Under the pieces are notes generated by a model. The model was not told where the DNA came from. It made no database searches and worked only from the letters and a program-made list of their open reading frames with translations. Positions 1-55,877 of a stretch of DNA of 55,877 nt are shown in pieces (the first letter of the stretch is position 1; every line of letters begins with the position of its first letter). The stretch comes from Actinomycetota bacterium (GTDB lineage Bacteria; Actinomycetota; Aquicultoria; Subteraquimicrobiales; UBA9087). The stretch is from positions 1-55,877 of the forward strand of contig JASEEZ010000011.1 in NCBI GenBank assembly GCA_030019215.1, read 5' to 3'. The position numbers were made by a program, and so were the translations under genes.

Positions 1-4
1 CCTC

Positions 5-412
5 TTGTTGCTGAGTTATTGGTCAAATCAGTACCAGATCGTTAGGTATTACCAAGAAAAATTTAAAAAGGAATTCAAAAACAGAGTTTATAGGTTTACT
101 CTTATGCTGGTTGAATTTGTAGATAATCTCCCCAGAAGTACCAGTATGCAAATAATTGGGGGTCAGCTTTTAAGGAGCGGAACAAGCATCGGTGCCAACT
201 ATATTGAAGCTCAGTCTGCTAGCTCCAAGAAAGATTTTACTAATTTTTTCCACCACTCTTTAAAATCAGCTAACGAATCCGAGTTTTGGTTAAGGATTTT
301 AAAAGATTCAGGAAAAGCAAGTAGAAAGGAAGTTGACATGCTTCTTGAAGAGCTTGCTGTGATTGCTAATATTCTTGGTTCAAGTCTTTTGACACTAAAA
401 GGCAAAAAGTAA
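5..412 (+). CDS. Four-helix-bundle protein (S23 / 23S rRNA intervening-sequence protein family)
   Basis: The protein matches the small four-helix-bundle family often called S23 or 'four helix bundle protein'. The recognisable parts are an N-terminal basic helix with NRVYRF, the RSGTSIGANYIEAQ segment, and the SANESEFWLRILKDS segment before a C-terminal helix. Members are usually 115-125 residues, so the first 15-20 of the 135 residues seen here probably precede the real start or belong to an unusual extension. The window begins only 4 bases upstream, so the start cannot be decided. Some members lie inside 23S rRNA insertions, but this one is free-standing. Molecular function is unknown, possibly RNA binding. 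An AT-rich stretch separates it from the next gene. Confidence 0.8.
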   Translation: MLLSYWSNQYQIVRYYQEKFKKEFKNRVYRFTLMLVEFVDNLPRSTSMQIIGGQLLRSGTSIGANYIEAQSASSKKDFTNFFHHSLKSANESEFWLRILKDSGKASRKEVDMLLEELAVIANILGSSLLTLKGKK

Positions 413-542
413 AATCCTGAATGAAGGTGAAGCAAAAACGCGATTAGGATTTTAAGATTTTTAATTTTACATTTTAATTTTTCATTTTTCATTTTTATTT
501 TTTCATTTAAGATGAGCTAATAGCCAATTCAGAGGTGAAAAA
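413..542. other. AT-rich intergenic spacer
   Basis: This 130-base gap has a strongly AT-rich second half made of repeated short words of the type TTTTTCATTTTT. It could hold the promoter of the following deaminase gene, but no convincing -35/-10 pair stands out. A weak GAGGTG ribosome-binding site lies just before the ATG at 543. Confidence 0.5.
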
Positions 543-1064
543 ATGGGGCGTCCCTCGTGGGATGAGTATTTCCTGAAGATAACCGAGCTCGTTTCCCATC
601 GCTCTACGTGCTTAAGGAGACAAACGGGTGCCCTTCTTGTAAAGGATAAAAGGATATTGGCTACGGGATACAATGGAGCCCCCACGGGGCTTAAGCATTG
701 TTCCGAGGTTGGTTGCCTTAGGGAGAGGCAGAACATCTCCTCGGGAGAGAGGCATGAGCTCTGTCGGGGGCTTCACGCGGAGCAAAATGCCATCATCCAG
801 GCCGCCCTTCATGGAATCAAGATAGAGGGATCTACCTTATACTCCACTCATCAACCCTGCATTCTCTGTTCCAAAATGGTAATCAATGCGGGGATCAGAG
901 AGGTCATATTCAGGGACGAATATCCCGATCCCTTGGCTGAGAGTATGTTGAAAGAGGCGGGGTTGGGGCTGAAGCAGTTGATTTCCTCGGGCATAGGGCA
1001 GACCCGCCTGCCAACGCCTGACGCCGCAGGCAATGGCGGGCAGGCTGAGCAAGAATCACTTTAA
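543..1064 (+). CDS. dCMP / CMP deaminase family protein (ComEB-like)
   Basis: Zinc-dependent cytidine/deoxycytidylate deaminase fold. The zinc motif HAEQNAI is near residue 79 with the catalytic Glu, and the PCILC pair of cysteine ligands follows near residue 106. The N-terminal segment with [15 protein letters not shown] and a Cys-rich stretch ([10 protein letters not shown]) is typical of dCMP deaminases of the ComEB/Dcd type. The likely reaction is deamination of dCMP to dUMP for dTTP supply. The last 15 or so residues (from about [11 protein letters not shown]) are encoded by a palindromic repeat (about 1010-1050), so the C-terminus looks extended by a repeat insertion. ATG start behind GAGGTG. 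It lies 41 bases before the WecA-like gene. Confidence 0.85.
1010..1052. repeat. GC-rich palindrome inside the 3' end of the deaminase gene
   Basis: The sequence contains CCCGCCTGCC on the left and GGCAATGGCGGGCAGG on the right, giving an imperfect inverted repeat. Related CCCGCC-AT-GGCGGG words occur at about 3832, 11368, 24748 and 29454. Here the repeat is translated as the tail of the deaminase. Confidence 0.55.
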
Positions 1065-1105
1065 GGCCTACGACCTCGGAAGGTCTACGACCTGAGAGGC
1101 GAGAT

Positions 1106-2134
1106 GTGAACGTGGAAAATTATCTGCGAATATTTGCCGTGGGAATGATTACCGCCTTTTTTATCACCCCCCTGGTGGAGATATTGGCTGATAGCGTGGG
1201 GGCGGTGGATCATCCCGCCGAAAGAAAAGTTCACGCGAAGCCCATTCCCAGGCTGGGTGGCGTGGCCATCTACTTGGGTTTTCTGCTTGCCTCGGTTCTA
1301 TTTCTGGGCATCGATCGCGAGCTGATGGGAATTCTTTTGGGAGCCACTTTCATCCTAGCCCTCGGTGTCATCGACGACATGAAAGATCTCTCTCCCAAAG
1401 TGAAATTCTTGGGTCAACTTGGGGCGGCGGTCATTTTAATTCTTTTCGGTGTTCAGATCGAGTTTGTGGGAAACCCCTTTGGGAAGGGCCTTCTTTATCT
1501 GGGGGGATGGGGTGTTTTCCTCACCCTTTTCTGGGTTGTGGGATTGACCAATACCATAAACTTTATCGACGGGTTGGATGGTTTGGCAGCGGGTGTCTCC
1601 ACCATAGCCTTGGCGACCTTGTGCTTCGTGGCTCATCAAACTGGGCAGTTGGAGACGGCGATGATCTCCATAGCTCTTGCCGGAAGTGCCCTTGGTTTTC
1701 TCAAGCACAACTTCCATCCCGCCAGGATCTTCATGGGGGATTCAGGCAGCATGTTTCTGGGTTTTATGCTCGGAGCCATAACGGTGCTGGGTGTGATGAA
1801 GAGCGTGGCGGCCATAGCCCTTCTTGTTCCCATCGTCATCATGGGGGTACCCATCTTCGATACTATTTCCGCTATCTTCCGCAGGTTTAGGGATAAACGA
1901 CCAGTAACCCAGGCCGACAAGAACCACATTCACCACCGGCTTCTTTACAGGGGGTTCAGCCACCGGCAAACCGTTTTGATCATATATTTTTGGTCTGCCC
2001 TATTGAGTATGGCGGCTCTAATTTTGAAGTTCGCTACCTTCATGGAAAAGATCACCGTCTTCGTGGCGCTGGCCATCTTGAGCTTCTTCTTCGATAAGTT
2101 TGTGGGTTTATTCGAAGATTTTCGAAGAAGCTGA
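1106..2134 (+). CDS. wecA: WecA/TagO-like undecaprenyl-phosphate GlcNAc-1-phosphate transferase
   Basis: Polytopic glycosyl-1-phosphate transferase of the MraY/WecA family. It would transfer a sugar-1-phosphate from a UDP-sugar to undecaprenyl phosphate on the cytoplasmic face, the first step of wall polymer or O-chain synthesis. Visible family motifs are DHPAERKVHAKPIPRLGG near residue 35, the Asp pair in LGVIDDMKDLSPK, NTINFIDGLDGLAAG, FMGDSGSMFLG and the His-rich HIHHRLLYRGFSHRQ loop. The spacing of hydrophobic segments suggests about 10-11 membrane spans; 342 residues is normal. GTG start. A wecA homologue directly before atp genes is the order known in Actinobacteria. It could prime the polysaccharide made by the locus downstream. 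Confidence 0.9.
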   Translation: MNVENYLRIFAVGMITAFFITPLVEILADSVGAVDHPAERKVHAKPIPRLGGVAIYLGFLLASVLFLGIDRELMGILLGATFILALGVIDDMKDLSPKVKFLGQLGAAVILILFGVQIEFVGNPFGKGLLYLGGWGVFLTLFWVVGLTNTINFIDGLDGLAAGVSTIALATLCFVAHQTGQLETAMISIALAGSALGFLKHNFHPARIFMGDSGSMFLGFMLGAITVLGVMKSVAAIALLVPIVIMGVPIFDTISAIFRRFRDKRPVTQADKNHIHHRLLYRGFSHRQTVLIIYFWSALLSMAALILKFATFMEKITVFVALAILSFFFDKFVGLFEDFRRS

Positions 2135-2201
2135 TCCTCTTGATGAATTTTTTGTGGCAAACTATTGCGCAATAACCCTTCTTTTAGTAATATTTTGGCG
2201 A

Positions 2202-2228
2202 TTGTTTTAGAAAAAGAAAACTCATAAT
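2202..2228 (+). promoter_or_regulatory. Possible promoter for the ATP synthase operon
   Basis: In the 126-base gap between the WecA-like gene and the first ATP synthase gene, TTGTTT (2202-2207) is followed after 15 bases by CATAAT (2223-2228). The spacing is short and the -35 match is only partial. This is a weak prediction based on consensus resemblance and on position before the operon. Confidence 0.3.
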
Positions 2229-2260
2229 TAAGTTAAAAATTTTTTATGGCCCCATAAAGA

Positions 2261-2515
2261 GTGATTACCACGAGGCCAGATAAGGAACCCAGACATATTT
2301 TTGAAGAACTTTCCTCTATTCATCTGGGGATACATTTGGTCTTGAGCACTTTGATTGGACTGGGGATTGGCTACTGGCTGGATGGTAAATTTGGCACCAG
2401 GCCGTGGTTGATGGTGGTAGGTACCTTTGTTGGGGCGGCGGGTGGATTTTTAGAGATCATCAGGGTCCTTCAGGTAGAAGAGGAAAAAAGTAAGAAGAAA
2501 AAAGAAGAGAGCTGA
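2261..2515 (+). CDS. AtpZ/AtpI family small membrane protein
   Basis: Small protein of 84 residues with two membrane helices and a short charged tail (EEEKSKKKKEES). The pattern GIGYWLDGKFGTRPWLMVVG followed by a second glycine-rich helix matches the AtpZ/AtpI family that precedes F-type ATP synthase genes. AtpZ-type proteins are linked to Mg2+ uptake or to c-ring assembly together with AtpI. It heads the operon and is 35 bases before the next gene. GTG start with only a weak upstream AAAGAG. Confidence 0.8.
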   Translation: MITTRPDKEPRHIFEELSSIHLGIHLVLSTLIGLGIGYWLDGKFGTRPWLMVVGTFVGAAGGFLEIIRVLQVEEEKSKKKKEES

Positions 2516-2550
2516 TAGCTCTGCGAAAGAAATTACTTGCTCCTCGGCGG

Positions 2551-2946
2551 GTGGGGCTTTCTGCTGGCAAGACGGTTATTATAATATTACTGCTTTTGCC
2601 TTTGGTTGCTTTTGCGGTTTTTTATGAGAGAGGAATTTCTGCTCTTTACGGGGTGTTAGTTGGTTTTGGGCTCGGTCTGGCCAATTTTGTCGTCGCGGTA
2701 GGGCTGGGTGGATGGGGAATAAGGAAACAAACAACCAGTGCTTTGGTCAGCGTCATTTTGTCCAGTTTTGTTATCCGTTTGCCCTTATTGGTTGGGGCAC
2801 TTTTCTTGGTTTCAAAGATTTCTTGGGTTGATTTTTATACGGTGGTCTTTAGTTTCATTGTTCTCTACACGATTTTGCTCTTTGTTGAGGTAAAGATATT
2901 GAGTAATTTGGCCGGTCTTCAGGAGCTTTCTTTAAAAAAGGAGTAG
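2551..2946 (+). CDS. atpI: ATP synthase subunit I-like membrane protein (AtpI)
   Basis: A 131-residue protein with four predicted membrane helices and few charged residues, lying between the AtpZ-like gene and atpB. Length, topology and position fit the ATP synthase I family, which helps c-ring assembly. Sequence conservation in this family is low, so the assignment rests mostly on position. GTG start. It ends 8 bases before the atpB start, and its last codons supply the AAAGGAG ribosome-binding site for atpB. Confidence 0.7.
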   Translation: MGLSAGKTVIIILLLLPLVAFAVFYERGISALYGVLVGFGLGLANFVVAVGLGGWGIRKQTTSALVSVILSSFVIRLPLLVGALFLVSKISWVDFYTVVFSFIVLYTILLFVEVKILSNLAGLQELSLKKE

Positions 2947-2954
2947 ATTTAAAA

Positions 2955-3692
2955 TTGGATCCGCTTCATCACTTTCACCTTCATCCCATCATTCATTTGC
3001 CCCACATCGGGCCCATTGATCTTTCTCCCAATATGGCGGTGATCTCCATGTGGATCTCCATGGTCTTGGTTTTTCTCTTGGTTTACGCGGCCTCGCGTAG
3101 AGTGAGCATGATCTCAAAAGGCGTTCATGCCGTGGTCGAGGTCCTCCTGGAGTTTGTTCGAGATGAGCTGGTTCTTCCAATGATGGGCAAGGAGGGGATG
3201 CCCTACATTCCCTTCATCGCCACTGTATTTTTCTTCATCTGGTTCTGCAATCTTTCGGGGCTTATTCCGGGTTTGTTCACGCCAACCAGCAATATCAATA
3301 TTACTGCTACTCTGGCCATTATCGTCTTTTTCGCCGTGCATATAACGGGGATAAGAGAACACGGATTTTTCCGCTATTTCAAAGGCTGGGTACCAAAAGG
3401 GGTGCCGGGCTTTCTCTTCCCATTCCTGTTCATACTTGAGATACCCAGTTCTTTGGCCAAACCATTTTCTTTGGCTCTTCGTTTGTTTGCCAATATGTTT
3501 GCCGGACACGTCGTTCTCTTAATATTCCTGGGTATGATCATCACCTACAAAAGTATTCTCATCGCTCCTTTCCCCGTGCTCGGAGCGGTGATTATAATGG
3601 TTCTGGAGCTGCTCTTTACCGCCCTACAGGCATATATTTTTGCGATTTTATCCGCACTTTATCTTTCGGATGCAGTTCATGGGGGACACTAA
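2955..3692 (+). CDS. atpB: ATP synthase F0 subunit a
   Basis: Membrane subunit a of the F0 proton channel. The essential arginine is visible as Arg176 in FSLALRLFANMFAGH, preceded by the family pattern NLSGLIPG. About five to six membrane helices are spread over 245 residues. The His-rich N-terminus (HHFHLHPIIH) is unusual but lies outside the conserved part. TTG start, with AAAGGAG at 2937-2943 upstream. Unlike most atp operons, a 272-base gap holding repeats follows before atpE. Confidence 0.95.
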   Translation: MDPLHHFHLHPIIHLPHIGPIDLSPNMAVISMWISMVLVFLLVYAASRRVSMISKGVHAVVEVLLEFVRDELVLPMMGKEGMPYIPFIATVFFFIWFCNLSGLIPGLFTPTSNINITATLAIIVFFAVHITGIREHGFFRYFKGWVPKGVPGFLFPFLFILEIPSSLAKPFSLALRLFANMFAGHVVLLIFLGMIITYKSILIAPFPVLGAVIIMVLELLFTALQAYIFAILSALYLSDAVHGGH

Positions 3693-3905
3693 ATGGCAGA
3701 TGGCAGATGGCTGATGGCTATCGAGCGAACGGAGTGAGCGGGCCATATGCTATCGAGTGAGCAAAGCGAACGAGCCATTTGCTATCAAGCGAACGGAGTG
3801 AGCGAGCCATAGGCCATACGCTATCGAGTGACCCCGCCATCGGCGGGGGAACGAGCTATCGGCTATCAAGGCCGCAAGGCCGGCTATTTAGCTGGTAGCT
3901 AGTAG
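3693..3905. repeat. Palindrome-rich repeat, copy 1 (atpB-atpE gap)
   Basis: The gap begins with ATGGCAG/ATGGCTG short tandem words, then alternates CTATCGAGYGA, GCGAACGGAGTGAGCG and GCCAT words that form several small inverted repeats. A strong hairpin CCCCGCCAT-CGGCGGGG lies at 3832-3848, and AAGGCCGCAAGGCCGGC follows. A second copy, closely similar throughout, is at 9329-9546. In copy 2 the hairpin stem is replaced by a different palindrome, so structure is kept while sequence changes. No coding potential is seen. Confidence 0.85.
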
Positions 3906-3964
3906 TAAAACAATGAACAATGGACAACGAACAAATTTGATAATCAAAGAAAGGAGGAAGCGTT

Positions 3965-4192
3965 ATGGATCCAAAGGTAATGGCTTATCTAATGGGGGCT
4001 GTGGCTATGCTTTGGGCTGCGATGATTTGTGGTTGGTCGATTGCCTGGCTGGGCAGAGGCGCAGTGGAAGGTTCGGCCCGTCAGCCGGAGGCGGCTGGCG
4101 CCATTCGTACTACAATGATCATTGCCGCTGCCTTGATTGAGGCTATTTCTCTTTACACTTTTGTTATCGCGATTTTGTTGGTTACCAAGTAG
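3965..4192 (+). CDS. atpE: ATP synthase F0 subunit c
   Basis: Two-helix proteolipid of 75 residues with the polar-loop motif ARQPE (38-42) and the ion-binding carboxylate Glu59 in helix 2 (ALIEAISLY). Helix 1 is unusual: at the four positions of the usual GxGxGxG motif it has Ile21, Gly23, Ser25 and Ala27, and it carries Trp17, Trp24 and Trp28. This region sets helix packing and ring size, and alkaliphilic Bacillus have AxAxAxA here. The Na+-type Gln of helix 1 is Ile26, so proton coupling is more likely. The ribosome-binding site AAGGAGG (3951-3957) is near ideal and fits the high copy number of c. It sits between repeat copy 1 and atpF. Confidence 0.95.
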
Positions 4193-4218
4193 CATTGTTT
4201 TGAAGAGGTGATTAAACT

Positions 4219-4716
4219 GTGGAGGTATTATTCAGCCCTGATTTAGGGTTAATTATCTGGTCGGCGGTTTCTTTCGTTGTCCTCTTTCTCTTACTTAAGA
4301 AGATGGCTTACAAACCCCTTCTTGATATGATGAAGAAGCGCGAGGACACGATAAAAACATCCCTGGAGAAAGCCGAAGAAACGAGGAGCGAGGCCGAAGG
4401 GCTTCTTGGGGAGTACAAGCGGCAGTTAGATGAGGCGAGAAAAGAGGCTCAGCAAATAATCGAGCAGGGAAAAGTTGTTGCAGAGAACACGAGACAAGAA
4501 CTCATCCAGAAAGCAAACGAGGAAGCGAAGAAAATACTCGACTCCGCTCAAGGTGAGATAATTGCTGAGAAGGAAAAAGCTTTAGCTGAGATTCAAGCTC
4601 AGCTTGCTGATTTAGTTATTGAAGCCGCCTCTAAGGTGGTTCAAAAGTCGCTTGATAAGAAGGATCACTTGCGTTTGATAGAGGACTACACAACGAGGTT
4701 GCGTGATCTTGCATGA
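4219..4716 (+). CDS. atpF: ATP synthase F0 subunit b
   Basis: Peripheral stalk subunit b. One N-terminal membrane helix (LGLIIWSAVSFVVLFLLL) is followed by a long charged, Ala/Glu/Lys-rich helix expected to dimerise and reach the top of F1. Length 165 is normal. The C-terminus (HLRLIEDYTTRLRDLA) shows no fused delta domain. GTG start behind GAGGTG. The stop overlaps the start of atpH (ATGA at 4713), so the two are probably translationally coupled. Confidence 0.93.
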   Translation: MEVLFSPDLGLIIWSAVSFVVLFLLLKKMAYKPLLDMMKKREDTIKTSLEKAEETRSEAEGLLGEYKRQLDEARKEAQQIIEQGKVVAENTRQELIQKANEEAKKILDSAQGEIIAEKEKALAEIQAQLADLVIEAASKVVQKSLDKKDHLRLIEDYTTRLRDLA

Positions 4717-5051
4717 AAGTGAATTCAGTTGCTGGCGAAGCTACAAATAAGGCTCTCGAGGATGTGATTTCTACTGCTCAAAAACTACAGGAAGAACTCA
4801 GCCGCTTAACAGGAAAGCTGATGGCTGTTGAAACGGTGGCTGAGGTGACAACTGCTGTTGAGCTAACCGATGAGTTGTCAAAAAAGCTACAAGCCGAGCT
4901 TTCTCACCTGACGGGCAAGAAGGTTTTACTGCGGCCCAATGTTGATGAGTCCATCCTGGGTGGAATGGTCATTCGCTTAGGAGATAAGGTCATTGACTGC
5001 AGCTTGCGCCATCAACTTGACCAAATGCGAGACAAGCTCGCTGGTAAGTAA
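4713..5051 (+). CDS. atpH: ATP synthase F1 subunit delta, short form lacking the N-terminal domain
   Basis: Only 112 residues, against about 175-185 in usual delta subunits. Residues 49-112 match the C-terminal delta domain: AVELTDELSKKLQAEL, then NVDESILGGMVIRLGDKVIDCSLRHQLDQM. The six-helix N-terminal domain that normally binds the alpha N-termini is absent. The first 48 residues are a predicted helix that contains LQEELSRLTGK (25-35), resembling LQAELSHLTGK (59-69), so part of the C-terminal segment may be duplicated. The start overlaps the atpF stop in ATGA, so no missing coding sequence can hide upstream in this frame. The atpA start follows after 66 bases. Confidence 0.85.
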   Translation: MKVNSVAGEATNKALEDVISTAQKLQEELSRLTGKLMAVETVAEVTTAVELTDELSKKLQAELSHLTGKKVLLRPNVDESILGGMVIRLGDKVIDCSLRHQLDQMRDKLAGK

Positions 5052-5117
5052 GTTAAAATTGTAAGGTGTTAAAGGTCAAGGCGACGAGCCATACAATTTA
5101 GGGAGTGAAGTTGAACA

Positions 5118-6698
5118 ATGCCAGGGATCACCGAGCTTCTCAGGAAACAACTTGAGGAATTCCAAGCCGGTGTAGAGGTCGTCGAGATTGGCACGGTTAT
5201 CGAGGCCGGGGATGGTATAGCCCGCGTTGAGGGTTTAGCTGGTGCCATGGCCGGTGAGATGCTGGAATTTCCCAATGAGAACTTTGGTGTCGTTCTAAAT
5301 CTGGAGAAGGACCAAATAGGAGCAGTACTCTTGGGCGATCCCATGGCTGTCAAGGAGGGAGACACCGTCAAGCGTACCGGCCGAATCCTTCAGGTACCCG
5401 TGGGTGATTCTCTCGTCGGCCGTGTCGTGAACGCTCTGGGAGCGCCGGTGGATGGTAAAGGGCCGATCGCTGCTGAGATTTTTAGACCAATCGAGTGGCG
5501 GGCTCCGGATGTCGTTGATAGGCAACCTGTCAAGGAACCCCTTCAGACGGGCTTGAAGGCCATCGACTCCATGATTCCAATCGGGCGTGGACAGAGGGAG
5601 CTCATCATTGGCGACAGGCAAACGGGTAAGACGGCTATCGTCGTCGACACCATCATTAATCAGAAAGGCGAGGATGTAATCTGCATCTACGTGGCCATCG
5701 GGCAAAAGGCGTCAACCATCGCCCAGATCGTAGAAGTGTTAGAGAAGTACGGCGCTATGGACTACACCATTGTGGTCAGTAGCCCGGCGGATGAGCCGGC
5801 ACCTCTTCAATATATAGCGCCTTACGCCGGTTGTGCCATGGCAGAACATTATACATACAATGGCAAACATGCTTTATGCGTTTATGATGACCTGTCCAAA
5901 CATGCTCAAGCTTATCGCCAGGTTTCACTGCTCCTTCGTCGGCCACCGGGTCGGGAGGCTTACCCAGGGGATATCTTTTATCTTCACTCTCGTCTTCTGG
6001 AAAGAGCGACGAAACTTTCCGATGCAATGAGGGAAGGTTCTTTGACGGCTCTCCCCATTGTGGAGACGCAGGCCGGTGATGTCTCAGCTTATATTCCCAC
6101 CAATGTCATTTCCATCACGGACGGGCAGATTTATCTGGAAAGCGATCTTTTTTACGCGGGTGTACGCCCAGCGATCAACGTCGGGATATCCGTCTCTCGA
6201 GTTGGGGGAGCTGCTCAGATCAAGGCGATGAAGCAGGTGGCCAGTCGCTTGCGTCTTGATCTGGCTCAATACAGGGAACTGGAGGCCTTCGCGGCCTTCG
6301 GGACGGAGCTGGATAAGGCCACTCAAGATCAGCTCTCTCGGGGTAAAAGAATGGTCGAAGTTTTAAAGCAGGGCAGATATCAACCAATGTCTGTGGAGAA
6401 GCAGGTGATGATGATCTATGCAGGCGTCAATGGTCATCTGGACGATGTTCCCATCGAGCAGGTCAAGGATTTTGAAGATCATTTTCTCCAGTTCATGGAT
6501 GGCACACATCCGGAGGTTGGTCAGAAGATAAGGGAGGAGGGTTTTATCTCCGAGGCAACGGAGGAGGCCCTCACCGAAGCCATAGCCGAGTTCAAGAGAT
6601 CCTTCCTGGCGGCATTGGAAGAAGTGGCGGAGGAGACGATTGAGGAAGCCAAGGAGGCGCAGAGACCGGAAGAGGTGGACGAAGCCACGGGGCACTAA
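5118..6698 (+). CDS. atpA: ATP synthase F1 subunit alpha
   Basis: Non-catalytic nucleotide-binding subunit. The P-loop GDRQTGKT is near residue 170, with the VGTV-type N-terminal beta-barrel start ([18 protein letters not shown]) and the conserved [15 protein letters not shown] region near 358. 526 residues is slightly long because of an acidic C-terminal tail ([26 protein letters not shown]). The N-terminal helix before the barrel is a few residues shorter than in Bacillus alpha; this helix normally docks on the delta N-terminal domain, which is missing here. ATG start with upstream GGGAGTGAAG. Confidence 0.97.
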
Positions 6699-6709
6699 GG
6701 TGAGCAATT

Positions 6710-7828
6710 ATGGCTAAGGTGCGCGAGATCAAAAGGCGAATAAAGAGTATCGACAGCACCAGGCAGATAACGAGGACCATGGAGATGGTCGCCGGTGCCA
6801 AGATAAGGAGAGCTCAGGCTAGGATAGAGGCTGCCCGTCCATATGCTTCAAAGATGATGGAGATACTCTACAGCGTGGCTGCTCATGCTGGAGGGGTCCA
6901 ACACCCCCTCCTCGAAGTTCACAAACCAGTCGAGAGAGTTTTGGTTATTCTCTTTACCTCGGATAGGGGGTTGCGTGGAGCCTTCAACACCAATGTCATT
7001 CGTAAGGCAGAAAGCGTCATTGAAAGAGAGGTCCAGGAAGAACTGGAGGAGGTCATAATTCCCGCACGCAAAGCTTGGGTCAGAGGAAAGCTCAAGGCGT
7101 TGTTTAAGAAGAGAACACGGGAGATCGAAAAGAAGACCTTAGGGGAGACCACTGAGGAGGCTTCGGAGGAGAAACCCGCCGAGGGGGTTCAGAAGGAGAT
7201 TGCCACGGAGGGTGCCGAACGGGAGGAAACACCCTCGGAAGAGACCCCCCAAGTCGAGGAAATTCCGGAAGAGAAGCCGGGAAGAAAAGTCGATCTTATT
7301 ATCATCGGTCGCAAGGGAATAAATTATTTTAAATTCATTGGACGAGAGATTTTAGAGGAATATCGAGGGATCTCCGATACACCAACCATAGAGAATGCCC
7401 GAAAGCTCGCCCATGAATTGATGAATATGTATGCCAAGGGTGAGGTGGACAGGGTTTATTTGGTTTTCAACCACTTCAAGTCCATAGTGGAGCAACGACC
7501 TGTGGAGTATCTGCTTCTTCCCATTCAAAAAGAGGTGGTGGGCGAGGAGCCGACAGCCTCAATTGAAGAGGTCAAGTACATATTCGAGCCAAAGGCGACG
7601 GAGGTTTTGCAGAGATTGCTTCCCAGATATGTCGAGACGGTGGTTTACCGCGCCTTTCTCGAATCCGCCGCCAGTGAGCATGGGGCGAGGAGAACGGCGA
7701 TGAAAAATGCCACGGACAATGCCAGTGAGATGATAGAAGGTTTGATTCGTGACTTCAATAAGGCAAGACAAGCCCAGATAACGCAGGAGATTTCCGAAAT
7801 CGTCGGTGGCGCGGAAGCCCTGAAATAA
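6710..7828 (+). CDS. atpG: ATP synthase F1 subunit gamma with a large acidic insert
   Basis: Central rotor subunit. The N-terminal coiled coil (MAKVREIKRRIKSIDSTRQI) and the C-terminal coil (SEHGARRTAMKNATDNASEM) are canonical, so the rotor core is intact. The 372 residues exceed the usual 285-300. The excess is one block at about residues 105-190, between the NTNVIRKA strand region and VDLIIIGRKG. Its first half is basic (KLKALFKKRTREIEKK) and its second half is Glu/Pro/Thr-rich. The block lies in the Rossmann-like globular domain, a different place from the chloroplast/cyanobacterial regulatory insert. ATG start, 11 bases after atpA. Confidence 0.95.
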   Translation: MAKVREIKRRIKSIDSTRQITRTMEMVAGAKIRRAQARIEAARPYASKMMEILYSVAAHAGGVQHPLLEVHKPVERVLVILFTSDRGLRGAFNTNVIRKAESVIEREVQEELEEVIIPARKAWVRGKLKALFKKRTREIEKKTLGETTEEASEEKPAEGVQKEIATEGAEREETPSEETPQVEEIPEEKPGRKVDLIIIGRKGINYFKFIGREILEEYRGISDTPTIENARKLAHELMNMYAKGEVDRVYLVFNHFKSIVEQRPVEYLLLPIQKEVVGEEPTASIEEVKYIFEPKATEVLQRLLPRYVETVVYRAFLESAASEHGARRTAMKNATDNASEMIEGLIRDFNKARQAQITQEISEIVGGAEALK

Positions 7829-7870
7829 TTTGACATTGAGCCAAATTATTTCAGGAACGAATGACGATGA

Positions 7871-9328
<1,458 letters not shown>

Positions 9329-9546
9329 TGGCTGATGGCTGATGGCAGATGGCAGATGGCAGATGGCTATCGAGCGAACGATAGTGAGCGGGCCATATGC
9401 TATCGAGTGAGCAAAGCGAACGAGCCATTTGCTATCGAGCGAACGGAGTGAGCGAGCCATAAGCCATACGCTATCGAGTGACCCCGATGTAACATCGGGG
9501 GAACGGGCTATATGCTATCAAGGCCGTGAGGCCGAGCTATTAGCCA
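9329..9546. repeat. Palindrome-rich repeat, copy 2 (atpD-atpC gap)
   Basis: This is a close copy of 3693-3905: ATGGCAG words, GCGAACGATAGTGAGCG, CTATCGAGTGAGCAAAGCG, then a hairpin CCCCGATGTAACATCGGGG (9482-9500) where copy 1 has CCCCGCCATCGGCGGGG. It ends with AAGGCCGTGAGGCC and ATTAGCC. The two copies bracket atpE-atpF-atpH-atpA-atpG-atpD. Confidence 0.85.
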
Positions 9547-9560
9547 GGAGGGCTTAAAGG

Positions 9561-9971
9561 GTGGAGAAGGTTGTAAATTGTGAGGTAATTACTCCGGAGG
9601 GGCTCGTTTATTCCGGGGAAGTGAATATGGTTGTAGTTCCGGGTGAGGTGGGAGAGATTGGAATTCTTCCTCTTCATGCCCCCCTGGTTGCCCTCTTGAC
9701 CGTGGGCGTACTCAGGGTCAAGATCGGGGATAAGTGGGAATATGTGGCTGTGCATGGTGGATACGTGGAGGTAAAGGAGGATAAAGTCATCGTTTTAGCC
9801 GATGCTGCTGAGATTGCCTCGAAGATTGATGTAGAGCGAGCTAGGGCTGCCAAGGAACGTGCGGAGAAGATGATGAAAGAGGCAAGGGAGGGCGAGGAGA
9901 ATTTCTTCGAGGCTCAGGACGATCTTAAGAGGGCCTTAACCCGACTTCGCGTGGCCGGAAGGGCCGGTTAA
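9561..9971 (+). CDS. atpC: ATP synthase F1 subunit epsilon
   Basis: The N-terminal beta-sandwich is clear (VNCEVITPEGLVYSGEV, then VVVPGEVGEIGILPLHAPL), followed by a C-terminal helical hairpin rich in Ala, Arg and Glu (DVERARAAKERAEKMM). 136 residues is normal. GTG start behind AGGAGGG (9546-9552). It links the proton motor to the F1 head and usually inhibits ATP hydrolysis. It is separated from atpD by repeat copy 2, which may allow separate control of its level. Confidence 0.93.
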   Translation: MEKVVNCEVITPEGLVYSGEVNMVVVPGEVGEIGILPLHAPLVALLTVGVLRVKIGDKWEYVAVHGGYVEVKEDKVIVLADAAEIASKIDVERARAAKERAEKMMKEAREGEENFFEAQDDLKRALTRLRVAGRAG

Positions 9972-10113
9972 GTATGCAAAGAGTCCCCATCTCATTATCA
10001 GTGAAGTAGCTCCGGGCCGACCCAACCATCCAGTTACCCAGCTTCTTATCTACCATCTTGGTTGACTCCCTTTTGGCACTTTTATATGCTTTAACCAATT
10101 GGGGAGGGTGAAG

Positions 10114-11385
10114 TTGGTGGAAAAATTCATCGTCAACGGCGGCAACAGGCTGGAGGGAATGGTCAATGTGGGTGGAGCCAAAAATTCCGCTCTCAAGCTC
10201 ATGGCCGCCTCCATCTTAACCGAGGATGTTTGCGTGTTAAAAAACGTCCCTGAGATCAGGGACGTTTTTACTATGGCTGAAGTGCTGGAGGCGTTGGGGG
10301 TCCAGGTTGATCTGAGACACCCCGAGGGGATGGTGATTAAACCCGGAGCATCGCTAAAGTGTGTTACCTCCTACGAACTTGTCTCGCAGATGAGGGCATC
10401 GATTATAGTTTTGGGTCCCTTGCTCGCTCGGTTGGGGAGAGCGAAGGTGGCCATGCCCGGGGGTTGCAATATTGGTTCTCGAAAGATAGACCTCCACATC
10501 ATGGGTTTGGAGCTTCTGGGAGCCCACATCGAGGTCGAACACGGTTATATTGATGCGCAAGCTGATGTGCTCAAGGGAACGGTTATTTCCCTCGATTTCC
10601 CCAGTGTGGGGGCGACTGAGAATCTACTTATGGCCGCAAGTATGGCTGAGGGAAGGACAATTCTTGAAAACGCTGCGCGCGAGCCAGAGATCGTGGACTT
10701 AGCCGATTTCTTGAACAAAATGGGGGCCAGAATCAAGGGGGCGGGTACGAGCACTATAGAGATAGAAGGGGTTCGAGAACTCCGCGGAACGGATCATACC
10801 ATCATTCCGGATCGAGTCGAGGCCGGCACGCTGCTGGTGGCGGGGGCCATAACTCGGGGGGATGTGACCGTCAAAGACGCTCCTATCGATCACCTCAGAC
10901 TAGTCGTTGCCAAGTTGAGGGAGATGGGGTTCACTGTCAAAGAGCTCCCCGATGGGCTAAGAATTTTGGCTTCTGAGAGACCGGAGTCTGTGGACATTGC
11001 CACTCTTCCGTACCCCGGTTTCCCCACCGATGTGCAGGCTCAGATGATGGCTCTCCTTTGCCTGGCTAGAGGCACCAGCGTTGTGACCGAGAACGTTTTT
11101 GAGAATCGATTCATGGTCGCCGATGAGTTGAACAGGATGGGTGGCGATGTCAGGGTTCAAGGACACCATGTCACCGTTAGGGGAGTGGAGAGATTGACCG
11201 GAGCCTCAGTTCGAGCCCCCGACCTTCGGGGTGGAGCCGCCCTTGTTTTGGCGGGTCTGGCCGCGGAGGGTGTTACGGAGATCGCCGACATTTTTCACAT
11301 AGATAGAGGGTATGAGAACTTTGAGCACAAACTCAAGGCCTTAGGGGCAGATATAGTCCGTGTGCCCCGCCGCCGGCGGGGCTGA
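10114..11385 (+). CDS. murA: UDP-N-acetylglucosamine 1-carboxyvinyltransferase
   Basis: First committed step of peptidoglycan synthesis: enolpyruvyl transfer from phosphoenolpyruvate to UDP-GlcNAc. Visible are the substrate-binding GGAKNSALK near the N-terminus and the catalytic-loop Cys in MPGGCNIGSRKIDLHI near residue 115, the position modified by fosfomycin in the family. GGGGAGG at 10101-10107 points to TTG 10114 (or GTG 10117) rather than an in-frame TTG at 10099. The last residues (VPRRRRG) come from a CCCCGCCGCCGGCGGGG palindrome. murA after atpC is an order known in Actinobacteria. Confidence 0.95.
   Translation: MVEKFIVNGGNRLEGMVNVGGAKNSALKLMAASILTEDVCVLKNVPEIRDVFTMAEVLEALGVQVDLRHPEGMVIKPGASLKCVTSYELVSQMRASIIVLGPLLARLGRAKVAMPGGCNIGSRKIDLHIMGLELLGAHIEVEHGYIDAQADVLKGTVISLDFPSVGATENLLMAASMAEGRTILENAAREPEIVDLADFLNKMGARIKGAGTSTIEIEGVRELRGTDHTIIPDRVEAGTLLVAGAITRGDVTVKDAPIDHLRLVVAKLREMGFTVKELPDGLRILASERPESVDIATLPYPGFPTDVQAQMMALLCLARGTSVVTENVFENRFMVADELNRMGGDVRVQGHHVTVRGVERLTGASVRAPDLRGGAALVLAGLAAEGVTEIADIFHIDRGYENFEHKLKALGADIVRVPRRRRG
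10240..10269 (+). other. Terminator-like hairpin inside murA
   Basis: AAAAACGTCCCTGA and its exact reverse complement TCAGGGACGTTTTT are separated by two bases, giving a perfect 14-bp stem ending in a T run. It has the form of a rho-independent terminator, yet it is within murA codons (around VLKNVPEIRDVF). It might cause partial termination or RNA processing, or be a coding coincidence. Confidence 0.5.
11368..11384. repeat. Palindrome supplying the murA 3' end
   Basis: CCCCGCCGCCGGCGGGG is a near-perfect palindrome covering the last MurA codons (Arg-Arg-Arg-Arg-Gly). It resembles other CCCGCC/GGCGGG palindromes in this window and appears to have replaced or extended the native C-terminus. 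Confidence 0.55.
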
Positions 11386-11404
11386 GAGGCTGGTCGTGGT
11401 CGGT

Positions 11405-11735
11405 TAGTACCGTTACAACTTAATTTACATGGGTCATAATTTTCAATGCAAAGTGCTCAGAGGACCGCCCTTGAGCTTCGGGTTCGCTTTGGGCTGCTCG
11501 CTTATTCTCGCAGTGCGAAATCGACATCCGCTTCGCTAAGTCAATTTGCCGCAGCTGCTTGAATTGCGCTCGCGACGCCGTCGCTCACACTCGCTCTGCA
11601 AGCGGCCCTGAGCAGTAGTTTATGGTTTTATGACCCACATGTAACTTAATTTACTTAATTAGTCTCCCCGATTATATCGGGGTTAGAAAAATGACCTTCT
11701 AACGGAGTAAACTAAAGATAGTTGTAACGGCATTA
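11405..11735. mobile_element. Non-coding element with TAGTACCGTTACAAC-type terminal inverted repeats (331 bp)
   Basis: The left end TAGTACCGTTACAAC (11405-11419) is matched by GTTGTAACGGCATTA (11721-11735), its near-exact inverse. A second inverted pair is nested inside: TTACATGGGTCATAA (11425-11439) and TTATGACCCACATGTAA (11628-11644). There is also a small palindrome CCCCGATTATATCGGGG (11666-11682). The interior has no supported gene. A 77-bp element with the same ends is at 25308-25384. The form is that of a MITE-like or other non-autonomous element. It fills most of the gap between murA and fabZ. Confidence 0.65.
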
Positions 11736-11762
11736 GTGGCTTTGGTGAGAAAGGAGGTTCCC

Positions 11763-12185
11763 ATGCTTAACGTGGATGAGATCAAAAAAATTATCCCTCA
11801 CCGGAATCCATTTTTGTTTCTGGATGGGATACTGGAGTTGGAGGAGGGCAAGAGGGTGGTGGGTGTGAAGAATGTCACTGCTGACGAGTATTTCTTTACC
11901 GGACATTTTCCCGACTATCCGGTCATGCCCGGGGTTCTAATAGTGGAGGCTCTTGCCCAGGCGGGGGCTGTGGCCATCCTGAGCCAGAAGGAACACAGAG
12001 GCAAGAAGGCTTTCTTTGCTGGCATAGACAAGTTCCGCTTCAAAAGACAGGTTTGCCCGGGTGACCAACTGAGACTTGAGCTCGAGGTGATAAAAACCAG
12101 GGGCCCGATCGGAGTAGGCCGGGGGACCGCCTATGTTGGTGACGAAATCGCCGCTCAAGGTGAGTTAATGTTTGCCATCAAATAG
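11763..12185 (+). CDS. fabZ: 3-hydroxyacyl-ACP dehydratase FabZ
   Basis: Hot-dog fold dehydratase of fatty-acid elongation, converting 3-hydroxyacyl-ACP to trans-2-enoyl-ACP. The substrate motif [12 protein letters not shown] is at the N-terminus, the catalytic His is in [13 protein letters not shown], and the catalytic Glu is in IVEALAQ. Start chosen at ATG 11763 because AAAGGAGG is 7-14 bases upstream; an in-frame start at 11736 would add nine residues across the ribosome-binding site and element end. 140 residues is normal. It is probably transcribed separately from murA, given the 377-base gap. Confidence 0.94.
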
Positions 12186-12200
12186 AGCAGATTTTTTCAG

Positions 12201-12400
12201 TTCTTCCCCATTTTTAGTGGACAAACTTTAATCTTGCTTTTTTCTCAAAAGAGTTGGTTATAGAAGGATTCGAGGGTTCAAGGGTTCGAGGATTCGAGTG
12301 TTTTTCACTTGACCACTTGACTCCTGGAATCCTTGAATCCTAAAGTTTTCTCTGCCTTTACCACACCGTAGTAGTTTCTACCCCTTATTTTTGGAGAAGA
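12201..12400 (-). mobile_element. MITE-like element, family 1, copy A (200 bp)
   Basis: The ends TTCTTCCCCATTTTTAGTGG and, inverted, TCTTCTCCAAAAATAAGGGG form terminal inverted repeats. The interior has the family core of GATTCGAG/GGTTCAAG words and CTTGACTCCTGGAATCC. Other copies: 36688-37033, 41206-41424 and a partial one at 55378-55520. No coding capacity. Orientation is opposite to the 36.7 and 55.4 kb copies. Confidence 0.7.
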
Positions 12401-12624
12401 GCATTTTTTTCAAAAAAGAGGAATTTCCGGACATGATGTGGTAATATAGACGCGTCCCGCCAAGACCGGAAATTTGTCCCTGCCCAGACTAAAGCTTTTA
12501 TCGAATTAAGCCGATTTAGTAAGAGAGGAACTTCGGGGGGCATCTGGTCGTGAGAAGAGCTAGCCGACCAAGAGACGGTTGCTCTAAAGCAAAAGCAAAT
12601 GGCATACTTCAGGAGAGGCTGAAA
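12401..12624. other. Intergenic region before the amidase gene
   Basis: Apart from element copy A upstream, this stretch shows no gene. It probably holds the promoter of the wall-protein block; GTAATATAGAC near 12441 is AT-rich, but no clear -35/-10 pair is seen. AGGAGAGG at 12611-12618 is a strong ribosome-binding site for the GTG at 12625. Confidence 0.4.
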
Positions 12625-14469
12625 GTGGCCTTTCGTTTTTTTATGGGAAGGAAAAAGTTTCCAGGCGTGTTTGGGAGGCCGGGATTTCCCACAGCAATTT
12701 CCCTTTTGATTTCACTCCTGCTTTTATGTTCGGTTTTTTTCTCTTTCCCCTGGGAGTGTGCTTTTGCTTATACGCCCGTTGTCTGTCTCGATCCTGGACA
12801 TGGAGGCCGGGACCCAGGGGCTATAAGTTCCTCCGGTTTTCAGGAGAAGGAGGCCAATCTAGACGTTGGACTGAAGGTGAGAGATCAACTGCAGGCGGTC
12901 GGATGCAGGGTCGTCATGACACGGGAGAACGACTCTTACCCCAGTCTTCAGTGCCGATGTGATATAGCCAACAATGCCAATGCCGATATCTTCGTCTCCA
13001 TCCACAGTAATTTTGCGGTTTCAAGCGATGGGTCTCCAAATTCACAGGCTGGTGGCACCGAAACTTATTATTATGCGGGGAGCACCAAAGGTAGTCTCCT
13101 GGCGGCCTGTGTCCAGGAGGAAGTGGTTAAACAGATCGATGGCATCGATCGGGGGACTAAAACGGCCGGCTTTTATGTCCTGGCGGGCACAAGGATGCCA
13201 GCTTGCCTTCTGGAGTGTGTCTTTCTCTCGAACACCGACGAGGAGAGGTTGCTTCAAGATCCGGCTTTCAGGCAGAGGATCGCCAACGGGATCTTCAATG
13301 GAATCGTCAGATATCTGGAGCAGACGACCGGCTTTCAGGTGTTCTATCCCTTGCCTCAATATTTCAGGATCCATGTGCCCAAGGTGACCTCCAATACCCG
13401 GATACAAATCTCCACTTATTTCACCTCGACCAAGTGGGTCTCTCAGCCCATTCTGGCACCGGGCGACTATCTGATACGGATCGACCCGGATGGTTTTGTG
13501 AGGAGCATCGATTCTAAGCTGGCCTTCGCGAAATCGCCCGATGGCACAAGCCCGGCTCTATCCATCTATATCCTCCACCCCGACCAGCGAAACGGCGCCG
13601 ATTTTGCCAGCTATGCCTGGTCGACTACGTATAAACCGCAGGGCGCCATCCGGTGGTCATCGTCGGGCTATCTGAACTTCGATGACGGTTCCATCGTCGA
13701 ATCGAATACCGGTAATACGATCGCCATCACCGGCACGAGGGAGACGATCTACCCCGATAATCTGATGCTCAGGGTACATCTTGAGTCGGTCACACCTCAT
13801 ACCTATCTTGAAATCCCCTTTTATTGGAAGCGGATAGTCTACAGGAGCCAGAAGCCCTTGCCCCCGGGGGACTACTGGATACAGGTCTGTTCGCCTGGCG
13901 GGGGAGGAAATCCCTATCTTTTGAGTCTGGATGGAAGGATATATTTCAGGCAGTTCGCCACGCTTACCAATCCGGATCCGGTTTTTGCTGTCTACATTGC
14001 TTTGCCCAACAGGCCCGAGGTTGGATTTGATGTGGTCGGTTTCGTGCGTGACTTCAAACTGCCCAACACTTACCAGACTATTCTGGGGGCCGAGCCAACC
14101 GGTCCTGATGTCGGTCTGGGCTTTGTCTCCTGCACGGGATTGACCAATCCGGCCAGGGCCAGCACCCGTTATCCCACCATTCCCACTCAAACCTTAACCG
14201 GTGGCAATTACATCATTGTAACCGACGCCGGTTTGATCAGGGGGAAAGTGACCGCGGATTTCATCTCCAATCCATTACCCGGAGCTCGGGTGACCATAAA
14301 TGGATGCAGCATCTTCACCGATGCCAGGGGTGAGTTTGCCTTCACTCACATGGTGCCGGGAGTATATACCCTTGAATATGATGCTCCGGGTTGTAAATCT
14401 CAAACTCAGGTGATTCACGTCGGGGCGGGTAGACCAACCTATCCGCCGACTGTTATCATGTCTCACTGA
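12625..14469 (+). CDS. Secreted N-acetylmuramoyl-L-alanine amidase (Amidase_3) with shared C-terminal surface domains
   Basis: After a signal anchor (LLISLLLLCSVFFSF), residues about 52-231 form a zinc amidase of the AmiC/CwlB type: DPGHGG (His59), EKEANL (Glu74), SIHSN (His127) and the catalytic ECVFLSN (Glu197). It would cut between MurNAc and the stem peptide. The middle (about 245-500) is a beta-rich domain shared with the 20.5-22.1 kb protein (KWVSQPIL, DPDGFVRSIDSKLAF, MLRVHLESVTP). The last 75 residues are one carboxypeptidase-regulatory-like module (GARVTINGC, YDAPGCKSQTQVI). GTG 12625 is preferred over GTG 12550 because of AGGAGAGG 7 bases upstream. First gene of a six-gene exported block. 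Confidence 0.88.
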   Translation: MAFRFFMGRKKFPGVFGRPGFPTAISLLISLLLLCSVFFSFPWECAFAYTPVVCLDPGHGGRDPGAISSSGFQEKEANLDVGLKVRDQLQAVGCRVVMTRENDSYPSLQCRCDIANNANADIFVSIHSNFAVSSDGSPNSQAGGTETYYYAGSTKGSLLAACVQEEVVKQIDGIDRGTKTAGFYVLAGTRMPACLLECVFLSNTDEERLLQDPAFRQRIANGIFNGIVRYLEQTTGFQVFYPLPQYFRIHVPKVTSNTRIQISTYFTSTKWVSQPILAPGDYLIRIDPDGFVRSIDSKLAFAKSPDGTSPALSIYILHPDQRNGADFASYAWSTTYKPQGAIRWSSSGYLNFDDGSIVESNTGNTIAITGTRETIYPDNLMLRVHLESVTPHTYLEIPFYWKRIVYRSQKPLPPGDYWIQVCSPGGGGNPYLLSLDGRIYFRQFATLTNPDPVFAVYIALPNRPEVGFDVVGFVRDFKLPNTYQTILGAEPTGPDVGLGFVSCTGLTNPARASTRYPTIPTQTLTGGNYIIVTDAGLIRGKVTADFISNPLPGARVTINGCSIFTDARGEFAFTHMVPGVYTLEYDAPGCKSQTQVIHVGAGRPTYPPTVIMSH

Positions 14470-14511
14470 TAAAGTGATAGAATGGTTGGAAGATTTGGAG
14501 GAGGGATTGAA

Positions 14512-16155
14512 TTGAGGAAGAAGAAGGTCGCCATCGCACTCTTGCTAACAACACTGGTGCTCATGAGTTTGAAAACGGGCGTCTTTGGTCAGCAGAGTGC
14601 CTCCCACGGGGTTGGCTTGTGCATGGCCGGCGTCAAAGTCATGGCCGAGGGAGGAAGGGACTACCAGAGCATCTTGACCTATTATTATACGGGAACTCAG
14701 ATAACCAGCTGGAATACCAATGTGAATATTCGAGTGGGCGTGCACTCCGATCCCACGGCGATCACGGTCACCGGCACCGCTCCGTTTACCGTCGCGGCGG
14801 ACAACGGCTCTTTGGGTGGCAACGCCAACGATTCGTGCACGGTGAGGTGGACTGGGAGTGGTTATGAGGTTTCTCTGTCCAATGGTTCTATTGGATCATC
14901 CACCAATTCCGTGAGGATCGATCCAGGCTCGGCAACGCTGAAGGTGAATGGCTGGAACAGTTGGGATGGTTCTTCTCGCCAGGTCAGGGGCATAATCGAG
15001 GTGCGTTTCATCACGGATTCCAAGAAGGCGGTGGACAACAATCGCTTGTGGGCGATTAACGAGGTGAATCTGGAGGAATATGTGGCCGGTATTTTGGAGG
15101 AACCGGACACCTGGCCGATGGAAGGCTTGAAGGTCCTCGCGGTGGCCGCCAGAACCTACGCCTTGAATAAGATATCGACCGGGGGAAAGCACAGTCCCTC
15201 CTTCCATCTCTGCGCGACCGGTTGTTGCCAGCAGTACATCGGGGTCTGGAACGGCCCCAATCATAGGATAGCTCAGCAGCAGACGGCTGGGCAGGTCGTT
15301 ACCTACAACGGTTCGCCCATCGTTGCCGCCTACTCCGGGAGCTGTGGTGGAGCGACCAGGACGAATGAAAGCGTTTGGGGGGAAACGCCCCTATCCTACC
15401 TGAGGAGCGTGGTCTGTCCCTGCGGCCAGACTCCTCCAGGGGATATCTATGGTAGAGTGATCAGCAGGATAACTGGAGGGGCCATCCCCGGAACCTGCGT
15501 GCGGGTGGGCGATAAGATTATGCCCACGATACCCAGTGGGGAGTTCAGGTTCACCGGTATCCCCGTGGGCACGCATACCGTCTACTACGACGCCCCCGGC
15601 TATCAGGGCCAGACCCAGGTTATAGAGGTGAAGTCGAGGGCGACGATGAACTGTCCGACCTGCATTCTTTATCCGCCCACCGGCGAGATAAGGGGAAGGG
15701 TGGTAAATCAAGCCTGGCAGACGATACCCGGGACCTGCATCAGGATAAACAGCTCGCTCATGCCCACAAATCCCGGCGGAGAGTTCAGGTTCACCAGGGT
15801 TCACGACGGCATCTACACCGTCTACTACGATGCCCCCGGCTATCAGGGCCAGACCCAGGTGATAGAGGTTAGAAACGGTGCTCCGACACAATGTCCAACC
15901 TGTGTTCTCTCCACCCTGGGCGAGATAAGGGGAAGGGTGGTCAATCAAGCCTGGCAGACGATACCCGGGACCTGCATCAGGATAAACAACTCGCTCATGC
16001 CCACCAATCCCGGCGGAGAGTTCAGGTTCACCAGGGTTCACGACGGCATCTACACCGTCTACTACGATGCCCCCGGCTATCAGGGCCAGACCCAGGTGAT
16101 AGAGGTGAAGGCGGGTTCGGTTACCGTCTGCCCAACGGTGATAATGTCGCCTTAG
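14512..16155 (+). CDS. Secreted SpoIID/LytB-domain protein with three carboxypeptidase-regulatory-like modules
   Basis: A signal peptide (KKKVAIALLLTTLVLMSL) leads into a SpoIID domain, the family of lytic transglycosylases acting on denuded glycan during engulfment. Signature parts are VNLEEYVAGILEEPDTWP, LKVLAVAARTYAL, and the Cys-containing YSGSCGGATRTNESVWG near residue 290. Three modules of about 75 residues follow, each with GTC, a YDAPGYQGQTQVIEV core and usually CPTC. Modules 2 and 3 are nearly identical in DNA (15681-15912 and 15919-16150). TTG 14512 is chosen because GGAGGAGGG is at 14497-14505. It acts naturally after an amidase such as the upstream neighbour. Confidence 0.85.
   Translation: MRKKKVAIALLLTTLVLMSLKTGVFGQQSASHGVGLCMAGVKVMAEGGRDYQSILTYYYTGTQITSWNTNVNIRVGVHSDPTAITVTGTAPFTVAADNGSLGGNANDSCTVRWTGSGYEVSLSNGSIGSSTNSVRIDPGSATLKVNGWNSWDGSSRQVRGIIEVRFITDSKKAVDNNRLWAINEVNLEEYVAGILEEPDTWPMEGLKVLAVAARTYALNKISTGGKHSPSFHLCATGCCQQYIGVWNGPNHRIAQQQTAGQVVTYNGSPIVAAYSGSCGGATRTNESVWGETPLSYLRSVVCPCGQTPPGDIYGRVISRITGGAIPGTCVRVGDKIMPTIPSGEFRFTGIPVGTHTVYYDAPGYQGQTQVIEVKSRATMNCPTCILYPPTGEIRGRVVNQAWQTIPGTCIRINSSLMPTNPGGEFRFTRVHDGIYTVYYDAPGYQGQTQVIEVRNGAPTQCPTCVLSTLGEIRGRVVNQAWQTIPGTCIRINNSLMPTNPGGEFRFTRVHDGIYTVYYDAPGYQGQTQVIEVKAGSVTVCPTVIMSP
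15681..16150 (+). repeat. Two near-identical tandem module repeats in the SpoIID-like gene
   Basis: Two copies of about 235 bases (starting GGCGAGATAAGGGGAAGG at about 15681 and 15919) differ at only a few positions. Each encodes one carboxypeptidase-regulatory-like module. Such identity suggests recent duplication or gene conversion, while the first module in the gene is more diverged. Confidence 0.85.
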
Positions 16156-16173
16156 CGGAAAGGAGTGGGTGAA

Positions 16174-17529
16174 ATGAGGAAGATATTTGCCGTCATAGTC
16201 GTCGGTTTTCTTTTGCTGACTCTCGCTCCCTTGGGTTGCAAGGGAAAGGGTCTCACCGAGAAGCCAGCCGAGGAGAAAGGAGTTGACGTCGATCTGGGTC
16301 CCTACGATGAGGCCTACGGAAAGACCTTTTACGTGACGGTCAATTACGAAACCTGCGGTGATTACGATGTGGATTATAAAGAGCTCATGGAGATAAAGTC
16401 GAGACTGGGGGAGGGCGGCGAGTACACCAAGGTTGGCTTCATGGCCGTCTGCAGGTACATGAACGAGACAAAAGGTGAGAAAGCCGACTTTGTCTTCGAT
16501 CCGAAGAATCTTAGACACATATTTAAATTGTCGGAGGATGCTCAGATTCCGGTGGTGATCTGTCTGAATGGTGGTCCTTGGGGAGGGTTTCTGGCCGAGC
16601 CCAAGACGAGTGCCATCATCCATCTCGAGCAGGATATAAAAAACTGCCAGTGGCGAGATGATGATGTTGTTCCAGGAGACGATGAGGGATGGGTTCACGG
16701 TATCTACCGTATCCTGACCTACAACAACTTGAACAAAGAGGTGAGGTTCTATCAAAAGAGAAACCTCCAGGCGGCGGTGAAAGCGATCACCGCATTTTAC
16801 CATGAGCATCCCGATCTCTTCGTGGCTATAACCGTCGATCCGGAGATCTTCATGAGCCCGTTCTACTACAGCGATTACAATCCTCAGACGATAGAGGAGT
16901 TTCAAGGGTTTGAAAAGGAAAAGTTCAAAGGGGACATCAAGGCCTTCAACAAAGCGATGGGGACGAATTTCTCTGACTGGGAGGACATAGATCCGCCCCG
17001 TCCGTGTATCCCCAAGGATAAGGCCAAGCCCGGGAATAAGTTCTGGGAGGAGTGGACCGATTTTCGAATTCATCTGGTCGATCGATATGTTCAGGACGAG
17101 GTCGATTGGGCCAGGGAAGCTGGATTACCCGCCGAGAGGATCTACACTCACCAGACCGTCCGTTACGACAACCCCGACTGGATGCGCTACATGCTCTGCA
17201 GTCCCTTGAAGACGGCTCAAGTAAAGGGAGGCTCCCTGGGAATAACCACTCTTCAGGATCTCTGTTTTGACGAGAAGCTCTATTCTGAGGCCAGAAAGGC
17301 CAGCTCCAACTGGGGGAATTTTGAGCTCAATCCGGGCTCTCCGGCAAAGCACGATTACAAGACCTTCAAGACGGCTCTGGAGACGATCCGTGAGTACAAT
17401 CCCCATATTCTCTGCCCTTATATGTGGTTAAGTCCGGGCACCGAGCCCTTCTATATGATCAAGGACAGCGAATTCGAGAGGGCCATCAGGGATTTTGTGA
17501 AGGAGATAGGCGACGAACCAAGAGGGTAG
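16174..17529 (+). CDS. Lipoprotein with a GH42-like TIM-barrel domain
   Basis: A lipoprotein signal peptide ends at Cys22 (TLAPLGC). The rest resembles a TIM-barrel glycoside hydrolase of the beta-galactosidase-like (GH42-like) type: a segment of form NPQTIEEFQGFEKEKFKG, then FNKAMGT, DIDPPRP and EEWTDFR has the layout of GH42 proteins. Candidate acids are Glu in TVDPEIFMSP and Glu in NFELNPGS, but the usual Asn-Glu acid/base pair is not present, so activity is unproven. A paralogue follows directly (17557). ATG 16174 is chosen for AAAGGAG upstream. Substrate unknown; context suggests wall glycan or surface polysaccharide. Confidence 0.65.
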   Translation: MRKIFAVIVVGFLLLTLAPLGCKGKGLTEKPAEEKGVDVDLGPYDEAYGKTFYVTVNYETCGDYDVDYKELMEIKSRLGEGGEYTKVGFMAVCRYMNETKGEKADFVFDPKNLRHIFKLSEDAQIPVVICLNGGPWGGFLAEPKTSAIIHLEQDIKNCQWRDDDVVPGDDEGWVHGIYRILTYNNLNKEVRFYQKRNLQAAVKAITAFYHEHPDLFVAITVDPEIFMSPFYYSDYNPQTIEEFQGFEKEKFKGDIKAFNKAMGTNFSDWEDIDPPRPCIPKDKAKPGNKFWEEWTDFRIHLVDRYVQDEVDWAREAGLPAERIYTHQTVRYDNPDWMRYMLCSPLKTAQVKGGSLGITTLQDLCFDEKLYSEARKASSNWGNFELNPGSPAKHDYKTFKTALETIREYNPHILCPYMWLSPGTEPFYMIKDSEFERAIRDFVKEIGDEPRG

Positions 17530-17556
17530 GCAAATGATTATAGGGAGATAGCAAAT

Positions 17557-19398
17557 ATGGCAAAAAAAGTCTTGGTGATGTTGATCTTGTGTTTCTTGAT
17601 ATTCGCTGGTGTTCCCTCTTTTTCTTGGGCGGCCAGCTATGAGAAGACATTTTACGTCACGCCGGGGGTGGAGATATCCCGCGGCAGCTATGCCGGCGAC
17701 CTCTCGAACCTTCAGGATATGAAGGCCAGGTTGGGAACGGGGGGTGAATATACCAAGCTTGGTTTCATGGCCTGTTCAAGATATATGAATGAGACTCATG
17801 GACGGGCAAACGATTTTACATTCGATCCCACTCTCTTGAAGAACATACTCCGTCTGTCCATAGAGATGAATCTGCCGGTGGTTATAACCTTAAGCGGGGG
17901 GCCCTGGGGGGATGTGGGTGTTCCGGAAAATCCGGAAGTGAATCTGATAGACCATCTCGAGCAGGATATAAACAACTGCCAGTGGCGAGACGACAACGCC
18001 GTTCCCTCCGATTCCGACTATCCCACGAAGGGGCTTGGGAGGCTCCTCACGTTGAACAACTATAATTCGGTGGTCAAGGCCTATCGGAAGCGGAATTTTC
18101 AGGCGGCCGTCCGGGAGATATACAACTTTTCACTGGAGCATCCGGATCTTTTTCTGGGCATCACCACCGATCCCGAGGTGTTCATGAGCCCATTTTACTT
18201 CAGCGACTACAATCCCCAGACGATACAGGAGTTCCGGGATTATGAGCGCAGAAAGTACGGTGGAAGCATCTCTGCCTTCAACAGAGCTATGGGTACCTCC
18301 CTTCGCAGTTTTGACGAGCTCGATCCCCCTCGACCGTGTTTCGGACAGGCGATGGGGGGCAATCCTCTGGGTGAGGAGTGGACGAATTTCCGGACATTTC
18401 TGGTCGACCACGACGTTCAATCGCAGGTGAATTGGGCTCGCGAGGTGGGAATCCCGGCATACAAAATTTATACTCATCAAACCGTCAGACGGGACAACCC
18501 AACCTGGTGCCGCTATCTTCTCTGCAGTCCACTTTATACGGCACATGTAGAAGGTGGTTCCATTGGCATCACCACCCTCCAGGATCTCTGCTTCAACAGC
18601 GAACTTTTCGCCGATGCCCTGCGTCTCAGTCCAAATTGGGGCATATTCGAGTACAACCCGTCCAAGCCGGAGGGAACCAGCTATGAAACCTACACGAGGG
18701 CATTACAGCTGGCCTACGACCATCGGGCTCACATCATCTGCCCTTATTTGTGGAATCACGAGAGCAACGAGCCCTACTACAACATCCAGGGCACGCCATT
18801 CGAGAGGGCGATTAGGGATTTCATCTCCCAGAAATCAAACAACCCCTTCAGCGTTACGATCAGTGGCTCTTCCACTCCATCCGGTGCATCCATTTCCAAC
18901 GGCGAGATCTACGGGCGGTTGATCAGTCAAACCACGGGACGGATGATCGCCGGAACCTGTATAAGGATAAACAACTCCATCATGCCCACAAACCCCAACG
19001 GAAACTTCAGGTTCACCCTGGTTCACCCGGGAACTTACACCGTTTACTACGATGCTCCCGGTCATCAGGGCCAGACCCAGGTGATAGAGGTGAGAGCCGG
19101 GGCCACCACAACCTGCCCCACCTGCATACTTTCCCCGGGTTCGGGGACATCCACCACCGGAGAAATCTACGGGCGGTTGATCAGTCAAACCACGGGGCGA
19201 ATGATCGCCGGAACCTGTATAAGGATAAACAACTCCATCATGCCCACCAACCCCAACGGAAACTTCAGGTTCACCCTGGTTCACCCGGGAACTTATACCA
19301 TCTACTATGATGCCCCCGGTCATCAGGGCCAGACCCAGGTGATAGAGGTGAGAGCCGGGGCCACCACAACCTGCCCCACCTGTATACTTTCGCCCTAA
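17557..19398 (+). CDS. Secreted GH42-like TIM-barrel protein with two C-terminal carboxypeptidase-regulatory-like modules
   Basis: Paralogue of the preceding lipoprotein over its whole barrel (CQWRDDN, TTDPEVFMSPFYFSDYNPQ, AFNRAMGTS, ELDPPRPC, GEEWTNFR, IYTHQTVRRDNP), but with an ordinary signal peptide (LVMLILCFLIFAGVPSFSWA) instead of a lipobox. After about residue 445 it carries two modules with GTCIRINNSIMPTNPNGNF and CPTC, almost identical to each other in DNA (18898-19139 and 19159-19398). The pair of candidate acids (TDPE, FEYNPS) is kept in both paralogues. The substrate is unknown. The stop lies 12 bases before the TTG of the L,D-transpeptidase gene, so the two are surely cotranscribed. 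Confidence 0.65.
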   Translation: MAKKVLVMLILCFLIFAGVPSFSWAASYEKTFYVTPGVEISRGSYAGDLSNLQDMKARLGTGGEYTKLGFMACSRYMNETHGRANDFTFDPTLLKNILRLSIEMNLPVVITLSGGPWGDVGVPENPEVNLIDHLEQDINNCQWRDDNAVPSDSDYPTKGLGRLLTLNNYNSVVKAYRKRNFQAAVREIYNFSLEHPDLFLGITTDPEVFMSPFYFSDYNPQTIQEFRDYERRKYGGSISAFNRAMGTSLRSFDELDPPRPCFGQAMGGNPLGEEWTNFRTFLVDHDVQSQVNWAREVGIPAYKIYTHQTVRRDNPTWCRYLLCSPLYTAHVEGGSIGITTLQDLCFNSELFADALRLSPNWGIFEYNPSKPEGTSYETYTRALQLAYDHRAHIICPYLWNHESNEPYYNIQGTPFERAIRDFISQKSNNPFSVTISGSSTPSGASISNGEIYGRLISQTTGRMIAGTCIRINNSIMPTNPNGNFRFTLVHPGTYTVYYDAPGHQGQTQVIEVRAGATTTCPTCILSPGSGTSTTGEIYGRLISQTTGRMIAGTCIRINNSIMPTNPNGNFRFTLVHPGTYTIYYDAPGHQGQTQVIEVRAGATTTCPTCILSP

Positions 19399-19680
19399 AG
19401 GAGGTTGGTCTTGCGAGGGAGAGTTTTCCTTTTCATCGGATTTGTTTCCCTCTTTGCCCTGCTCTTTATCACCCCTGCTTTGGGTGAGTCACCCACCGGC
19501 GTTTTAACCGGCCGGGTGCTGAGCAGCGCAGATAACTCACCCATCGCCGGAACCTGTATAAGGATAAACAACTCCATCATGCCCACCAACCCCAACGGAA
19601 ACTTCAGGTTCACCCTGGTTCACCCGGGAACTTATACCATCTACTATGACGCCCCCGGTCACGAATCCCAGATGCAGGAA
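18898..19680 (+). repeat. Near-identical module repeats spanning two genes
   Basis: Three copies of a block beginning ATCGCCGGAACCTGTATAAG occur at about 18947, 19205 and 19544. The first two are in the GH42-like gene, the third in the downstream L,D-transpeptidase gene. Over about 130 bases the copies are nearly identical, although the host genes are unrelated outside the module. This fits module spread by recombination. Confidence 0.85.
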
Positions 19681-20376
19681 GGCATCTTAGTCGGTGTGGG
19701 ACAAACCGTTGTTCTTCCGACAGTCGTCCTTGGGACCGATACGGGGATCATCAAGGGGAAGGTGATCAGCTCCGCTACGAATCTACCCATCGCCGGTACC
19801 GCGGTGAGGATAAACAACATCGTCATTCCCAGCGACGCCGACGGAAACTTCAGATTCACCCTGGTGTATCCGGGAATGCATACCATCCACTACGATGCCC
19901 CCGGACATCTTTCGCAGACCCAAGAGCTCATTCGGGTTGAGAAGGGGAAATGTGTTGTGCCTCCCATGGTGGTCATGTCCGCCGATGGTCCACCCCGCAT
20001 ACTTCTAAAGGTTTCTGAAAATAGGCTCTATCTTTTTTACGGCAGTTATCTCGTCAAGAGTTATCCGGTGGCCACGGGAATGCGGGGCTGGCCCACGCCC
20101 AGGGGGACCTTCACAATAATCAGGAAGGATGTTAACCCAACCTGGTATCCTCCCAGCTGGGCCGATGTTGAGAAGCCTGTCCCCCCCGGCCCCAGCAATC
20201 CGCTGGGGACGAGGCGCTTGCTCCTGAGTGACCCGAGCTACGGGATTCACGGGACGAATAAGATATCATCCATCGGAAGATATATAACTCACGGTTGTAT
20301 TAGACTTTACCCCTGGGATATCGTGGACTTGTTTGACAGGGTGACGGTGGGAACCATCGTCGATATCGTCACCTGA
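19411..20376 (+). CDS. L,D-transpeptidase (YkuD) with two N-terminal carboxypeptidase-regulatory-like modules
   Basis: Signal peptide (VFLFIGFVSLFALLF), two modules (residues about 30-110 and 112-190, each with RINN, FRFTLVYPG/HPG and YDAPGH), then a YkuD domain. The catalytic motif is visible as YGIHGTNKIS followed by ITHGCIRLYPWD, with the nucleophilic Cys. YkuD enzymes make 3-3 cross-links or attach proteins to peptidoglycan. The N-terminal position of the modules, opposite to that in its neighbours, suggests mobile domain shuffling. TTG 19411 fits AAAGGAGG at 19397-19404. Tightly linked to the gene upstream. Confidence 0.88.
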   Translation: MRGRVFLFIGFVSLFALLFITPALGESPTGVLTGRVLSSADNSPIAGTCIRINNSIMPTNPNGNFRFTLVHPGTYTIYYDAPGHESQMQEGILVGVGQTVVLPTVVLGTDTGIIKGKVISSATNLPIAGTAVRINNIVIPSDADGNFRFTLVYPGMHTIHYDAPGHLSQTQELIRVEKGKCVVPPMVVMSADGPPRILLKVSENRLYLFYGSYLVKSYPVATGMRGWPTPRGTFTIIRKDVNPTWYPPSWADVEKPVPPGPSNPLGTRRLLLSDPSYGIHGTNKISSIGRYITHGCIRLYPWDIVDLFDRVTVGTIVDIVT

Positions 20377-20458
20377 GCGATTTGGAAGCAAGGTTCTAAA
20401 GTTCCCCCTCCGCTTTACCGATAATAGGATTGGGAAATCAAAGTAGGGGGGAAACTTT

Positions 20459-22102
20459 ATGTCGTCGCTCAAATTCAGGGCGTTGAGCACCGCTTGTGTC
20501 TTGTTCCTTTTGGTGGGTTTGTTCTCGCCGTTTATGGGAGGCGTAGCTTTTGCCTCCAACATCCTGCCGATCGAGGTAACCATAACCGTCAATTCGGCGA
20601 CCATTCCCAAGACCCAGATCCAGGTGGCCACGGGTTGGGCGGGGCTATCGTGGATGAGCCAGCAGGGGATAGGAAGAAGTATCTATCGGATTGGGGTTTA
20701 TCCCGATGGCACGGCGATAAGTCTCGATGGCCAACTCGACTTGACTCCCTGGCCTGATGTGAACGATCAGGCCCTCAGGGTTTATATCAGGTATCCCGAT
20801 GCCCAGCACAGCAATGGCGCGGACGCCTTGCTGTACACGAAGGGCGGCAACGTAATCCACTACGGCAATCAAGGCTATGTCGACTTTGGTGGAGCATTTT
20901 ATCCGGGCTCCCTCACCGCCGGCAACTCTATCTCTTTCACCAACTCGAGCGGGGCCTGGCAAAGATGGACCCCTCTTCCTCAGTATTTCCTGATTCACAC
21001 CCCCTCCATCACGCCCGGTACCAGGATTCAGGTGTCCAACTACTACGCCGGCGTGAAGTGGGTATCTCAACCCATCCTGGCCAGGGGGGATTTCATCATC
21101 AGGGTGGATCCCGATGGTTTTGTGAGATCGATAGATTCGAAGTTGGCCTTCACCAAGTCGGCGGAAGCCAGGGGATCCGCTTTGGCCATCTATATTTTAA
21201 AACCGGATAACAACAACTCCGCCGATTACTATCGTTATACCTGGAGTAACTCCTCGACTCCATCTGGGGCGATAGCTTTTGAATCTTCGGGCTACGTTGA
21301 TTTCAACACCGGGGCAGTGGGACCGTCTTCGACGGGAAACACGGTCAATCTGACCACCAATCAAGAGGTCATCTATCCTGAAAGCTTCATGCTCCGCGTT
21401 CACCTGGAGTCGGTTACCCCCTGGACCTTCCTTCACATGCCCTTCTACTGGAAGCACGTGATCTACAGGAGTCAGATACCCCTAGGACCGGGCGACTACT
21501 GGATTCAGGTGATGCCTGATCCGAATCCGGCTGATCCAGCCTCCGCGCCCTATCTTCTGAGTCTTGACAATAGGATTCGCTTCAACAGGATCTACTGCCC
21601 CGAGGCACCAGATCCTGTCTTTGGGGTGTTTATCGCCTGCCCAAACAGGCCCGAACAGGGTTTCGATACGGTTGGTTTCGTCCACAACTTCAGGCGCCCG
21701 AATACCTACCAGACCATGTTGGGCGAGAATAAGATTGGCCCTGACTTAGGGCTTGGCTTCGTCTTCTGTGATGTGAGAAATCCGAGGGACGCGATCACCA
21801 ATCACCCGACCGCTCCAACGGAGACTTTAACTGGCGGAAACTACGTGGTGGTGACGGATGCCGGGATACTCATCGGAAGAGTCGTCAACGAGGGTGGCGC
21901 TCCCATAGCCGGGGCGAGGGTGAGCATCAATGGGTGTGTGCAAATAACCGATGTCAACGGCGAGTTCCGGTTCACCCACATGGTCCACGATAATTATGTG
22001 TTGCACTACAGTGCCCCTGGATATCGCTCCCAGGATCAGGTGGTGAAGGTGGCCGAGGGTGCTCCCACCTACCTACCGCAGACGGTTCTTTCGCGTCTCT
22101 GA
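20459..22102 (+). CDS. Secreted protein of unknown function sharing beta-rich domains with the amidase
   Basis: The signal peptide ends near VAFA (residue 30). Two stretches are related to each other: residues about 30-155 and 165-290 both have a pattern ending in a DG...SIDSKLAF/SLDGQLDL strand and a YI-KPD segment. From about 165 to the C-terminus it aligns with the amidase tail (HTPSITPGTRIQVSNYY, DPDGFVRSIDSKLAF, MLRVHLESVTPWTF, GDYWIQV, PNTYQTMLGE), ending in one carboxypeptidase-regulatory-like module with NGC and YSAPGYRSQDQVV. No catalytic motif is seen. It may bind wall or a partner. ATG start behind GGGGGG. A strong terminator follows, marking the end of the block. Confidence 0.7.
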   Translation: MSSLKFRALSTACVLFLLVGLFSPFMGGVAFASNILPIEVTITVNSATIPKTQIQVATGWAGLSWMSQQGIGRSIYRIGVYPDGTAISLDGQLDLTPWPDVNDQALRVYIRYPDAQHSNGADALLYTKGGNVIHYGNQGYVDFGGAFYPGSLTAGNSISFTNSSGAWQRWTPLPQYFLIHTPSITPGTRIQVSNYYAGVKWVSQPILARGDFIIRVDPDGFVRSIDSKLAFTKSAEARGSALAIYILKPDNNNSADYYRYTWSNSSTPSGAIAFESSGYVDFNTGAVGPSSTGNTVNLTTNQEVIYPESFMLRVHLESVTPWTFLHMPFYWKHVIYRSQIPLGPGDYWIQVMPDPNPADPASAPYLLSLDNRIRFNRIYCPEAPDPVFGVFIACPNRPEQGFDTVGFVHNFRRPNTYQTMLGENKIGPDLGLGFVFCDVRNPRDAITNHPTAPTETLTGGNYVVVTDAGILIGRVVNEGGAPIAGARVSINGCVQITDVNGEFRFTHMVHDNYVLHYSAPGYRSQDQVVKVAEGAPTYLPQTVLSRL

Positions 22103-22131
22103 TGGTGGTTTTCTTTGACTATCTTCTTTGG

Positions 22132-22164
22132 AAAAAGCCCCCGATGTACATCGGGGGCTTTTTC
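22132..22164 (+). terminator. Rho-independent terminator after the exported-protein block
   Basis: AAAAAGCCCCCGATG-TA-CATCGGGGGCTTTTTC forms a perfect GC-rich stem with a short loop and a T run. It lies 30 bases after the stop of the 20.5-22.1 kb gene and before the LCP gene, so it separates two transcription units. The same CCCCGAT/ATCGGGG stem is used in the ATP operon repeat copy 2. Confidence 0.9.
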
Positions 22165-22251
22165 TCTTCACAGCCTCACTTTGATGTTCCCTTTTCAGGG
22201 AAGATGTGCTAATCTCAGAGAAAACTTCTTTCGACTCTCCTCGAGGTTTAC

Positions 22252-23508
22252 ATGGGAAAACATGTCATGGTCAGGCCCTATAGAAAGCGGAGATCTCCCT
22301 TGAAAGGGTGTCTCGTTGCCCTCCTTATCTTTTTCATTTTGAGTGGGGTAGCAGCCTTTGCCTATGTAAAGGTGATCGAGAGGCGGTTGCGAAAGAACGG
22401 GCATGAGTTTAGGGAGGCTCAGGAGACTATCTCCAATCCCATCGCCGGCAAGCCGGTGAACTTTCTCTTACTGGGCATCGATGCGAGGGGGAAGAAGAGA
22501 GCTCGTTCCGATACTATCATGCTTTTGCACCTCGATGAGGCGAAGAGGAGGGCCACTTTAATCTCAATACCGCGGGACATGCGGGTGAAAATACCTGGCA
22601 AGGGTTACGATAAGATAAATGCGGCTACTGCTCTGGGGGGTCCGGCTTTGATGATCAGGACGGTCGAGGATTTCACCGGTTTCTCCATACACCACTATGT
22701 TCTGGTGGATTTCGAAGGGTTTGAAAAGATGGTGGATGCCCTGGGAGGGATTGAGATATATCTGGAGAAACCCCTGGTGGACGAGGCCACCAAGTTTGGA
22801 ATCCCCGCGGGCAGGCAGATTTTCGATGGGGAGACGGCTCTAAACTACGTCCGTTTTCGCCGAGATCCCAAGGGAGATTTTGGGCGAATAGAACGCCAGC
22901 AGAAATTCTTGGGCGCTCTCATGGATAAGCTTTTGCGCTTGAGGATGGTATTGAAATTTCCCAAGCTTGCCAATATAGTCGCCGACAATACCCAAACTGA
23001 CCTCACCATCTCCGAAATGCTCAAATTTGGCACCCTCTTCAATTCCATGGGGAAGGATGATGTGGAGATGACTGTCCTTCCCGGTAAGCCCAAGACGATA
23101 GGCAAGATAAGTTATGTTATTCCCGATGAGGAGAATATCCAGAAGATACTCACCTGCGTGAAAGAGGGCCGATCTCTCGACGACCTTAAGGAGCAAGAGA
23201 CAAGGGAGGTATCGAAGAAGGACATTCACATCCAGGTCCTAAACGGTTGTGGGATGGCTGGTCTGGCTGAAAGGGCCAAAAACGATCTTCTTTCCAAGGG
23301 CTTCACGGTCGTTGGCACGGGGAATGCCGACAGTTTCAATTATGCCTCTACTGTGGTATCTTATCGCAGGGGTGAGCGCGAGAAGGCTGAGGTCGTTGGG
23401 CCTCTGTTCAAGGGAGCCACAATCAAGCTCTGGACGAAAGATCTTGAGCCCTCCGTGGATGTGGTGGTCATTCTAGGCAAGGATTACCCTTCGATGAACT
23501 CAAGGTAA
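22252..23508 (+). CDS. LytR-CpsA-Psr (LCP) family protein with LytR_C domain
   Basis: Wall-polymer ligase family: LCP enzymes move lipid-linked polymers (teichoic acid, arabinogalactan or capsule) to peptidoglycan. One N-terminal membrane helix (LVALLIFFILSGVAAFAYV) is followed by the LCP domain: LLLGIDARGKKRARSDTIMLL, ISIPRDMRVKIPG, DKINAATALGG, and an RFRRDPKGDFGRIERQQ arginine-rich motif near residue 200. The C-terminal 110 residues fit LytR_C (IHIQVLNGCGMAGLAERAKNDL). The last codons (YPSMNSR) are inside a CCCTTCGATGAACTCAAGG repeat. ATG 22252 has only a weak GAGG upstream. It precedes the rhamnose genes, consistent with attaching a rhamnose-containing polymer. Confidence 0.92.
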   Translation: MGKHVMVRPYRKRRSPLKGCLVALLIFFILSGVAAFAYVKVIERRLRKNGHEFREAQETISNPIAGKPVNFLLLGIDARGKKRARSDTIMLLHLDEAKRRATLISIPRDMRVKIPGKGYDKINAATALGGPALMIRTVEDFTGFSIHHYVLVDFEGFEKMVDALGGIEIYLEKPLVDEATKFGIPAGRQIFDGETALNYVRFRRDPKGDFGRIERQQKFLGALMDKLLRLRMVLKFPKLANIVADNTQTDLTISEMLKFGTLFNSMGKDDVEMTVLPGKPKTIGKISYVIPDEENIQKILTCVKEGRSLDDLKEQETREVSKKDIHIQVLNGCGMAGLAERAKNDLLSKGFTVVGTGNADSFNYASTVVSYRRGEREKAEVVGPLFKGATIKLWTKDLEPSVDVVVILGKDYPSMNSR

Positions 23509-23531
23509 CCCTTCGATGAACTCAGGGTAAA
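23484..23531. repeat. CCCTTCGATGAACTCAGGGT repeat (two tandem copies)
   Basis: ACCCTTCGATGAACTCAAGGT and ACCCTTCGATGAACTCAGGGT lie one after the other across the LCP stop codon. Related words occur at 27484-27530 and in a cluster at 36780-36910. They resemble the CCCTTCGACAAGCTCAGGGT palindromes seen in many environmental genomes. Confidence 0.75.
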
Positions 23532-23542
23532 GGAGTGGAAAG

Positions 23543-24604
23543 ATGAAAGCTTTAATTCTAGCTGGCGGGAAGGGCACTCGATTGAGACCAATCACCCATA
23601 CCAGCGCCAAACAACTCATACCCGTGGCCAATAAGCCCATTTTATTTTATGCCGTAGAGGCGATAAAGGACGCCGGCATCACCGACATTGGCATCATCGT
23701 TGGGGATACCAGGGAAGAGATTGAAGCGGCTCTGGGCGATGGGAGCGAGTGGGGAGTAAAAATAACCTACGTGGAGCAGGAGGAGCCTCTGGGGTTGGCT
23801 CATGCTGTCAAGGTCGCTCGCCCGTATCTCGGCAAAGAGCCCTTCGTGATGTTCCTGGGGGACAACCTGGTGAAAGAGGGGATAACCCCTCTGGTGAAGG
23901 GGTTTGCCGAGGAAAAACCGAACGCTCAGATTTTGCTTGCTCGGGTGAAGGATCCCCAGCGTTTTGGTGTCGCGGAGCTTAAAGGTGGTAAAGTAGCCCA
24001 CCTGATTGAGAAGCCAAGGGAACCCCCCAGCGATCTGGCTCTGGTGGGCGTGTATATGTTTGACGAGCATATCTTTGAGGCGGTCGATAACATAAAACCA
24101 TCCTGGCGTAATGAGCTGGAGATAACCGATGCCATTCAGTACTTAATCGATCACGATTACGATGTTCATCCCCACATCATCGATGGCTGGTGGAAGGACA
24201 CCGGAAAGTTGGAGGATCTCTTGGAGGCCAACAGGATAGTCCTCCAGGATTTGGAGGGAGATTGCAAAGGATTCGTGGATAGCACTTCTCAGGTGATTGG
24301 TGATGTCGTCATTGAGGAGGGAGCGGAGATAATCAATAGCACTGTCAGAGGTCCTGCCGTCATCGGTCAGGATACAAAGATAATAAATTCCTTCATCGGT
24401 CCTTTCACCTCCGTCTATTTCGGCGTGATCATCACCGATAGCGAGATCGAACACAGCATCGTATTGGAGAATAGTATGATTTCTAACATTTCTAGGATAG
24501 AGGATAGTCTCATCGGGAAGAGCGTGGAGGTGTCCAAGTCTTCCTTGAAGCCCAAGGCGTATCGTTTGATGCTCGGCGATCACAGCAAGATTGGGGTATT
24601 GTAG
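23543..24604 (+). CDS. rmlA: Glucose-1-phosphate thymidylyltransferase, long form
   Basis: Nucleotidyltransferase making dTDP-glucose from dTTP and glucose-1-phosphate. The N-terminal signature LILAGGKGTRLRPITHTSAKQL is exact for the family, with FVMFLGDNL and the Lys of EKPREPPSD further on. 353 residues and C-terminal hexapeptide-type repeats (IINSTVRGPAVIG, IINSFIGPFTSV, IEHSIVLENSMI) identify the long left-handed-beta-helix form. AAAGGAGTGG precedes the ATG. First gene of the dTDP-L-rhamnose set rmlA-rmlC-rmlB-rmlD in this window. Confidence 0.93.
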   Translation: MKALILAGGKGTRLRPITHTSAKQLIPVANKPILFYAVEAIKDAGITDIGIIVGDTREEIEAALGDGSEWGVKITYVEQEEPLGLAHAVKVARPYLGKEPFVMFLGDNLVKEGITPLVKGFAEEKPNAQILLARVKDPQRFGVAELKGGKVAHLIEKPREPPSDLALVGVYMFDEHIFEAVDNIKPSWRNELEITDAIQYLIDHDYDVHPHIIDGWWKDTGKLEDLLEANRIVLQDLEGDCKGFVDSTSQVIGDVVIEEGAEIINSTVRGPAVIGQDTKIINSFIGPFTSVYFGVIITDSEIEHSIVLENSMISNISRIEDSLIGKSVEVSKSSLKPKAYRLMLGDHSKIGVL

Positions 24605-24854
24605 AAAGCAGTCAGGAGACAAAGGGCATGAGTCAGGGGCCAGGAACCAGGAACATCCGACATCGGTCATCTGCCATCCGGCGAGGAATTTCTCTAAGCT
24701 CCGAACTCCGTGCTCTAAGCTAATAAATCTGTCATCTGTGAACTGCCTGCCCGCCAATGGCGGGGCGGGTCAACTAATTTCGAATAACTAATAACGAATT
24801 CCTAATAACGAATAGCCACATCCGACTCCGACAAAATTGAAAGTGGGGATTGAT
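24605..24854. other. Intergenic region with short repeated words
   Basis: The gap contains GGCCAGGAACCAGGAAC, a CCCGCCAATGGCGGGGCGGG palindrome at about 24750, and direct repeats of CTAATAACGAAT at about 24788-24815. No gene is seen. GTGGGGA at 24843-24849 is the ribosome-binding site for the next gene. Confidence 0.5.
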
Positions 24855-25310
24855 ATGATCGAGGGTGTGAAAGTAAAAAAGTTGCGAGTCATCCCGGATG
24901 AACGGGGAAGATTGATGGAGATATTACGCTGTGACGACGATTTTTTCATGAAGTTCGGTCAAATCTACATGACCACTACTTATCCAGGGGTGGTGAAGGG
25001 CTGGCACTATCATAAGATTCAGACGGATAACATCGCTGTGGTCAAGGGGATGCTGAAGCTGGTTTTATACGATCCTAGGGATGGTTCTTCGACGAAGGGG
25101 GAGATAAATGAATTTTTCATTGGGGAACACAATCCCCTTCTCGTCCAGGTTCCCAAGGATGTCTATCATGGTTGGAAGTGCGTCAGCGAATCAGAAGCGA
25201 TAGTGATAAATTGCCCCACTGAGCCCTATAATTATGAAAATCCTGATGAGTATCGTCTGCCCTACGATGCGAAGGAGATACCTTACGACTGGGCTATCAA
25301 GATGGGCTAG
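24855..25310 (+). CDS. rmlC: dTDP-4-dehydrorhamnose 3,5-epimerase family protein
   Basis: Cupin-fold epimerase of 151 residues, in the position expected for RmlC. It has the substrate region VIPDERGRLMEIL, a modified active-site stretch VVKGWHYHKIQTDN containing the expected His, the strand KGMLKLVLYDPRDGS, and VPKDVYHGWKC. Canonical RmlC proteins have RGLHYQ and are about 180 residues, so this is a divergent, short class; a related sugar epimerase role is possible. ATG 24855 preferred over TTG 24837. Its stop codon TAG is the first three bases of an inverted-repeat element (25308-25384). Confidence 0.8.
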   Translation: MIEGVKVKKLRVIPDERGRLMEILRCDDDFFMKFGQIYMTTTYPGVVKGWHYHKIQTDNIAVVKGMLKLVLYDPRDGSSTKGEINEFFIGEHNPLLVQVPKDVYHGWKCVSESEAIVINCPTEPYNYENPDEYRLPYDAKEIPYDWAIKMG

Positions 25311-25384
25311 TGCCGTTACAACCTTAAGATAGAACATTTTGTCAGTTAAAAGAAGTGATATAGGAAATAGTTGTAACGGTACTA
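25308..25384. mobile_element. Short element with TAGTGCCGTTACAAC terminal inverted repeats (77 bp)
   Basis: TAGTGCCGTTACAAC (25308-25322) and GTTGTAACGGTACTA (25370-25384) are inverse apart from one base. The ends match those of the 331-bp element at 11405-11735. Its first bases form the stop codon of the rmlC-like gene. Too short to code; probably a deletion form of a non-autonomous element. Confidence 0.7.
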
Positions 25385-25438
25385 GGGCGGGATCTGCAAC
25401 AGTCTGTCTTCTCACTGCTGTTTTTAACGGGGTTGAAT

Positions 25439-27514
25439 ATGAAAAAGATATTGGTGACCGGGGGAGCCGGTTTCATAGGCAGCAACTTCGTTCGATATAT
25501 GCTCGAGCAACATCCGGATTACAGAATCATCAATCTGGATAAACTGACTTATGCCGGCAATCCGGACAATTTGAGGGATATCGGGGGCAATCCCCGCTAC
25601 GAGTTCATAAAAGGGGACATATGCGATGGGACCCTCGTGGGGAAGGTGATGAAGGGCGTTGATGCGGTGCTGAACTTCGCCGCCGAAAGTCACGTCGATC
25701 GCTCAATTCTCAATGCTTCTGAGTTTATTCAAACTAATGTTTACGGAACCTATGTTTTATTAGAGGCAGCAAAGAAATATAGCCTTGATAGATTTATTCA
25801 GATTAGTTGTTATGATGAGAAAACAAGAGCATTAACAACAGAGGGACTGAAGACATATAAAGAATTGAAGGAAGGAGATTTTGTTTTTTCATTAAATCCT
25901 ATAACACAAGAAATAGAAATTAAGCCTATTGAAAAAATTATAGTTCAGCCCCATAAGGGGGATATGATCCATTTTAATAATAAGCGAATTGATTTACTTG
26001 TGACTCCAAATCATAATATGTTTATTCTCAGTACAAATAAAAAGAAATTGCTCGTTGAAACAGCTGAAAAAGTTTCAAAAAGAAGTATTTTTTATATGCC
26101 AGATGGCTATTGGAAAGGTAAAAAAGAAGAATATATCGATGTAAAAGGTTATGGGAAAGTTAAAACAACAGATTTAATGTATATTTTAGGTATTTTCATC
26201 GGCGATGGATTTATAGATTATCAAGAAAAAACAGTTGAGACAAAAACAGGTTTAGCAAGAGAGGAATATTTAAAGAAGTCAAGAGATATTGCCAGCGGTA
26301 GATTTAAGAGAATAGAGAAGCAAGGTAACCATAAGTCTGTATGTCGTAGCTATAGAGTATTTTTGGATATTCCAGAAAATGATAAATGTCGCAAAAAAGT
26401 AGAAAAAACTTTACATAATTTAGGCATAAAATACCATTTCCATGAAGGAAAAGCAGGCACGCATTTGTATTTTACTTCGAAGGCATTTATGGAATTATTC
26501 GCTCAATGCGGCCAAGGGGCATATAATAAGCGAATTCCGCGATGGGCATTAGATTATTCTCCAGAGTATCTAAGCTATTTATTGGAAGGATTAATGGACT
26601 CAGATGGCCATAATGGCAAAATATATCATACCGTTTCAAAAAGATTACTCTCGGATATTTGTGAACTTTGTATAAAATTAAATCTTAAACCGAGCATACA
26701 CAAAAGACATACTATATCTTTTATGAATGGCAGAAAGATAGAAGGAAAAGGATGGTATGTTTTTGTTGCTAATACTACCAAATCAATTAGCCGCCACAGA
26801 AATAAAATAATTAATTATGATGGCGATATTTGGTGTTTGAAAATCAAAGATAATAAAAATTTTTTAGTTGAGAGAAATGGTAAATTCGATTTTTGTGGAA
26901 ATACTGATGAAGTATATGGGAGTATAGAAAATGGTTCATTCACCGAAGAGTCACCTTTGCGCCCTAATAGTCCTTACGCTGCCAGTAAAGCCGCAGCCGA
27001 CCACTTAGTTCGCTCATATTTCGTAACTTATAAATTACCAGTATTAATTACTCGCAGTAGCAACAATTTCGGTCCCTATCAATATCCTGAGAAGTTGATT
27101 CCTCTCTTTGTCACGAACGCTCTCGAGGGCAAATCCCTTCCCCTGTATGGAGATGGAATGAACGTTCGCGATTGGTTGTATGTTTTGGACAACTGTGAGG
27201 CCATCGATTTTGTTTTACATAAGGGGAAGGAAGGAGAAATATATAATATCGGGGGCGACAATGAGTTGCCCAATATCGAGATCACTAGGGAAATTCTTAG
27301 GATTTTGGGCAAGCCCAGCAGTTTAATTCAGTTTGTCCAGGACAGACCAGGTCACGATTGGAGGTACTCCATTAACTCTGATAAAATAAAAAAGTTAGGC
27401 TGGAGACCACGCCACGCTTTCAAGGAGGCTCTCGAGCAGACCATCAGGTGGTATCAAGGGAACGAGTGGTGGTGGCGAAAGCTGACCCTTCGACTACGCT
27501 CAGGGTCACCTTGA
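25439..27514 (+). CDS. rmlB: dTDP-glucose 4,6-dehydratase interrupted by an in-frame intein
   Basis: Short-chain dehydrogenase fold enzyme converting dTDP-glucose to dTDP-4-keto-6-deoxyglucose. The N-extein has the NAD motif ILVTGGAGFIGSNFV and FAAESHVDRSI; the C-extein begins with the catalytic TDEVYGS and has YAASKAAADH. Between Ser and Thr of IQIS/TDEVYG lies a 365-residue intein (25808-26902). Splicing would give about 326 residues, the usual length. ATG 25439 is used; the in-frame TTG at 25433 is unlikely. The last residues (LRLRSGSP) come from a CCCTTCGAC-type repeat. AT-rich codons extend from the intein into both exteins. Confidence 0.95.
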   Translation: MKKILVTGGAGFIGSNFVRYMLEQHPDYRIINLDKLTYAGNPDNLRDIGGNPRYEFIKGDICDGTLVGKVMKGVDAVLNFAAESHVDRSILNASEFIQTNVYGTYVLLEAAKKYSLDRFIQISCYDEKTRALTTEGLKTYKELKEGDFVFSLNPITQEIEIKPIEKIIVQPHKGDMIHFNNKRIDLLVTPNHNMFILSTNKKKLLVETAEKVSKRSIFYMPDGYWKGKKEEYIDVKGYGKVKTTDLMYILGIFIGDGFIDYQEKTVETKTGLAREEYLKKSRDIASGRFKRIEKQGNHKSVCRSYRVFLDIPENDKCRKKVEKTLHNLGIKYHFHEGKAGTHLYFTSKAFMELFAQCGQGAYNKRIPRWALDYSPEYLSYLLEGLMDSDGHNGKIYHTVSKRLLSDICELCIKLNLKPSIHKRHTISFMNGRKIEGKGWYVFVANTTKSISRHRNKIINYDGDIWCLKIKDNKNFLVERNGKFDFCGNTDEVYGSIENGSFTEESPLRPNSPYAASKAAADHLVRSYFVTYKLPVLITRSSNNFGPYQYPEKLIPLFVTNALEGKSLPLYGDGMNVRDWLYVLDNCEAIDFVLHKGKEGEIYNIGGDNELPNIEITREILRILGKPSSLIQFVQDRPGHDWRYSINSDKIKKLGWRPRHAFKEALEQTIRWYQGNEWWWRKLTLRLRSGSP
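25808..26902 (+). mobile_element. Intein with LAGLIDADG homing endonuclease inside RmlB
   Basis: In-frame insert of 365 residues starting at Cys1 (block A: CYDEKTRALTTEGLKTYKEL) and ending FCGN before Thr+1. Block B is DLLVTPNHNMFI, with the TxxH motif at residues 66-69. Two dodecapeptide motifs, LGIFIGDGF (127-135) and LLEGLMDSDG (258-267), mark a LAGLIDADG endonuclease. Block F is DIWCLKIKDNKNFLV. The penultimate residue is Gly, not the usual His. Base composition is much more AT-rich than the host genes, a sign of lateral arrival. Class 1 (Cys1) splicing with a Thr acceptor is inferred. Confidence 0.93.
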
Positions 27515-27530
27515 GCTTGCCGAAAGGTGA
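27484..27530. repeat. CCCTTCGACTACGCTCAGGGT repeat at the rmlB 3' end
   Basis: ACCCTTCGACTACGCTCAGGGT is followed by CACCTTGAGCTTGCCGAAAGGTG, two inverted-repeat words of the same family as at 23484 and 36780. The RmlB stop lies inside it, so the native C-terminus (after EWWWRK) has been altered. Confidence 0.75.
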
Positions 27531-27556
27531 AACATTGATGTTTTAAGGGGGAATCG

Positions 27557-28606
27557 ATGAAGGTCTTTAGAAGTCTGGTTTTGTTTTTTTTGGTTTTATC
27601 CCTTTCCCTCACCGTGCTTTCCTGCACTAAAAGGGGGACGGAGGGGGAAGTTAAATCTGGGGTGAAGCAATCGGAGAGCGAAGAACCACCTCCACCCCCT
27701 ACCTGTCCCATTTGTGGTGTGGAGGGGAAAGCGGAAGCTGTTTCACGGAGACCGGTGGCGGTCATGGTCGAGAATTTATCCTCCATTCGGCCACAGTCAG
27801 GTTTGAGTGAGGCCTGCATGGTCTTCGAGGCTCTAGCCGAGGGAGGTATCACCAGGTTTTGCGTGATCTATGTGCATCAAGATGCGGATAATGTGGGTCC
27901 CGTTCGGAGTGCCCGCAATTACTACGCCGCGCTGGCCAAAGGTTTTGATGCCCTCTACGCACACTGTGGCGGCTCGAAGTATGCCATGGAGGCTATTGAG
28001 CAATGGGGGGTGGCCGATTTGGATCAGTTCCGCTATCCAAAGGCTTACTGGCGGGTCAAGGGCATAGAGGCACCCCACAACCTTTTCACCAGCATCTCCA
28101 AGATCAGAGAGGTTGCTGAGGATAAAGGTTTTGATGGCAACATTGATTATGAAGGGTTTTCTCACAAGCCCGATGCATCTTTGGGGAGTCGCCCCCAACA
28201 TCAGAGGATCGTCATCGAATACTCTTCGGCGCCTTACAGGGTGGAATATAAGTACGATAGCGGTTCCAATTCCTACTTGCGCTTTAACGGGGGCAAAGCT
28301 CATCTGGATAAGGTAACTGGCAAGCAGCTACAACCCAAAAATGTCGTGGTCATGTACTGTCCTACGGGGATGTTAGACGCCAAATGTCTCGATATTCAGG
28401 TCGTTGGGAGCGGCAGTTGCCTGGTTTCCAGGGATGGCAAGGCGGTTAAGGGAACCTGGGAGAAAAAGGGTGTTGATTCGCCGCTTATCTTTGTGGATGA
28501 GCAGGGCAAGGAGATCTCCCTGAATGTGGGGCAGACCTGGGTGGAGGTGGTAAAAACCGACACGCCCGTCACCGTCGAGGAAACTGCCACCGCCACCTCT
28601 CAATGA
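27557..28606 (+). CDS. DUF3048 family lipoprotein (YerB-like)
   Basis: The lipobox TVLSC places the acylated Cys at residue 23, followed by a charged linker with PPPPPTCPICG (two Cys in a CxxC). The DUF3048 core is clear: RPVAVMVENLSSIRPQSGLS, EGGITRFCVIYVHQDADNVGPVRS stretches, and GGSKYAMEAI, while the C-terminal part has VMYCPTGMLDAK and the closing WVEVVKTDTPVTV. The biochemical role of DUF3048 proteins is not known to me. ATG start behind GGGGG. It sits between rmlB and rmlD in the same direction, 14 bases before the rmlD GTG, so it is in the rhamnose operon. Confidence 0.85.
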   Translation: MKVFRSLVLFFLVLSLSLTVLSCTKRGTEGEVKSGVKQSESEEPPPPPTCPICGVEGKAEAVSRRPVAVMVENLSSIRPQSGLSEACMVFEALAEGGITRFCVIYVHQDADNVGPVRSARNYYAALAKGFDALYAHCGGSKYAMEAIEQWGVADLDQFRYPKAYWRVKGIEAPHNLFTSISKIREVAEDKGFDGNIDYEGFSHKPDASLGSRPQHQRIVIEYSSAPYRVEYKYDSGSNSYLRFNGGKAHLDKVTGKQLQPKNVVVMYCPTGMLDAKCLDIQVVGSGSCLVSRDGKAVKGTWEKKGVDSPLIFVDEQGKEISLNVGQTWVEVVKTDTPVTVEETATATSQ

Positions 28607-28622
28607 GTTGGGGAGCACATCG

Positions 28623-29453
28623 GTGAAGATTTTGATAACGGGGAGCGAGGGACAGCTTGGCAGGGACCTGGTTCGGGTGCTTTCCGATGAGCATGAACTC
28701 TTTCCCTTTGACTTGGACATGGACGTGACCGTTCTCGATGGGACGATGAAGACCGTGACTACCATCTCGCCGGATGTGGTCATTCACGCCGCTGCCTATA
28801 CCGATGTGGATGGTTGTGAACTCAACCCTGATTTGGCCTACAAGGTCAATGCCCTCGGTACGCAGAACGTCGCGCTGACCTGTCAGAGGTGTGGGGCCGC
28901 CATGCTCTATGTGAGCACGGATTTCGTCTTTGATGGCAAGAAGGGAGAACCCTACCTGGAGTTCGATGAACCGAATCCCATCAGCGTCTACGGGCGGTCC
29001 AAGCTCGCCGGTGAGAGGTACGTTACATCTCTTTTGGACAGGTACTACATTACCCGAACAGCCTGGCTTTTTGGAAAGCATGGCAGGAATTTTGTCAAAA
29101 CCATTCTCAAGCTGGCAGAGGAGAGAGAGGAGTTGACCGTCGTTGATGATCAGATGGGTTCGCCCACCTACAGCCTGGATTTGGCAAAAACCATCGCCGA
29201 GCTCGTAAAAACCGGCTGGTATGGTCTCTACCACACCACCAACAGCGGAAGTTGTTCCTGGTTTGAGTTTGCCAAGAAAATACTGGAGTGCGCCGGCAAG
29301 AGGGGGGTTAAGGTGTCCCCGATAACCTCTGAGGAGTTGAACCGACCTGCTCCCCGACCCACCTATTCAGTTTTGAAGAATTACTGCCTGGAGCTTCGAG
29401 GCATTCAACCCCTACGCCATTATGAAGAGGCCTTGAGGGACTATTTCTCCTAA
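28623..29453 (+). CDS. rmlD: dTDP-4-dehydrorhamnose reductase
   Basis: NADPH-dependent short-chain reductase for the last step to dTDP-L-rhamnose. It has the N-terminal ILITGSEGQLGRDLV, the VIHAAAYTDVDGCE segment with the downstream YVSTDFVFDGKKGEPY strand, and the catalytic YGRSKLAGE (Tyr, Lys). 276 residues from GTG 28623 is normal; GGGGAG 8 bases upstream decides this start over the upstream in-frame TTG 28608. It completes the rml pathway. A CCCCGCCATCGGCGGG palindrome follows the stop. Confidence 0.93.
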   Translation: MKILITGSEGQLGRDLVRVLSDEHELFPFDLDMDVTVLDGTMKTVTTISPDVVIHAAAYTDVDGCELNPDLAYKVNALGTQNVALTCQRCGAAMLYVSTDFVFDGKKGEPYLEFDEPNPISVYGRSKLAGERYVTSLLDRYYITRTAWLFGKHGRNFVKTILKLAEEREELTVVDDQMGSPTYSLDLAKTIAELVKTGWYGLYHTTNSGSCSWFEFAKKILECAGKRGVKVSPITSEELNRPAPRPTYSVLKNYCLELRGIQPLRHYEEALRDYFS

Positions 29454-29471
29454 CCCCGCCATCGGCGGGCC
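29454..29471. repeat. CCCCGCCATCGGCGGG palindrome
   Basis: Short perfect GC palindrome directly after the rmlD stop, identical in core to the hairpin in the ATP operon repeat copy 1. There is no T run, so it is not a standard terminator. Confidence 0.55.
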
Positions 29472-29501
29472 AGGGCTGAATCCGGCGAAAGAGGCTTATA
29501 T

Positions 29502-30314
29502 ATGCTTGAGAAGGTAAGGGAACTTTACAAATACCGTGAGCTATTAGCGAATCTGGTCAAAAGGGAACTCAAAGTCAAGTACAAGCGCTCCGTTCTGGGC
29601 TTTTTTTGGTCGCTGCTCAATCCGCTTTTCACCATGCTCGTCTTCACCTTCGTTTTTGCCTTCGTCCTGCGCATTCCTCCCCCAGAGAACGCCTGGGGGC
29701 TGTCGAGTTTCCCGATGTTCTTACTGTGCGCCCTTCTACCCTGGAATTTTTTCAGTCTCTCCCTGGGTTCTTCGGTTGGCTCCATCGTTGGAAATAGCAA
29801 TCTCATCCGAAAGATTTATTTCCCGCGAGAGATCTTACCCACCTCCTTAACCCTGGCAAATTTGATCAATTTTTTTCTGGAGTGTCTCGTGCTTTTCCTC
29901 TTTTTGGCTATTCTCGGTTACCCCTTTTACCTCTATTTGCCTTTTCTATTGCCCATACTCTTCATCGAACTTCTCTTCGTGATCGGGATGGCTCTCATCT
30001 TTTCTTTCTTGAATGTCTACTTCCGGGACGTGGAACATTTCGTGGGCATAATACTGATGATCTGGTTTTACGCCACTCCGGTGATTTATCCCTTCAGTAT
30101 GATTCCCGTAGAATGGCGTGGTCTGCCCATTCAGTCCATCCTCAAGCTGAATCCAATGACCGCTCTGGCTCTCTGTTATCGAGACGTCCTTTATTTTTGT
30201 CGGATGCCAGATCTGAGTTTGCTTCTCTATACCGGCTTATTGTCTCTCGTGGTGTTGATCGTGGCCTACCTTCTTTTTAAGCGATATGAGCCTTTCTTTG
30301 CCGAAGAGGTGTAA
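29502..30314 (+). CDS. wzm: Polysaccharide ABC transporter permease (Wzm/TagG-like)
   Basis: ABC-2 type membrane subunit of 270 residues with six predicted helices. The amphipathic N-terminus (REL-KYRELLANLVKRELKVKYKRS) followed by LGFFWSLLNPLFTMLVF and the FRDVEHFVGIILMIWFYATPVIYP segment is typical for polysaccharide exporters. It would export undecaprenyl-linked glycans together with the ATPase downstream. ATG start behind GAAAGAGG. Its stop is 1 base before the wzt start, implying translational coupling. Confidence 0.93.
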   Translation: MLEKVRELYKYRELLANLVKRELKVKYKRSVLGFFWSLLNPLFTMLVFTFVFAFVLRIPPPENAWGLSSFPMFLLCALLPWNFFSLSLGSSVGSIVGNSNLIRKIYFPREILPTSLTLANLINFFLECLVLFLFLAILGYPFYLYLPFLLPILFIELLFVIGMALIFSFLNVYFRDVEHFVGIILMIWFYATPVIYPFSMIPVEWRGLPIQSILKLNPMTALALCYRDVLYFCRMPDLSLLLYTGLLSLVVLIVAYLLFKRYEPFFAEEV

Positions 30315-30315
30315 A

Positions 30316-31572
30316 ATGAAAGTCCTGGACTCCCTTGCGACATCGAAGAAAACCAGTAGTGTTATTGATGTGCAGGGCGTGTGGAAAAAATTTCGCATCT
30401 ATCATGAGAGGAACCAGAGCCTGAAGGAGATAATCCTTCGCGGAAAAAGGGCGGATTACGAGGAACTTTGGGCATTGAAGGATGTTTCCTTCTCTATCCC
30501 CCAGGGGATGACCTTAGGGATCGTTGGAGAGAATGGTTCCGGGAAAAGCACTCTACTTAAAATTTTGGCGAGAATTCTAAAGCCCAACAAGGGCAGTTTT
30601 GTGGTGAACGGGAAGGTATCGGCCCTTCTTGAGCTGGGGGCGGGCTTTCATCCTGAACTGACGGGACGGGAAAACATCTATTTGAACGGTTCCATTCTGG
30701 GGCTCAGCCAGCGAGAGATAAGAGACAGGTTCGATGAGATCGTTGAGTTTTCTGAGCTGGAGAGATTCATCGATACACCCGTTAAGAGCTATTCCTCTGG
30801 AATGTATCTCCGGTTGGGTTTTGCCGTGGCCGTCAGCGTCGATCCCGATGTTTTGTTGATAGATGAGATATTGGCGGTGGGGGACGAAGCTTTCCAGCGG
30901 AAATGTTCGGATAAGATATTCGATTTTAAAAATAGAGGGAAAACCATCGTTTTGGTCTCTCACGGCTTGGAAGCGGTGAGAAGCATTTGTGATGAGGCAA
31001 TCTGGTTGCACGAGGGGGAGATTCAGGCGAGGGATGAAGCCAGGAAAGTGGTCGATCTCTATCTAAACAAGGTAAACGAGGAGGAACAACAGCGAGCCGG
31101 CCGGGGAGGAGAGGAACAGCATCTCGGTACCAGGGTGGGTTCACGAGAGGTGGAGATAACCAAAGTGGCTTTCTGTGATTTGGATGGCAAGGAGAGGGAT
31201 TGTTTTCAGACCGGTCAGGGTTTTGTAGTTAGGATATATTATCGAGCTCACCAGAGTATCGACAAACCGGTTTTTGGGGTAGCCATTTATAGAAGCGATG
31301 GGACCCACGTCACAGGACCCAATACCAGGCTTCACCGACTGGAGATAGAAACAGTAAGCGGGGAAGGGTGTGTGGAATATGTCGTCGATTCCTTACCCTT
31401 GCTGCCGGGAACTTATCTCTTTTCAGCGGCTATCTATGACTATGCCTGCCTTCACCCCTACGATCATCACGAAAAAATGTACACATTCAGGATTCTCCCT
31501 TCCGGCGAGGAGGAGTTTTACGGAGTTGTTCAGATTCCTTGCGCTTGGAGGCATGTAAAAGAGAAACCTTAA
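30316..31572 (+). CDS. wzt: Polysaccharide ABC transporter ATP-binding protein with Wzt C-terminal domain
   Basis: Energy-coupling subunit for the Wzm-type permease. Walker A is GENGSGKST near residue 75, the signature is YSSGMYLRLGF, Walker B is VLLIDEILAVGDEAF and the switch His is in LVSHGLEAV. The C-terminal 150 residues (from VEITKVAFCDLDG) form a beta-sandwich as in Wzt_C, which in O-antigen systems recognises the end of the glycan. ATG 30316 is chosen over the upstream overlapping ATG at 30286 because GAAGAGG is placed correctly. Confidence 0.93.
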   Translation: MKVLDSLATSKKTSSVIDVQGVWKKFRIYHERNQSLKEIILRGKRADYEELWALKDVSFSIPQGMTLGIVGENGSGKSTLLKILARILKPNKGSFVVNGKVSALLELGAGFHPELTGRENIYLNGSILGLSQREIRDRFDEIVEFSELERFIDTPVKSYSSGMYLRLGFAVAVSVDPDVLLIDEILAVGDEAFQRKCSDKIFDFKNRGKTIVLVSHGLEAVRSICDEAIWLHEGEIQARDEARKVVDLYLNKVNEEEQQRAGRGGEEQHLGTRVGSREVEITKVAFCDLDGKERDCFQTGQGFVVRIYYRAHQSIDKPVFGVAIYRSDGTHVTGPNTRLHRLEIETVSGEGCVEYVVDSLPLLPGTYLFSAAIYDYACLHPYDHHEKMYTFRILPSGEEEFYGVVQIPCAWRHVKEKP

Positions 31573-31588
31573 CTTGGCGGGTGGGCTT

Positions 31589-31837
31589 TTGGAAGAACGT
31601 CTTTACGAGCTTCCCTTCGATCAATTTCAGAGATACAAGGTGGTCGAGGAAATCGTCAATCTGGCCAGGGACGACAAACCCCTGAAGATACTGGATGTTG
31701 GCGGTTATCCCGGTCTCATCTCGGATTTCCTTCCGAATGACGAGACCTACATTCTGGACGTCGCCTCCTGTGAGAGACCGAACTATATTCGAGGGGATGG
31801 AACCTCCCTTCCCTTCACGGACGGCGCCTTCGATGTG
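31589..31837 (+). repeat. Near-identical direct repeat (first copy) shared with 32650-32898
   Basis: About 249 bases from the start codon match 32650-32898 with only about five differences by eye. Similarity then drops sharply to a distant paralogue level. The repeat covers the SAM-binding half of both methyltransferases. Confidence 0.9.
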
Positions 31838-32647
31838 GTGAGCAGTCTTGATGTTTACGAACACATCCCCACTGGAGAGAGGGACCGTTTCATAGATGAG
31901 ATATGCAGGGTGAGCAGAGATCTGGTCATACTCAGCGCGCCCTTCAAAAATAGGGATGTTGAACTGGTGGAGAAGGTCCTCTACGAATATGTGGCCCGTG
32001 TCTTTGGTGAATTCCCCACGCTCAAGGAACACATCGATCGAGGACTGCCCGATCTGGATGATCTTCTCCATAGATTAGAGAACAAGGGCTTGCTCGTCAT
32101 CAATTTTCCCAGTGGATACCTTTATAATTGGTTGGTTATGATGTTGGTCAAACATTACATCATGGCGACGCTGAATTCTCAAAAGGTTCAAGCTCAGTTT
32201 GACAAGCTTTACAACGTGCATTTCTCTCATGATGAGTTCAGATCACCGAGCTATCGCCAGGTAGTCGTCGCCTCCAAGGTGGAAGGTGAGTCATTTCTAA
32301 AAAAACTCGCGGGGGAGTTTCGACCCACCGAAACCAGCGCCGAGGAGGTAGGATACAGACTACAACTTTTTCAAATGCTCCTTGATCTGTTAAACTTGCA
32401 GGTGAGCCAACAATTGACGGCCCAGGAGGCCTACATTAGGGAGTTGGAGCAGAAAGCAAAGGCTCAGGAGAAAAAAATCGCGCCGTTGGAAAAGCAGATT
32501 TTGGCCATGGAAAAGACCCTGGAGCTTAAAGAGCAACACATTGCCAATCTTGAAAAGTTTGCCATCAAAGTGAAGGCCACGTTGCTGTACAAGCTTTATT
32601 CGCTAATCAAGCGTTCTTTTAACCGTGCACGCGCTAGGAGGATCTGA
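31589..32647 (+). CDS. SAM-dependent methyltransferase with C-terminal coiled coil
   Basis: Class I methyltransferase fold: ILDVGGYPGLISDFLP (SAM-binding glycine loop), the LDV acidic strand end, and GDGTSLPFTDGAFDVVSSLDVYEHIP as motif III-IV. Residues from about 285 on form a charged heptad-type coiled coil (RELEQKAKAQEKKI, LEKQILAMEKTLELKEQ) ending in a basic tail. The start is placed at TTG 31589 by alignment with the next gene; the in-frame TTG at 31574 is an alternative. Its first 249 bases are almost identical to those of the downstream paralogue. Target unknown; possibly capping methylation of the exported glycan next to Wzt. Confidence 0.82.
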   Translation: MEERLYELPFDQFQRYKVVEEIVNLARDDKPLKILDVGGYPGLISDFLPNDETYILDVASCERPNYIRGDGTSLPFTDGAFDVVSSLDVYEHIPTGERDRFIDEICRVSRDLVILSAPFKNRDVELVEKVLYEYVARVFGEFPTLKEHIDRGLPDLDDLLHRLENKGLLVINFPSGYLYNWLVMMLVKHYIMATLNSQKVQAQFDKLYNVHFSHDEFRSPSYRQVVVASKVEGESFLKKLAGEFRPTETSAEEVGYRLQLFQMLLDLLNLQVSQQLTAQEAYIRELEQKAKAQEKKIAPLEKQILAMEKTLELKEQHIANLEKFAIKVKATLLYKLYSLIKRSFNRARARRI

Positions 32648-32649
32648 AC

Positions 32650-33690
32650 TTGGAAGAACGTCTTTACGAGCTTCCCTTCGATCAATTTCAGAGATACAAG
32701 GTGGTCGAGGAAATCGTCAATCTGGCCAGGGACGACAAACCCCTGAAGATACTGGATGTTGGCGGTTATCCCGGTCTCATCTCGGATTTCCTTCCGAATG
32801 ATGAGACTTACATTCTGGACGTCGTCTCCTGTGAGAGACCGAACTACATTCGAGGGGATGGAACCTCCCTTCCCTTCACGGACGGCGCCTTCGATATGGT
32901 GGTGGCCATAGATACCTTGGAGCACGTACCTATCGAGAAGCGTCAGGATTTCATCTCCGAGGTGCTCCGAGTCGGCTCAAAGCTCACCGTAGTTATGGGT
33001 CCTTTCTATAGCGAGGACATTGAGCTGGCGGAGAGAATAATCTTTGAGTTTAGTCTGAAAACTTTGGGTAAGGATTTTGCCGAGGGTCATCCCCTCAAGG
33101 AGCACATCGAGCATGGCTTGCCCAAAATTGACGCTTTTGAAGCGGAGCTTAACCAGCGGGATTGCTCTTTCCTCATTTTCCCCAGCGGATATTTGTATCA
33201 CTGGCAGGCCTTAAATTTTGTCAAGCATTTTCTGTTCACCATTCCTGACTCCGATGATCTTCTCAAGATGGTTGATAAATACTACAATTCGTACTTTTAC
33301 GAGGAGGATAAAAGGGATCCCAGCTATCGACATATGTTTGTGATTGCCAGAGATCGTGATTCTAAGCTGTTGAGCAGGATAGAGAAAGGGTTTCACCGGA
33401 CTCCACCAGCCTCTTTCAAGGATTTGTCCTATAAACTACAGCTTTTTGATCTCCTTTTCTCTCTCTTTGATCTGGGGAGCAGGAGGGAGCTGGATGCAGT
33501 CAAGAAAAGGAATCTACAGTTGGAAAAGGAGATCGAGGCCAAGGACTCACAGTTGGAGGCCTTGAGGGCGTCTCTGGATCAGTTGGAGGGGGAGGAAAAA
33601 GCTTTGCGGGCAATGATCGCCGACCTGGAGAGCCAAATTGAGCGGCTGAGAGGTTTGAAGGAAGGGAAAAGAGAGGGTGCGGTTAAATGA
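32650..33690 (+). CDS. SAM-dependent methyltransferase with C-terminal coiled coil (paralogue)
   Basis: 346 residues. The N-terminal 83 residues equal those of the preceding gene almost exactly, then diverge (MVVAIDTLEHVPIEKRQDF, VMGPFYSEDIELAERI). A coiled coil follows near the C-terminus (LQLEKEIEAKDSQLEALRAS, LEGEEKALRAMIADLESQ). TTG start with TAGGAGG at 32634-32640. The stop overlaps the start of the next glycosyltransferase gene (ATGA at 33687). Similar overall design to its neighbour suggests two methyl transfers on related glycan acceptors, or one protein being a helper. Confidence 0.82.
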   Translation: MEERLYELPFDQFQRYKVVEEIVNLARDDKPLKILDVGGYPGLISDFLPNDETYILDVVSCERPNYIRGDGTSLPFTDGAFDMVVAIDTLEHVPIEKRQDFISEVLRVGSKLTVVMGPFYSEDIELAERIIFEFSLKTLGKDFAEGHPLKEHIEHGLPKIDAFEAELNQRDCSFLIFPSGYLYHWQALNFVKHFLFTIPDSDDLLKMVDKYYNSYFYEEDKRDPSYRHMFVIARDRDSKLLSRIEKGFHRTPPASFKDLSYKLQLFDLLFSLFDLGSRRELDAVKKRNLQLEKEIEAKDSQLEALRASLDQLEGEEKALRAMIADLESQIERLRGLKEGKREGAVK

Positions 33691-36185
33691 TAGATGATCT
33701 TCTCTCCGAACGGGGAGTATCGCTGGTCTCGGTTGTAGTGGTCAATTTCAATGGGAAGGAGCATCTAGGGGCGTGCCTCTCCTCTTTGGAGAACTTGAAC
33801 TTTCCCCGCGAGCATCTGGAAGTGATAATGGTGGACAACGCTTCTCGTGATGGATCTGTGAAGTTCGTTTCATCGAGGTTCCCTCAGGTAAAGATCGTTC
33901 GGAATTCAAATAATGTGGGCTTTGCCAAGGCGGTCAACATCGGAGTGGAGCAGGCCAAGGGGGATTATGTAGCCCTCTTAAACAATGATGCAAAGGCCGA
34001 TTCAGGGTGGCTAACTCAGTTGCTTTTACCTGTCCTCTCCCAGAGTGACGTGGTTTGCAGCTCTTCAAAGATACTCACCTGGGATGGAAAGAACATCGAT
34101 TTTGTTGGGGGCACCCTTGGATTTTATGGCCATGGCTTTAAGATGAAGGTAGGTTCTCCCGCCGTCTCTGAAGAGAAAGAAAAGCCGATCCTCTTTCCGT
34201 GCGGTGGGGCCATGCTAGTTGATAGGAGAATCTTTCTCGAGGTGGGGGGGTTTGACGAGGATTATTTTGCTTTCTTTGAGGATGTGGATTTCGGTTGGAG
34301 GCTGTGGGTGCTCGGCTATCGCGTCTTCTTCGCCCCGAAGTCTTTGGCCTATCATCGTCACCATGGGACAACCTCAAAGGTTGGATACGAAAGGGAGAGA
34401 TTTCTCCTCGAGAGGAATGCCCTCTACACCGTCGTCAAAAATTACGATGAGGAGAGGTTCCAGCGGATTTTCCCGGTGGCCGCTCTCCTCGCTTTGGGGA
34501 GAGGCATGCTCGAGTCCGATCTCGATGTGAGTTCATATCGAATCGGCGATGAATTGACCTCTCACCCTGAGGGGACGGAGCGGATCACACGAATGACCGC
34601 CTGCCATCTACTGGCTGTTCAGGAGTGTTTAGAGAACTTGCCCAGGTTGATGAAGAAAAGACGGGCCATTCAGGAGAGGAGAAAGCGCAGCGATAGCACC
34701 ATTTTGCATCTGTTTGGGGATCCCTTTCGGCCCAATATTCAAACGGAGGATTACGTGAAAATTCAGTCTTCCCTCGTGGACGCCCTCAATCTGGGAGAAC
34801 TTTTTGAGAGGAAGAACAGGGTGCTGATCATCAGTAATGATATAATCGGTGAGCGAATGGCCGGCCCGGCCATCCGTTGCTGGGAGTTTGCCAATGCACT
34901 CAGTCGGGTACATGATGTAATCCTGGCTGCTCCAAATGAGACCGGACTTAACCCCGACGATTTCGTAGTGAGACAATACAACCGGCGTGTTCTCAAGGAC
35001 CTGGTCAAATGGTGTGATGTCTTCATTTGTCAAGGCTTTGTTCTTCACCACTTCCCATTCTTAAAGAATGCGGGCAAGCCGATCGTGGTTGACATTTACG
35101 ATCCTTTCACCCTGGAAATGCTGGAACTGTTCAAGTACAAAGATTTCCAGGAGAGAGAGGCCTTAAACGAGGCCAATCTAGAGGTTTTGAACGATCAGTT
35201 GATGGTGGGCGATTTCTTCATCTGTGCCAGCGAGAAACAACGGGATTACTGGATCGGCATGCTTTGCAGTCTTAATAGGATCAATCCCCACACCTACGAT
35301 CGGGATAAAACCCTGCGAAACTTTATCGATGTCATTCCTTTCGGTCTCCCTTCCGTCAAGCCCTGCCACAATCGGGTCGTTCTCAAAGGGGTGCACCCCA
35401 AGATAGGCGAGGACGACAAGTTGATTTTGTGGGGCGGGGGTATCTACAACTGGTTTGACCCAATCACTCTGATCAAAGCGATGGATGAGATCGCGCAAGA
35501 GAGGAAGGATGTAAAACTCTATTTCATGGGTCTGAAGCACCCCAATCCAGATGTTCCGGAGATGAAGATGTGTCTGGACGCCATTAAATTGAGCGAGGAG
35601 TTGGGGCTGAAGGACGAGTTCGTCTTCTTCAATTACGACTGGGTACCTTATGAGGAGAGGGAGAACTATCTTCTGGAGACGGATATTGGCATCAGCACTC
35701 ACCTGGAGCATGTGGAGACGAGCTATTCTTTTAGAACGCGGATCCTAGACTATCTCTGGGCGGGATTGCCCATAATCTCTACCAAGGGCGATTCCATGAG
35801 TGATTTGGTCGAGAAGTACGAGTTGGGGAGGACGGTCGAGGCGGAGAGCGCCGAGGAACTAAAGGAGGCCATCCTGGAACTGGTGGAGGACGAGGGTTTG
35901 TGCCGGAGGCTAAAGGAGAACATCGAGCGAGTGGTCCCTCAGTTTACCTGGGAGAAGGTGGCCACCCCACTCATCGAGTTCTGCGGAAATCCCGTTTTAG
36001 CTCCAGACAAAAAACCCGAAGGTGGTTCCCTTAAATCTCGCGAAGGAGCTGCCCAGAATGGTTTACCGAGGAGATCGCTCTGGTATTACCTTAAAAGGCT
36101 TTGGTTCCACTTTAGAAAAGAGGGTCTCGGTGGTGTCATTTTTCACGGCCGGAATTTGGCCTATAGGATGTTAAGAGGACGATAG
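33687..36185 (+). CDS. Two-domain glycosyltransferase (GT2 + GT4)
   Basis: 832 residues. The N-terminal 300 form a GT2 (GT-A) domain like rhamnosyltransferases: VSVVVVNFNGKEHL, VMVDNASRDGS-type strand, NNVGFAKAVNIG, ALLNNDAKADSGWL (DxD-like) and GGFDEDYFAFFEDVDFGWRL. After a linker, residues about 370-770 form a GT4-like (GT-B) domain with LILWGGGIYNWFDP, ELGLKDEFVFFNYDWVP and ISTHLEHVETSYSFRTRILDYLWAGLP. A fused enzyme could add two sugars in sequence. The start is coupled to the upstream methyltransferase. Confidence 0.88.
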   Translation: MIDDLLSERGVSLVSVVVVNFNGKEHLGACLSSLENLNFPREHLEVIMVDNASRDGSVKFVSSRFPQVKIVRNSNNVGFAKAVNIGVEQAKGDYVALLNNDAKADSGWLTQLLLPVLSQSDVVCSSSKILTWDGKNIDFVGGTLGFYGHGFKMKVGSPAVSEEKEKPILFPCGGAMLVDRRIFLEVGGFDEDYFAFFEDVDFGWRLWVLGYRVFFAPKSLAYHRHHGTTSKVGYERERFLLERNALYTVVKNYDEERFQRIFPVAALLALGRGMLESDLDVSSYRIGDELTSHPEGTERITRMTACHLLAVQECLENLPRLMKKRRAIQERRKRSDSTILHLFGDPFRPNIQTEDYVKIQSSLVDALNLGELFERKNRVLIISNDIIGERMAGPAIRCWEFANALSRVHDVILAAPNETGLNPDDFVVRQYNRRVLKDLVKWCDVFICQGFVLHHFPFLKNAGKPIVVDIYDPFTLEMLELFKYKDFQEREALNEANLEVLNDQLMVGDFFICASEKQRDYWIGMLCSLNRINPHTYDRDKTLRNFIDVIPFGLPSVKPCHNRVVLKGVHPKIGEDDKLILWGGGIYNWFDPITLIKAMDEIAQERKDVKLYFMGLKHPNPDVPEMKMCLDAIKLSEELGLKDEFVFFNYDWVPYEERENYLLETDIGISTHLEHVETSYSFRTRILDYLWAGLPIISTKGDSMSDLVEKYELGRTVEAESAEELKEAILELVEDEGLCRRLKENIERVVPQFTWEKVATPLIEFCGNPVLAPDKKPEGGSLKSREGAAQNGLPRRSLWYYLKRLWFHFRKEGLGGVIFHGRNLAYRMLRGR

Positions 36186-36201
36186 GATTCGGAGGGAAGT
36201 T

Positions 36202-36573
36202 ATGACTAAATCTCTTATCTTGATATTTCTGAGCATCGCCATAGCTGTCGCAGGCCAGCTTTGCCTGAAGGCGGGGATGGAGCGAGTGGGGAGAATTTCT
36301 GCCGCCAGTCTTTCTCGTCCGCTGGAGACTTCAGCAAGAGTTGTCACCACTCCACTGGTTGTTTTGGGGCTCTTCTTTTACGCTCTTTCGGCCGTTTTTT
36401 GGCTAGTTGTGCTGTCAAGGGTCGATCTGAGCTTTGCCTATCCGATGGTGGGTTTGAGTTACGTCCTGGTCCTGCTGTTTTCGTCGATCTTTCTCGGGGA
36501 GCAGGTCGGCTCCGCTCGTTGGATCGGTGCGGTAATCATTTGCGTGGGGGTAGCCCTGATCGCACAGACATAA
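36202..36573 (+). CDS. Small multidrug resistance / EamA-like four-helix membrane protein
   Basis: 123 residues with four membrane helices: LILIFLSIAIAVAGQLCLKAG, LVVLGLFFYALSAVFWLVVL, LSFAYPMVGLSYVLVLLFSS and WIGAVIICVGVALIA. The FAYPMVGLSYVLVL and GEQVG motifs fit the ArnE/ArnF-type or EamA half-size family, which in several systems flips undecaprenyl-phosphate-sugars. Context among glycosyltransferases supports flipping a lipid-linked sugar for the GT39-type enzymes. ATG start behind GGAGG. Confidence 0.8.
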   Translation: MTKSLILIFLSIAIAVAGQLCLKAGMERVGRISAASLSRPLETSARVVTTPLVVLGLFFYALSAVFWLVVLSRVDLSFAYPMVGLSYVLVLLFSSIFLGEQVGSARWIGAVIICVGVALIAQT

Positions 36574-36687
36574 ATCCCGTATTGGAGACTGAACCGGTGC
36601 ACAGGTTCCCTGGGCGCATTCGTGGACGCGATTGTTGTATCTTTCACCCAGGCGACTTATGAGGTGCACCTAATTTATGTTTGGGGC

Positions 36688-37033
36688 TCTTCTCCAAAAA
36701 TGGTGGGTGGAACAACTAAGGCGAGGTGAAGTGTAAAGAGAGCTTTAGGATTCAAGGATTCCAGGAGTCAAGGGGTCAAGTGACCTTTCGACAAGCTCAA
36801 GGTCATCCTGAACAGAGTTGAAGGATGAAAATCTTATCTTTCGATGAACTCAAGGTAACCCTGACCCTTCGACAAACTCAGGGTCATCCTGAGGGATTCG
36901 AAGGATGAGGGATTCGAAGGGTTGGAAAATAAAACACTCGAATCCTAGAATCCTCGACCCCTTGAATCCTTCTATGAGCAAGTCTTTTGGCAAAGAACGA
37001 GTTAATGGTTTGCCTACTAAAAGCGGGGAAGAA
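36688..37033 (+). mobile_element. MITE-like element, family 1, copy B (346 bp)
   Basis: It starts TCTTCTCCAAAAATGGTGGG and ends with the inverse type TAAAAGCGGGGAAGAA. The core has AGGATTCAAGGATTCCAGG and CACTCGAATCCTAGAATCC words as in the other copies. It is longer because a cluster of CCCTTCGACAAACTCAGGGT repeats (about 36780-36910) has entered it. The 481-base gap 36574-37054 otherwise shows no gene. Confidence 0.7.
36780..36912. repeat. Cluster of CCTTTCGACAAGCTCAAGGTCATCC-type repeats
   Basis: Several words of the type CCTTTCGACAAGCTCAAGG, TTTCGATGAACTCAAGGT and CCCTTCGACAAACTCAGGGT occur within 130 bases, separated by GTCATCCTGA. They are imperfect palindromes of the same family as at 23484 and 27484, nested in element copy B. 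Confidence 0.75.
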
Positions 37034-37054
37034 CTATATGTGGAGGGGTAGGGA

Positions 37055-38044
37055 ATGAAGCTCGTTTCCGTCATCATTTTAAACTGGAACGGCAAGGAGC
37101 TCCTCTTGGACTGCATCGACTCGGTGTTGAAACAGACTTACCAGCCAATCGAGCTCATCGTGGTGGATAATGCCTCCACGGATGGTTCTTTGGCGTTGTT
37201 GAGGGAGAGGTACCCCGATTTGAAAACGGTCGAAAATCGAACCAACCTCGGATTCTCTAAGTCGATGAATAAGGGGATAGGGGAGTGCAAGGGGGATTAC
37301 GTAATGCCCTTGAATTACGATGTGATCTTGGAGAGTAACTTTGTCGAGGAGATGGTCAAGTCCGCTGAAATGCGGGACGAGATCGGTTCTGTTTCCGGGA
37401 AGCTCTTGAGGTTCGACAGGGAAGGGAATCGGCCCATCATCGACTCCACAGGGCACATCCTCTTTCGCAATCGCCTCTCGGTTAACAGGGGGGAGAGCGA
37501 GGTCGACGACGGCCAATACGAGGAAGTCGAGTTCGTCTTCGGGACGTGTGGAGCTGCCCCCCTTTATAAGCGGGAGATGCTCGAAGACGTGAAGGTCGAC
37601 GGCGAATATTACGATGAGGATTTCTTCGCTTTCTGGGAGGACGTCGATCTCGATTGGCGGGCTCAGTTGCGGGGGTGGAAGTGCATCTATACACCCAGGG
37701 CTGTAGCCTACCACCAGAGAGGAGGTCCGGCGATTCGTCGTTCTAAAATCGTCGAACTCCATAACTACAAGAACCGGTATCTGACGATGCTCAAAAATGA
37801 CGATCTACGGGGTCTTCTAAGAGTTCTACCCCAGCTTCTCCTCACCGAGTTGTTGAAGGGGGGAGCATTGCTGGTGCGCTGCCCCTGGGCCCTCAGGGGA
37901 TGGGTGGATGCGCTGAGACTGCTTCCTTCCTCCCTGGCCAAGCGAAGGGTTATCCAGAGAAGAAGGGTGGTCGGGCGGTCTGAGATGGAGAAGTGGTTCG
38001 AGAAGTTTGACTATTGGAGATGGATCAAACGTCATCTGAGGTAG
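37055..38044 (+). CDS. GT2 family glycosyltransferase (rhamnosyltransferase-like)
   Basis: 329 residues. GT-A fold with VSVIILNWNGKELL at the N-terminus, VVDNASTDGSLALL, NLGFSKSMNKGIGE, the metal-binding region MPLNYDV (Asn-Tyr-Asp in place of the usual NSD/NND) and YDEDFFAFWEDVDLDWRAQLRGWK. The C-terminal part is basic with a possible membrane-associated segment (LLPQLLLTELLKGGALLV). It probably uses a dTDP- or UDP-sugar in the cytoplasm. ATG start behind GGAGGGGTAGG. It begins just after element copy B and is followed closely by a second GT2 gene. Confidence 0.9.
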   Translation: MKLVSVIILNWNGKELLLDCIDSVLKQTYQPIELIVVDNASTDGSLALLRERYPDLKTVENRTNLGFSKSMNKGIGECKGDYVMPLNYDVILESNFVEEMVKSAEMRDEIGSVSGKLLRFDREGNRPIIDSTGHILFRNRLSVNRGESEVDDGQYEEVEFVFGTCGAAPLYKREMLEDVKVDGEYYDEDFFAFWEDVDLDWRAQLRGWKCIYTPRAVAYHQRGGPAIRRSKIVELHNYKNRYLTMLKNDDLRGLLRVLPQLLLTELLKGGALLVRCPWALRGWVDALRLLPSSLAKRRVIQRRRVVGRSEMEKWFEKFDYWRWIKRHLR

Positions 38045-38056
38045 GAAGTGGATTCG

Positions 38057-38920
38057 ATGCTTACCGTGGCCATCGTCAACTGGAATACAAGGGATCTTCT
38101 GGGGCGATGTCTTTCCTCTATCTTCGAGGCCGACTCCAGGGTGGATTTCGAGGTCATGGTCGTGGATAATGGTTCCTCGGATGGCAGCGTTGAGATGATC
38201 AAGGCCAAGTTTCCCCAGGTGAGACTGGTGGAAAATGAGGTCAACCTTGGTTATTGCAGGGCTTCCAATCAGGCCATGAGGGGCAGTCGGGCGAAGTATT
38301 TGCTTTTGCTCAATAGCGACACCGAGATCTTCCCGGGAACTCTAGATTCGCTGGTCGATTTCGCCGAGGCACATTCGGAAGTGGGAGCTGTGGGACCGAG
38401 ACTGGTGAATCCCGATGGGACACTCCAGTACTCGTGTCGGGGTTTTCCTTCCTTTGGACAAGCCATCATGCATGCCTTCATCGGCCCGCTATTTCCCGAC
38501 AATCCCTACACCAGGGCATATAAAATGGTCGAGTGGGACCATTCCAGCGAGCGAGAGGTGGACTGGATATCGGGCGCCGCGATGTTTCTTAAGCGGGAGG
38601 TTGCGGAGCAGGTCGGTTTCTTTGATGAAGATTACTTCATGTATGTTGAGGATGTGGATCTTTGTTACCGTTTGTGGCAGGCCGGTTGGAAGGTTTACTA
38701 TTTTCCAAAAGCGAGGGTGATGCACCACATCGCCAAGAGCAGCAGGCAGAGTCCCGGTATGATTCTGGAGCATCATCGAAGCCTCTATCATTTTTACACC
38801 AAGCGATATCAAAATTCCTACAAAAGATACCTTACTTTTTTGGTGGCGGTGGGCCTGTTTGTGAGGGCATCCGTGGTGATAGTGATGAGTTTTCTGAAGG
38901 GACGGCGGGCATCCAGATGA
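38057..38920 (+). CDS. GT2 family glycosyltransferase (rhamnosyltransferase-like)
   Basis: 287 residues from ATG 38057; the GTG at 38048 lies against the TAGGAAG ribosome-binding site and is less likely. GT2 motifs: LTVAIVNWNTRDLLGRCLSS, VVDNGSSDGSVEMI, NLGYCRASNQAM, LLLNSDTEIFPG (SD metal site) and FDEDYFMYVEDVDLCYRLW. A hydrophobic segment near the end (LTFLVAVGLFVRASVVIVM) may tether it to the membrane. The stop overlaps the ATG of the next gene (ATGA at 38917), so the two are coupled. Confidence 0.9.
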   Translation: MLTVAIVNWNTRDLLGRCLSSIFEADSRVDFEVMVVDNGSSDGSVEMIKAKFPQVRLVENEVNLGYCRASNQAMRGSRAKYLLLLNSDTEIFPGTLDSLVDFAEAHSEVGAVGPRLVNPDGTLQYSCRGFPSFGQAIMHAFIGPLFPDNPYTRAYKMVEWDHSSEREVDWISGAAMFLKREVAEQVGFFDEDYFMYVEDVDLCYRLWQAGWKVYYFPKARVMHHIAKSSRQSPGMILEHHRSLYHFYTKRYQNSYKRYLTFLVAVGLFVRASVVIVMSFLKGRRASR

Positions 38921-40311
38921 GAGAGCGTTTTAGAAGCTGGGATCGTCAGCGCAAAATTCTGGCTCTGATACTGTTGGTGACCTTCCTGAGGGGGACCATC
39001 TATGCTTCCATTACCCCTTTGTGGCAGGCGCCGGATGAACCCTTCCATTACGAGTATGTAGGGGAGTTGGGCAGGAAATTTGGAGCTGGGGAAGAACACA
39101 CCTCTACGGAGACGGAGATTTTGATCTCCATGCAACGGTGGGATTTCTGGCGATACCAAAATCAGCTCACTCCAGAATCCACTCCCTGGGGCTTCAGCGA
39201 TGTCCCCTTTTTCTCGACCATCAGGTACTTGGACAGGGCTCCTCTCTATTACTATCTTTGTCTCCCTCTTTATTTTCCCGTATCCAATTCGGCCACGGAT
39301 CTTCGAGTCTATACCTTGAGACTTGCGAATGTCTTTTGGGGTGTCCTTATCGTTTTCATGTCTTATCTCATTGCCAGGGGAGTTTTTCCTCGCGATGAGG
39401 TGGTAAGTCTGGGGACACCCATCTTCGTTTCTTTTTTGCCCATGCACACCACACTCATGGCCTCAATCAACAGCGACAATTTGGTGAATCTACTTTTCTG
39501 CCTCTTTCTTTACCTGGCGATCAAGATTTTAAGAAAAGGAGCATCGTGGACATCGGTTGGAGTGCTGGTTCTGGTCATGATCCTGAGTTTTGCCACGAAG
39601 CGCACCGCCATTGCCCAGCTTCCGTTTGCTCTCCTGATCCCTGGATTTTTGTTGTTTCGGAGGAAATCACCGAGCCTTAAAGCTTGGTTGAGGAGGGTTG
39701 GGTTGACTTCTCTGTGGTTTTTGGCTTTAGCTGCTCTCTTCATTCCCGCGAGCAATTTGATGGAAAAGGTCTTAAAAACCCAGGTGAACACCTCTGAACT
39801 TTGTTTAAGGTTTTGGAACTTTCTACACTCCCCGAAACCTCTTGGCAGGTTAGTCTTTAATTGTGGGGTTATGTTTAGAAGTTTCTGGGGCCATTTCGGG
39901 TGGATGAGCATCCCCTTGAGCTCGAATTATTACAGGATAATGCTGGTTGTAACCCTTGCTTCGATAGTTGGTTTGTTCATCTGGTTGAGCCGTTTGGCGG
40001 CGAAGAGGGAGTCAATAGCTCGCTGGCAGGAGCTCAGCTTGCTGTTTTTGTTTCTTTCCCTCTCGCTCGTTGCCTTAATTGCCATCTTCCGTTGCACCAT
40101 TTATGAGTATGTTCCCTTGCAGGGGAGGTACATTTTCCCTACCATCGCCGTCGCCGGCCTGTTCTTTGTTCTGGGGTTGCGGAGTTTGATTCAGATGGGG
40201 GGCGATTCGTTTAGAGGCAGGGTTTTTCTCTTTGTCCTGACGGCGGGCCTTGCTCTTTTCGACCTGGCCTGTCTTTTTGGCTGTCTTGTTCCCAGATTTT
40301 ACTGTGTTTAG
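38917..40311 (+). CDS. Polytopic membrane protein, DUF2142 / GT39-like glycosyltransferase
   Basis: 464 residues with about 11 hydrophobic segments. The first outside loop carries TPLWQAPDEPFHYEYV, the PDE motif common to DUF2142 and other GT-C glycosyltransferases that use polyprenyl-phosphate sugars. Further typical parts are YLDRAPLYYYLCLPLY and PLQGRYIFPTIAVAGLFF near the C-terminus. I start it at ATG 38917; the frame is open further upstream, but that lies inside the preceding glycosyltransferase gene. Donor and acceptor are unknown. Confidence 0.82.
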   Translation: MRERFRSWDRQRKILALILLVTFLRGTIYASITPLWQAPDEPFHYEYVGELGRKFGAGEEHTSTETEILISMQRWDFWRYQNQLTPESTPWGFSDVPFFSTIRYLDRAPLYYYLCLPLYFPVSNSATDLRVYTLRLANVFWGVLIVFMSYLIARGVFPRDEVVSLGTPIFVSFLPMHTTLMASINSDNLVNLLFCLFLYLAIKILRKGASWTSVGVLVLVMILSFATKRTAIAQLPFALLIPGFLLFRRKSPSLKAWLRRVGLTSLWFLALAALFIPASNLMEKVLKTQVNTSELCLRFWNFLHSPKPLGRLVFNCGVMFRSFWGHFGWMSIPLSSNYYRIMLVVTLASIVGLFIWLSRLAAKRESIARWQELSLLFLFLSLSLVALIAIFRCTIYEYVPLQGRYIFPTIAVAGLFFVLGLRSLIQMGGDSFRGRVFLFVLTAGLALFDLACLFGCLVPRFYCV

Positions 40312-40339
40312 CCCATAAAAGGTATATTAACCACAGGTG

Positions 40340-40473
40340 TTGGTTACACTCTCTGCGGAATTCCTATAGTAATTTGGGGTTATCCGGGAGAGTGCATCTG
40401 CGAGAACCGCGGCGAGTAGGCTCGCAGCAGCTAGCACTCGGAGGGATGCCCCAAACAATATAAGTGTTACCAA
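40340..40473. other. Long nested inverted repeat: candidate structured RNA or palindromic element
   Basis: Three nested pairs are visible: TTGGTTACACT (40340-40350) with AGTGTTACCAA (40463-40473); TTGGGG with nearby ATCC and GAGTGC (40374-40395) against GCACTC, GGAT and CCCCAA (40434-40454); and CTGCGAG (40398-40404) with CTCGCAG (40421-40427). The resulting hairpin would span 134 bases in the gap before the 40.5 kb gene. It does not match a riboswitch I recognise. Confidence 0.55.
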
Positions 40474-40538
40474 TGTGTGTAAACATTACACGTGTGAGGA
40501 TGTAAACTTCTACGGGCTCAGGTAAGGGGGTGAGGTGG

Positions 40539-41198
40539 TTGAGAAAATTATTCCTGATTCTGGCCGGCACATTTTTGATCGCACTCTTTGTTTTAAGTGG
40601 GCATTTTTGCATAATGGATGCCTGCCAAACCATCCATAGTGGACCTACTCCCTCTCTTTCCAAAGTAGAGGTGGGCCAGACGTTTGTTTGTTCTTATGAT
40701 AATCTTTGCCGCGTCGATGTTTTTCTGGCCACCCCTGGCGCTCGTCACCGGGGCAGGATTAATTTTCATCTGAGAAAGAATCTCGGAGATGATGCTGACC
40801 TGCGTTCGGTCTCCGTTGAAGCGTCGAAGATTAAGGATAATCACTACTGTTCCTTTGCTTTTGCTCCCATAAAGGCATCCAAGGGCAGATCCTTCTACTT
40901 TTTCTTGGACTCCTCCGATCTTACACCCCCGGATGTATATGTCTGGTTTTATTCTTCCGAGAAGGCTTATCGGCGGGGTAGGGGTTTTCTCGATGGAAGA
41001 CCTTTGGGTGGCGATCTCCAGTTCAATACCCATTGCAAGGTTGGTTTTTTGAAGGGAACTGGTATAGCTTTGAGTCGGATTGCTCGGGGTAAGCCCTTTG
41101 TTTTCGGGAGCACCCTCTTTTATCCCATCCTTTTCATCGTCTACGGAGGACTCCTTTTGCTGTTGATGTGTACCTTCTTTGCCAAACCGAGGTCATAA
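40539..41198 (+). CDS. Membrane protein of unknown function with an extracytoplasmic beta-rich domain
   Basis: 219 residues. One N-terminal helix (LFLILAGTFLIALFVLSG) and one C-terminal helix (STLFYPILFIVYGGLLLLLM) bracket a domain of about 145 residues with alternating hydrophobic strands (VGQTFVCSYDNLCRVDVFL, GRINFHLRKN, SFAFAPIKASKGRSFYFFLDS, DVYVWFYSSEKAYRRG). The pattern suggests a jelly-roll, possibly carbohydrate-binding, facing outward. I do not recognise a named family. TTG 40539 follows AAGGGGGTGAGG; GTG 40530 is an alternative. It lies among membrane glycosyltransferase genes. Confidence 0.65.
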   Translation: MRKLFLILAGTFLIALFVLSGHFCIMDACQTIHSGPTPSLSKVEVGQTFVCSYDNLCRVDVFLATPGARHRGRINFHLRKNLGDDADLRSVSVEASKIKDNHYCSFAFAPIKASKGRSFYFFLDSSDLTPPDVYVWFYSSEKAYRRGRGFLDGRPLGGDLQFNTHCKVGFLKGTGIALSRIARGKPFVFGSTLFYPILFIVYGGLLLLLMCTFFAKPRS

Positions 41199-41205
41199 AG
41201 AAGAC

Positions 41206-41424
41206 TCTTCTCCATTTTTAGTAGGTGAACCATTAACTCGTTCTTTGCCAAAAGACTTGCTCATAGAAGGATTCGAGGGGTCGAGGATTCTAGGATTCGA
41301 GTGTTTTATTTTCCAAGATTTTCACTTGACTCCTTGACTCCTGGAATCCTTGAATCCTTGAATCCTAAAGCTCTCTTTACACCCTACTCACCGTAGTGGT
41401 TTCTACCCACTATTTTGGAGAAGA
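41206..41424 (-). mobile_element. MITE-like element, family 1, copy C (219 bp)
   Basis: TCTTCTCCATTTTTAGTAGG at the left and, inverted, TCTTCTCCAAAATAGTGGGT at the right are clear terminal inverted repeats. Core words (GATTCGAGGGGTCGAGG, CTTGACTCCTGGAATCC) match the other copies. It lies between the 40.5 kb gene and the Wzz-like gene. Its right end contributes TTGGAG, a possible -35 box. Confidence 0.75.
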
Positions 41425-41444
41425 ACCTAAGTATGTAATATAAT
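41415..41444 (+). promoter_or_regulatory. Possible promoter for the Wzz-like gene, partly inside element copy C
   Basis: TTGGAG (41415-41420) is followed after 18 bases by a perfect TATAAT (41439-41444). Transcription would begin near 41451, and the AGGAGG ribosome-binding site is at 41475-41480. The -35 part belongs to the element's terminal repeat. A consensus-based prediction. Confidence 0.4.
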
Positions 41445-41486
41445 AAGAGCTTGACATTAAGTGATTCCTTTTTCAGGAGGAAAGGC

Positions 41487-42377
41487 ATGGCACAACGGGA
41501 AGAGATCAATGTGGTGAGGTATTTTCGCATTATTGCTCAAAGGAAGTGGTTGATTGCGTTACTCGTGATTGCCGCGATGATAGCGGCCTATGTCTCGAAT
41601 CTGTCTGCCCTCCGCACCTACCAAACGTCAGCCGTGGTGAGGGTGACAAATCCTGGTGCTTTGATCTATCCAACGCCGGCTGCGCTCAACCCCGCCCAAC
41701 TCAACCCGGGCGCTCTTTATCTGGTGGCCTTGAATCCCGCCGATTTAAAACCGGAGTCGCTGGCCGTTGCCGTCACCAGCGATAAGGTTTTGAAAAAAGT
41801 CATCTCAGAGCTAGGTCTAGGTATCTCCCTTGATGATCTCAGAGGGATCACCCAGGTTGGCCGAGTCGAGGGGACCGACACCATAAGAATCTCCGTCACC
41901 TATGCGGAGCCAGAGAAGGCCAAGACCATCGCCAATGCAGTGGCCGGGAGCTTTGTGGGGGTGCGCCAGAAAATTGATGCTGAGAAAAGAAATCTGCTGA
42001 CTCAGAAGCTGGAGAGCATCGAGCAACAGATCAAAGACATCGAGAGGCAGAGTGAAAAGATCGAGGAGGCGCTTTCCAGGGTCAAGTCCGCGAGTATGGG
42101 CGAAGAAGATAGAGCGTCGGTCACCGCCTCAAATCTACAGGCCTTAAGTTCCCTTCAAGTACCGCGTTTCTCCTTAAATCAGGATTACTACAATGTGAAA
42201 GCTCAGTTGGATGAGATGGGAGTCACTGAGATGGTCTCGGAGGCACCCCTTCCGAGAGCTCCTCGGGAGGAACCGGGGACTTTTAAGGTGATCTTTGCGG
42301 GCGTATTGGCTTTGGTAGCCGGGGCCGTTCTGGCCATTTTCGGTGATTACCTGGCTGGCCTGAAATCGTCTCAGTGA
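41487..42377 (+). CDS. Wzz/chain-length determinant family membrane protein
   Basis: 296 residues. Two membrane helices (residues about 19-37, WLIALLVIAAMIAAYVS, and about 265-287, VIFAGVLALVAGAVLAIFG) flank an extracytoplasmic part with a helical coil (LLTQKLESIEQQIKDIERQ). This is the layout of polysaccharide co-polymerases (Wzz/CapA). An unusual stretch repeats the words ALNPAQLNPGAL and ALNPADLKPESL in the N-terminal outer part. No tyrosine kinase domain is fused or adjacent. ATG 41487 has CAGGAGG 6 bases upstream. Confidence 0.85.
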   Translation: MAQREEINVVRYFRIIAQRKWLIALLVIAAMIAAYVSNLSALRTYQTSAVVRVTNPGALIYPTPAALNPAQLNPGALYLVALNPADLKPESLAVAVTSDKVLKKVISELGLGISLDDLRGITQVGRVEGTDTIRISVTYAEPEKAKTIANAVAGSFVGVRQKIDAEKRNLLTQKLESIEQQIKDIERQSEKIEEALSRVKSASMGEEDRASVTASNLQALSSLQVPRFSLNQDYYNVKAQLDEMGVTEMVSEAPLPRAPREEPGTFKVIFAGVLALVAGAVLAIFGDYLAGLKSSQ

Positions 42378-42436
42378 ATCTTATTGTCCGATGCGTTCTC
42401 CTCGCTTTTGATCCATTTCTTGGTTCGGAGAGATAA

Positions 42437-43609
42437 ATGATGTCATATCATTTTGGAGATATCAAACAAAGGTTGAAGTTTGCGCTCGCCCGTTCAGTCG
42501 CGGGCTTTACAAATCTAATAAAACCCGTTGGCTCAGTGAGGGATGTCTTAGGTTCTCCCGGGCAAAAGATTCTCGTCATTATGACCTCTGGCATCGGGAA
42601 CATGATTTTGTTCGTTCCCACCCTGCGCGAGTTACGCCGCCGTTTCCAAAAATCGCAGATCATCATCTTGGTGGAACCCAGAGGAACCAGGGAAATTTTG
42701 CAGGGGTGCCCCTATGTCGATGAGATAATCGTCATGGAATTTGACAACCGATTTGAGAGATGGCGTTTGCTAAAGCGTTTACGAAACGAACATTACAACA
42801 TGGTTATCGTTTCTTTTACCTCCCAAAACCTTGACAATGCCTTTCTTGGTTTTTTGACGGGGGCCCCGGTTCGGGTGGGCTACGATATCCAGGATTGCGC
42901 TTTCCTTTATACTCACAGGATCCCCTTTGCCTACGGGAGGCATGAGGTGGAATTGAACCTGGATATACTGCGCGTCTTGGGGGCTGACGTCGACGAGGGC
43001 AAGAAAGAGCTGGAGCTCTGGATCAGTCCCGAGGAGAAAAAGGCTGGCCAAGAGATTCTGCGCCGATACGGAATACGGGAGAAAAAGCTATTGGTCGGGT
43101 TCCATCCCGGTTCTCACCACGATCTGGCCTATAAGCGTTGGCCTCAGGAAGACTTCGCTCAATTGGGCGATATGTTAATCGAGAAATATGACGCCAGGGT
43201 TCTCCTATTTGGGAGCTTGGATGAGCTCGAGGTCAGTCAACGTCTGGAATCGATGATGTCCAATCGACCGATTTTGCTTACTGGGAAGCTTTCTTTGAGG
43301 GAGACACTGGCTGTGGTGGCGGAGTGTGGGCTTTTTGTCAGCAACGACAGTGGGTTGATGCACGTTGCCGCAGCCCTTAAGGTTCCCGTGGTAGGTATTT
43401 TTGGTCCGACCATTCCCAGCAAGAATGCTCCTTATGGAGATGAGGATAAATGTGTTGCGATGAGCAAGAATTTACCCTGCAGTCCCTGTTACAAAATGTA
43501 CGAGAGGTTTAACTGCGATACTCTCGAGTGCCTGAAGTCGATCTCTGCAAAAGAGATTTTGGACCTAATCGACCAGAAGTTTTTGGGTGCCAAGCGGAGA
43601 GCGGGATAG
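42437..43609 (+). CDS. Glycosyltransferase family 9 (heptosyltransferase-like)
   Basis: 390 residues with GT-B fold motifs of the GT9 family: ILVIMTSGIGNMILFVPTLREL near the start, VGFHPGSHHDLAYKRWP in the middle, and FVSNDSGLMHVAAALKVPVVGIFGPT as the donor-binding signature. In Gram-negative bacteria GT9 adds heptose to LPS; in Actinobacteriota and other lineages members act in other surface glycans. The C-terminal stretch has several cysteines (LPCSPCYKMYERFNCDTLEC), a pattern common in GT9 proteins of this subtype. ATG start behind GGAGAG. Confidence 0.9.
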   Translation: MMSYHFGDIKQRLKFALARSVAGFTNLIKPVGSVRDVLGSPGQKILVIMTSGIGNMILFVPTLRELRRRFQKSQIIILVEPRGTREILQGCPYVDEIIVMEFDNRFERWRLLKRLRNEHYNMVIVSFTSQNLDNAFLGFLTGAPVRVGYDIQDCAFLYTHRIPFAYGRHEVELNLDILRVLGADVDEGKKELELWISPEEKKAGQEILRRYGIREKKLLVGFHPGSHHDLAYKRWPQEDFAQLGDMLIEKYDARVLLFGSLDELEVSQRLESMMSNRPILLTGKLSLRETLAVVAECGLFVSNDSGLMHVAAALKVPVVGIFGPTIPSKNAPYGDEDKCVAMSKNLPCSPCYKMYERFNCDTLECLKSISAKEILDLIDQKFLGAKRRAG

Positions 43610-43628
43610 GCTATCTTGAGGTGATTTT

Positions 43629-44678
43629 GTGAAATTATTCAGAACCTTTTTGCGTAAATATCGTCGAGCCAGATCCATGCCGCCCAAGGAGCTAATTGCC
43701 GAGATCAGCAAGCGCGCCAGGCGCAGGATCAACCGTTTGTCGGGTCTAAAGCCTGGCTACATGTTTTACTTGATCAAGGACAGCGTTCATAAATCGCGGC
43801 ACGATGGCGTCATGCAGTTTCCCCGGACCCTATCGGTTGGGGTCAGCGATGCCTGTAATCTGGACTGCATAATGTGTCCTCGCAGGGTTATGACCTGGAA
43901 GGGCGGTCTCATGGAGATGGACTTGTTTGAGAAGATAATCGATGAGTGCGCCGAGTATTACATAATTGAAGCGGCACTGATAGGTTTCGGTGAACCCTTG
44001 CTCCATCCCCGGATAATTGAGATGAGCAAGTATGCTAAGGAGCAGGGTATACGCTCAGTTTATACCAGTACCAACTGCACTCTCCTGACGCCGGAGATGT
44101 CGAAGGAGATATTGACCGACTCTGGCTTTGACAGGATTACGCTCTCCCTCGATGGAGCCAACAAGGAGACCTATGAAAAACTCCGGCTTAAATCCGATTA
44201 CAAAAAAGTTACCGAGAACGTCGCCTATTTCTTGAGCTTAAAAGAGCAACTGAGGAAGAGAAAGCCAGTCGTCTGGCTGCAAATCTTGCGCATGAAGGAT
44301 ACGGAGGCGGAGATCAAGGAGTTCATCCGGAGGTGGACGCCCTATCTTGGCTTATGGGATGAAATTTTCGTGAAGGACATGGACACCATAGGTGGACTGG
44401 TTGAGGACATGCGAACTCAGGAAGCAATCGCTCTCAAAGCACAAAAAGAAAGGACTCCTTGCCAACAACTCTGGAAGTATATGTCCATCGCTTACAACGG
44501 GGATGTCACGGTCTGTTGCAAGGATGCGAATTACGTGTTGAAGGTGGGAAACGCGAAAGAATCCACTTTAAAGGAGCTGTGGTTGGGCAAAAAATGGCAG
44601 GCCATTCGTGATATTCATCGGCGTGGCGATTATGACAGGTTGTCTCCGTGCAGAGATTGTCTCACCTGGGATCTTTAG
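43629..44678 (+). CDS. Radical SAM protein with SPASM domain
   Basis: 349 residues. The radical-SAM cluster motif CNLDCIMC follows GVSDA near residue 75; next come GFGEPLLHP and SLDGANKETYEKLR, the normal layout of the TIM-type barrel. A C-terminal SPASM-like cysteine set is visible (CQQLWKYMSIAYNGDVTVCC and CRDC), probably holding an auxiliary 4Fe-4S cluster. Such proteins are frequent in polysaccharide loci, where their substrate is mostly unknown. GTG start behind GAGGTG, 19 bases after the GT9 gene. Not a peptide-maturation system as far as seen: no precursor peptide is nearby. Confidence 0.87.
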   Translation: MKLFRTFLRKYRRARSMPPKELIAEISKRARRRINRLSGLKPGYMFYLIKDSVHKSRHDGVMQFPRTLSVGVSDACNLDCIMCPRRVMTWKGGLMEMDLFEKIIDECAEYYIIEAALIGFGEPLLHPRIIEMSKYAKEQGIRSVYTSTNCTLLTPEMSKEILTDSGFDRITLSLDGANKETYEKLRLKSDYKKVTENVAYFLSLKEQLRKRKPVVWLQILRMKDTEAEIKEFIRRWTPYLGLWDEIFVKDMDTIGGLVEDMRTQEAIALKAQKERTPCQQLWKYMSIAYNGDVTVCCKDANYVLKVGNAKESTLKELWLGKKWQAIRDIHRRGDYDRLSPCRDCLTWDL

Positions 44679-44691
44679 ACGGGATGGTTAA

Positions 44692-45861
44692 ATGAAAGTG
44701 GTCTTATCGACCAGACATGTGTATCCCTTTCAGGGTTACGGAGGAGCCCAGAGGTACACCTATTGTCTGGCAAAACATTTGAATAAACAAGGCGTTGAGG
44801 TGGAGGTACTGACCAATTCAAACGATAGTGGATTTCACCAGGAGACGTTTGAGGGTATTCAGTTCACTCTTTTCCCCCCACTGGTTGAGACCACACCGTG
44901 GGGGATGCTGTTGACTTTCGTTCCCTTCACAAGATTGATAGCGAAGTATTTAAAGGAAAAAGAGTTCGACATCCTTCACAGCTTTAGTGGCACGGCTTTT
45001 TACTATTCTTTCTTTTCCGACAGGGTTCCTATCGTCGCTCAAGGATTTGGAAACGAGCCCTACAAAGCAAAGAGGGCCTTTGACAAAATTTACAACTACA
45101 TCACTTTTTATCCCAATGGCTGGTGGTGTTTTCAGAAAGCGGATGCCATAGCTTCTGAGGGGGAGGTGCAGTCAGAGGAAATAGTGAAAATCTTCCATGT
45201 TTCCAAAGAGAAGATAGTTGTTCTCCCAGATGGGGTGGATCTGTCCTTTATTCGGGAGTCAATCGCTCGCCCAAAAGTCTCCAGACAGGATTTGGGATTG
45301 AATGAGAAGGATTTTGTTCTCATCAACGTCAACAGGCTTGTTTCGAACAAAGGCGTGAATTATCTCATTGATGCGCTGAAGATGTTGAGGGGTCGTATCC
45401 CCAATCTAAAACTGATAATCGTTGGGACAGGCCCAGAGGAGTCGAGCATCATTTCGATGATTAAAGATTACGAGTTAGATGATGTCGTTTTGCACTTTAA
45501 AAATGTCGAGGATTCCTTGCTCTTCTCTTACTATGGTTTATCGGATCTTTTCGTCTGCCCGACTTTGTTTGAGGGCCTACCCTTGGTCGTGCTCGAGGCC
45601 ATGGCCTGTGGGTTGCCCATAGTGGCCACCAATACAGGTGAGAATCCGCAGGTGGTCAAGGAGGACGTGAATGGGCACCTGGTGCCCGTGGCCAGCGCTC
45701 AAGGTCTGGCAGAGGGGATTTTTAAGGTTTATGAAAATGACAGCAGGGATTCGATGGGTAAGAAATCTGCGGAGATGGTTCGAGAATACGACTGGGGTAT
45801 AATTGCTGGGAGGGCTATCGAGATATACGAGGATCTGGTGAGAAAGAGGAGGAGGCAGTGA
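44692..45861 (+). CDS. GT4 family glycosyltransferase
   Basis: 389 residues, GT-B fold. The N-terminal FQGYGGAQRYTYCLAKHLNKQG glycine loop, VLPDGVDLSFI, the donor-domain start INVNRLVSNKGVNYLIDAL, IVGTGPEESSI and the E-x7-E motif in PTLFEGLPLVVLEAMACGLPIVA are all present. Cytoplasmic transfer of an activated sugar onto the growing lipid-linked glycan is expected. ATG start. Its stop overlaps the GTG of the aminotransferase gene (GTGA at 45858), so expression is coupled. Confidence 0.93.
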   Translation: MKVVLSTRHVYPFQGYGGAQRYTYCLAKHLNKQGVEVEVLTNSNDSGFHQETFEGIQFTLFPPLVETTPWGMLLTFVPFTRLIAKYLKEKEFDILHSFSGTAFYYSFFSDRVPIVAQGFGNEPYKAKRAFDKIYNYITFYPNGWWCFQKADAIASEGEVQSEEIVKIFHVSKEKIVVLPDGVDLSFIRESIARPKVSRQDLGLNEKDFVLINVNRLVSNKGVNYLIDALKMLRGRIPNLKLIIVGTGPEESSIISMIKDYELDDVVLHFKNVEDSLLFSYYGLSDLFVCPTLFEGLPLVVLEAMACGLPIVATNTGENPQVVKEDVNGHLVPVASAQGLAEGIFKVYENDSRDSMGKKSAEMVREYDWGIIAGRAIEIYEDLVRKRRRQ

Positions 45862-46958
45862 GGGATTTCATACCGGTGGCGGAACCATATCTGGGGGGAA
45901 ACGAGCTGAAGTATGTGAGTGATTGCATAGAGAGCGGCTGGATATCCTCGGTAGGAGAGTATGTTATTCGGTTTGAGAATGACTTTAGCAAGTTTTGCGG
46001 GACGAAATACGCCGTTGCTACCAGTAATGGAACTGTTGCTATTCACCTTGCCCTCGAAGTTTTGGAGGTGGGAGAAGGGGATGAGGTCATCGTTCCCACA
46101 TTCACCTTCGCTTCAACCGCCTTTGCCGTGAGTTACACGGGGGCTAGACCCGTCTTTGTCGATTCTGAGCCCGCCACTTGGAACATAGATCCACAGAGGA
46201 TAGAGGAGAAGATCACCCCCCGAACGAAGGCCATAATTCCGGTTCATCTCTACGGTCACCCAGTGGATATGGACCCCCTCCTGCAATTGGCTCGTAAGCA
46301 TAACCTATATGTGATCGAGGATGCGGCGGAGGCCCATGGGGCTGAGTACAAGGGGAGGCGAGTGGGGAGTCTTAGCGATGTTGGCTGCTTCAGTTTCTAT
46401 GGGAACAAGATAATTACCACCGGCGAAGGAGGGATGCTCACCACCGATAGTGAGGAAATTCTGGAGAAGGCCAGGCTCCTGCGAGATGTGGCCATGTCTC
46501 CCGAAAAAAGATACTGGCATTCTCGCATCGGATTCAACTACCGAATGACCAATCTTCAAGCAGCGGTTGGAGTAGCTCAGCTGGAGAGGATAGAGGAGTT
46601 AATCCAAAGAAAAAGAGAGATCGCTGAGATCTATGCTTCTCTACTGCGGGATTTACCCGGCGTTACTTTACCTCCCGAAGCAAGTTGGGCGAAGAACGTT
46701 TACTGGATGTACTCGGTTTTAATCGAGGATGATTTCGGACCAAAAAGAGACAAGGTAATGACCGGTTTGAGAGAGCGCGGAGTCGATAGTCGCCCCTTCT
46801 TCTATCCGCTTCACACCCTTCCTCCCTATAACGGTGGAGAGAAATTTCCCGTAGCGGAGAAGATAGCCAGGAAGGGCATCAACCTTCCTTCGGGCGTGAC
46901 CTTAACCAAAGAAGAGATTGGAAGAGTTATCGAGGCGCTGAGGGAATTGAGGCGATAA
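45858..46958 (+). CDS. DegT/DnrJ/EryC1 (sugar aminotransferase) family protein
   Basis: 366 residues. PLP-dependent fold with the N-terminal FIPVAEPYLGGNELKYV, ATSNGTVAIHLALEVL, IPVHLYGHPVDMDPLLQLA, IEDAAEAHGAEYKG and the Lys that binds PLP in FSFYGNKIITTGEGGM. The family makes amino sugars from nucleotide-linked 4- or 3-keto sugars, using glutamate. An obvious substrate here would be dTDP-4-keto-6-deoxyglucose made by RmlB, giving an N-sugar, but this is inference. GTG start overlapping the GT4 stop. Confidence 0.92.
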   Translation: MRDFIPVAEPYLGGNELKYVSDCIESGWISSVGEYVIRFENDFSKFCGTKYAVATSNGTVAIHLALEVLEVGEGDEVIVPTFTFASTAFAVSYTGARPVFVDSEPATWNIDPQRIEEKITPRTKAIIPVHLYGHPVDMDPLLQLARKHNLYVIEDAAEAHGAEYKGRRVGSLSDVGCFSFYGNKIITTGEGGMLTTDSEEILEKARLLRDVAMSPEKRYWHSRIGFNYRMTNLQAAVGVAQLERIEELIQRKREIAEIYASLLRDLPGVTLPPEASWAKNVYWMYSVLIEDDFGPKRDKVMTGLRERGVDSRPFFYPLHTLPPYNGGEKFPVAEKIARKGINLPSGVTLTKEEIGRVIEALRELRR

Positions 46959-46961
46959 GTT

Positions 46962-47654
46962 TTGGGTAAGCCGACGAGCCGAGGGAAACTTTACGATGAT
47001 CAATGGAGGAGGGCCCCCGATGCCGGGATCGAGAGGCTGGAATTTGAAACCATTCTGGAGTGGGTGAGCCCCGGCTCCAAAGTGCTCGATCTGGGTTGCG
47101 GGGATGGTTCACTGGGTTCTCGATTGATTGAGGAAAAGGACTGCAGGGTTTGGGGTGTGGATGTCAGCGGATTGGCAGTGAATCTGGCAAATAAGAAGGG
47201 GGTCGTCGCTCAGGTTGGAGACTTGGACCACGAGAAGTTGCCCTTCGAGGACGGCTTTTTCGACTATGTCATCCTGTGCGATGTCCTGGAGCATGTTTTC
47301 TTCCCCAAGAAAGTATTGGAGGAGGCCAAGCGTTTGACTCGAGAAAGTCTTATCGTCGCCGCTCCAAATGTGGCTTACTGGAGCGGCAGACTCGACCTTC
47401 TGAGGGATTATTCCCCCCGCGCCCCTCTATTTGGATTCAACTGGTACGACTCGGATCATGTCACCCTCTTCTCCTACGGGGATTTTCTGAAGCTGATCCA
47501 AAAGATAGGCTTGAAAGTGGAGAGGAAGCATTTCATCGCCCCTCATAGAATCGAGAAAATCTCCTTTTTAAAGAGGGTGTTTCCGGGTCTGTTTGCCCTG
47601 GTCTTTGTAGCAGAGCTGAGAAGATTTGAAAGGGTGAAAACAAGATCAGCATAG
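46962..47654 (+). CDS. Class I SAM-dependent methyltransferase (MetW-like)
   Basis: 230 residues. VLDLGCGDGSLGSRLIEEK is the SAM-binding loop, VWGVDVSG the acidic strand end, and PFEDGFFDYVILCDVLEHVFFP the motif IV region, close to the MetW/UbiG type. The C-terminal half has no further domain. TTG start with a poor ribosome-binding site, 3 bases after the aminotransferase stop, so it depends on coupling. Likely N- or O-methylation of the sugar or of the lipid-linked glycan. Confidence 0.85.
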   Translation: MGKPTSRGKLYDDQWRRAPDAGIERLEFETILEWVSPGSKVLDLGCGDGSLGSRLIEEKDCRVWGVDVSGLAVNLANKKGVVAQVGDLDHEKLPFEDGFFDYVILCDVLEHVFFPKKVLEEAKRLTRESLIVAAPNVAYWSGRLDLLRDYSPRAPLFGFNWYDSDHVTLFSYGDFLKLIQKIGLKVERKHFIAPHRIEKISFLKRVFPGLFALVFVAELRRFERVKTRSA

Positions 47655-47689
47655 TTCGCAAGGCTGCTGCCAACACCGGCGTAATTTTT

Positions 47690-49078
47690 TTGGGACAGGT
47701 TCTCACAAAACTTGTCTCGCTTTTTGTGATGGTTTGCCTGGCGAGGTACCTTGGTCAGGTTGGTTTCGGGAAGTTTGCCTTTGCCTTTGCCTATCTCGGT
47801 TTCTTTGCCATTCTCACCGATTTTGGTCTAGATCAGATACTCGTCCGGGAAATAGCAGGCACTGAAAGGTCGCCCGAGGTCTTGTTCGGGAATGCCGTTT
47901 TACTGAAACTGTCTCTGGCGGTGCTTTCTCTAATTTTGGCCTGCTCGATCGCCCTGTCGCTGGATTATCCGCTCAGTACCAAGATACTGGTTCTTCTTGC
48001 CTCGATTTCCCTGATTTTTTCCTACCAGTCGCCGTCCTTTGGGAATGTATTCACCACCATCTTCACGGTGAATTTGAGCCGGGTTTACGTGACCGCCATC
48101 GATCTGGTTAGCAAGGTCGTTATGGGTGCGCTGACCTTGCTGCTTATTTTGTTGGGGAGAACTTTGTTTGAGATAGTCGCCGTAAACGTCTTCGGGCTTA
48201 TCCCCGGTTTCATTGCTTTAGTCTATTTGTCCAACAGGTTTATTAGGCCCAAATTTTCTCTTGATTTTGGCTTATGGAAATTTTTGTTAAGTGAGTCGCT
48301 ACCCATTGCCCTTTCTTCGATTTTTGTTATGGTTTATTTCAGGGTGGATGTGATTTTGCTCTCTTTGTGGAAGGGGGAGGGAGCCATTGGACTTTATTCG
48401 GCATCTTTCAAGCTCACGGAGGCTTTCACGATCTTGGGTTCTGCCTTTATCATCACGCTTCTACCCCTTGCCTCCCGCTACTATAAATCAGCCAGGAAAT
48501 CCATGGAGGTGGCTTATCAGGTGAGTTTGAAATATCTCCTTCTTTTGATGATTCCGGTTTCCATTGGAACCCTTTTTTATCGTCACCAAATCATAAACGT
48601 CCTGTACGGCGGGGAGTACGCTGCCACCAGTTCAGCGTTGTCCATTCTCATTTGGGCAACGACCTTCATGATGCTGAATATGACCATCACCACCTTTTTG
48701 ATCTCCATATACCAGCAGAAGATATTTACTTTGATGGCCTTTTGCTTGATGGTGGCTAACTTGACATTCAACTTTTTGTTGATTCCGCGCTTTTCCTTTG
48801 TGGGGGCGGCCATCGCCACCGTCTTGACAGAAGGGTTATTCACAGTGTTTGGCGCATTTTATCTGGCTAAGTTTCATGATCTTTTGCCCTCTCCCTCCTT
48901 GCTCAGGTTGATTCCGGTCAATCTCGTCTTTATTTTGTTTCTCGTTTTTTTCAGTAAGTATTCGGTCTTTGTGATCGTTCCGGTTTCTATTCCTGTTTAC
49001 CTGGCTCTATTAACTATTTTTGGGGGAGTAGGTCGGTTCGAGATTGACTTGCTTAAGAAGGTGTTTGCCCGAGCTTAA
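47690..49078 (+). CDS. Wzx-like polysaccharide flippase (MOP superfamily)
   Basis: At least 462 residues with about 12-14 hydrophobic helices and the flippase start LTKLVSLFVMVCLARYLGQVGFGKFAFAFA-like sequence. It would flip an undecaprenyl-linked oligosaccharide across the membrane. The first standard start in frame is TTG 47690, but the open frame continues upstream to 47630 and encodes SIVRKAAANTGVIF, which is the normal N-terminal helix of this family. No ATG, GTG or TTG is present in that part; AAAGGGTG at 47629-47636 is placed for an ATC (47645) or ATA (47651). The real start is therefore probably non-standard, or there is an error upstream. Confidence 0.88.
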   Translation: MGQVLTKLVSLFVMVCLARYLGQVGFGKFAFAFAYLGFFAILTDFGLDQILVREIAGTERSPEVLFGNAVLLKLSLAVLSLILACSIALSLDYPLSTKILVLLASISLIFSYQSPSFGNVFTTIFTVNLSRVYVTAIDLVSKVVMGALTLLLILLGRTLFEIVAVNVFGLIPGFIALVYLSNRFIRPKFSLDFGLWKFLLSESLPIALSSIFVMVYFRVDVILLSLWKGEGAIGLYSASFKLTEAFTILGSAFIITLLPLASRYYKSARKSMEVAYQVSLKYLLLLMIPVSIGTLFYRHQIINVLYGGEYAATSSALSILIWATTFMMLNMTITTFLISIYQQKIFTLMAFCLMVANLTFNFLLIPRFSFVGAAIATVLTEGLFTVFGAFYLAKFHDLLPSPSLLRLIPVNLVFILFLVFFSKYSVFVIVPVSIPVYLALLTIFGGVGRFEIDLLKKVFARA

Positions 49079-49099
49079 GTTCTGAATCGGAGGGCTGAG

Positions 49100-50287
49100 G
49101 TGTTAAAAGGGGAAGACATCATCTACGTTTGCGAAGGAGAATGGTCTTTTCAACGTGGGGGGCACATGTCAAGCATGTTTCCTCTGTTATTGGAAAATAA
49201 TAGGATTTTGTATCTGGATTTGCCCACCTCAAGCCAGGTTTTTTACAAGCAGCCGAAACTTTTAATGCACAGATTGCGGCGGTGGCGAAGGGGACTGGAG
49301 AAAATAAAAGAGAATTTTTACACTTACTCGCCTTTTCCACCTCTTCCTCTGGGCAATAAATCATCTTTAAGCAACAGATTGAATGCCCTTTTCCTGGCTC
49401 CTTTTTTGAAAGGTGCTGTTAAGAAACTTGCTTTCAAGGAACCCATTCTTTTAATTCAGCGCTTTAACTCCGCTGATTTAGTGGGTATGTTTGACGAAAA
49501 AATTTCTTGTTATCTCTGTGTGGACGAGTACTCCTTCACCACCAACCCAAATGTCCGGGATGAAGTTATTAGAGAGATCGAGAAGCAGTTCTTGTCCAAG
49601 GTTGACTTAGTGTTTACGACTTCAACCCTTCTGTACGAGGACAAAAAGCGGTACAATCCTCGAACCTATCTAGTGCCCAACGCTGCCGATGCCTCTCATT
49701 TTCGGCGGGCGCTTTCGCACGAGACGAAAATTCCTGAAGATATCGTGGCTATACCTTCACCTATTATAGGATTGACGGGAACATCTCCAGCTCGTCTGGA
49801 TTTTTCTCTTCTAGGGTATCTCGCCGAGAATGAGCCATCATGGTCCATCGTTTTGCTGGGGTATTTGGAATGTCCGGAGATGGAAAAGATTGCCAAACTT
49901 CCCAATGTACACTTTTTGGGCTGGAGGGATTTCGCGGTGATTCCCAATTACCTAAAAGCTTTTGACGTGTGCATAATCCCTTTTAAGGTGAACGAGCAGA
50001 CAGACACGATGAATCTATATAAGCTGCACGAGTACGTGGCGGCTGGAAAACCAGTTGTCTCCACTCCTCTGTTTGAGGTAAAAAGATATGGTGAGAAATA
50101 TCCTGGGATCGTGGGTGTAGCTGGTGATCCAGAGGGGTTCCGATCGTGCATTAAAAGTTGTCTGGATGAGAACGAGTCTGTAGTCGAGCGGAGGCTGGAG
50201 GTGGCTTTGGAAAACACATGGGAAGAACGATTGGAGAATATATCGAAAGTCATTTACGCTTGCCTAAAGGAACTTGGCAGAGATTAG
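49100..50287 (+). CDS. GT4-like glycosyltransferase
   Basis: 395 residues. The N-terminal part (IIYVCEGEWSFQRGGHMSS) is weakly conserved, but the C-terminal donor domain is clear: IGLTGTSPARLDFSLLGYLA, SIVLLGYLECPEMEKIAKLPNVHFLGWRD, then FDVCIIPFKVNEQTDTMNLYKLHEYVAAGKP. This resembles the TuaH/WcaI-like GT4 branch in which the Asn-Leu-x-KLHEY motif contacts the nucleotide. GTG start behind GGAGGG. Probable cytoplasmic step of glycan assembly. Confidence 0.85.
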   Translation: MLKGEDIIYVCEGEWSFQRGGHMSSMFPLLLENNRILYLDLPTSSQVFYKQPKLLMHRLRRWRRGLEKIKENFYTYSPFPPLPLGNKSSLSNRLNALFLAPFLKGAVKKLAFKEPILLIQRFNSADLVGMFDEKISCYLCVDEYSFTTNPNVRDEVIREIEKQFLSKVDLVFTTSTLLYEDKKRYNPRTYLVPNAADASHFRRALSHETKIPEDIVAIPSPIIGLTGTSPARLDFSLLGYLAENEPSWSIVLLGYLECPEMEKIAKLPNVHFLGWRDFAVIPNYLKAFDVCIIPFKVNEQTDTMNLYKLHEYVAAGKPVVSTPLFEVKRYGEKYPGIVGVAGDPEGFRSCIKSCLDENESVVERRLEVALENTWEERLENISKVIYACLKELGRD

Positions 50288-50323
50288 GAATGGTAAGTTT
50301 ATCTTGAAAAGGGGGGGATTATT

Positions 50324-50491
50324 ATGGTGAACGAAGATTTGTTGAAGATTTTGGCTTGCCCGGCGTGCAAGGGAGATGTGGAGCTCAAGGAAGACAAGAT
50401 TTGCTGTACCAAGTGCGGGAGAAGATATCCCATCGTCGATGGCATTCCGGTGATGCTGGTTGAAGAGGCCGAGCAGCCTGAGTCCAAATAA
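50324..50491 (+). CDS. Trm112-like small zinc-ribbon protein
   Basis: A short 55-residue protein, [17 protein letters not shown] at the N-terminus, then [19 protein letters not shown]. Two CxxC pairs (Cys12/Cys15 and Cys29/Cys32) give one zinc site, the pattern of the Trm112/UPF0434 (YcaR-like) family. In eukaryotes and archaea Trm112 activates methyltransferases; bacterial forms are often next to glycan or methyltransferase genes. ATG start behind a G-run (GGGGGGG) of 7 at 50311-50317. Lies between the GT4-like gene and a GT39-like gene, in the same direction. Confidence 0.85.
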
Positions 50492-50512
50492 AGCTAAATC
50501 GGGGTTTGAGGG

Positions 50513-52240
50513 ATGATCACGGAATCGCTCGGCTTCAAAAAACCTGCGCTATTTTTAGTTCTTCTCGTCGGATTGTTCGTGCTCTTTACCTTAGTGAGGG
50601 TCAACCACATCACGGCGGATCCGCCTCTCAATTTAACTTGGAGTAACTGCGCTTTTACCGATGAAGGGGCCTATGCCTATAACGCTCGAAACAAGGTGCT
50701 TTTCGGAAGCTGGGATGTGGATGGATGGACTGAGTACAATGGTATGTATCAAACCCCCATCGTCCATTTTCTAAACTACCTCGTCTTCTCCGTTTTGGGT
50801 GTGGGGTTTGTTCAGGTGAGGATAGCCCCCATCATCTTGAGTGTTCTTTCCCTCTGGCTTCTTTATGCTGCCCTTAAAGATAATCTGGGAGAAAGGGTAG
50901 CACTCCTCTCAGCGCTATTTCTGGGTTTTAATTATGTTTATGTTATGTATAACCGGGTGGGGATAACTGAGACGCCTGAAGTTTTTTTCATGCTTCTGAC
51001 GTTTTACTTATACCAGAAGGGGGCAGCATCCAGGACTTTTAATTTCCTCTCGGGATTTTTCTGCTGGGTGACCTTTGTAACCAAACCCTATGCGTTCTTC
51101 TTTATTCTAGCTTTCTTTGCGATGTTTTTGGTCAAATTCTTACAAGGGCGTTCCGAGTCAGTGGCAAGAAGAAAGGTTTTATCCTCTTTGTTCATCTTTC
51201 TGAGCGGATTTTTGCTGGCGCTCATCGTCTCCCTGATGATCTGGTATATACCCTACTTTTCAGAAATCAGATACTATAGCACCTTTTCTCTCACTGATCA
51301 GGTTATTAGTCCTTTGGGGAGGGTGCGTAAAGTCTTCAGCATACTGGCTTTTCCCGATAGTCTATGGATTAGAGCCCCGATTATAACCATTTTCTCTTTC
51401 TTTTATGTTGTGGTTCTCACTTCGGCCGGCAGAAAGTTCTCCAGCGAAGATGCTTTCTTTATAAGCTGGTTTGCTTTGGGATTGGTTTTCCTATCCCTTT
51501 TGGCCTACCGCCCACTTCGTTATTTTGTTCCCCTCATCCCTCCGATGTGTGTTTTGGCGGCCCGGGCCTGGATGGGGTTGTGGAGAGCTGAGAAGGCCGC
51601 TTTATTGCCAAAAATCACTCCCGGTCGTCGTTTCTGGATATTCTTTTGGGCTTGGGTAATTGCTTTCATTTTGCTGTACAACTGCTTGGCTGGCTATTTT
51701 GGTTCGGCCACTCCTAATCTAATAAAGCTCTCTTTGGGGATATCATTTTTAGTGTCCGTTGGCCTTTCAATATCGCATGAGAGGGTGGAGAGGATGATTC
51801 AATTTTTTGCAAGGAGCTTTTCGGGAACGAGTCTTTCCAAAAGTCTGTGCGTTGGGGCAATGGTCGCCTTTTTTGCCGTGAACGGTGGGCAGTATCTGGC
51901 GTGGGCCATGAATCCCAGGTACACCCTATCCGAAACTTCTAAGGAACTGGAGCGAATTTTGCCCGGTGATTCGAGAGTGATGGGAAACTTCGCGGCCGAG
52001 TTGTGTCTGGGAAATCATCTTCGTTGCTTGCCCTATTTTAATATTGCTGATAGGTATAAACCGGAAAAAATCATATCCCTTGTCGAAACCCATGGGGTCA
52101 CTCATTTGTTGTTGCCTTTAGAGGATGTTCTTTTTTATAACCCGGAGTTGTTCGAAAGTGATCTCATCGTGAAACACTCCAGGGTCGTTAAACAGTATCA
52201 CATAAAAGAGCAAACGATTTTGCTTTACGCCATAGACTGA
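50513..52240 (+). CDS. GT39-like (ArnT/PMT type) membrane glycosyltransferase
   Basis: 575 residues, about 12 hydrophobic helices. The first extracytoplasmic loop has NCAFTDEGAYAYNARN with the acidic Asp-Glu pair expected for GT-C enzymes, and the FNYVYVMYNRVGITETPEVFFM motif near residue 155 resembles the ArnT/PMT family segment. The C-terminal 80 residues are an outside domain (LPGDSRVMGNFAAELCLGN). It should take a sugar from a polyprenyl-phosphate donor. ATG start behind GGGTTTGAGGG. Confidence 0.82.
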   Translation: MITESLGFKKPALFLVLLVGLFVLFTLVRVNHITADPPLNLTWSNCAFTDEGAYAYNARNKVLFGSWDVDGWTEYNGMYQTPIVHFLNYLVFSVLGVGFVQVRIAPIILSVLSLWLLYAALKDNLGERVALLSALFLGFNYVYVMYNRVGITETPEVFFMLLTFYLYQKGAASRTFNFLSGFFCWVTFVTKPYAFFFILAFFAMFLVKFLQGRSESVARRKVLSSLFIFLSGFLLALIVSLMIWYIPYFSEIRYYSTFSLTDQVISPLGRVRKVFSILAFPDSLWIRAPIITIFSFFYVVVLTSAGRKFSSEDAFFISWFALGLVFLSLLAYRPLRYFVPLIPPMCVLAARAWMGLWRAEKAALLPKITPGRRFWIFFWAWVIAFILLYNCLAGYFGSATPNLIKLSLGISFLVSVGLSISHERVERMIQFFARSFSGTSLSKSLCVGAMVAFFAVNGGQYLAWAMNPRYTLSETSKELERILPGDSRVMGNFAAELCLGNHLRCLPYFNIADRYKPEKIISLVETHGVTHLLLPLEDVLFYNPELFESDLIVKHSRVVKQYHIKEQTILLYAID

Positions 52241-52261
52241 AAATTTAAAAGGTTTATTGAG

Positions 52262-53827
52262 ATGTTTTTGGAGAAACCGATGAAAAAGGCAAAATTCTTT
52301 CTTGGTCAGCATATTGTTCCGCTTTCCCCTTTGGTTATTTTGGCCATCGCCCTGGGTGTGAGGGTCTATGGAATAAGGTTTGGACTGCCTCATATCTATC
52401 ATCCGGATGAGGCAGCCATAGTAGGGCCCGTTCATTTGATAGTTCAGACGGGGGATTTTAATCCCCATTGGTTTAATTGGCCCTCCTTGTATATCTACAT
52501 TCAGGTTTTCGTATATGTTGCCCGGTTTCTCTTTGGGGTATCAAAGGGCTCATACGCATCTTTAGCCGATGTAACGCTACCCGGTTTTTATTTCTGGGGT
52601 AGGTTAGTTACTGCTCTGTTGGGTACTTTTACCGTCTACGTTGTGTATTTGATCGGCAGAAAGATGTTTGATCGGGAAACGGGTTTACTGGCGGCGTTGT
52701 TTTTGGCCCTCTATTTCCTTCACGTCAAGGATTCGCACTATCTTACCGTAGATGTCCCCGCTACTTTTTTTGTGGCTCTGTCTTTCTTTTTTTCTTACCT
52801 GGTTCTCGAGAAAAATGAAACAAAGCACTATATACTGGCGGGTCTTATCGCTGGATTAGCGGCGGCGACAAAGTACAATGCCATACTTGTGGTTATCCCT
52901 CTGGCTCTTGCCTATGTGTTTCGTTCTTTAAGGGATGGCGTTTTTGGGGGCAAAGTATGGCTAGGCTTTTTCTTTGCTGCTTTGGGTTTTTTTATTGGTT
53001 GCCCGTATTCAGTTTTGGATTTACCTACTTTTTTGGATGGTGTCGCTTTCGACATATACCACTATAGGATGGGGCACGAGGGATTTGAGGGAAGCAATAA
53101 TTGGCTGTTCTATTCGCGCTATTTATTTAGGGAAGGCGTAGGTCCGACTCTTTTCCCCCTCACCTGTGGAGGAGTTTTATTAAGTTTTGCTAAGCGTCGC
53201 GAGAAGGACTGGTTGTTGCTTTCTTTTCCCCTCATCTATTTCGTGCTGTTGTCTACTCAAAAGGTAAATTTTGTCCGGAATCTGCTTCCCATTCTTCCAT
53301 TCCTTGCCATCTTTGGAGCCATTTTTGCAAGGAGAGCAGCGACAGTTATTTTAGATCAAGTTAAGCTGGCGAGAAGTCTAAGGATCGCTTTGATCGCTAT
53401 TTTTTTAATCTCGGTTTTGACTCTTCCCGTAGTAAAGGCTCTTGAGTTTGGTTATGGCTGTTCTCAGAAGAGCACCCGCACCTTAGCTGCAGAATGGATC
53501 GAGGCCAATATCCCTAAAGGCTCTCGAATTGTCATCGAGGACTACGCTCCCCCGATTTCTGGAGACTTTGAAGTGATTGGGTTCAGGCTTCAAGATCACC
53601 CTCTCGATTTTTATGCGAAAGAAGGTTTCGACTATCTTGTTTTTAGCTCGGGCAGTTATGCTAGATTTTTTAAGGAACCCCAAAAGTACCCGAACCAGGT
53701 CGAAGGGTACAAGAAGTTATTTGAAAAAGGGATTTTAATAAAGGAATTTAAGGCCGATGATAGGGTTGAGGGTTTCTTGTCTCCCACGATCAAGATTTTT
53801 AAAGTGCCAAAGTTGAATAGGGGATGA
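52262..53827 (+). CDS. GT39-like membrane glycosyltransferase
   Basis: 521 residues with about 11-12 membrane helices. First loop: FGLPHIYHPDEAAIVGPVH with the His-Pro-Asp-Glu active-site motif, then LHVKDSHYLTVDVPATFFVAL, which matches the PMT_2 region. A soluble C-terminal domain follows (AAEWIEANIPKGSRIVIEDYAPP). The next gene is a close paralogue over the full length, so the two arose by tandem duplication. ATG start; a downstream ATG at residue 7 is also possible. It is 21 bases after the preceding stop. Confidence 0.85.
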   Translation: MFLEKPMKKAKFFLGQHIVPLSPLVILAIALGVRVYGIRFGLPHIYHPDEAAIVGPVHLIVQTGDFNPHWFNWPSLYIYIQVFVYVARFLFGVSKGSYASLADVTLPGFYFWGRLVTALLGTFTVYVVYLIGRKMFDRETGLLAALFLALYFLHVKDSHYLTVDVPATFFVALSFFFSYLVLEKNETKHYILAGLIAGLAAATKYNAILVVIPLALAYVFRSLRDGVFGGKVWLGFFFAALGFFIGCPYSVLDLPTFLDGVAFDIYHYRMGHEGFEGSNNWLFYSRYLFREGVGPTLFPLTCGGVLLSFAKRREKDWLLLSFPLIYFVLLSTQKVNFVRNLLPILPFLAIFGAIFARRAATVILDQVKLARSLRIALIAIFLISVLTLPVVKALEFGYGCSQKSTRTLAAEWIEANIPKGSRIVIEDYAPPISGDFEVIGFRLQDHPLDFYAKEGFDYLVFSSGSYARFFKEPQKYPNQVEGYKKLFEKGILIKEFKADDRVEGFLSPTIKIFKVPKLNRG

Positions 53828-53839
53828 AGGGGGGAATTT

Positions 53840-55378
53840 ATGAAAAAAGTTTGGTCGATTTTAAAGGAGAATTTTCCTGGAATATCCTTGCTCCTCATCC
53901 TGTTGGTTGCTTTTGCAGTCAGGGTATGGGGTATCAGATTCGGTTTGCCCAACCTCTATCATCCCGATGAGTGGGCGATCGTCGATAGAGCTTTGGGGAT
54001 ATTGCGAACGGGCGATTACAACCCACACGATTTTGGCTATCCCTCCCTTTATATGTACATAGAGGGAATAACATTCATCTTCCACTTTTTCTACGGGGTA
54101 TCCAAGGGATTGTATACCTCCCTGGCCGATATACAGTTGCCCGGTTTTTATCTCTGGGGGAGGCTGACCACAGCTTTCCTGGGCACTTCTACCGTTTACA
54201 TAGTCTACCTAATCGGCCGGCGAATGTTTGGAGAGAAGGTGGGTTTACTCTCGGCGTTATTGCTTGCTTTTTCTTTCTTCCACGTGAAGGATTCCCATTA
54301 CATCACCGTCGACGTCCCTGCCTCTTTCTTTGTGGCCCTGTCTTTTCTCTTTTGTTATCTCATTTTGGAGAAAGGTGAAAAGAGGCATTATATCCTGGCG
54401 GGGCTGTTCGCGGGACTCTCGATGGCCACTAAATGGAACGTTGCCCCCATCCTCCTTTCCCTGATCGTCGCCTATCTTTTGGCTTCCTGGAGGAACCGTG
54501 CCTTGACGGATGGTATATTTATCGGGCTTTTGGCTTTTGGTCTCGGTCTTTTCATCGGCACACCCTATGCCTTTCTCGATTTGCCCAAGTTTTTGAACGA
54601 TCTCGCCGGGATAATGGTTCACTATCGGGGTGGGCATCCGGGTTTCGAGGCGAGCGTTCCCTGGCTGTTTTATTTGAAACATATGGCGAGTTCAGAGGGC
54701 CTTGGAGTTGCAATTTTTCTTTGTGCCGCCGGAGGTATATTGCTCTCTTTGATGAGGCGCAGCGATAAGGATCTTCTTTTGCTCTCCTTTCCCCTCGTTT
54801 ATTTCCTGCTGGTATCTAGCTCGAAGGTTACCTTTCCCAGAAATGTGTTGCCCCTCTACCCATTTCTGGTGCTTTATGGGGGGTGTTTTCTCTCAGAGAT
54901 TATAAAGTTCCTCTCGTCTAGATTCAGGCTCGAAGGTGGGAAGAAAAATTTGATCGTTGCTGGCCTGCTTGTTTTGGTCTTGACTATGCCTGTGATAAGG
55001 ATAGTCCAGTTCGATTACGGTTGCTCCATAAAGGATACCAGAACACGAGCGGCCGAGTGGGTTGAGAAGAATCTTCCCAGGGGTTCAAAGATCGCTGCCG
55101 AGTTTTATGCCCCGCCTATCTCCAGGAACTTCGAGGTGGTTAAGTTCCCGTTTCTTGATCGGCCGCCGGAGTGGTTTCTGGAACAGAATTTTGATTATCT
55201 TGTCTTTGACGGTGCAGATTTCCAGCGATACTTTGATGAGCCGGATAAATATCACGAGCAGGTCGAAAAATATAATAAACTTTTCAGGCTCGGCACCTTA
55301 ATAAAAGATTTTAAAGCCGACGAAAGAGTCGAGGGCTTTCTTTCCCCCGAAATAAGAATATATAAGGTTTCTTCATAG
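53840..55378 (+). CDS. GT39-like membrane glycosyltransferase (tandem paralogue)
   Basis: 512 residues. It has the same build as the previous gene: FGLPNLYHPDEWAIVDRAL, HVKDSHYITVDVPASFFVAL, and the C-terminal AAEWVEKNLPRGSKIAAEFYAPP domain. Differences are spread evenly, so the duplication is not recent. The Asp-Glu pair is kept in both, which suggests both are active, perhaps with different donors or acceptors. ATG start behind AAGGGGGG. Last gene of the polysaccharide locus in the window; a repeat element begins right at its stop. Confidence 0.85.
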   Translation: MKKVWSILKENFPGISLLLILLVAFAVRVWGIRFGLPNLYHPDEWAIVDRALGILRTGDYNPHDFGYPSLYMYIEGITFIFHFFYGVSKGLYTSLADIQLPGFYLWGRLTTAFLGTSTVYIVYLIGRRMFGEKVGLLSALLLAFSFFHVKDSHYITVDVPASFFVALSFLFCYLILEKGEKRHYILAGLFAGLSMATKWNVAPILLSLIVAYLLASWRNRALTDGIFIGLLAFGLGLFIGTPYAFLDLPKFLNDLAGIMVHYRGGHPGFEASVPWLFYLKHMASSEGLGVAIFLCAAGGILLSLMRRSDKDLLLLSFPLVYFLLVSSSKVTFPRNVLPLYPFLVLYGGCFLSEIIKFLSSRFRLEGGKKNLIVAGLLVLVLTMPVIRIVQFDYGCSIKDTRTRAAEWVEKNLPRGSKIAAEFYAPPISRNFEVVKFPFLDRPPEWFLEQNFDYLVFDGADFQRYFDEPDKYHEQVEKYNKLFRLGTLIKDFKADERVEGFLSPEIRIYKVSS

Positions 55379-55520
55379 GGTGGAAAATACGACGGCGAGG
55401 CAAAGTGTAAAGAGGGCTTTAGGATTCAAGGATTCCAGGAGTCAAGGGGTCAAGTGAAAATCTTGGAAAATAAAACACTCGAATCCTAGAATCCTAGAAC
55501 CCTCGAATCCTTTAATGAGT
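55378..55520 (+). mobile_element. MITE-like element, family 1, copy D (partial)
   Basis: It contains GGCGAGG, AAGTGTAAAGAGGGCTTTAGG, the AGGATTCAAGGATTCCAGG core and ACACTCGAATCCTAGAATCC, in the same order as copy B. The terminal CTTCTCC repeats seen in the other three copies are not found, so this is a decayed or truncated copy. Confidence 0.65.
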
Positions 55521-55613
55521 AGCTGATTGGTATCAAGAGATCGGTTACCCTTTTAGGCTCAACACATCGGTAACTCTTTGTTGTTAAATATTCCCCAAAA
55601 AGGGGGAATTCAC

Positions 55614-55844
55614 ATGGACAACAAAGAGACCGAATTAAGGAAAAGAGCCATTACCAGATATCTATCTGGCGAACAACCAGTAGAGATATACAAAGAGCTA
55701 CATAAAAGCAAACGGTGGTTCTTTAAATGGCTAAATAGATATGATTCGGCTAAAAGAGACAAAATCGAAAACTGGTACGATGATAAACCCAGTATACCTT
55801 TGAATCAGCCATTTAAAACCGGTCAAGTCCAATTTTTCCTGTAA
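55614..55844 (+). pseudogene. Truncated helix-turn-helix transposase (IS481-like N-terminus)
   Basis: 76 residues. ELRKRAITRYLSGEQP, EIYKELHKSKRWFFKWLNRY and the following charged stretch are the helix-turn-helix head of IS transposases of the IS481/homeodomain-like type. In intact relatives an rve-type DDE domain follows; here the frame closes after GQVQFFL, so only the DNA-binding part is left. ATG 55614 has GGGGGAA upstream. Possibly the 5' remnant of an insertion sequence. The window ends 33 bases after the stop, so a continuation in another frame cannot be excluded. Confidence 0.65.
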
Positions 55845-55877
55845 AAACGAGAAGGCCCGGCATTAGACGTTAACCGC

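Follow-up and report, generated by a model that had tools for sequence, protein, structure and literature searches.

A transthyretin-like module on exported wall enzymes of Ca. Aquicultoria: a candidate cell-surface anchor, putatively changed together with the sugar polymer that it may hold

Introduction

What is the role of a small domain that recurs on five of six neighboring exported proteins, at the C-terminus of four of them and at the N-terminus of the fifth? This question is raised by a gene run in the window, i.e., the whole 55,877-nucleotide stretch of DNA analyzed here (GCA_030019215.1 JASEEZ010000011.1:1-55877). The window comes from an uncultured Actinomycetota bacterium of the class Ca. 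Aquicultoria, whose genome (G000) spans 1.63 Mb and is 94% complete. The initial annotation proposed that the module directs the enzymes of the run to one place or partner, forming an exported multi-enzyme wall machine. To our knowledge, few non-covalent wall-anchoring domains are known. The data described below suggest that the module is a new kind of cell-surface anchor, which was changed together with the sugar polymer that it putatively holds.

Gene content of the run

Six open reading frames for exported proteins lie head to tail on the + strand (12550-22102), with gaps of 12, 9, 27, 6, and 82 bases between them. The run is closed by a strong intrinsic terminator on the same strand (22130-22165), which has a 16-bp stem; a pattern scanner missed it, and it was scored against shuffles (z = -5.7). 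The single run and the strong terminator described in the initial annotation are thereby confirmed.

The first gene (12550-14469) encodes an exported N-acetylmuramoyl-L-alanine amidase (Amidase_3, PF01520, E 4.7e-52). Its start could be GTG 12550, GTG 12625, or ATG 12643, the last being more likely. The second (14482-16155) encodes an exported SpoIID/LytB-domain protein (PF08486, E 2e-17; TIGR02669 above cut-off) that ends in three modules. Two homologous GH42-like barrel genes follow: GH42a (16165-17529), which has no module and carries the sequence LAPLGC in its signal region, and GH42b (17557-19398), which has two C-terminal modules. The first barrel matches Glyco_hydro_42 (PF02449, E 2.7e-8), while the second falls below the Pfam cut-off. 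In the structural model, GH42b is a (beta/alpha)8 barrel matched to GH42/GH35 and beta-amylase, and the predicted fold of both barrels is that of GH42, GH35, and beta-amylase enzymes. The fifth gene (19405-20376) encodes an L,D-transpeptidase (YkuD, PF03734, E 1.2e-25) with two modules, each matching PF13620, at its N-terminus. The last encodes P6 (20459-22102), an exported protein without a named family, which has no Pfam or NCBIfam match outside its module. P6 appears to consist of about three all-beta repeats of ~130 residues, as judged from internal sequence repeats and a low-confidence model, followed by one module.

P6 (20459-22102) and the amidase (13321-14220) share an unnamed all-beta domain, present as ~130-residue repeats, which is 58% identical between the two and belongs to no Pfam family. 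The similarity spans 13312-14463 of the amidase gene, which thus carries two P6-type repeats and then one module. Upstream, short repeated and inverted words lie between the fabZ and amidase genes at 12262-12345 (ggttcaagggttcgaggattcgag ... gaatccttgaatcc).

The run recalls the engulfment pair of SpoIID and amidase (DMP complex), in that a SpoIID domain is present and an amidase is encoded together with it. However, the amidase of the window belongs to Amidase_3, and its best match, CwlD, is below the cut-off for that family. Judging by the domain assignments, it is plausible that the run encodes a set for local peptidoglycan trimming and cross-linking without sporulation.

Sequence and fold of the module

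Both Pfam and a profile search find exactly nine copies of the module, close to the initial estimate of about nine on five proteins and, as proposed there, at either end of them. All are on the + strand and were located with the A1 profile: one at the C-terminus of the amidase (14227-14463, E 3e-37), three in SpoIID (15439-15672, 15679-15912, and 15919-16149, the last C-terminal), two in GH42b (18898-19134 and 19156-19392, the latter C-terminal), two at the N-terminus of the L,D-transpeptidase (19495-19731 and 19741-19980), and one at the C-terminus of P6 (21860-22093). The module measures ~78-80 residues rather than the ~70-75 first given. A chance resemblance is excluded, as all nine copies exceed the Pfam cut-off for CarboxypepD_reg (PF13620) and the two GH42b copies share 95% DNA identity. 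Over 134 nt, the first copy in the transpeptidase shares 94% with one of these, and this near-identity indicates that the copies have spread or been homogenized recently. Because the module copies form a poorly resolved tree, we make no claim of copy-by-copy orthology between genomes.

Two motifs, YYDAPG..QTQ and MPTN..GEFRFT, are highly conserved over unrelated carriers from two taxonomic families. The CPTC motif that the initial annotation included in the module is complete in four of the nine window copies, but it is not conserved: cysteine is absent from all 19 copies in the second genome that carries the module (G010, see below). A disulfide-based module as a general feature is hence ruled out.

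The fold is taken from the model of P6, in which the module is a transthyretin-like domain; the GH42b model is too weak in its module part for the packing of the two copies to be read. The confident part of the P6 model is a transthyretin-like beta-sandwich, whose best matches are domains of carboxypeptidases D and N with a TM of about 0.7-0.8 (single-domain targets). The module thus resembles the CarboxypepD_reg/transthyretin-like domain of these carboxypeptidases in both profile and fold, and differs in forming a tight subfamily that recurs on many exported enzymes. CarboxypepD_reg does not appear in the table of wall-attachment domains in a review of the subject (PMC5817068), and no wall anchor of the CarboxypepD_reg type emerged from literature searches.

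In four window proteins, as well as in two module-bearing CAP-domain proteins encoded elsewhere in G000, the last copy stops 1-3 residues before the C-terminus; in the L,D-transpeptidase the copies are N-terminal. A C-terminal secretion signal was rejected, as the module is N-terminal in the L,D-transpeptidases of both the window and G010. Covalent LPXTG anchoring was rejected as well: no such signal follows the module, the C-terminal copies in G000 end the protein outright, and the combination of a C-terminal LPXTG, a hydrophobic helix, and a basic tail is lacking in the module proteins of this genome. A gene for a class E-like sortase (L054, 3969-4661 on contig C52 of G000) lies directly downstream of a module-bearing CAP protein.

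Distribution of the module

There are 12 PF13620 matches in G000, namely the nine in the run, two of the same module on the CAP-domain exported proteins (contig C52), and one that is unrelated. With three matches in the genome outside the run, a common domain scattered over unrelated exported proteins, the initial annotation's own alternative, is ruled out. Mobile or viral origin was also rejected, there being no relatives in IMG/VR or among plasmids. The module search suggested in the initial annotation, run with a profile of the nine copies, gave strong matches in one genome other than G000, both within the 36-genome class and among 397 Actinomycetota genomes. This genome is G010 (Actinomycetota bacterium NC_groundwater_1528), which has 19 copies on 11 proteins of different kinds, near the C-terminus in eight of the 11. 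Several of these proteins (L047, L048, L049, and L050) have a Lys/Arg-rich tail of ~19-37 residues after the last module, a feature not seen in G000.

The module-bearing set recurs in G010, which is the kind of co-occurrence for which the initial annotation suggested a neighbor survey. There, SpoIID has three modules, GH42a is split by a contig end, GH42b has one module, and the transpeptidase has two at its N-terminus; P6, whose orthologue lacks the module, comes next, followed by LCP, rmlA, rmlC, and rmlB. The order SpoIID - GH42a - GH42b - LDT - P6 - LCP - RmlA is thus kept, across one contig break.

Such conservation, together with the close packing of six genes of which five bear the module, could mean that the module mediates protein-protein docking and brings the six enzymes together in an exported wall-remodeling complex. 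We regard this as improbable. No scaffold or partner was found, and the module also occurs on the CAP proteins of G000 and on protease and beta-propeller proteins of G010; furthermore, versions of the same enzymes with SLH or CWB2, which are known polymer-binding domains, cluster in the same way. The carriers in G010 (an S8 protease, beta-propeller proteins, and PKD proteins among others) do not belong to one pathway, as would be expected if the module anchors proteins in general instead of docking them to a specific partner; the proposed multi-enzyme wall machine is left without support.

On contig C52, near the CAP proteins, a signal peptidase gene lies beside one for a TasA/camelysin-like protein (L053; by eye), suggesting a SipW/TasA-type fiber locus. 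Many secreted proteins have CarboxypepD_reg domains, and this, along with the proximity of the TasA/SipW-like pair to one C52 module copy, could be taken to mean that the module binds external material, such as a plant or mineral surface or a biofilm matrix, instead of the cell's own wall. The core carriers, though, are peptidoglycan enzymes (amidase, SpoIID, and L,D-transpeptidase) whose substrate is that wall, and we consider external binding very improbable.

Anchoring domains in relatives

The locus common to relatives reads murA - fabZ - [enzymes] - LCP - rmlA - rmlC - rmlB - DUF3048 - rmlD - ABC - wzt. In the same-genus genome G001, the contig breaks off within fabZ, just short of the expected start of the cluster, so that this genome is uninformative. 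G004 (Ca. Subteraquimicrobium carltonvillense) belongs to the same order as G000 and to a different family. Just upstream of LCP, G003 and G004 encode a GH42-like barrel with three SLH domains. SpoIID and the amidase each have three SLH domains in G004, while in G002 the GH42-like barrel and SpoIID each have three CWB2 domains and the amidase has three SLH. Likewise, an S8 subtilase that bears two modules in G010 bears three SLH domains in G002-G004. Hence, no fewer than three of the window's enzyme families, and one further family, bear a known anchor domain in some relatives and the module in others. The presence of these anchoring domains on the orthologues lends indirect support to the idea that the module sends the enzymes to one place.

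In several respects the module resembles the SLH/CsaB system (PF00395, PF04230). Both involve a terminal domain, repeated on many exported enzymes, whose genes adjoin a wall-polysaccharide cluster, and the orthologues with SLH include GH42-like, SpoIID, amidase, and S8 proteins. Unlike that system, G000 has neither SLH nor pyruvyl transferase, and the module occurs in 1-3 copies and not as a fixed triplet. On the amidase, moreover, SLH is N-terminal in relatives, whereas the module is C-terminal in the window. The likeness to CWB2 (PF04122), which binds the anionic polymer PSII in Clostridioides difficile, lies in a putatively non-covalent domain beside likely polymer genes and in the use of either protein end, since CWB2 triplets too may sit at either end (PMC4973711); in addition, the SpoIID and GH42-like orthologues of G002 carry CWB2. 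The sequences are unrelated, however, and CWB2 is absent from G000.

Neither SLH, CWB2 (CW_binding_2 profile), nor the pyruvyl transferase PF04230 has a match in G000 or G010. Half of the class lacks both SLH and CWB2, and the chance of both being absent in G000 and G010 is ~0.27, so that the shared lack of SLH, CWB2, and csaB in G000 and G010 is weak evidence when taken alone.

The module-free proteins also have a bearing on anchoring. GH42a has a lipobox-like sequence, LAPLGC in the window and a better MAIGC in G010, and is therefore probably a lipid-anchored lipoprotein. By eye, the C-terminus of a module-free CAP paralogue shows a hydrophobic segment together with basic residues. These two sequence features are in line with one anchor per surface enzyme; the P6 orthologue of G010, which has neither the module nor such another anchor, is a counter-example.

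The main rival reading is that the module serves merely as a structural stalk or stability domain, an Ig/transthyretin-like spacer without specific binding that keeps the catalytic domains away from the membrane or wall. The fold is of the generic CarboxypepD_reg/transthyretin-like kind and can serve as a plain stalk, given that generic PF13620 domains adjoin SLH in one G004 protein. LdtMt2-type transpeptidases, for their part, have N-terminal Ig-like domains. Yet a stalk would leave unexplained why SLH and CWB2 are missing from exactly the module-bearing proteins, why the csaB site has changed (see below), and why the module is so highly conserved over unrelated carriers in two families. We therefore judge it rather unlikely.

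Sequence identities differ between the cluster and its flank. In the flank, the window is closer to its order-mates than to G010 for LCP (56-61% vs. 49%) and RmlA (80% vs. 76%), and its MurA is 70% identical to that of G003. In the cluster, it is closer to G010 than to the order-mates for SpoIID (53% vs. 32-37%), GH42b (64% vs. 51-56%), and RmlC (68% vs. 46-51%); P6 and the catalytic part of LDT are 73 and 70% identical to those of G010. These values fit either a transfer of the module cluster between lineages or loss and replacement in the SLH family.

Polysaccharide locus and the csaB site

Downstream of the run lies the syntenic flank, beginning with an enzyme of the LytR-CpsA-Psr (LCP) family (22252-23508, + strand; PF03816, E 8e-50), which attaches polymers to the wall. 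RmlB (dTDP-glucose dehydratase, 25433-27514) contains an apparent intein: an Intein_splicing match at residues 134-479, below cut-off, splits the epimerase match. The orthologue in G002 is also over-long (845 aa). Farther downstream, genes for RmlD, an ABC permease, and Wzt with Wzt_C (28608-31572, + strand) point to export of a rhamnose-type polysaccharide.

Across the 36 genomes of the class, PF04230 is found in 12 of 12 genomes with SLH versus 2 of 24 others (Fisher p 7e-8). Stronger evidence than the joint absence comes from the locus itself. In G002 and G003, wzt is separated from a GT2/GT1 fusion gene by csaB and a glycosyltransferase gene; the best NCBIfam match of this csaB is S_layer_CsaB, below its cut-off. 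The same neighbors, about 62% identical, flank two methyltransferases in the window (31574-33690, + strand), which have helical-looking tails and stand in place of csaB and the glycosyltransferase. The same two methyltransferases, 57 and 62% identical to those of the window, occupy the same place in G010. There is no trace of csaB in the window or the G010 stretch, and none of the methyltransferases in the examined loci of G002-G004.

According to a review (PMC5817068), SLH binding requires pyruvylation by CsaB, and the pyruvate is located on the distal polymer end. Some O-antigens exported by ABC transporters are terminated by a methyl or methylphosphate cap, and this termination signals export (PMC5529442). 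From these facts, we infer that methyl may have taken the place of pyruvate at the polymer end and that the module may read the new end. The locus is comparable to those of WbdD-type terminator methyltransferases (Klebsiella O3/O5 and E. coli O8/O9), in which a methyltransferase also directly follows wzt in an ABC-exported polysaccharide locus. The likeness is one of gene position; in contrast to WbdD, the window enzymes have no Pfam kinase domain match and belong to an actinobacterial wall locus.

Proposed mechanism and implications

The explanation that we favor, with somewhat better than even confidence, is that the module anchors proteins non-covalently to the cell surface, standing in for SLH or CWB2 triplets, and most likely reads the neighboring rhamnose-type polysaccharide. 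Each enzyme would be exported by its own signal peptide and held on the cell surface by the module, whose position at one end or the other would keep the catalytic domain free. The adjoining rmlABCD, ABC permease, and Wzt would make and export the putative ligand, which the LCP enzyme presumably attaches to the wall. In SLH relatives, this polymer would bear CsaB-made pyruvate, read by SLH; in G000 and G010, where two methyltransferases take the place of csaB, the module may read a methylated polymer. Once anchored, the amidase would strip stem peptides, SpoIID would cut glycans, and the L,D-transpeptidase would cross-link, so that peptidoglycan work is done locally.

Several findings count against such an anchor. 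The module is found in two genomes only, and the P6 orthologue of G010 is free of it. The copy number of 1-3 differs from the SLH/CWB2 triplet, and the module is at the opposite end of the amidase. Finally, the Lys/Arg-rich tails of several G010 carriers could be the real anchor there.

A more far-reaching version, which we advance tentatively and hold to be possible rather than probable, is a lock-and-key exchange in one locus. CsaB pyruvate and SLH would have given way to methylation by two methyltransferases and a transthyretin-like reader, in several enzyme families at once, making up a previously unknown polysaccharide-specific anchoring system.

The locus offers a natural experiment, in which orthologous enzymes bear SLH, CWB2, or the module, with a matching change in the polymer genes; from it come a candidate for a new anchor and a ligand prediction that can be tested directly. 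The same comparison points to a strategy of general use for finding new anchors, which is to look for whatever replaces SLH on orthologues.

Follow-up and report, generated by a model that had tools for sequence, protein, structure and literature searches.

An intein with a LAGLIDADG endonuclease domain at the catalytic Thr-Asp-Glu of the dTDP-glucose 4,6-dehydratase RmlB, with relatives at the same position in bacteria, archaea and viruses

The window, i.e., the whole stretch of 55,877 nucleotides analysed here (contig JASEEZ010000011.1 from the genome of an uncultured Actinomycetota bacterium), contains an rml cluster on the + strand comprising a LytR-CpsA-Psr gene (22252), rmlA, an rmlC-like gene, rmlB, a conserved hypothetical gene (27557) and rmlD (Table 1). 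The rmlB gene is one open frame (25433-27514, +) encoding 693 aa. The RmlC-like protein scores far under the RmlC equivalog cut-off, so the end sugar of the pathway may differ from ordinary L-rhamnose. At the 3' end of rmlB (window 27485-27530), the usual RmlB C-terminal tail of the order-mates is replaced; the last codons (LTLRLRSGSP) run into a short dispersed palindrome-like repeat (CTACGCTCAGGGTCACCTTGAGC), which is also found on contigs C15 and C48.

Table 1. Features of the rml cluster and of the intein in rmlB (window positions).
Feature	Position	Strand	Evidence and remarks
rmlA	23543..24604	+	TIGR01208, 498 bits
rmlC-like sugar epimerase/cupin	24837..25310	+	PF00908, 54.4 bits; TIGR01221, 41.7 vs. 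cut-off 155.75
RmlB N-extein	25433..25807	+	TIGR01181 model positions 1-127; NAD-binding GGAGFIG ... RFIQIS
Alternative start ATG of rmlB	25439	+	
AT-rich tract over intein and host flanks (host codons about 88-184)	25700..27090	+	GC3, GC profile
Intein, 365 aa, Cys1 to Asn365 (FCGN)	25808..26902	+	Intein_splicing, LAGLIDADG_3, same-site relatives, AlphaFold2 and PDB fold match
Hint domain, N-terminal part	25808..26152 (boundary approximate)	+	Cys1; block B TPNH at residues 66-69; alignment and model
LAGLIDADG homing endonuclease domain	26153..26767 (boundaries approximate)	+	D133, D266; Pfam, alignment, model, Foldseek, dN/dS
Hint domain, C-terminal part	26768..26902	+	Block F WCLKIKDNKNFLV, block G FDFCGN; alignment and model
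RmlB C-extein	26903..27514	+	TIGR01181 positions 124-321; begins with catalytic Thr-Asp-Glu; Thr is the +1 splice residue; alignable to solved RmlB structures
rmlD	28608..29453	+	TIGR01214, 351 bits

The identity of the host, proposed in the original prediction as RmlB, is confirmed by the TIGR01181 profile: the two exteins combined reach 469.8 bits (cut-off 365.1), with an interruption of the match near model position 124-127. Alignment with solved RmlBs places the motifs GGxGFIG, TDE and YxxxK in the host. Catalysis by RmlB depends on Thr-Asp-Glu plus Tyr-x3-Lys. Once the intein is removed, the sequence reads IQIS-TDEVYGS and can be aligned to the solved structures with no gap at the junction, so that the predicted placement at the catalytic Thr-Asp-Glu also stands; the predicted spliced RmlB has 326-328 aa. 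The Thr+1, acceptor of the transesterification, is also the catalytic Thr of RmlB, and the unspliced precursor should therefore be inactive. An intact rmlB elsewhere, which had been named as evidence against the prediction, was looked for in the genome (1.63 Mb, 94% complete), and no second gene above the TIGR01181 cut-off was found (runners-up 154-157 bits).

The insert consists of 365 stop-free codons in frame (CYDEKTRALTTEG...NFLVERNGKFDFCGN), flanked by ...RFIQIS and TDEVYGS; its coordinates, length, Cys start and FCGN end before Thr had been predicted exactly. The Pfam profile Intein_splicing matches insert residues 9-354 (E=8e-8) at 32.7 bits, slightly under the curated 35.8, and LAGLIDADG_3 is above its cut-off (26.1 vs. 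22.5). With Intein_splicing, the related inserts of this site mostly reach 38-76 bits, and one (L083) has 25.3. The features of class 1 inteins are present: the Cys1 nucleophile, block B TxxH (T66-P67-N68-H69) and Asn365 followed by Thr. Residues C1, T66, P67, N68, H69, D133 and N365 are invariant across 10 aligned relatives. A class 3 (WCT) intein, considered because of a Trp-Cys in block F, is ruled out by the presence and invariance of Cys1. The LAGLIDADG motifs are ILGIFIGDG (D133) and LEGLMDSDG (D266), both with their catalytic acids, and the fold matches I-DmoI. The AlphaFold2 model of the intein, built from ten aligned sequences, has a pLDDT of 90.5 and the class 1 Hint fold, its top PDB matches in Foldseek being PI-PfuI (E=4.3e-14), TliVMA, PI-PkoII, PhoVMA and PI-SceI. 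In a viral structure library the top matches are phage and giant-virus inteins. A sequence search of the PDB gives only a weak match to PI-PkoII. The predicted intein with a LAGLIDADG endonuclease is thus upheld by both profile and fold.

The class 1 inteins PI-PfuI (1dq3), PI-PkoII (2cw7; E=5.7e-13) and PI-SceI (1vde; E=1.5e-11) likewise combine a Hint domain with an inserted two-motif LAGLIDADG domain, Cys1, TxxH and a terminal Asn. The window intein is only 10-13% identical to them, is shorter, ends in FCGN with a penultimate Gly and resides in a sugar-nucleotide enzyme, whereas the hosts of that type are replication or ATPase proteins. The best viral-structure matches (TM-score about 0.7-0.77) are phage-type inteins of terminase, RNR, polymerase and phosphoesterase hosts, which differ from it in host protein and share about 20% identity. 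Among viral relatives, the short size of about 350 aa and the xGN ending are common, as in the window intein.

A penultimate His is usual in class 1 inteins, although not defining, and a block F His is present in many inteins. In the window-type family (type A, below), the penultimate residue is Gly throughout and block F has Lys in place of His family-wide, so that neither feature probably signals decay; predicted splicing may nevertheless be slow. Compared with close relatives, dN/dS is well below 1 in both intein domains (synonymous sites are near saturation), and the endonuclease of this copy is therefore probably still functional. In the intein of NPL-UPA2 (L077), the second catalytic Asp is lost (MDSN).

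The residue before TDEVYG in RmlB is normally Ser; Asn in its place therefore suggests an intein. A collection of 84,980 genomes was scanned with a degenerate junction pattern (penultimate residue-Asn-TDEVYG), limited to TDEVYG and to penultimate codons [CG][AG]N. The search for RmlB inserts at the same position, recommended with the original prediction, yielded 36 stretches; 18 of these, from bacteria and archaea, are additional RmlB genes interrupted by an intein at the identical bond. The other half of the matches lie outside RmlB (e.g., L049, L053, L066) and were not counted. The ten intein-bearing RmlB ORFs that were scanned all pass the RmlB cut-off even with the intein present. Chance or misassembly is ruled out, since the insert is precise and in frame, carries the splice residues and has an exact junction common to independent genomes.

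Nine of the 18 inteins belong to the window type (type A; 356-376 aa, Cys1...[CS]GN). Their carriers are Staskawiczbacteria, two other Patescibacteria, two Omnitrophota, NPL-UPA2, Planctomycetota and the archaea Diapherotrites and Thermoplasmata. The other nine form a second type (type B; 505-518 aa, Ser1...LLHN), carried by Contendobacter, another Pseudomonadota, Anaerolineae, Ardenticatenales, two Thermococcaceae, Methanothermococcus, Pyrodictiaceae and Desulfurococcales. Type B, e.g., in G002 and Thermococcaceae, shares with the window intein the RmlB bond and the Hint and LAGLIDADG domains, but differs in Ser1, a penultimate His, a length of about 510 aa and an HTH-like region; the two types can be aligned in the endonuclease part only (22% identity). 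Two of the 36 genomes of the window's class match the junction pattern, the window with type A and its order-mate G002 with type B, and most class members have an intein-free rmlB. RmlB is unusual as an intein host, as predicted, but the case is not a one-off: the same bond is interrupted in at least 18 further cellular RmlB genes and in several of viral origin.

The window intein shares 72-73% identity with the inteins of a Patescibacterium (L062), NPL-UPA2 (L077) and an Omnitrophota member (L071), and 70% with that of another Omnitrophota member (L060), while the RmlB hosts of these inteins are only 53-60% identical to the window RmlB. Host and intein trees disagree. In the host tree, the window RmlB stands nearest its order and class relatives, apart from the intein-sharing phyla; a tree constrained to group the six intein-sharing hosts is worse by 36 log units (AU p=0.047, borderline). 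Host codons 88-184 have a GC3 of 0.28 vs. 0.60 elsewhere, and none of 400 synonymous shuffles is as extreme. This AT-rich tract is read as a putative co-conversion tract, such as flank co-conversion in homing would leave; a segment-identity search for the donor of the flanking DNA gave no clear winner. The incongruence of intein and host together with the tract are probable signatures of horizontal homing.

The same region has also recombined in one genus (G002, G003, G004), since its rmlB genes are 93-100% identical over the first 60 codons and only 62-98% identical in 15-codon stretches between -45 and +75 of the site. The intein-free alleles of G003 and G004 read TDECYGS (TGT for GTN). At the variable position of TDE-x-YG, V occurs in 33 of the 40 RmlBs examined; C, T or I stands there in three relatives from the class. 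Intein-free rmlB genes of order-mates and of one family of the class (L010, L015, L013, L014, L021) read TDECYGS, TDETYGS or TDEIYGS. Such altered target codons may reflect target-site (homing) resistance or drift.

A profile of type A detects hundreds of relatives in viral contigs; with the window intein as a single query the same contigs gave no match, and the profile was needed. The closest viral relatives reside in RmlB or RmlB-like enzymes (L133, L134, L137, L139, L143), in GDP-mannose 4,6-dehydratase (GMD; L142, L145) and in other SDR enzymes (L136, L144), directly before the motif homologous to TDEVYG. In Omnitrophota, type A inteins are also found in GDP-mannose dehydratase (L224) and in another SDR (L223). 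L134 and L143 lie in what look like viral surroundings (a TubZ/FtsZ-like tubulin with a UvsW helicase; rmlD-rmlB-rmlA next to a helicase). One viral SDR enzyme (L136:3-3053) apparently has two inteins, one before SSEVYG and the second after RFFN. Five viral RmlB-like matches (L094, L095, L096, L098, L110) are intein-free SDR enzymes with Asn in place of Ser directly before TDEVYG, and they were not counted as carriers.

In a tree of 34 inteins, those of the SDR site group together (99/97), enclosing a C-methyltransferase intein and the NadE intein of G002. The latter (L112, G002:C8:82468-83574) is 35% identical to the window intein over its full length and has the same FCGN|T junction, yet its host (NAD synthase) is not an SDR. 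Viral and cellular inteins interleave: viral L133 clusters with the intein of Staskawiczbacteria (90/94), viral L137 with that of Planctomycetota (99/96), and the viral GMD intein with the one in Omnitrophota GMD (100/99). A further pair consists of a Patescibacterium and an archaeon (100/100).

The insert is very probably a mobile, self-splicing class 1-type intein with LAGLIDADG homing, which belongs to a clade of SDR active sites and arrived horizontally, plausibly by phage. It would be translated within the RmlB precursor and excised by the Hint domain through an N-S shift at Cys1, transesterification to Thr+1, cyclisation of Asn365 and a final acyl shift, whereby IQIS and TDEVYGS would be joined and the catalytic Thr-Asp-Glu restored. 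The LAGLIDADG domain could cut intein-free rmlB alleles at the codons of the near-invariant TDEVYGS motif, and repair would copy the intein with some flanking DNA. The clade to which it belongs occupies the corresponding active-site position in extended-SDR nucleotide-sugar enzymes, and its hosts include phages as well as bacteria and archaea. Phages, proposed as intein vectors (PMC5050341), are plausible vectors here too.

Alternatively, the intein could be a post-translational switch, through which redox state, temperature or metals control splicing and hence RmlB activity and rhamnose-containing glycans. The catalytic site is blocked in an apparently sole rmlB, Cys1 is redox-sensitive in principle, and conditional splicing is described for other inteins, e.g., of mycobacterial DnaB (PMC6195587, PMC8557812). 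A switch is nevertheless improbable: the distribution is sporadic and horizontal, most class members do without the intein, and a mobile element at a conserved target accounts for the data without regulation. It is similarly improbable that the usefulness of gated splicing, as a post-translational brake on surface-glycan supply, has kept two unrelated inteins (one of them also in other extended-SDR nucleotide-sugar enzymes) at the RmlB catalytic bond in phages, bacteria and archaea, and that the bond is more than a good homing target. The evidence shows what appears to be a mobile element moved by homing instead of splicing-conditioned control of rhamnose supply.

Decay of splicing or of the endonuclease, leaving an unspliced inactive RmlB, could be read from the penultimate Gly, the missing block F His and the sub-threshold Intein_splicing score. 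It is very unlikely, as these features are common to the family, neither the catalytic residues nor the two LAGLIDADG Asp are lost, dN/dS is well below 1, the extein motifs are kept and the genome has no other RmlB. Vertical inheritance from a common ancestor of the carriers, with loss elsewhere and without homing, would account for the sharing of one bond by homologous inteins from distant phyla of bacteria and archaea. This reading is hardly tenable, because the inteins are more alike than their hosts, the host and intein trees conflict, two unrelated inteins occur within one order, viral copies are interleaved and the AT-rich tract surrounds the insert. A horizontally acquired homing intein remains the preferred explanation.

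Inteins are known to favour conserved catalytic sites (PMC2814812), and papers on prasinoviruses describe inteins in PolB and a dehydratase without one. In the limited literature searched, RmlB, GMD and related SDRs were nowhere described as intein hosts, although a mention in a supplementary table is possible; the kind of intein is itself already known. With these data, the extended-SDR sugar-nucleotide dehydratases/epimerases are added, as a metabolic enzyme family, to the recurrent intein sites: in several paralogous enzymes, across domains and viruses, members of one intein clade interrupt the equivalent catalytic bond, and two unrelated inteins converge on one RmlB bond. These sites offer a natural setting in which to test how homing endonucleases select conserved active-site codons, and whether phages that carry glycan-synthesis gene clusters serve as intein vectors. 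Within the class, rmlB alleles with the window-type intein, with the other intein and with none occur side by side, and the target codons are altered in some of those without an intein; homing resistance is therefore directly testable.

Other inteins were noticed in the same genome as the window. One (L047, G000:C49:17756-18037) lies at the A-cluster cysteines of an acetyl-CoA synthase / CO dehydrogenase beta-type protein (junctions MTS | CFVGDTEV ... VKN | CGCFECI), a host for which no case was found in the literature searched. Two more (L043, L044; G000:C50:15359-16573 and G000:C3:24362-25798) are situated in an adenosylcobalamin-type ribonucleotide reductase and in the P-loop of a V/A-type ATPase A subunit, both familiar intein hosts.
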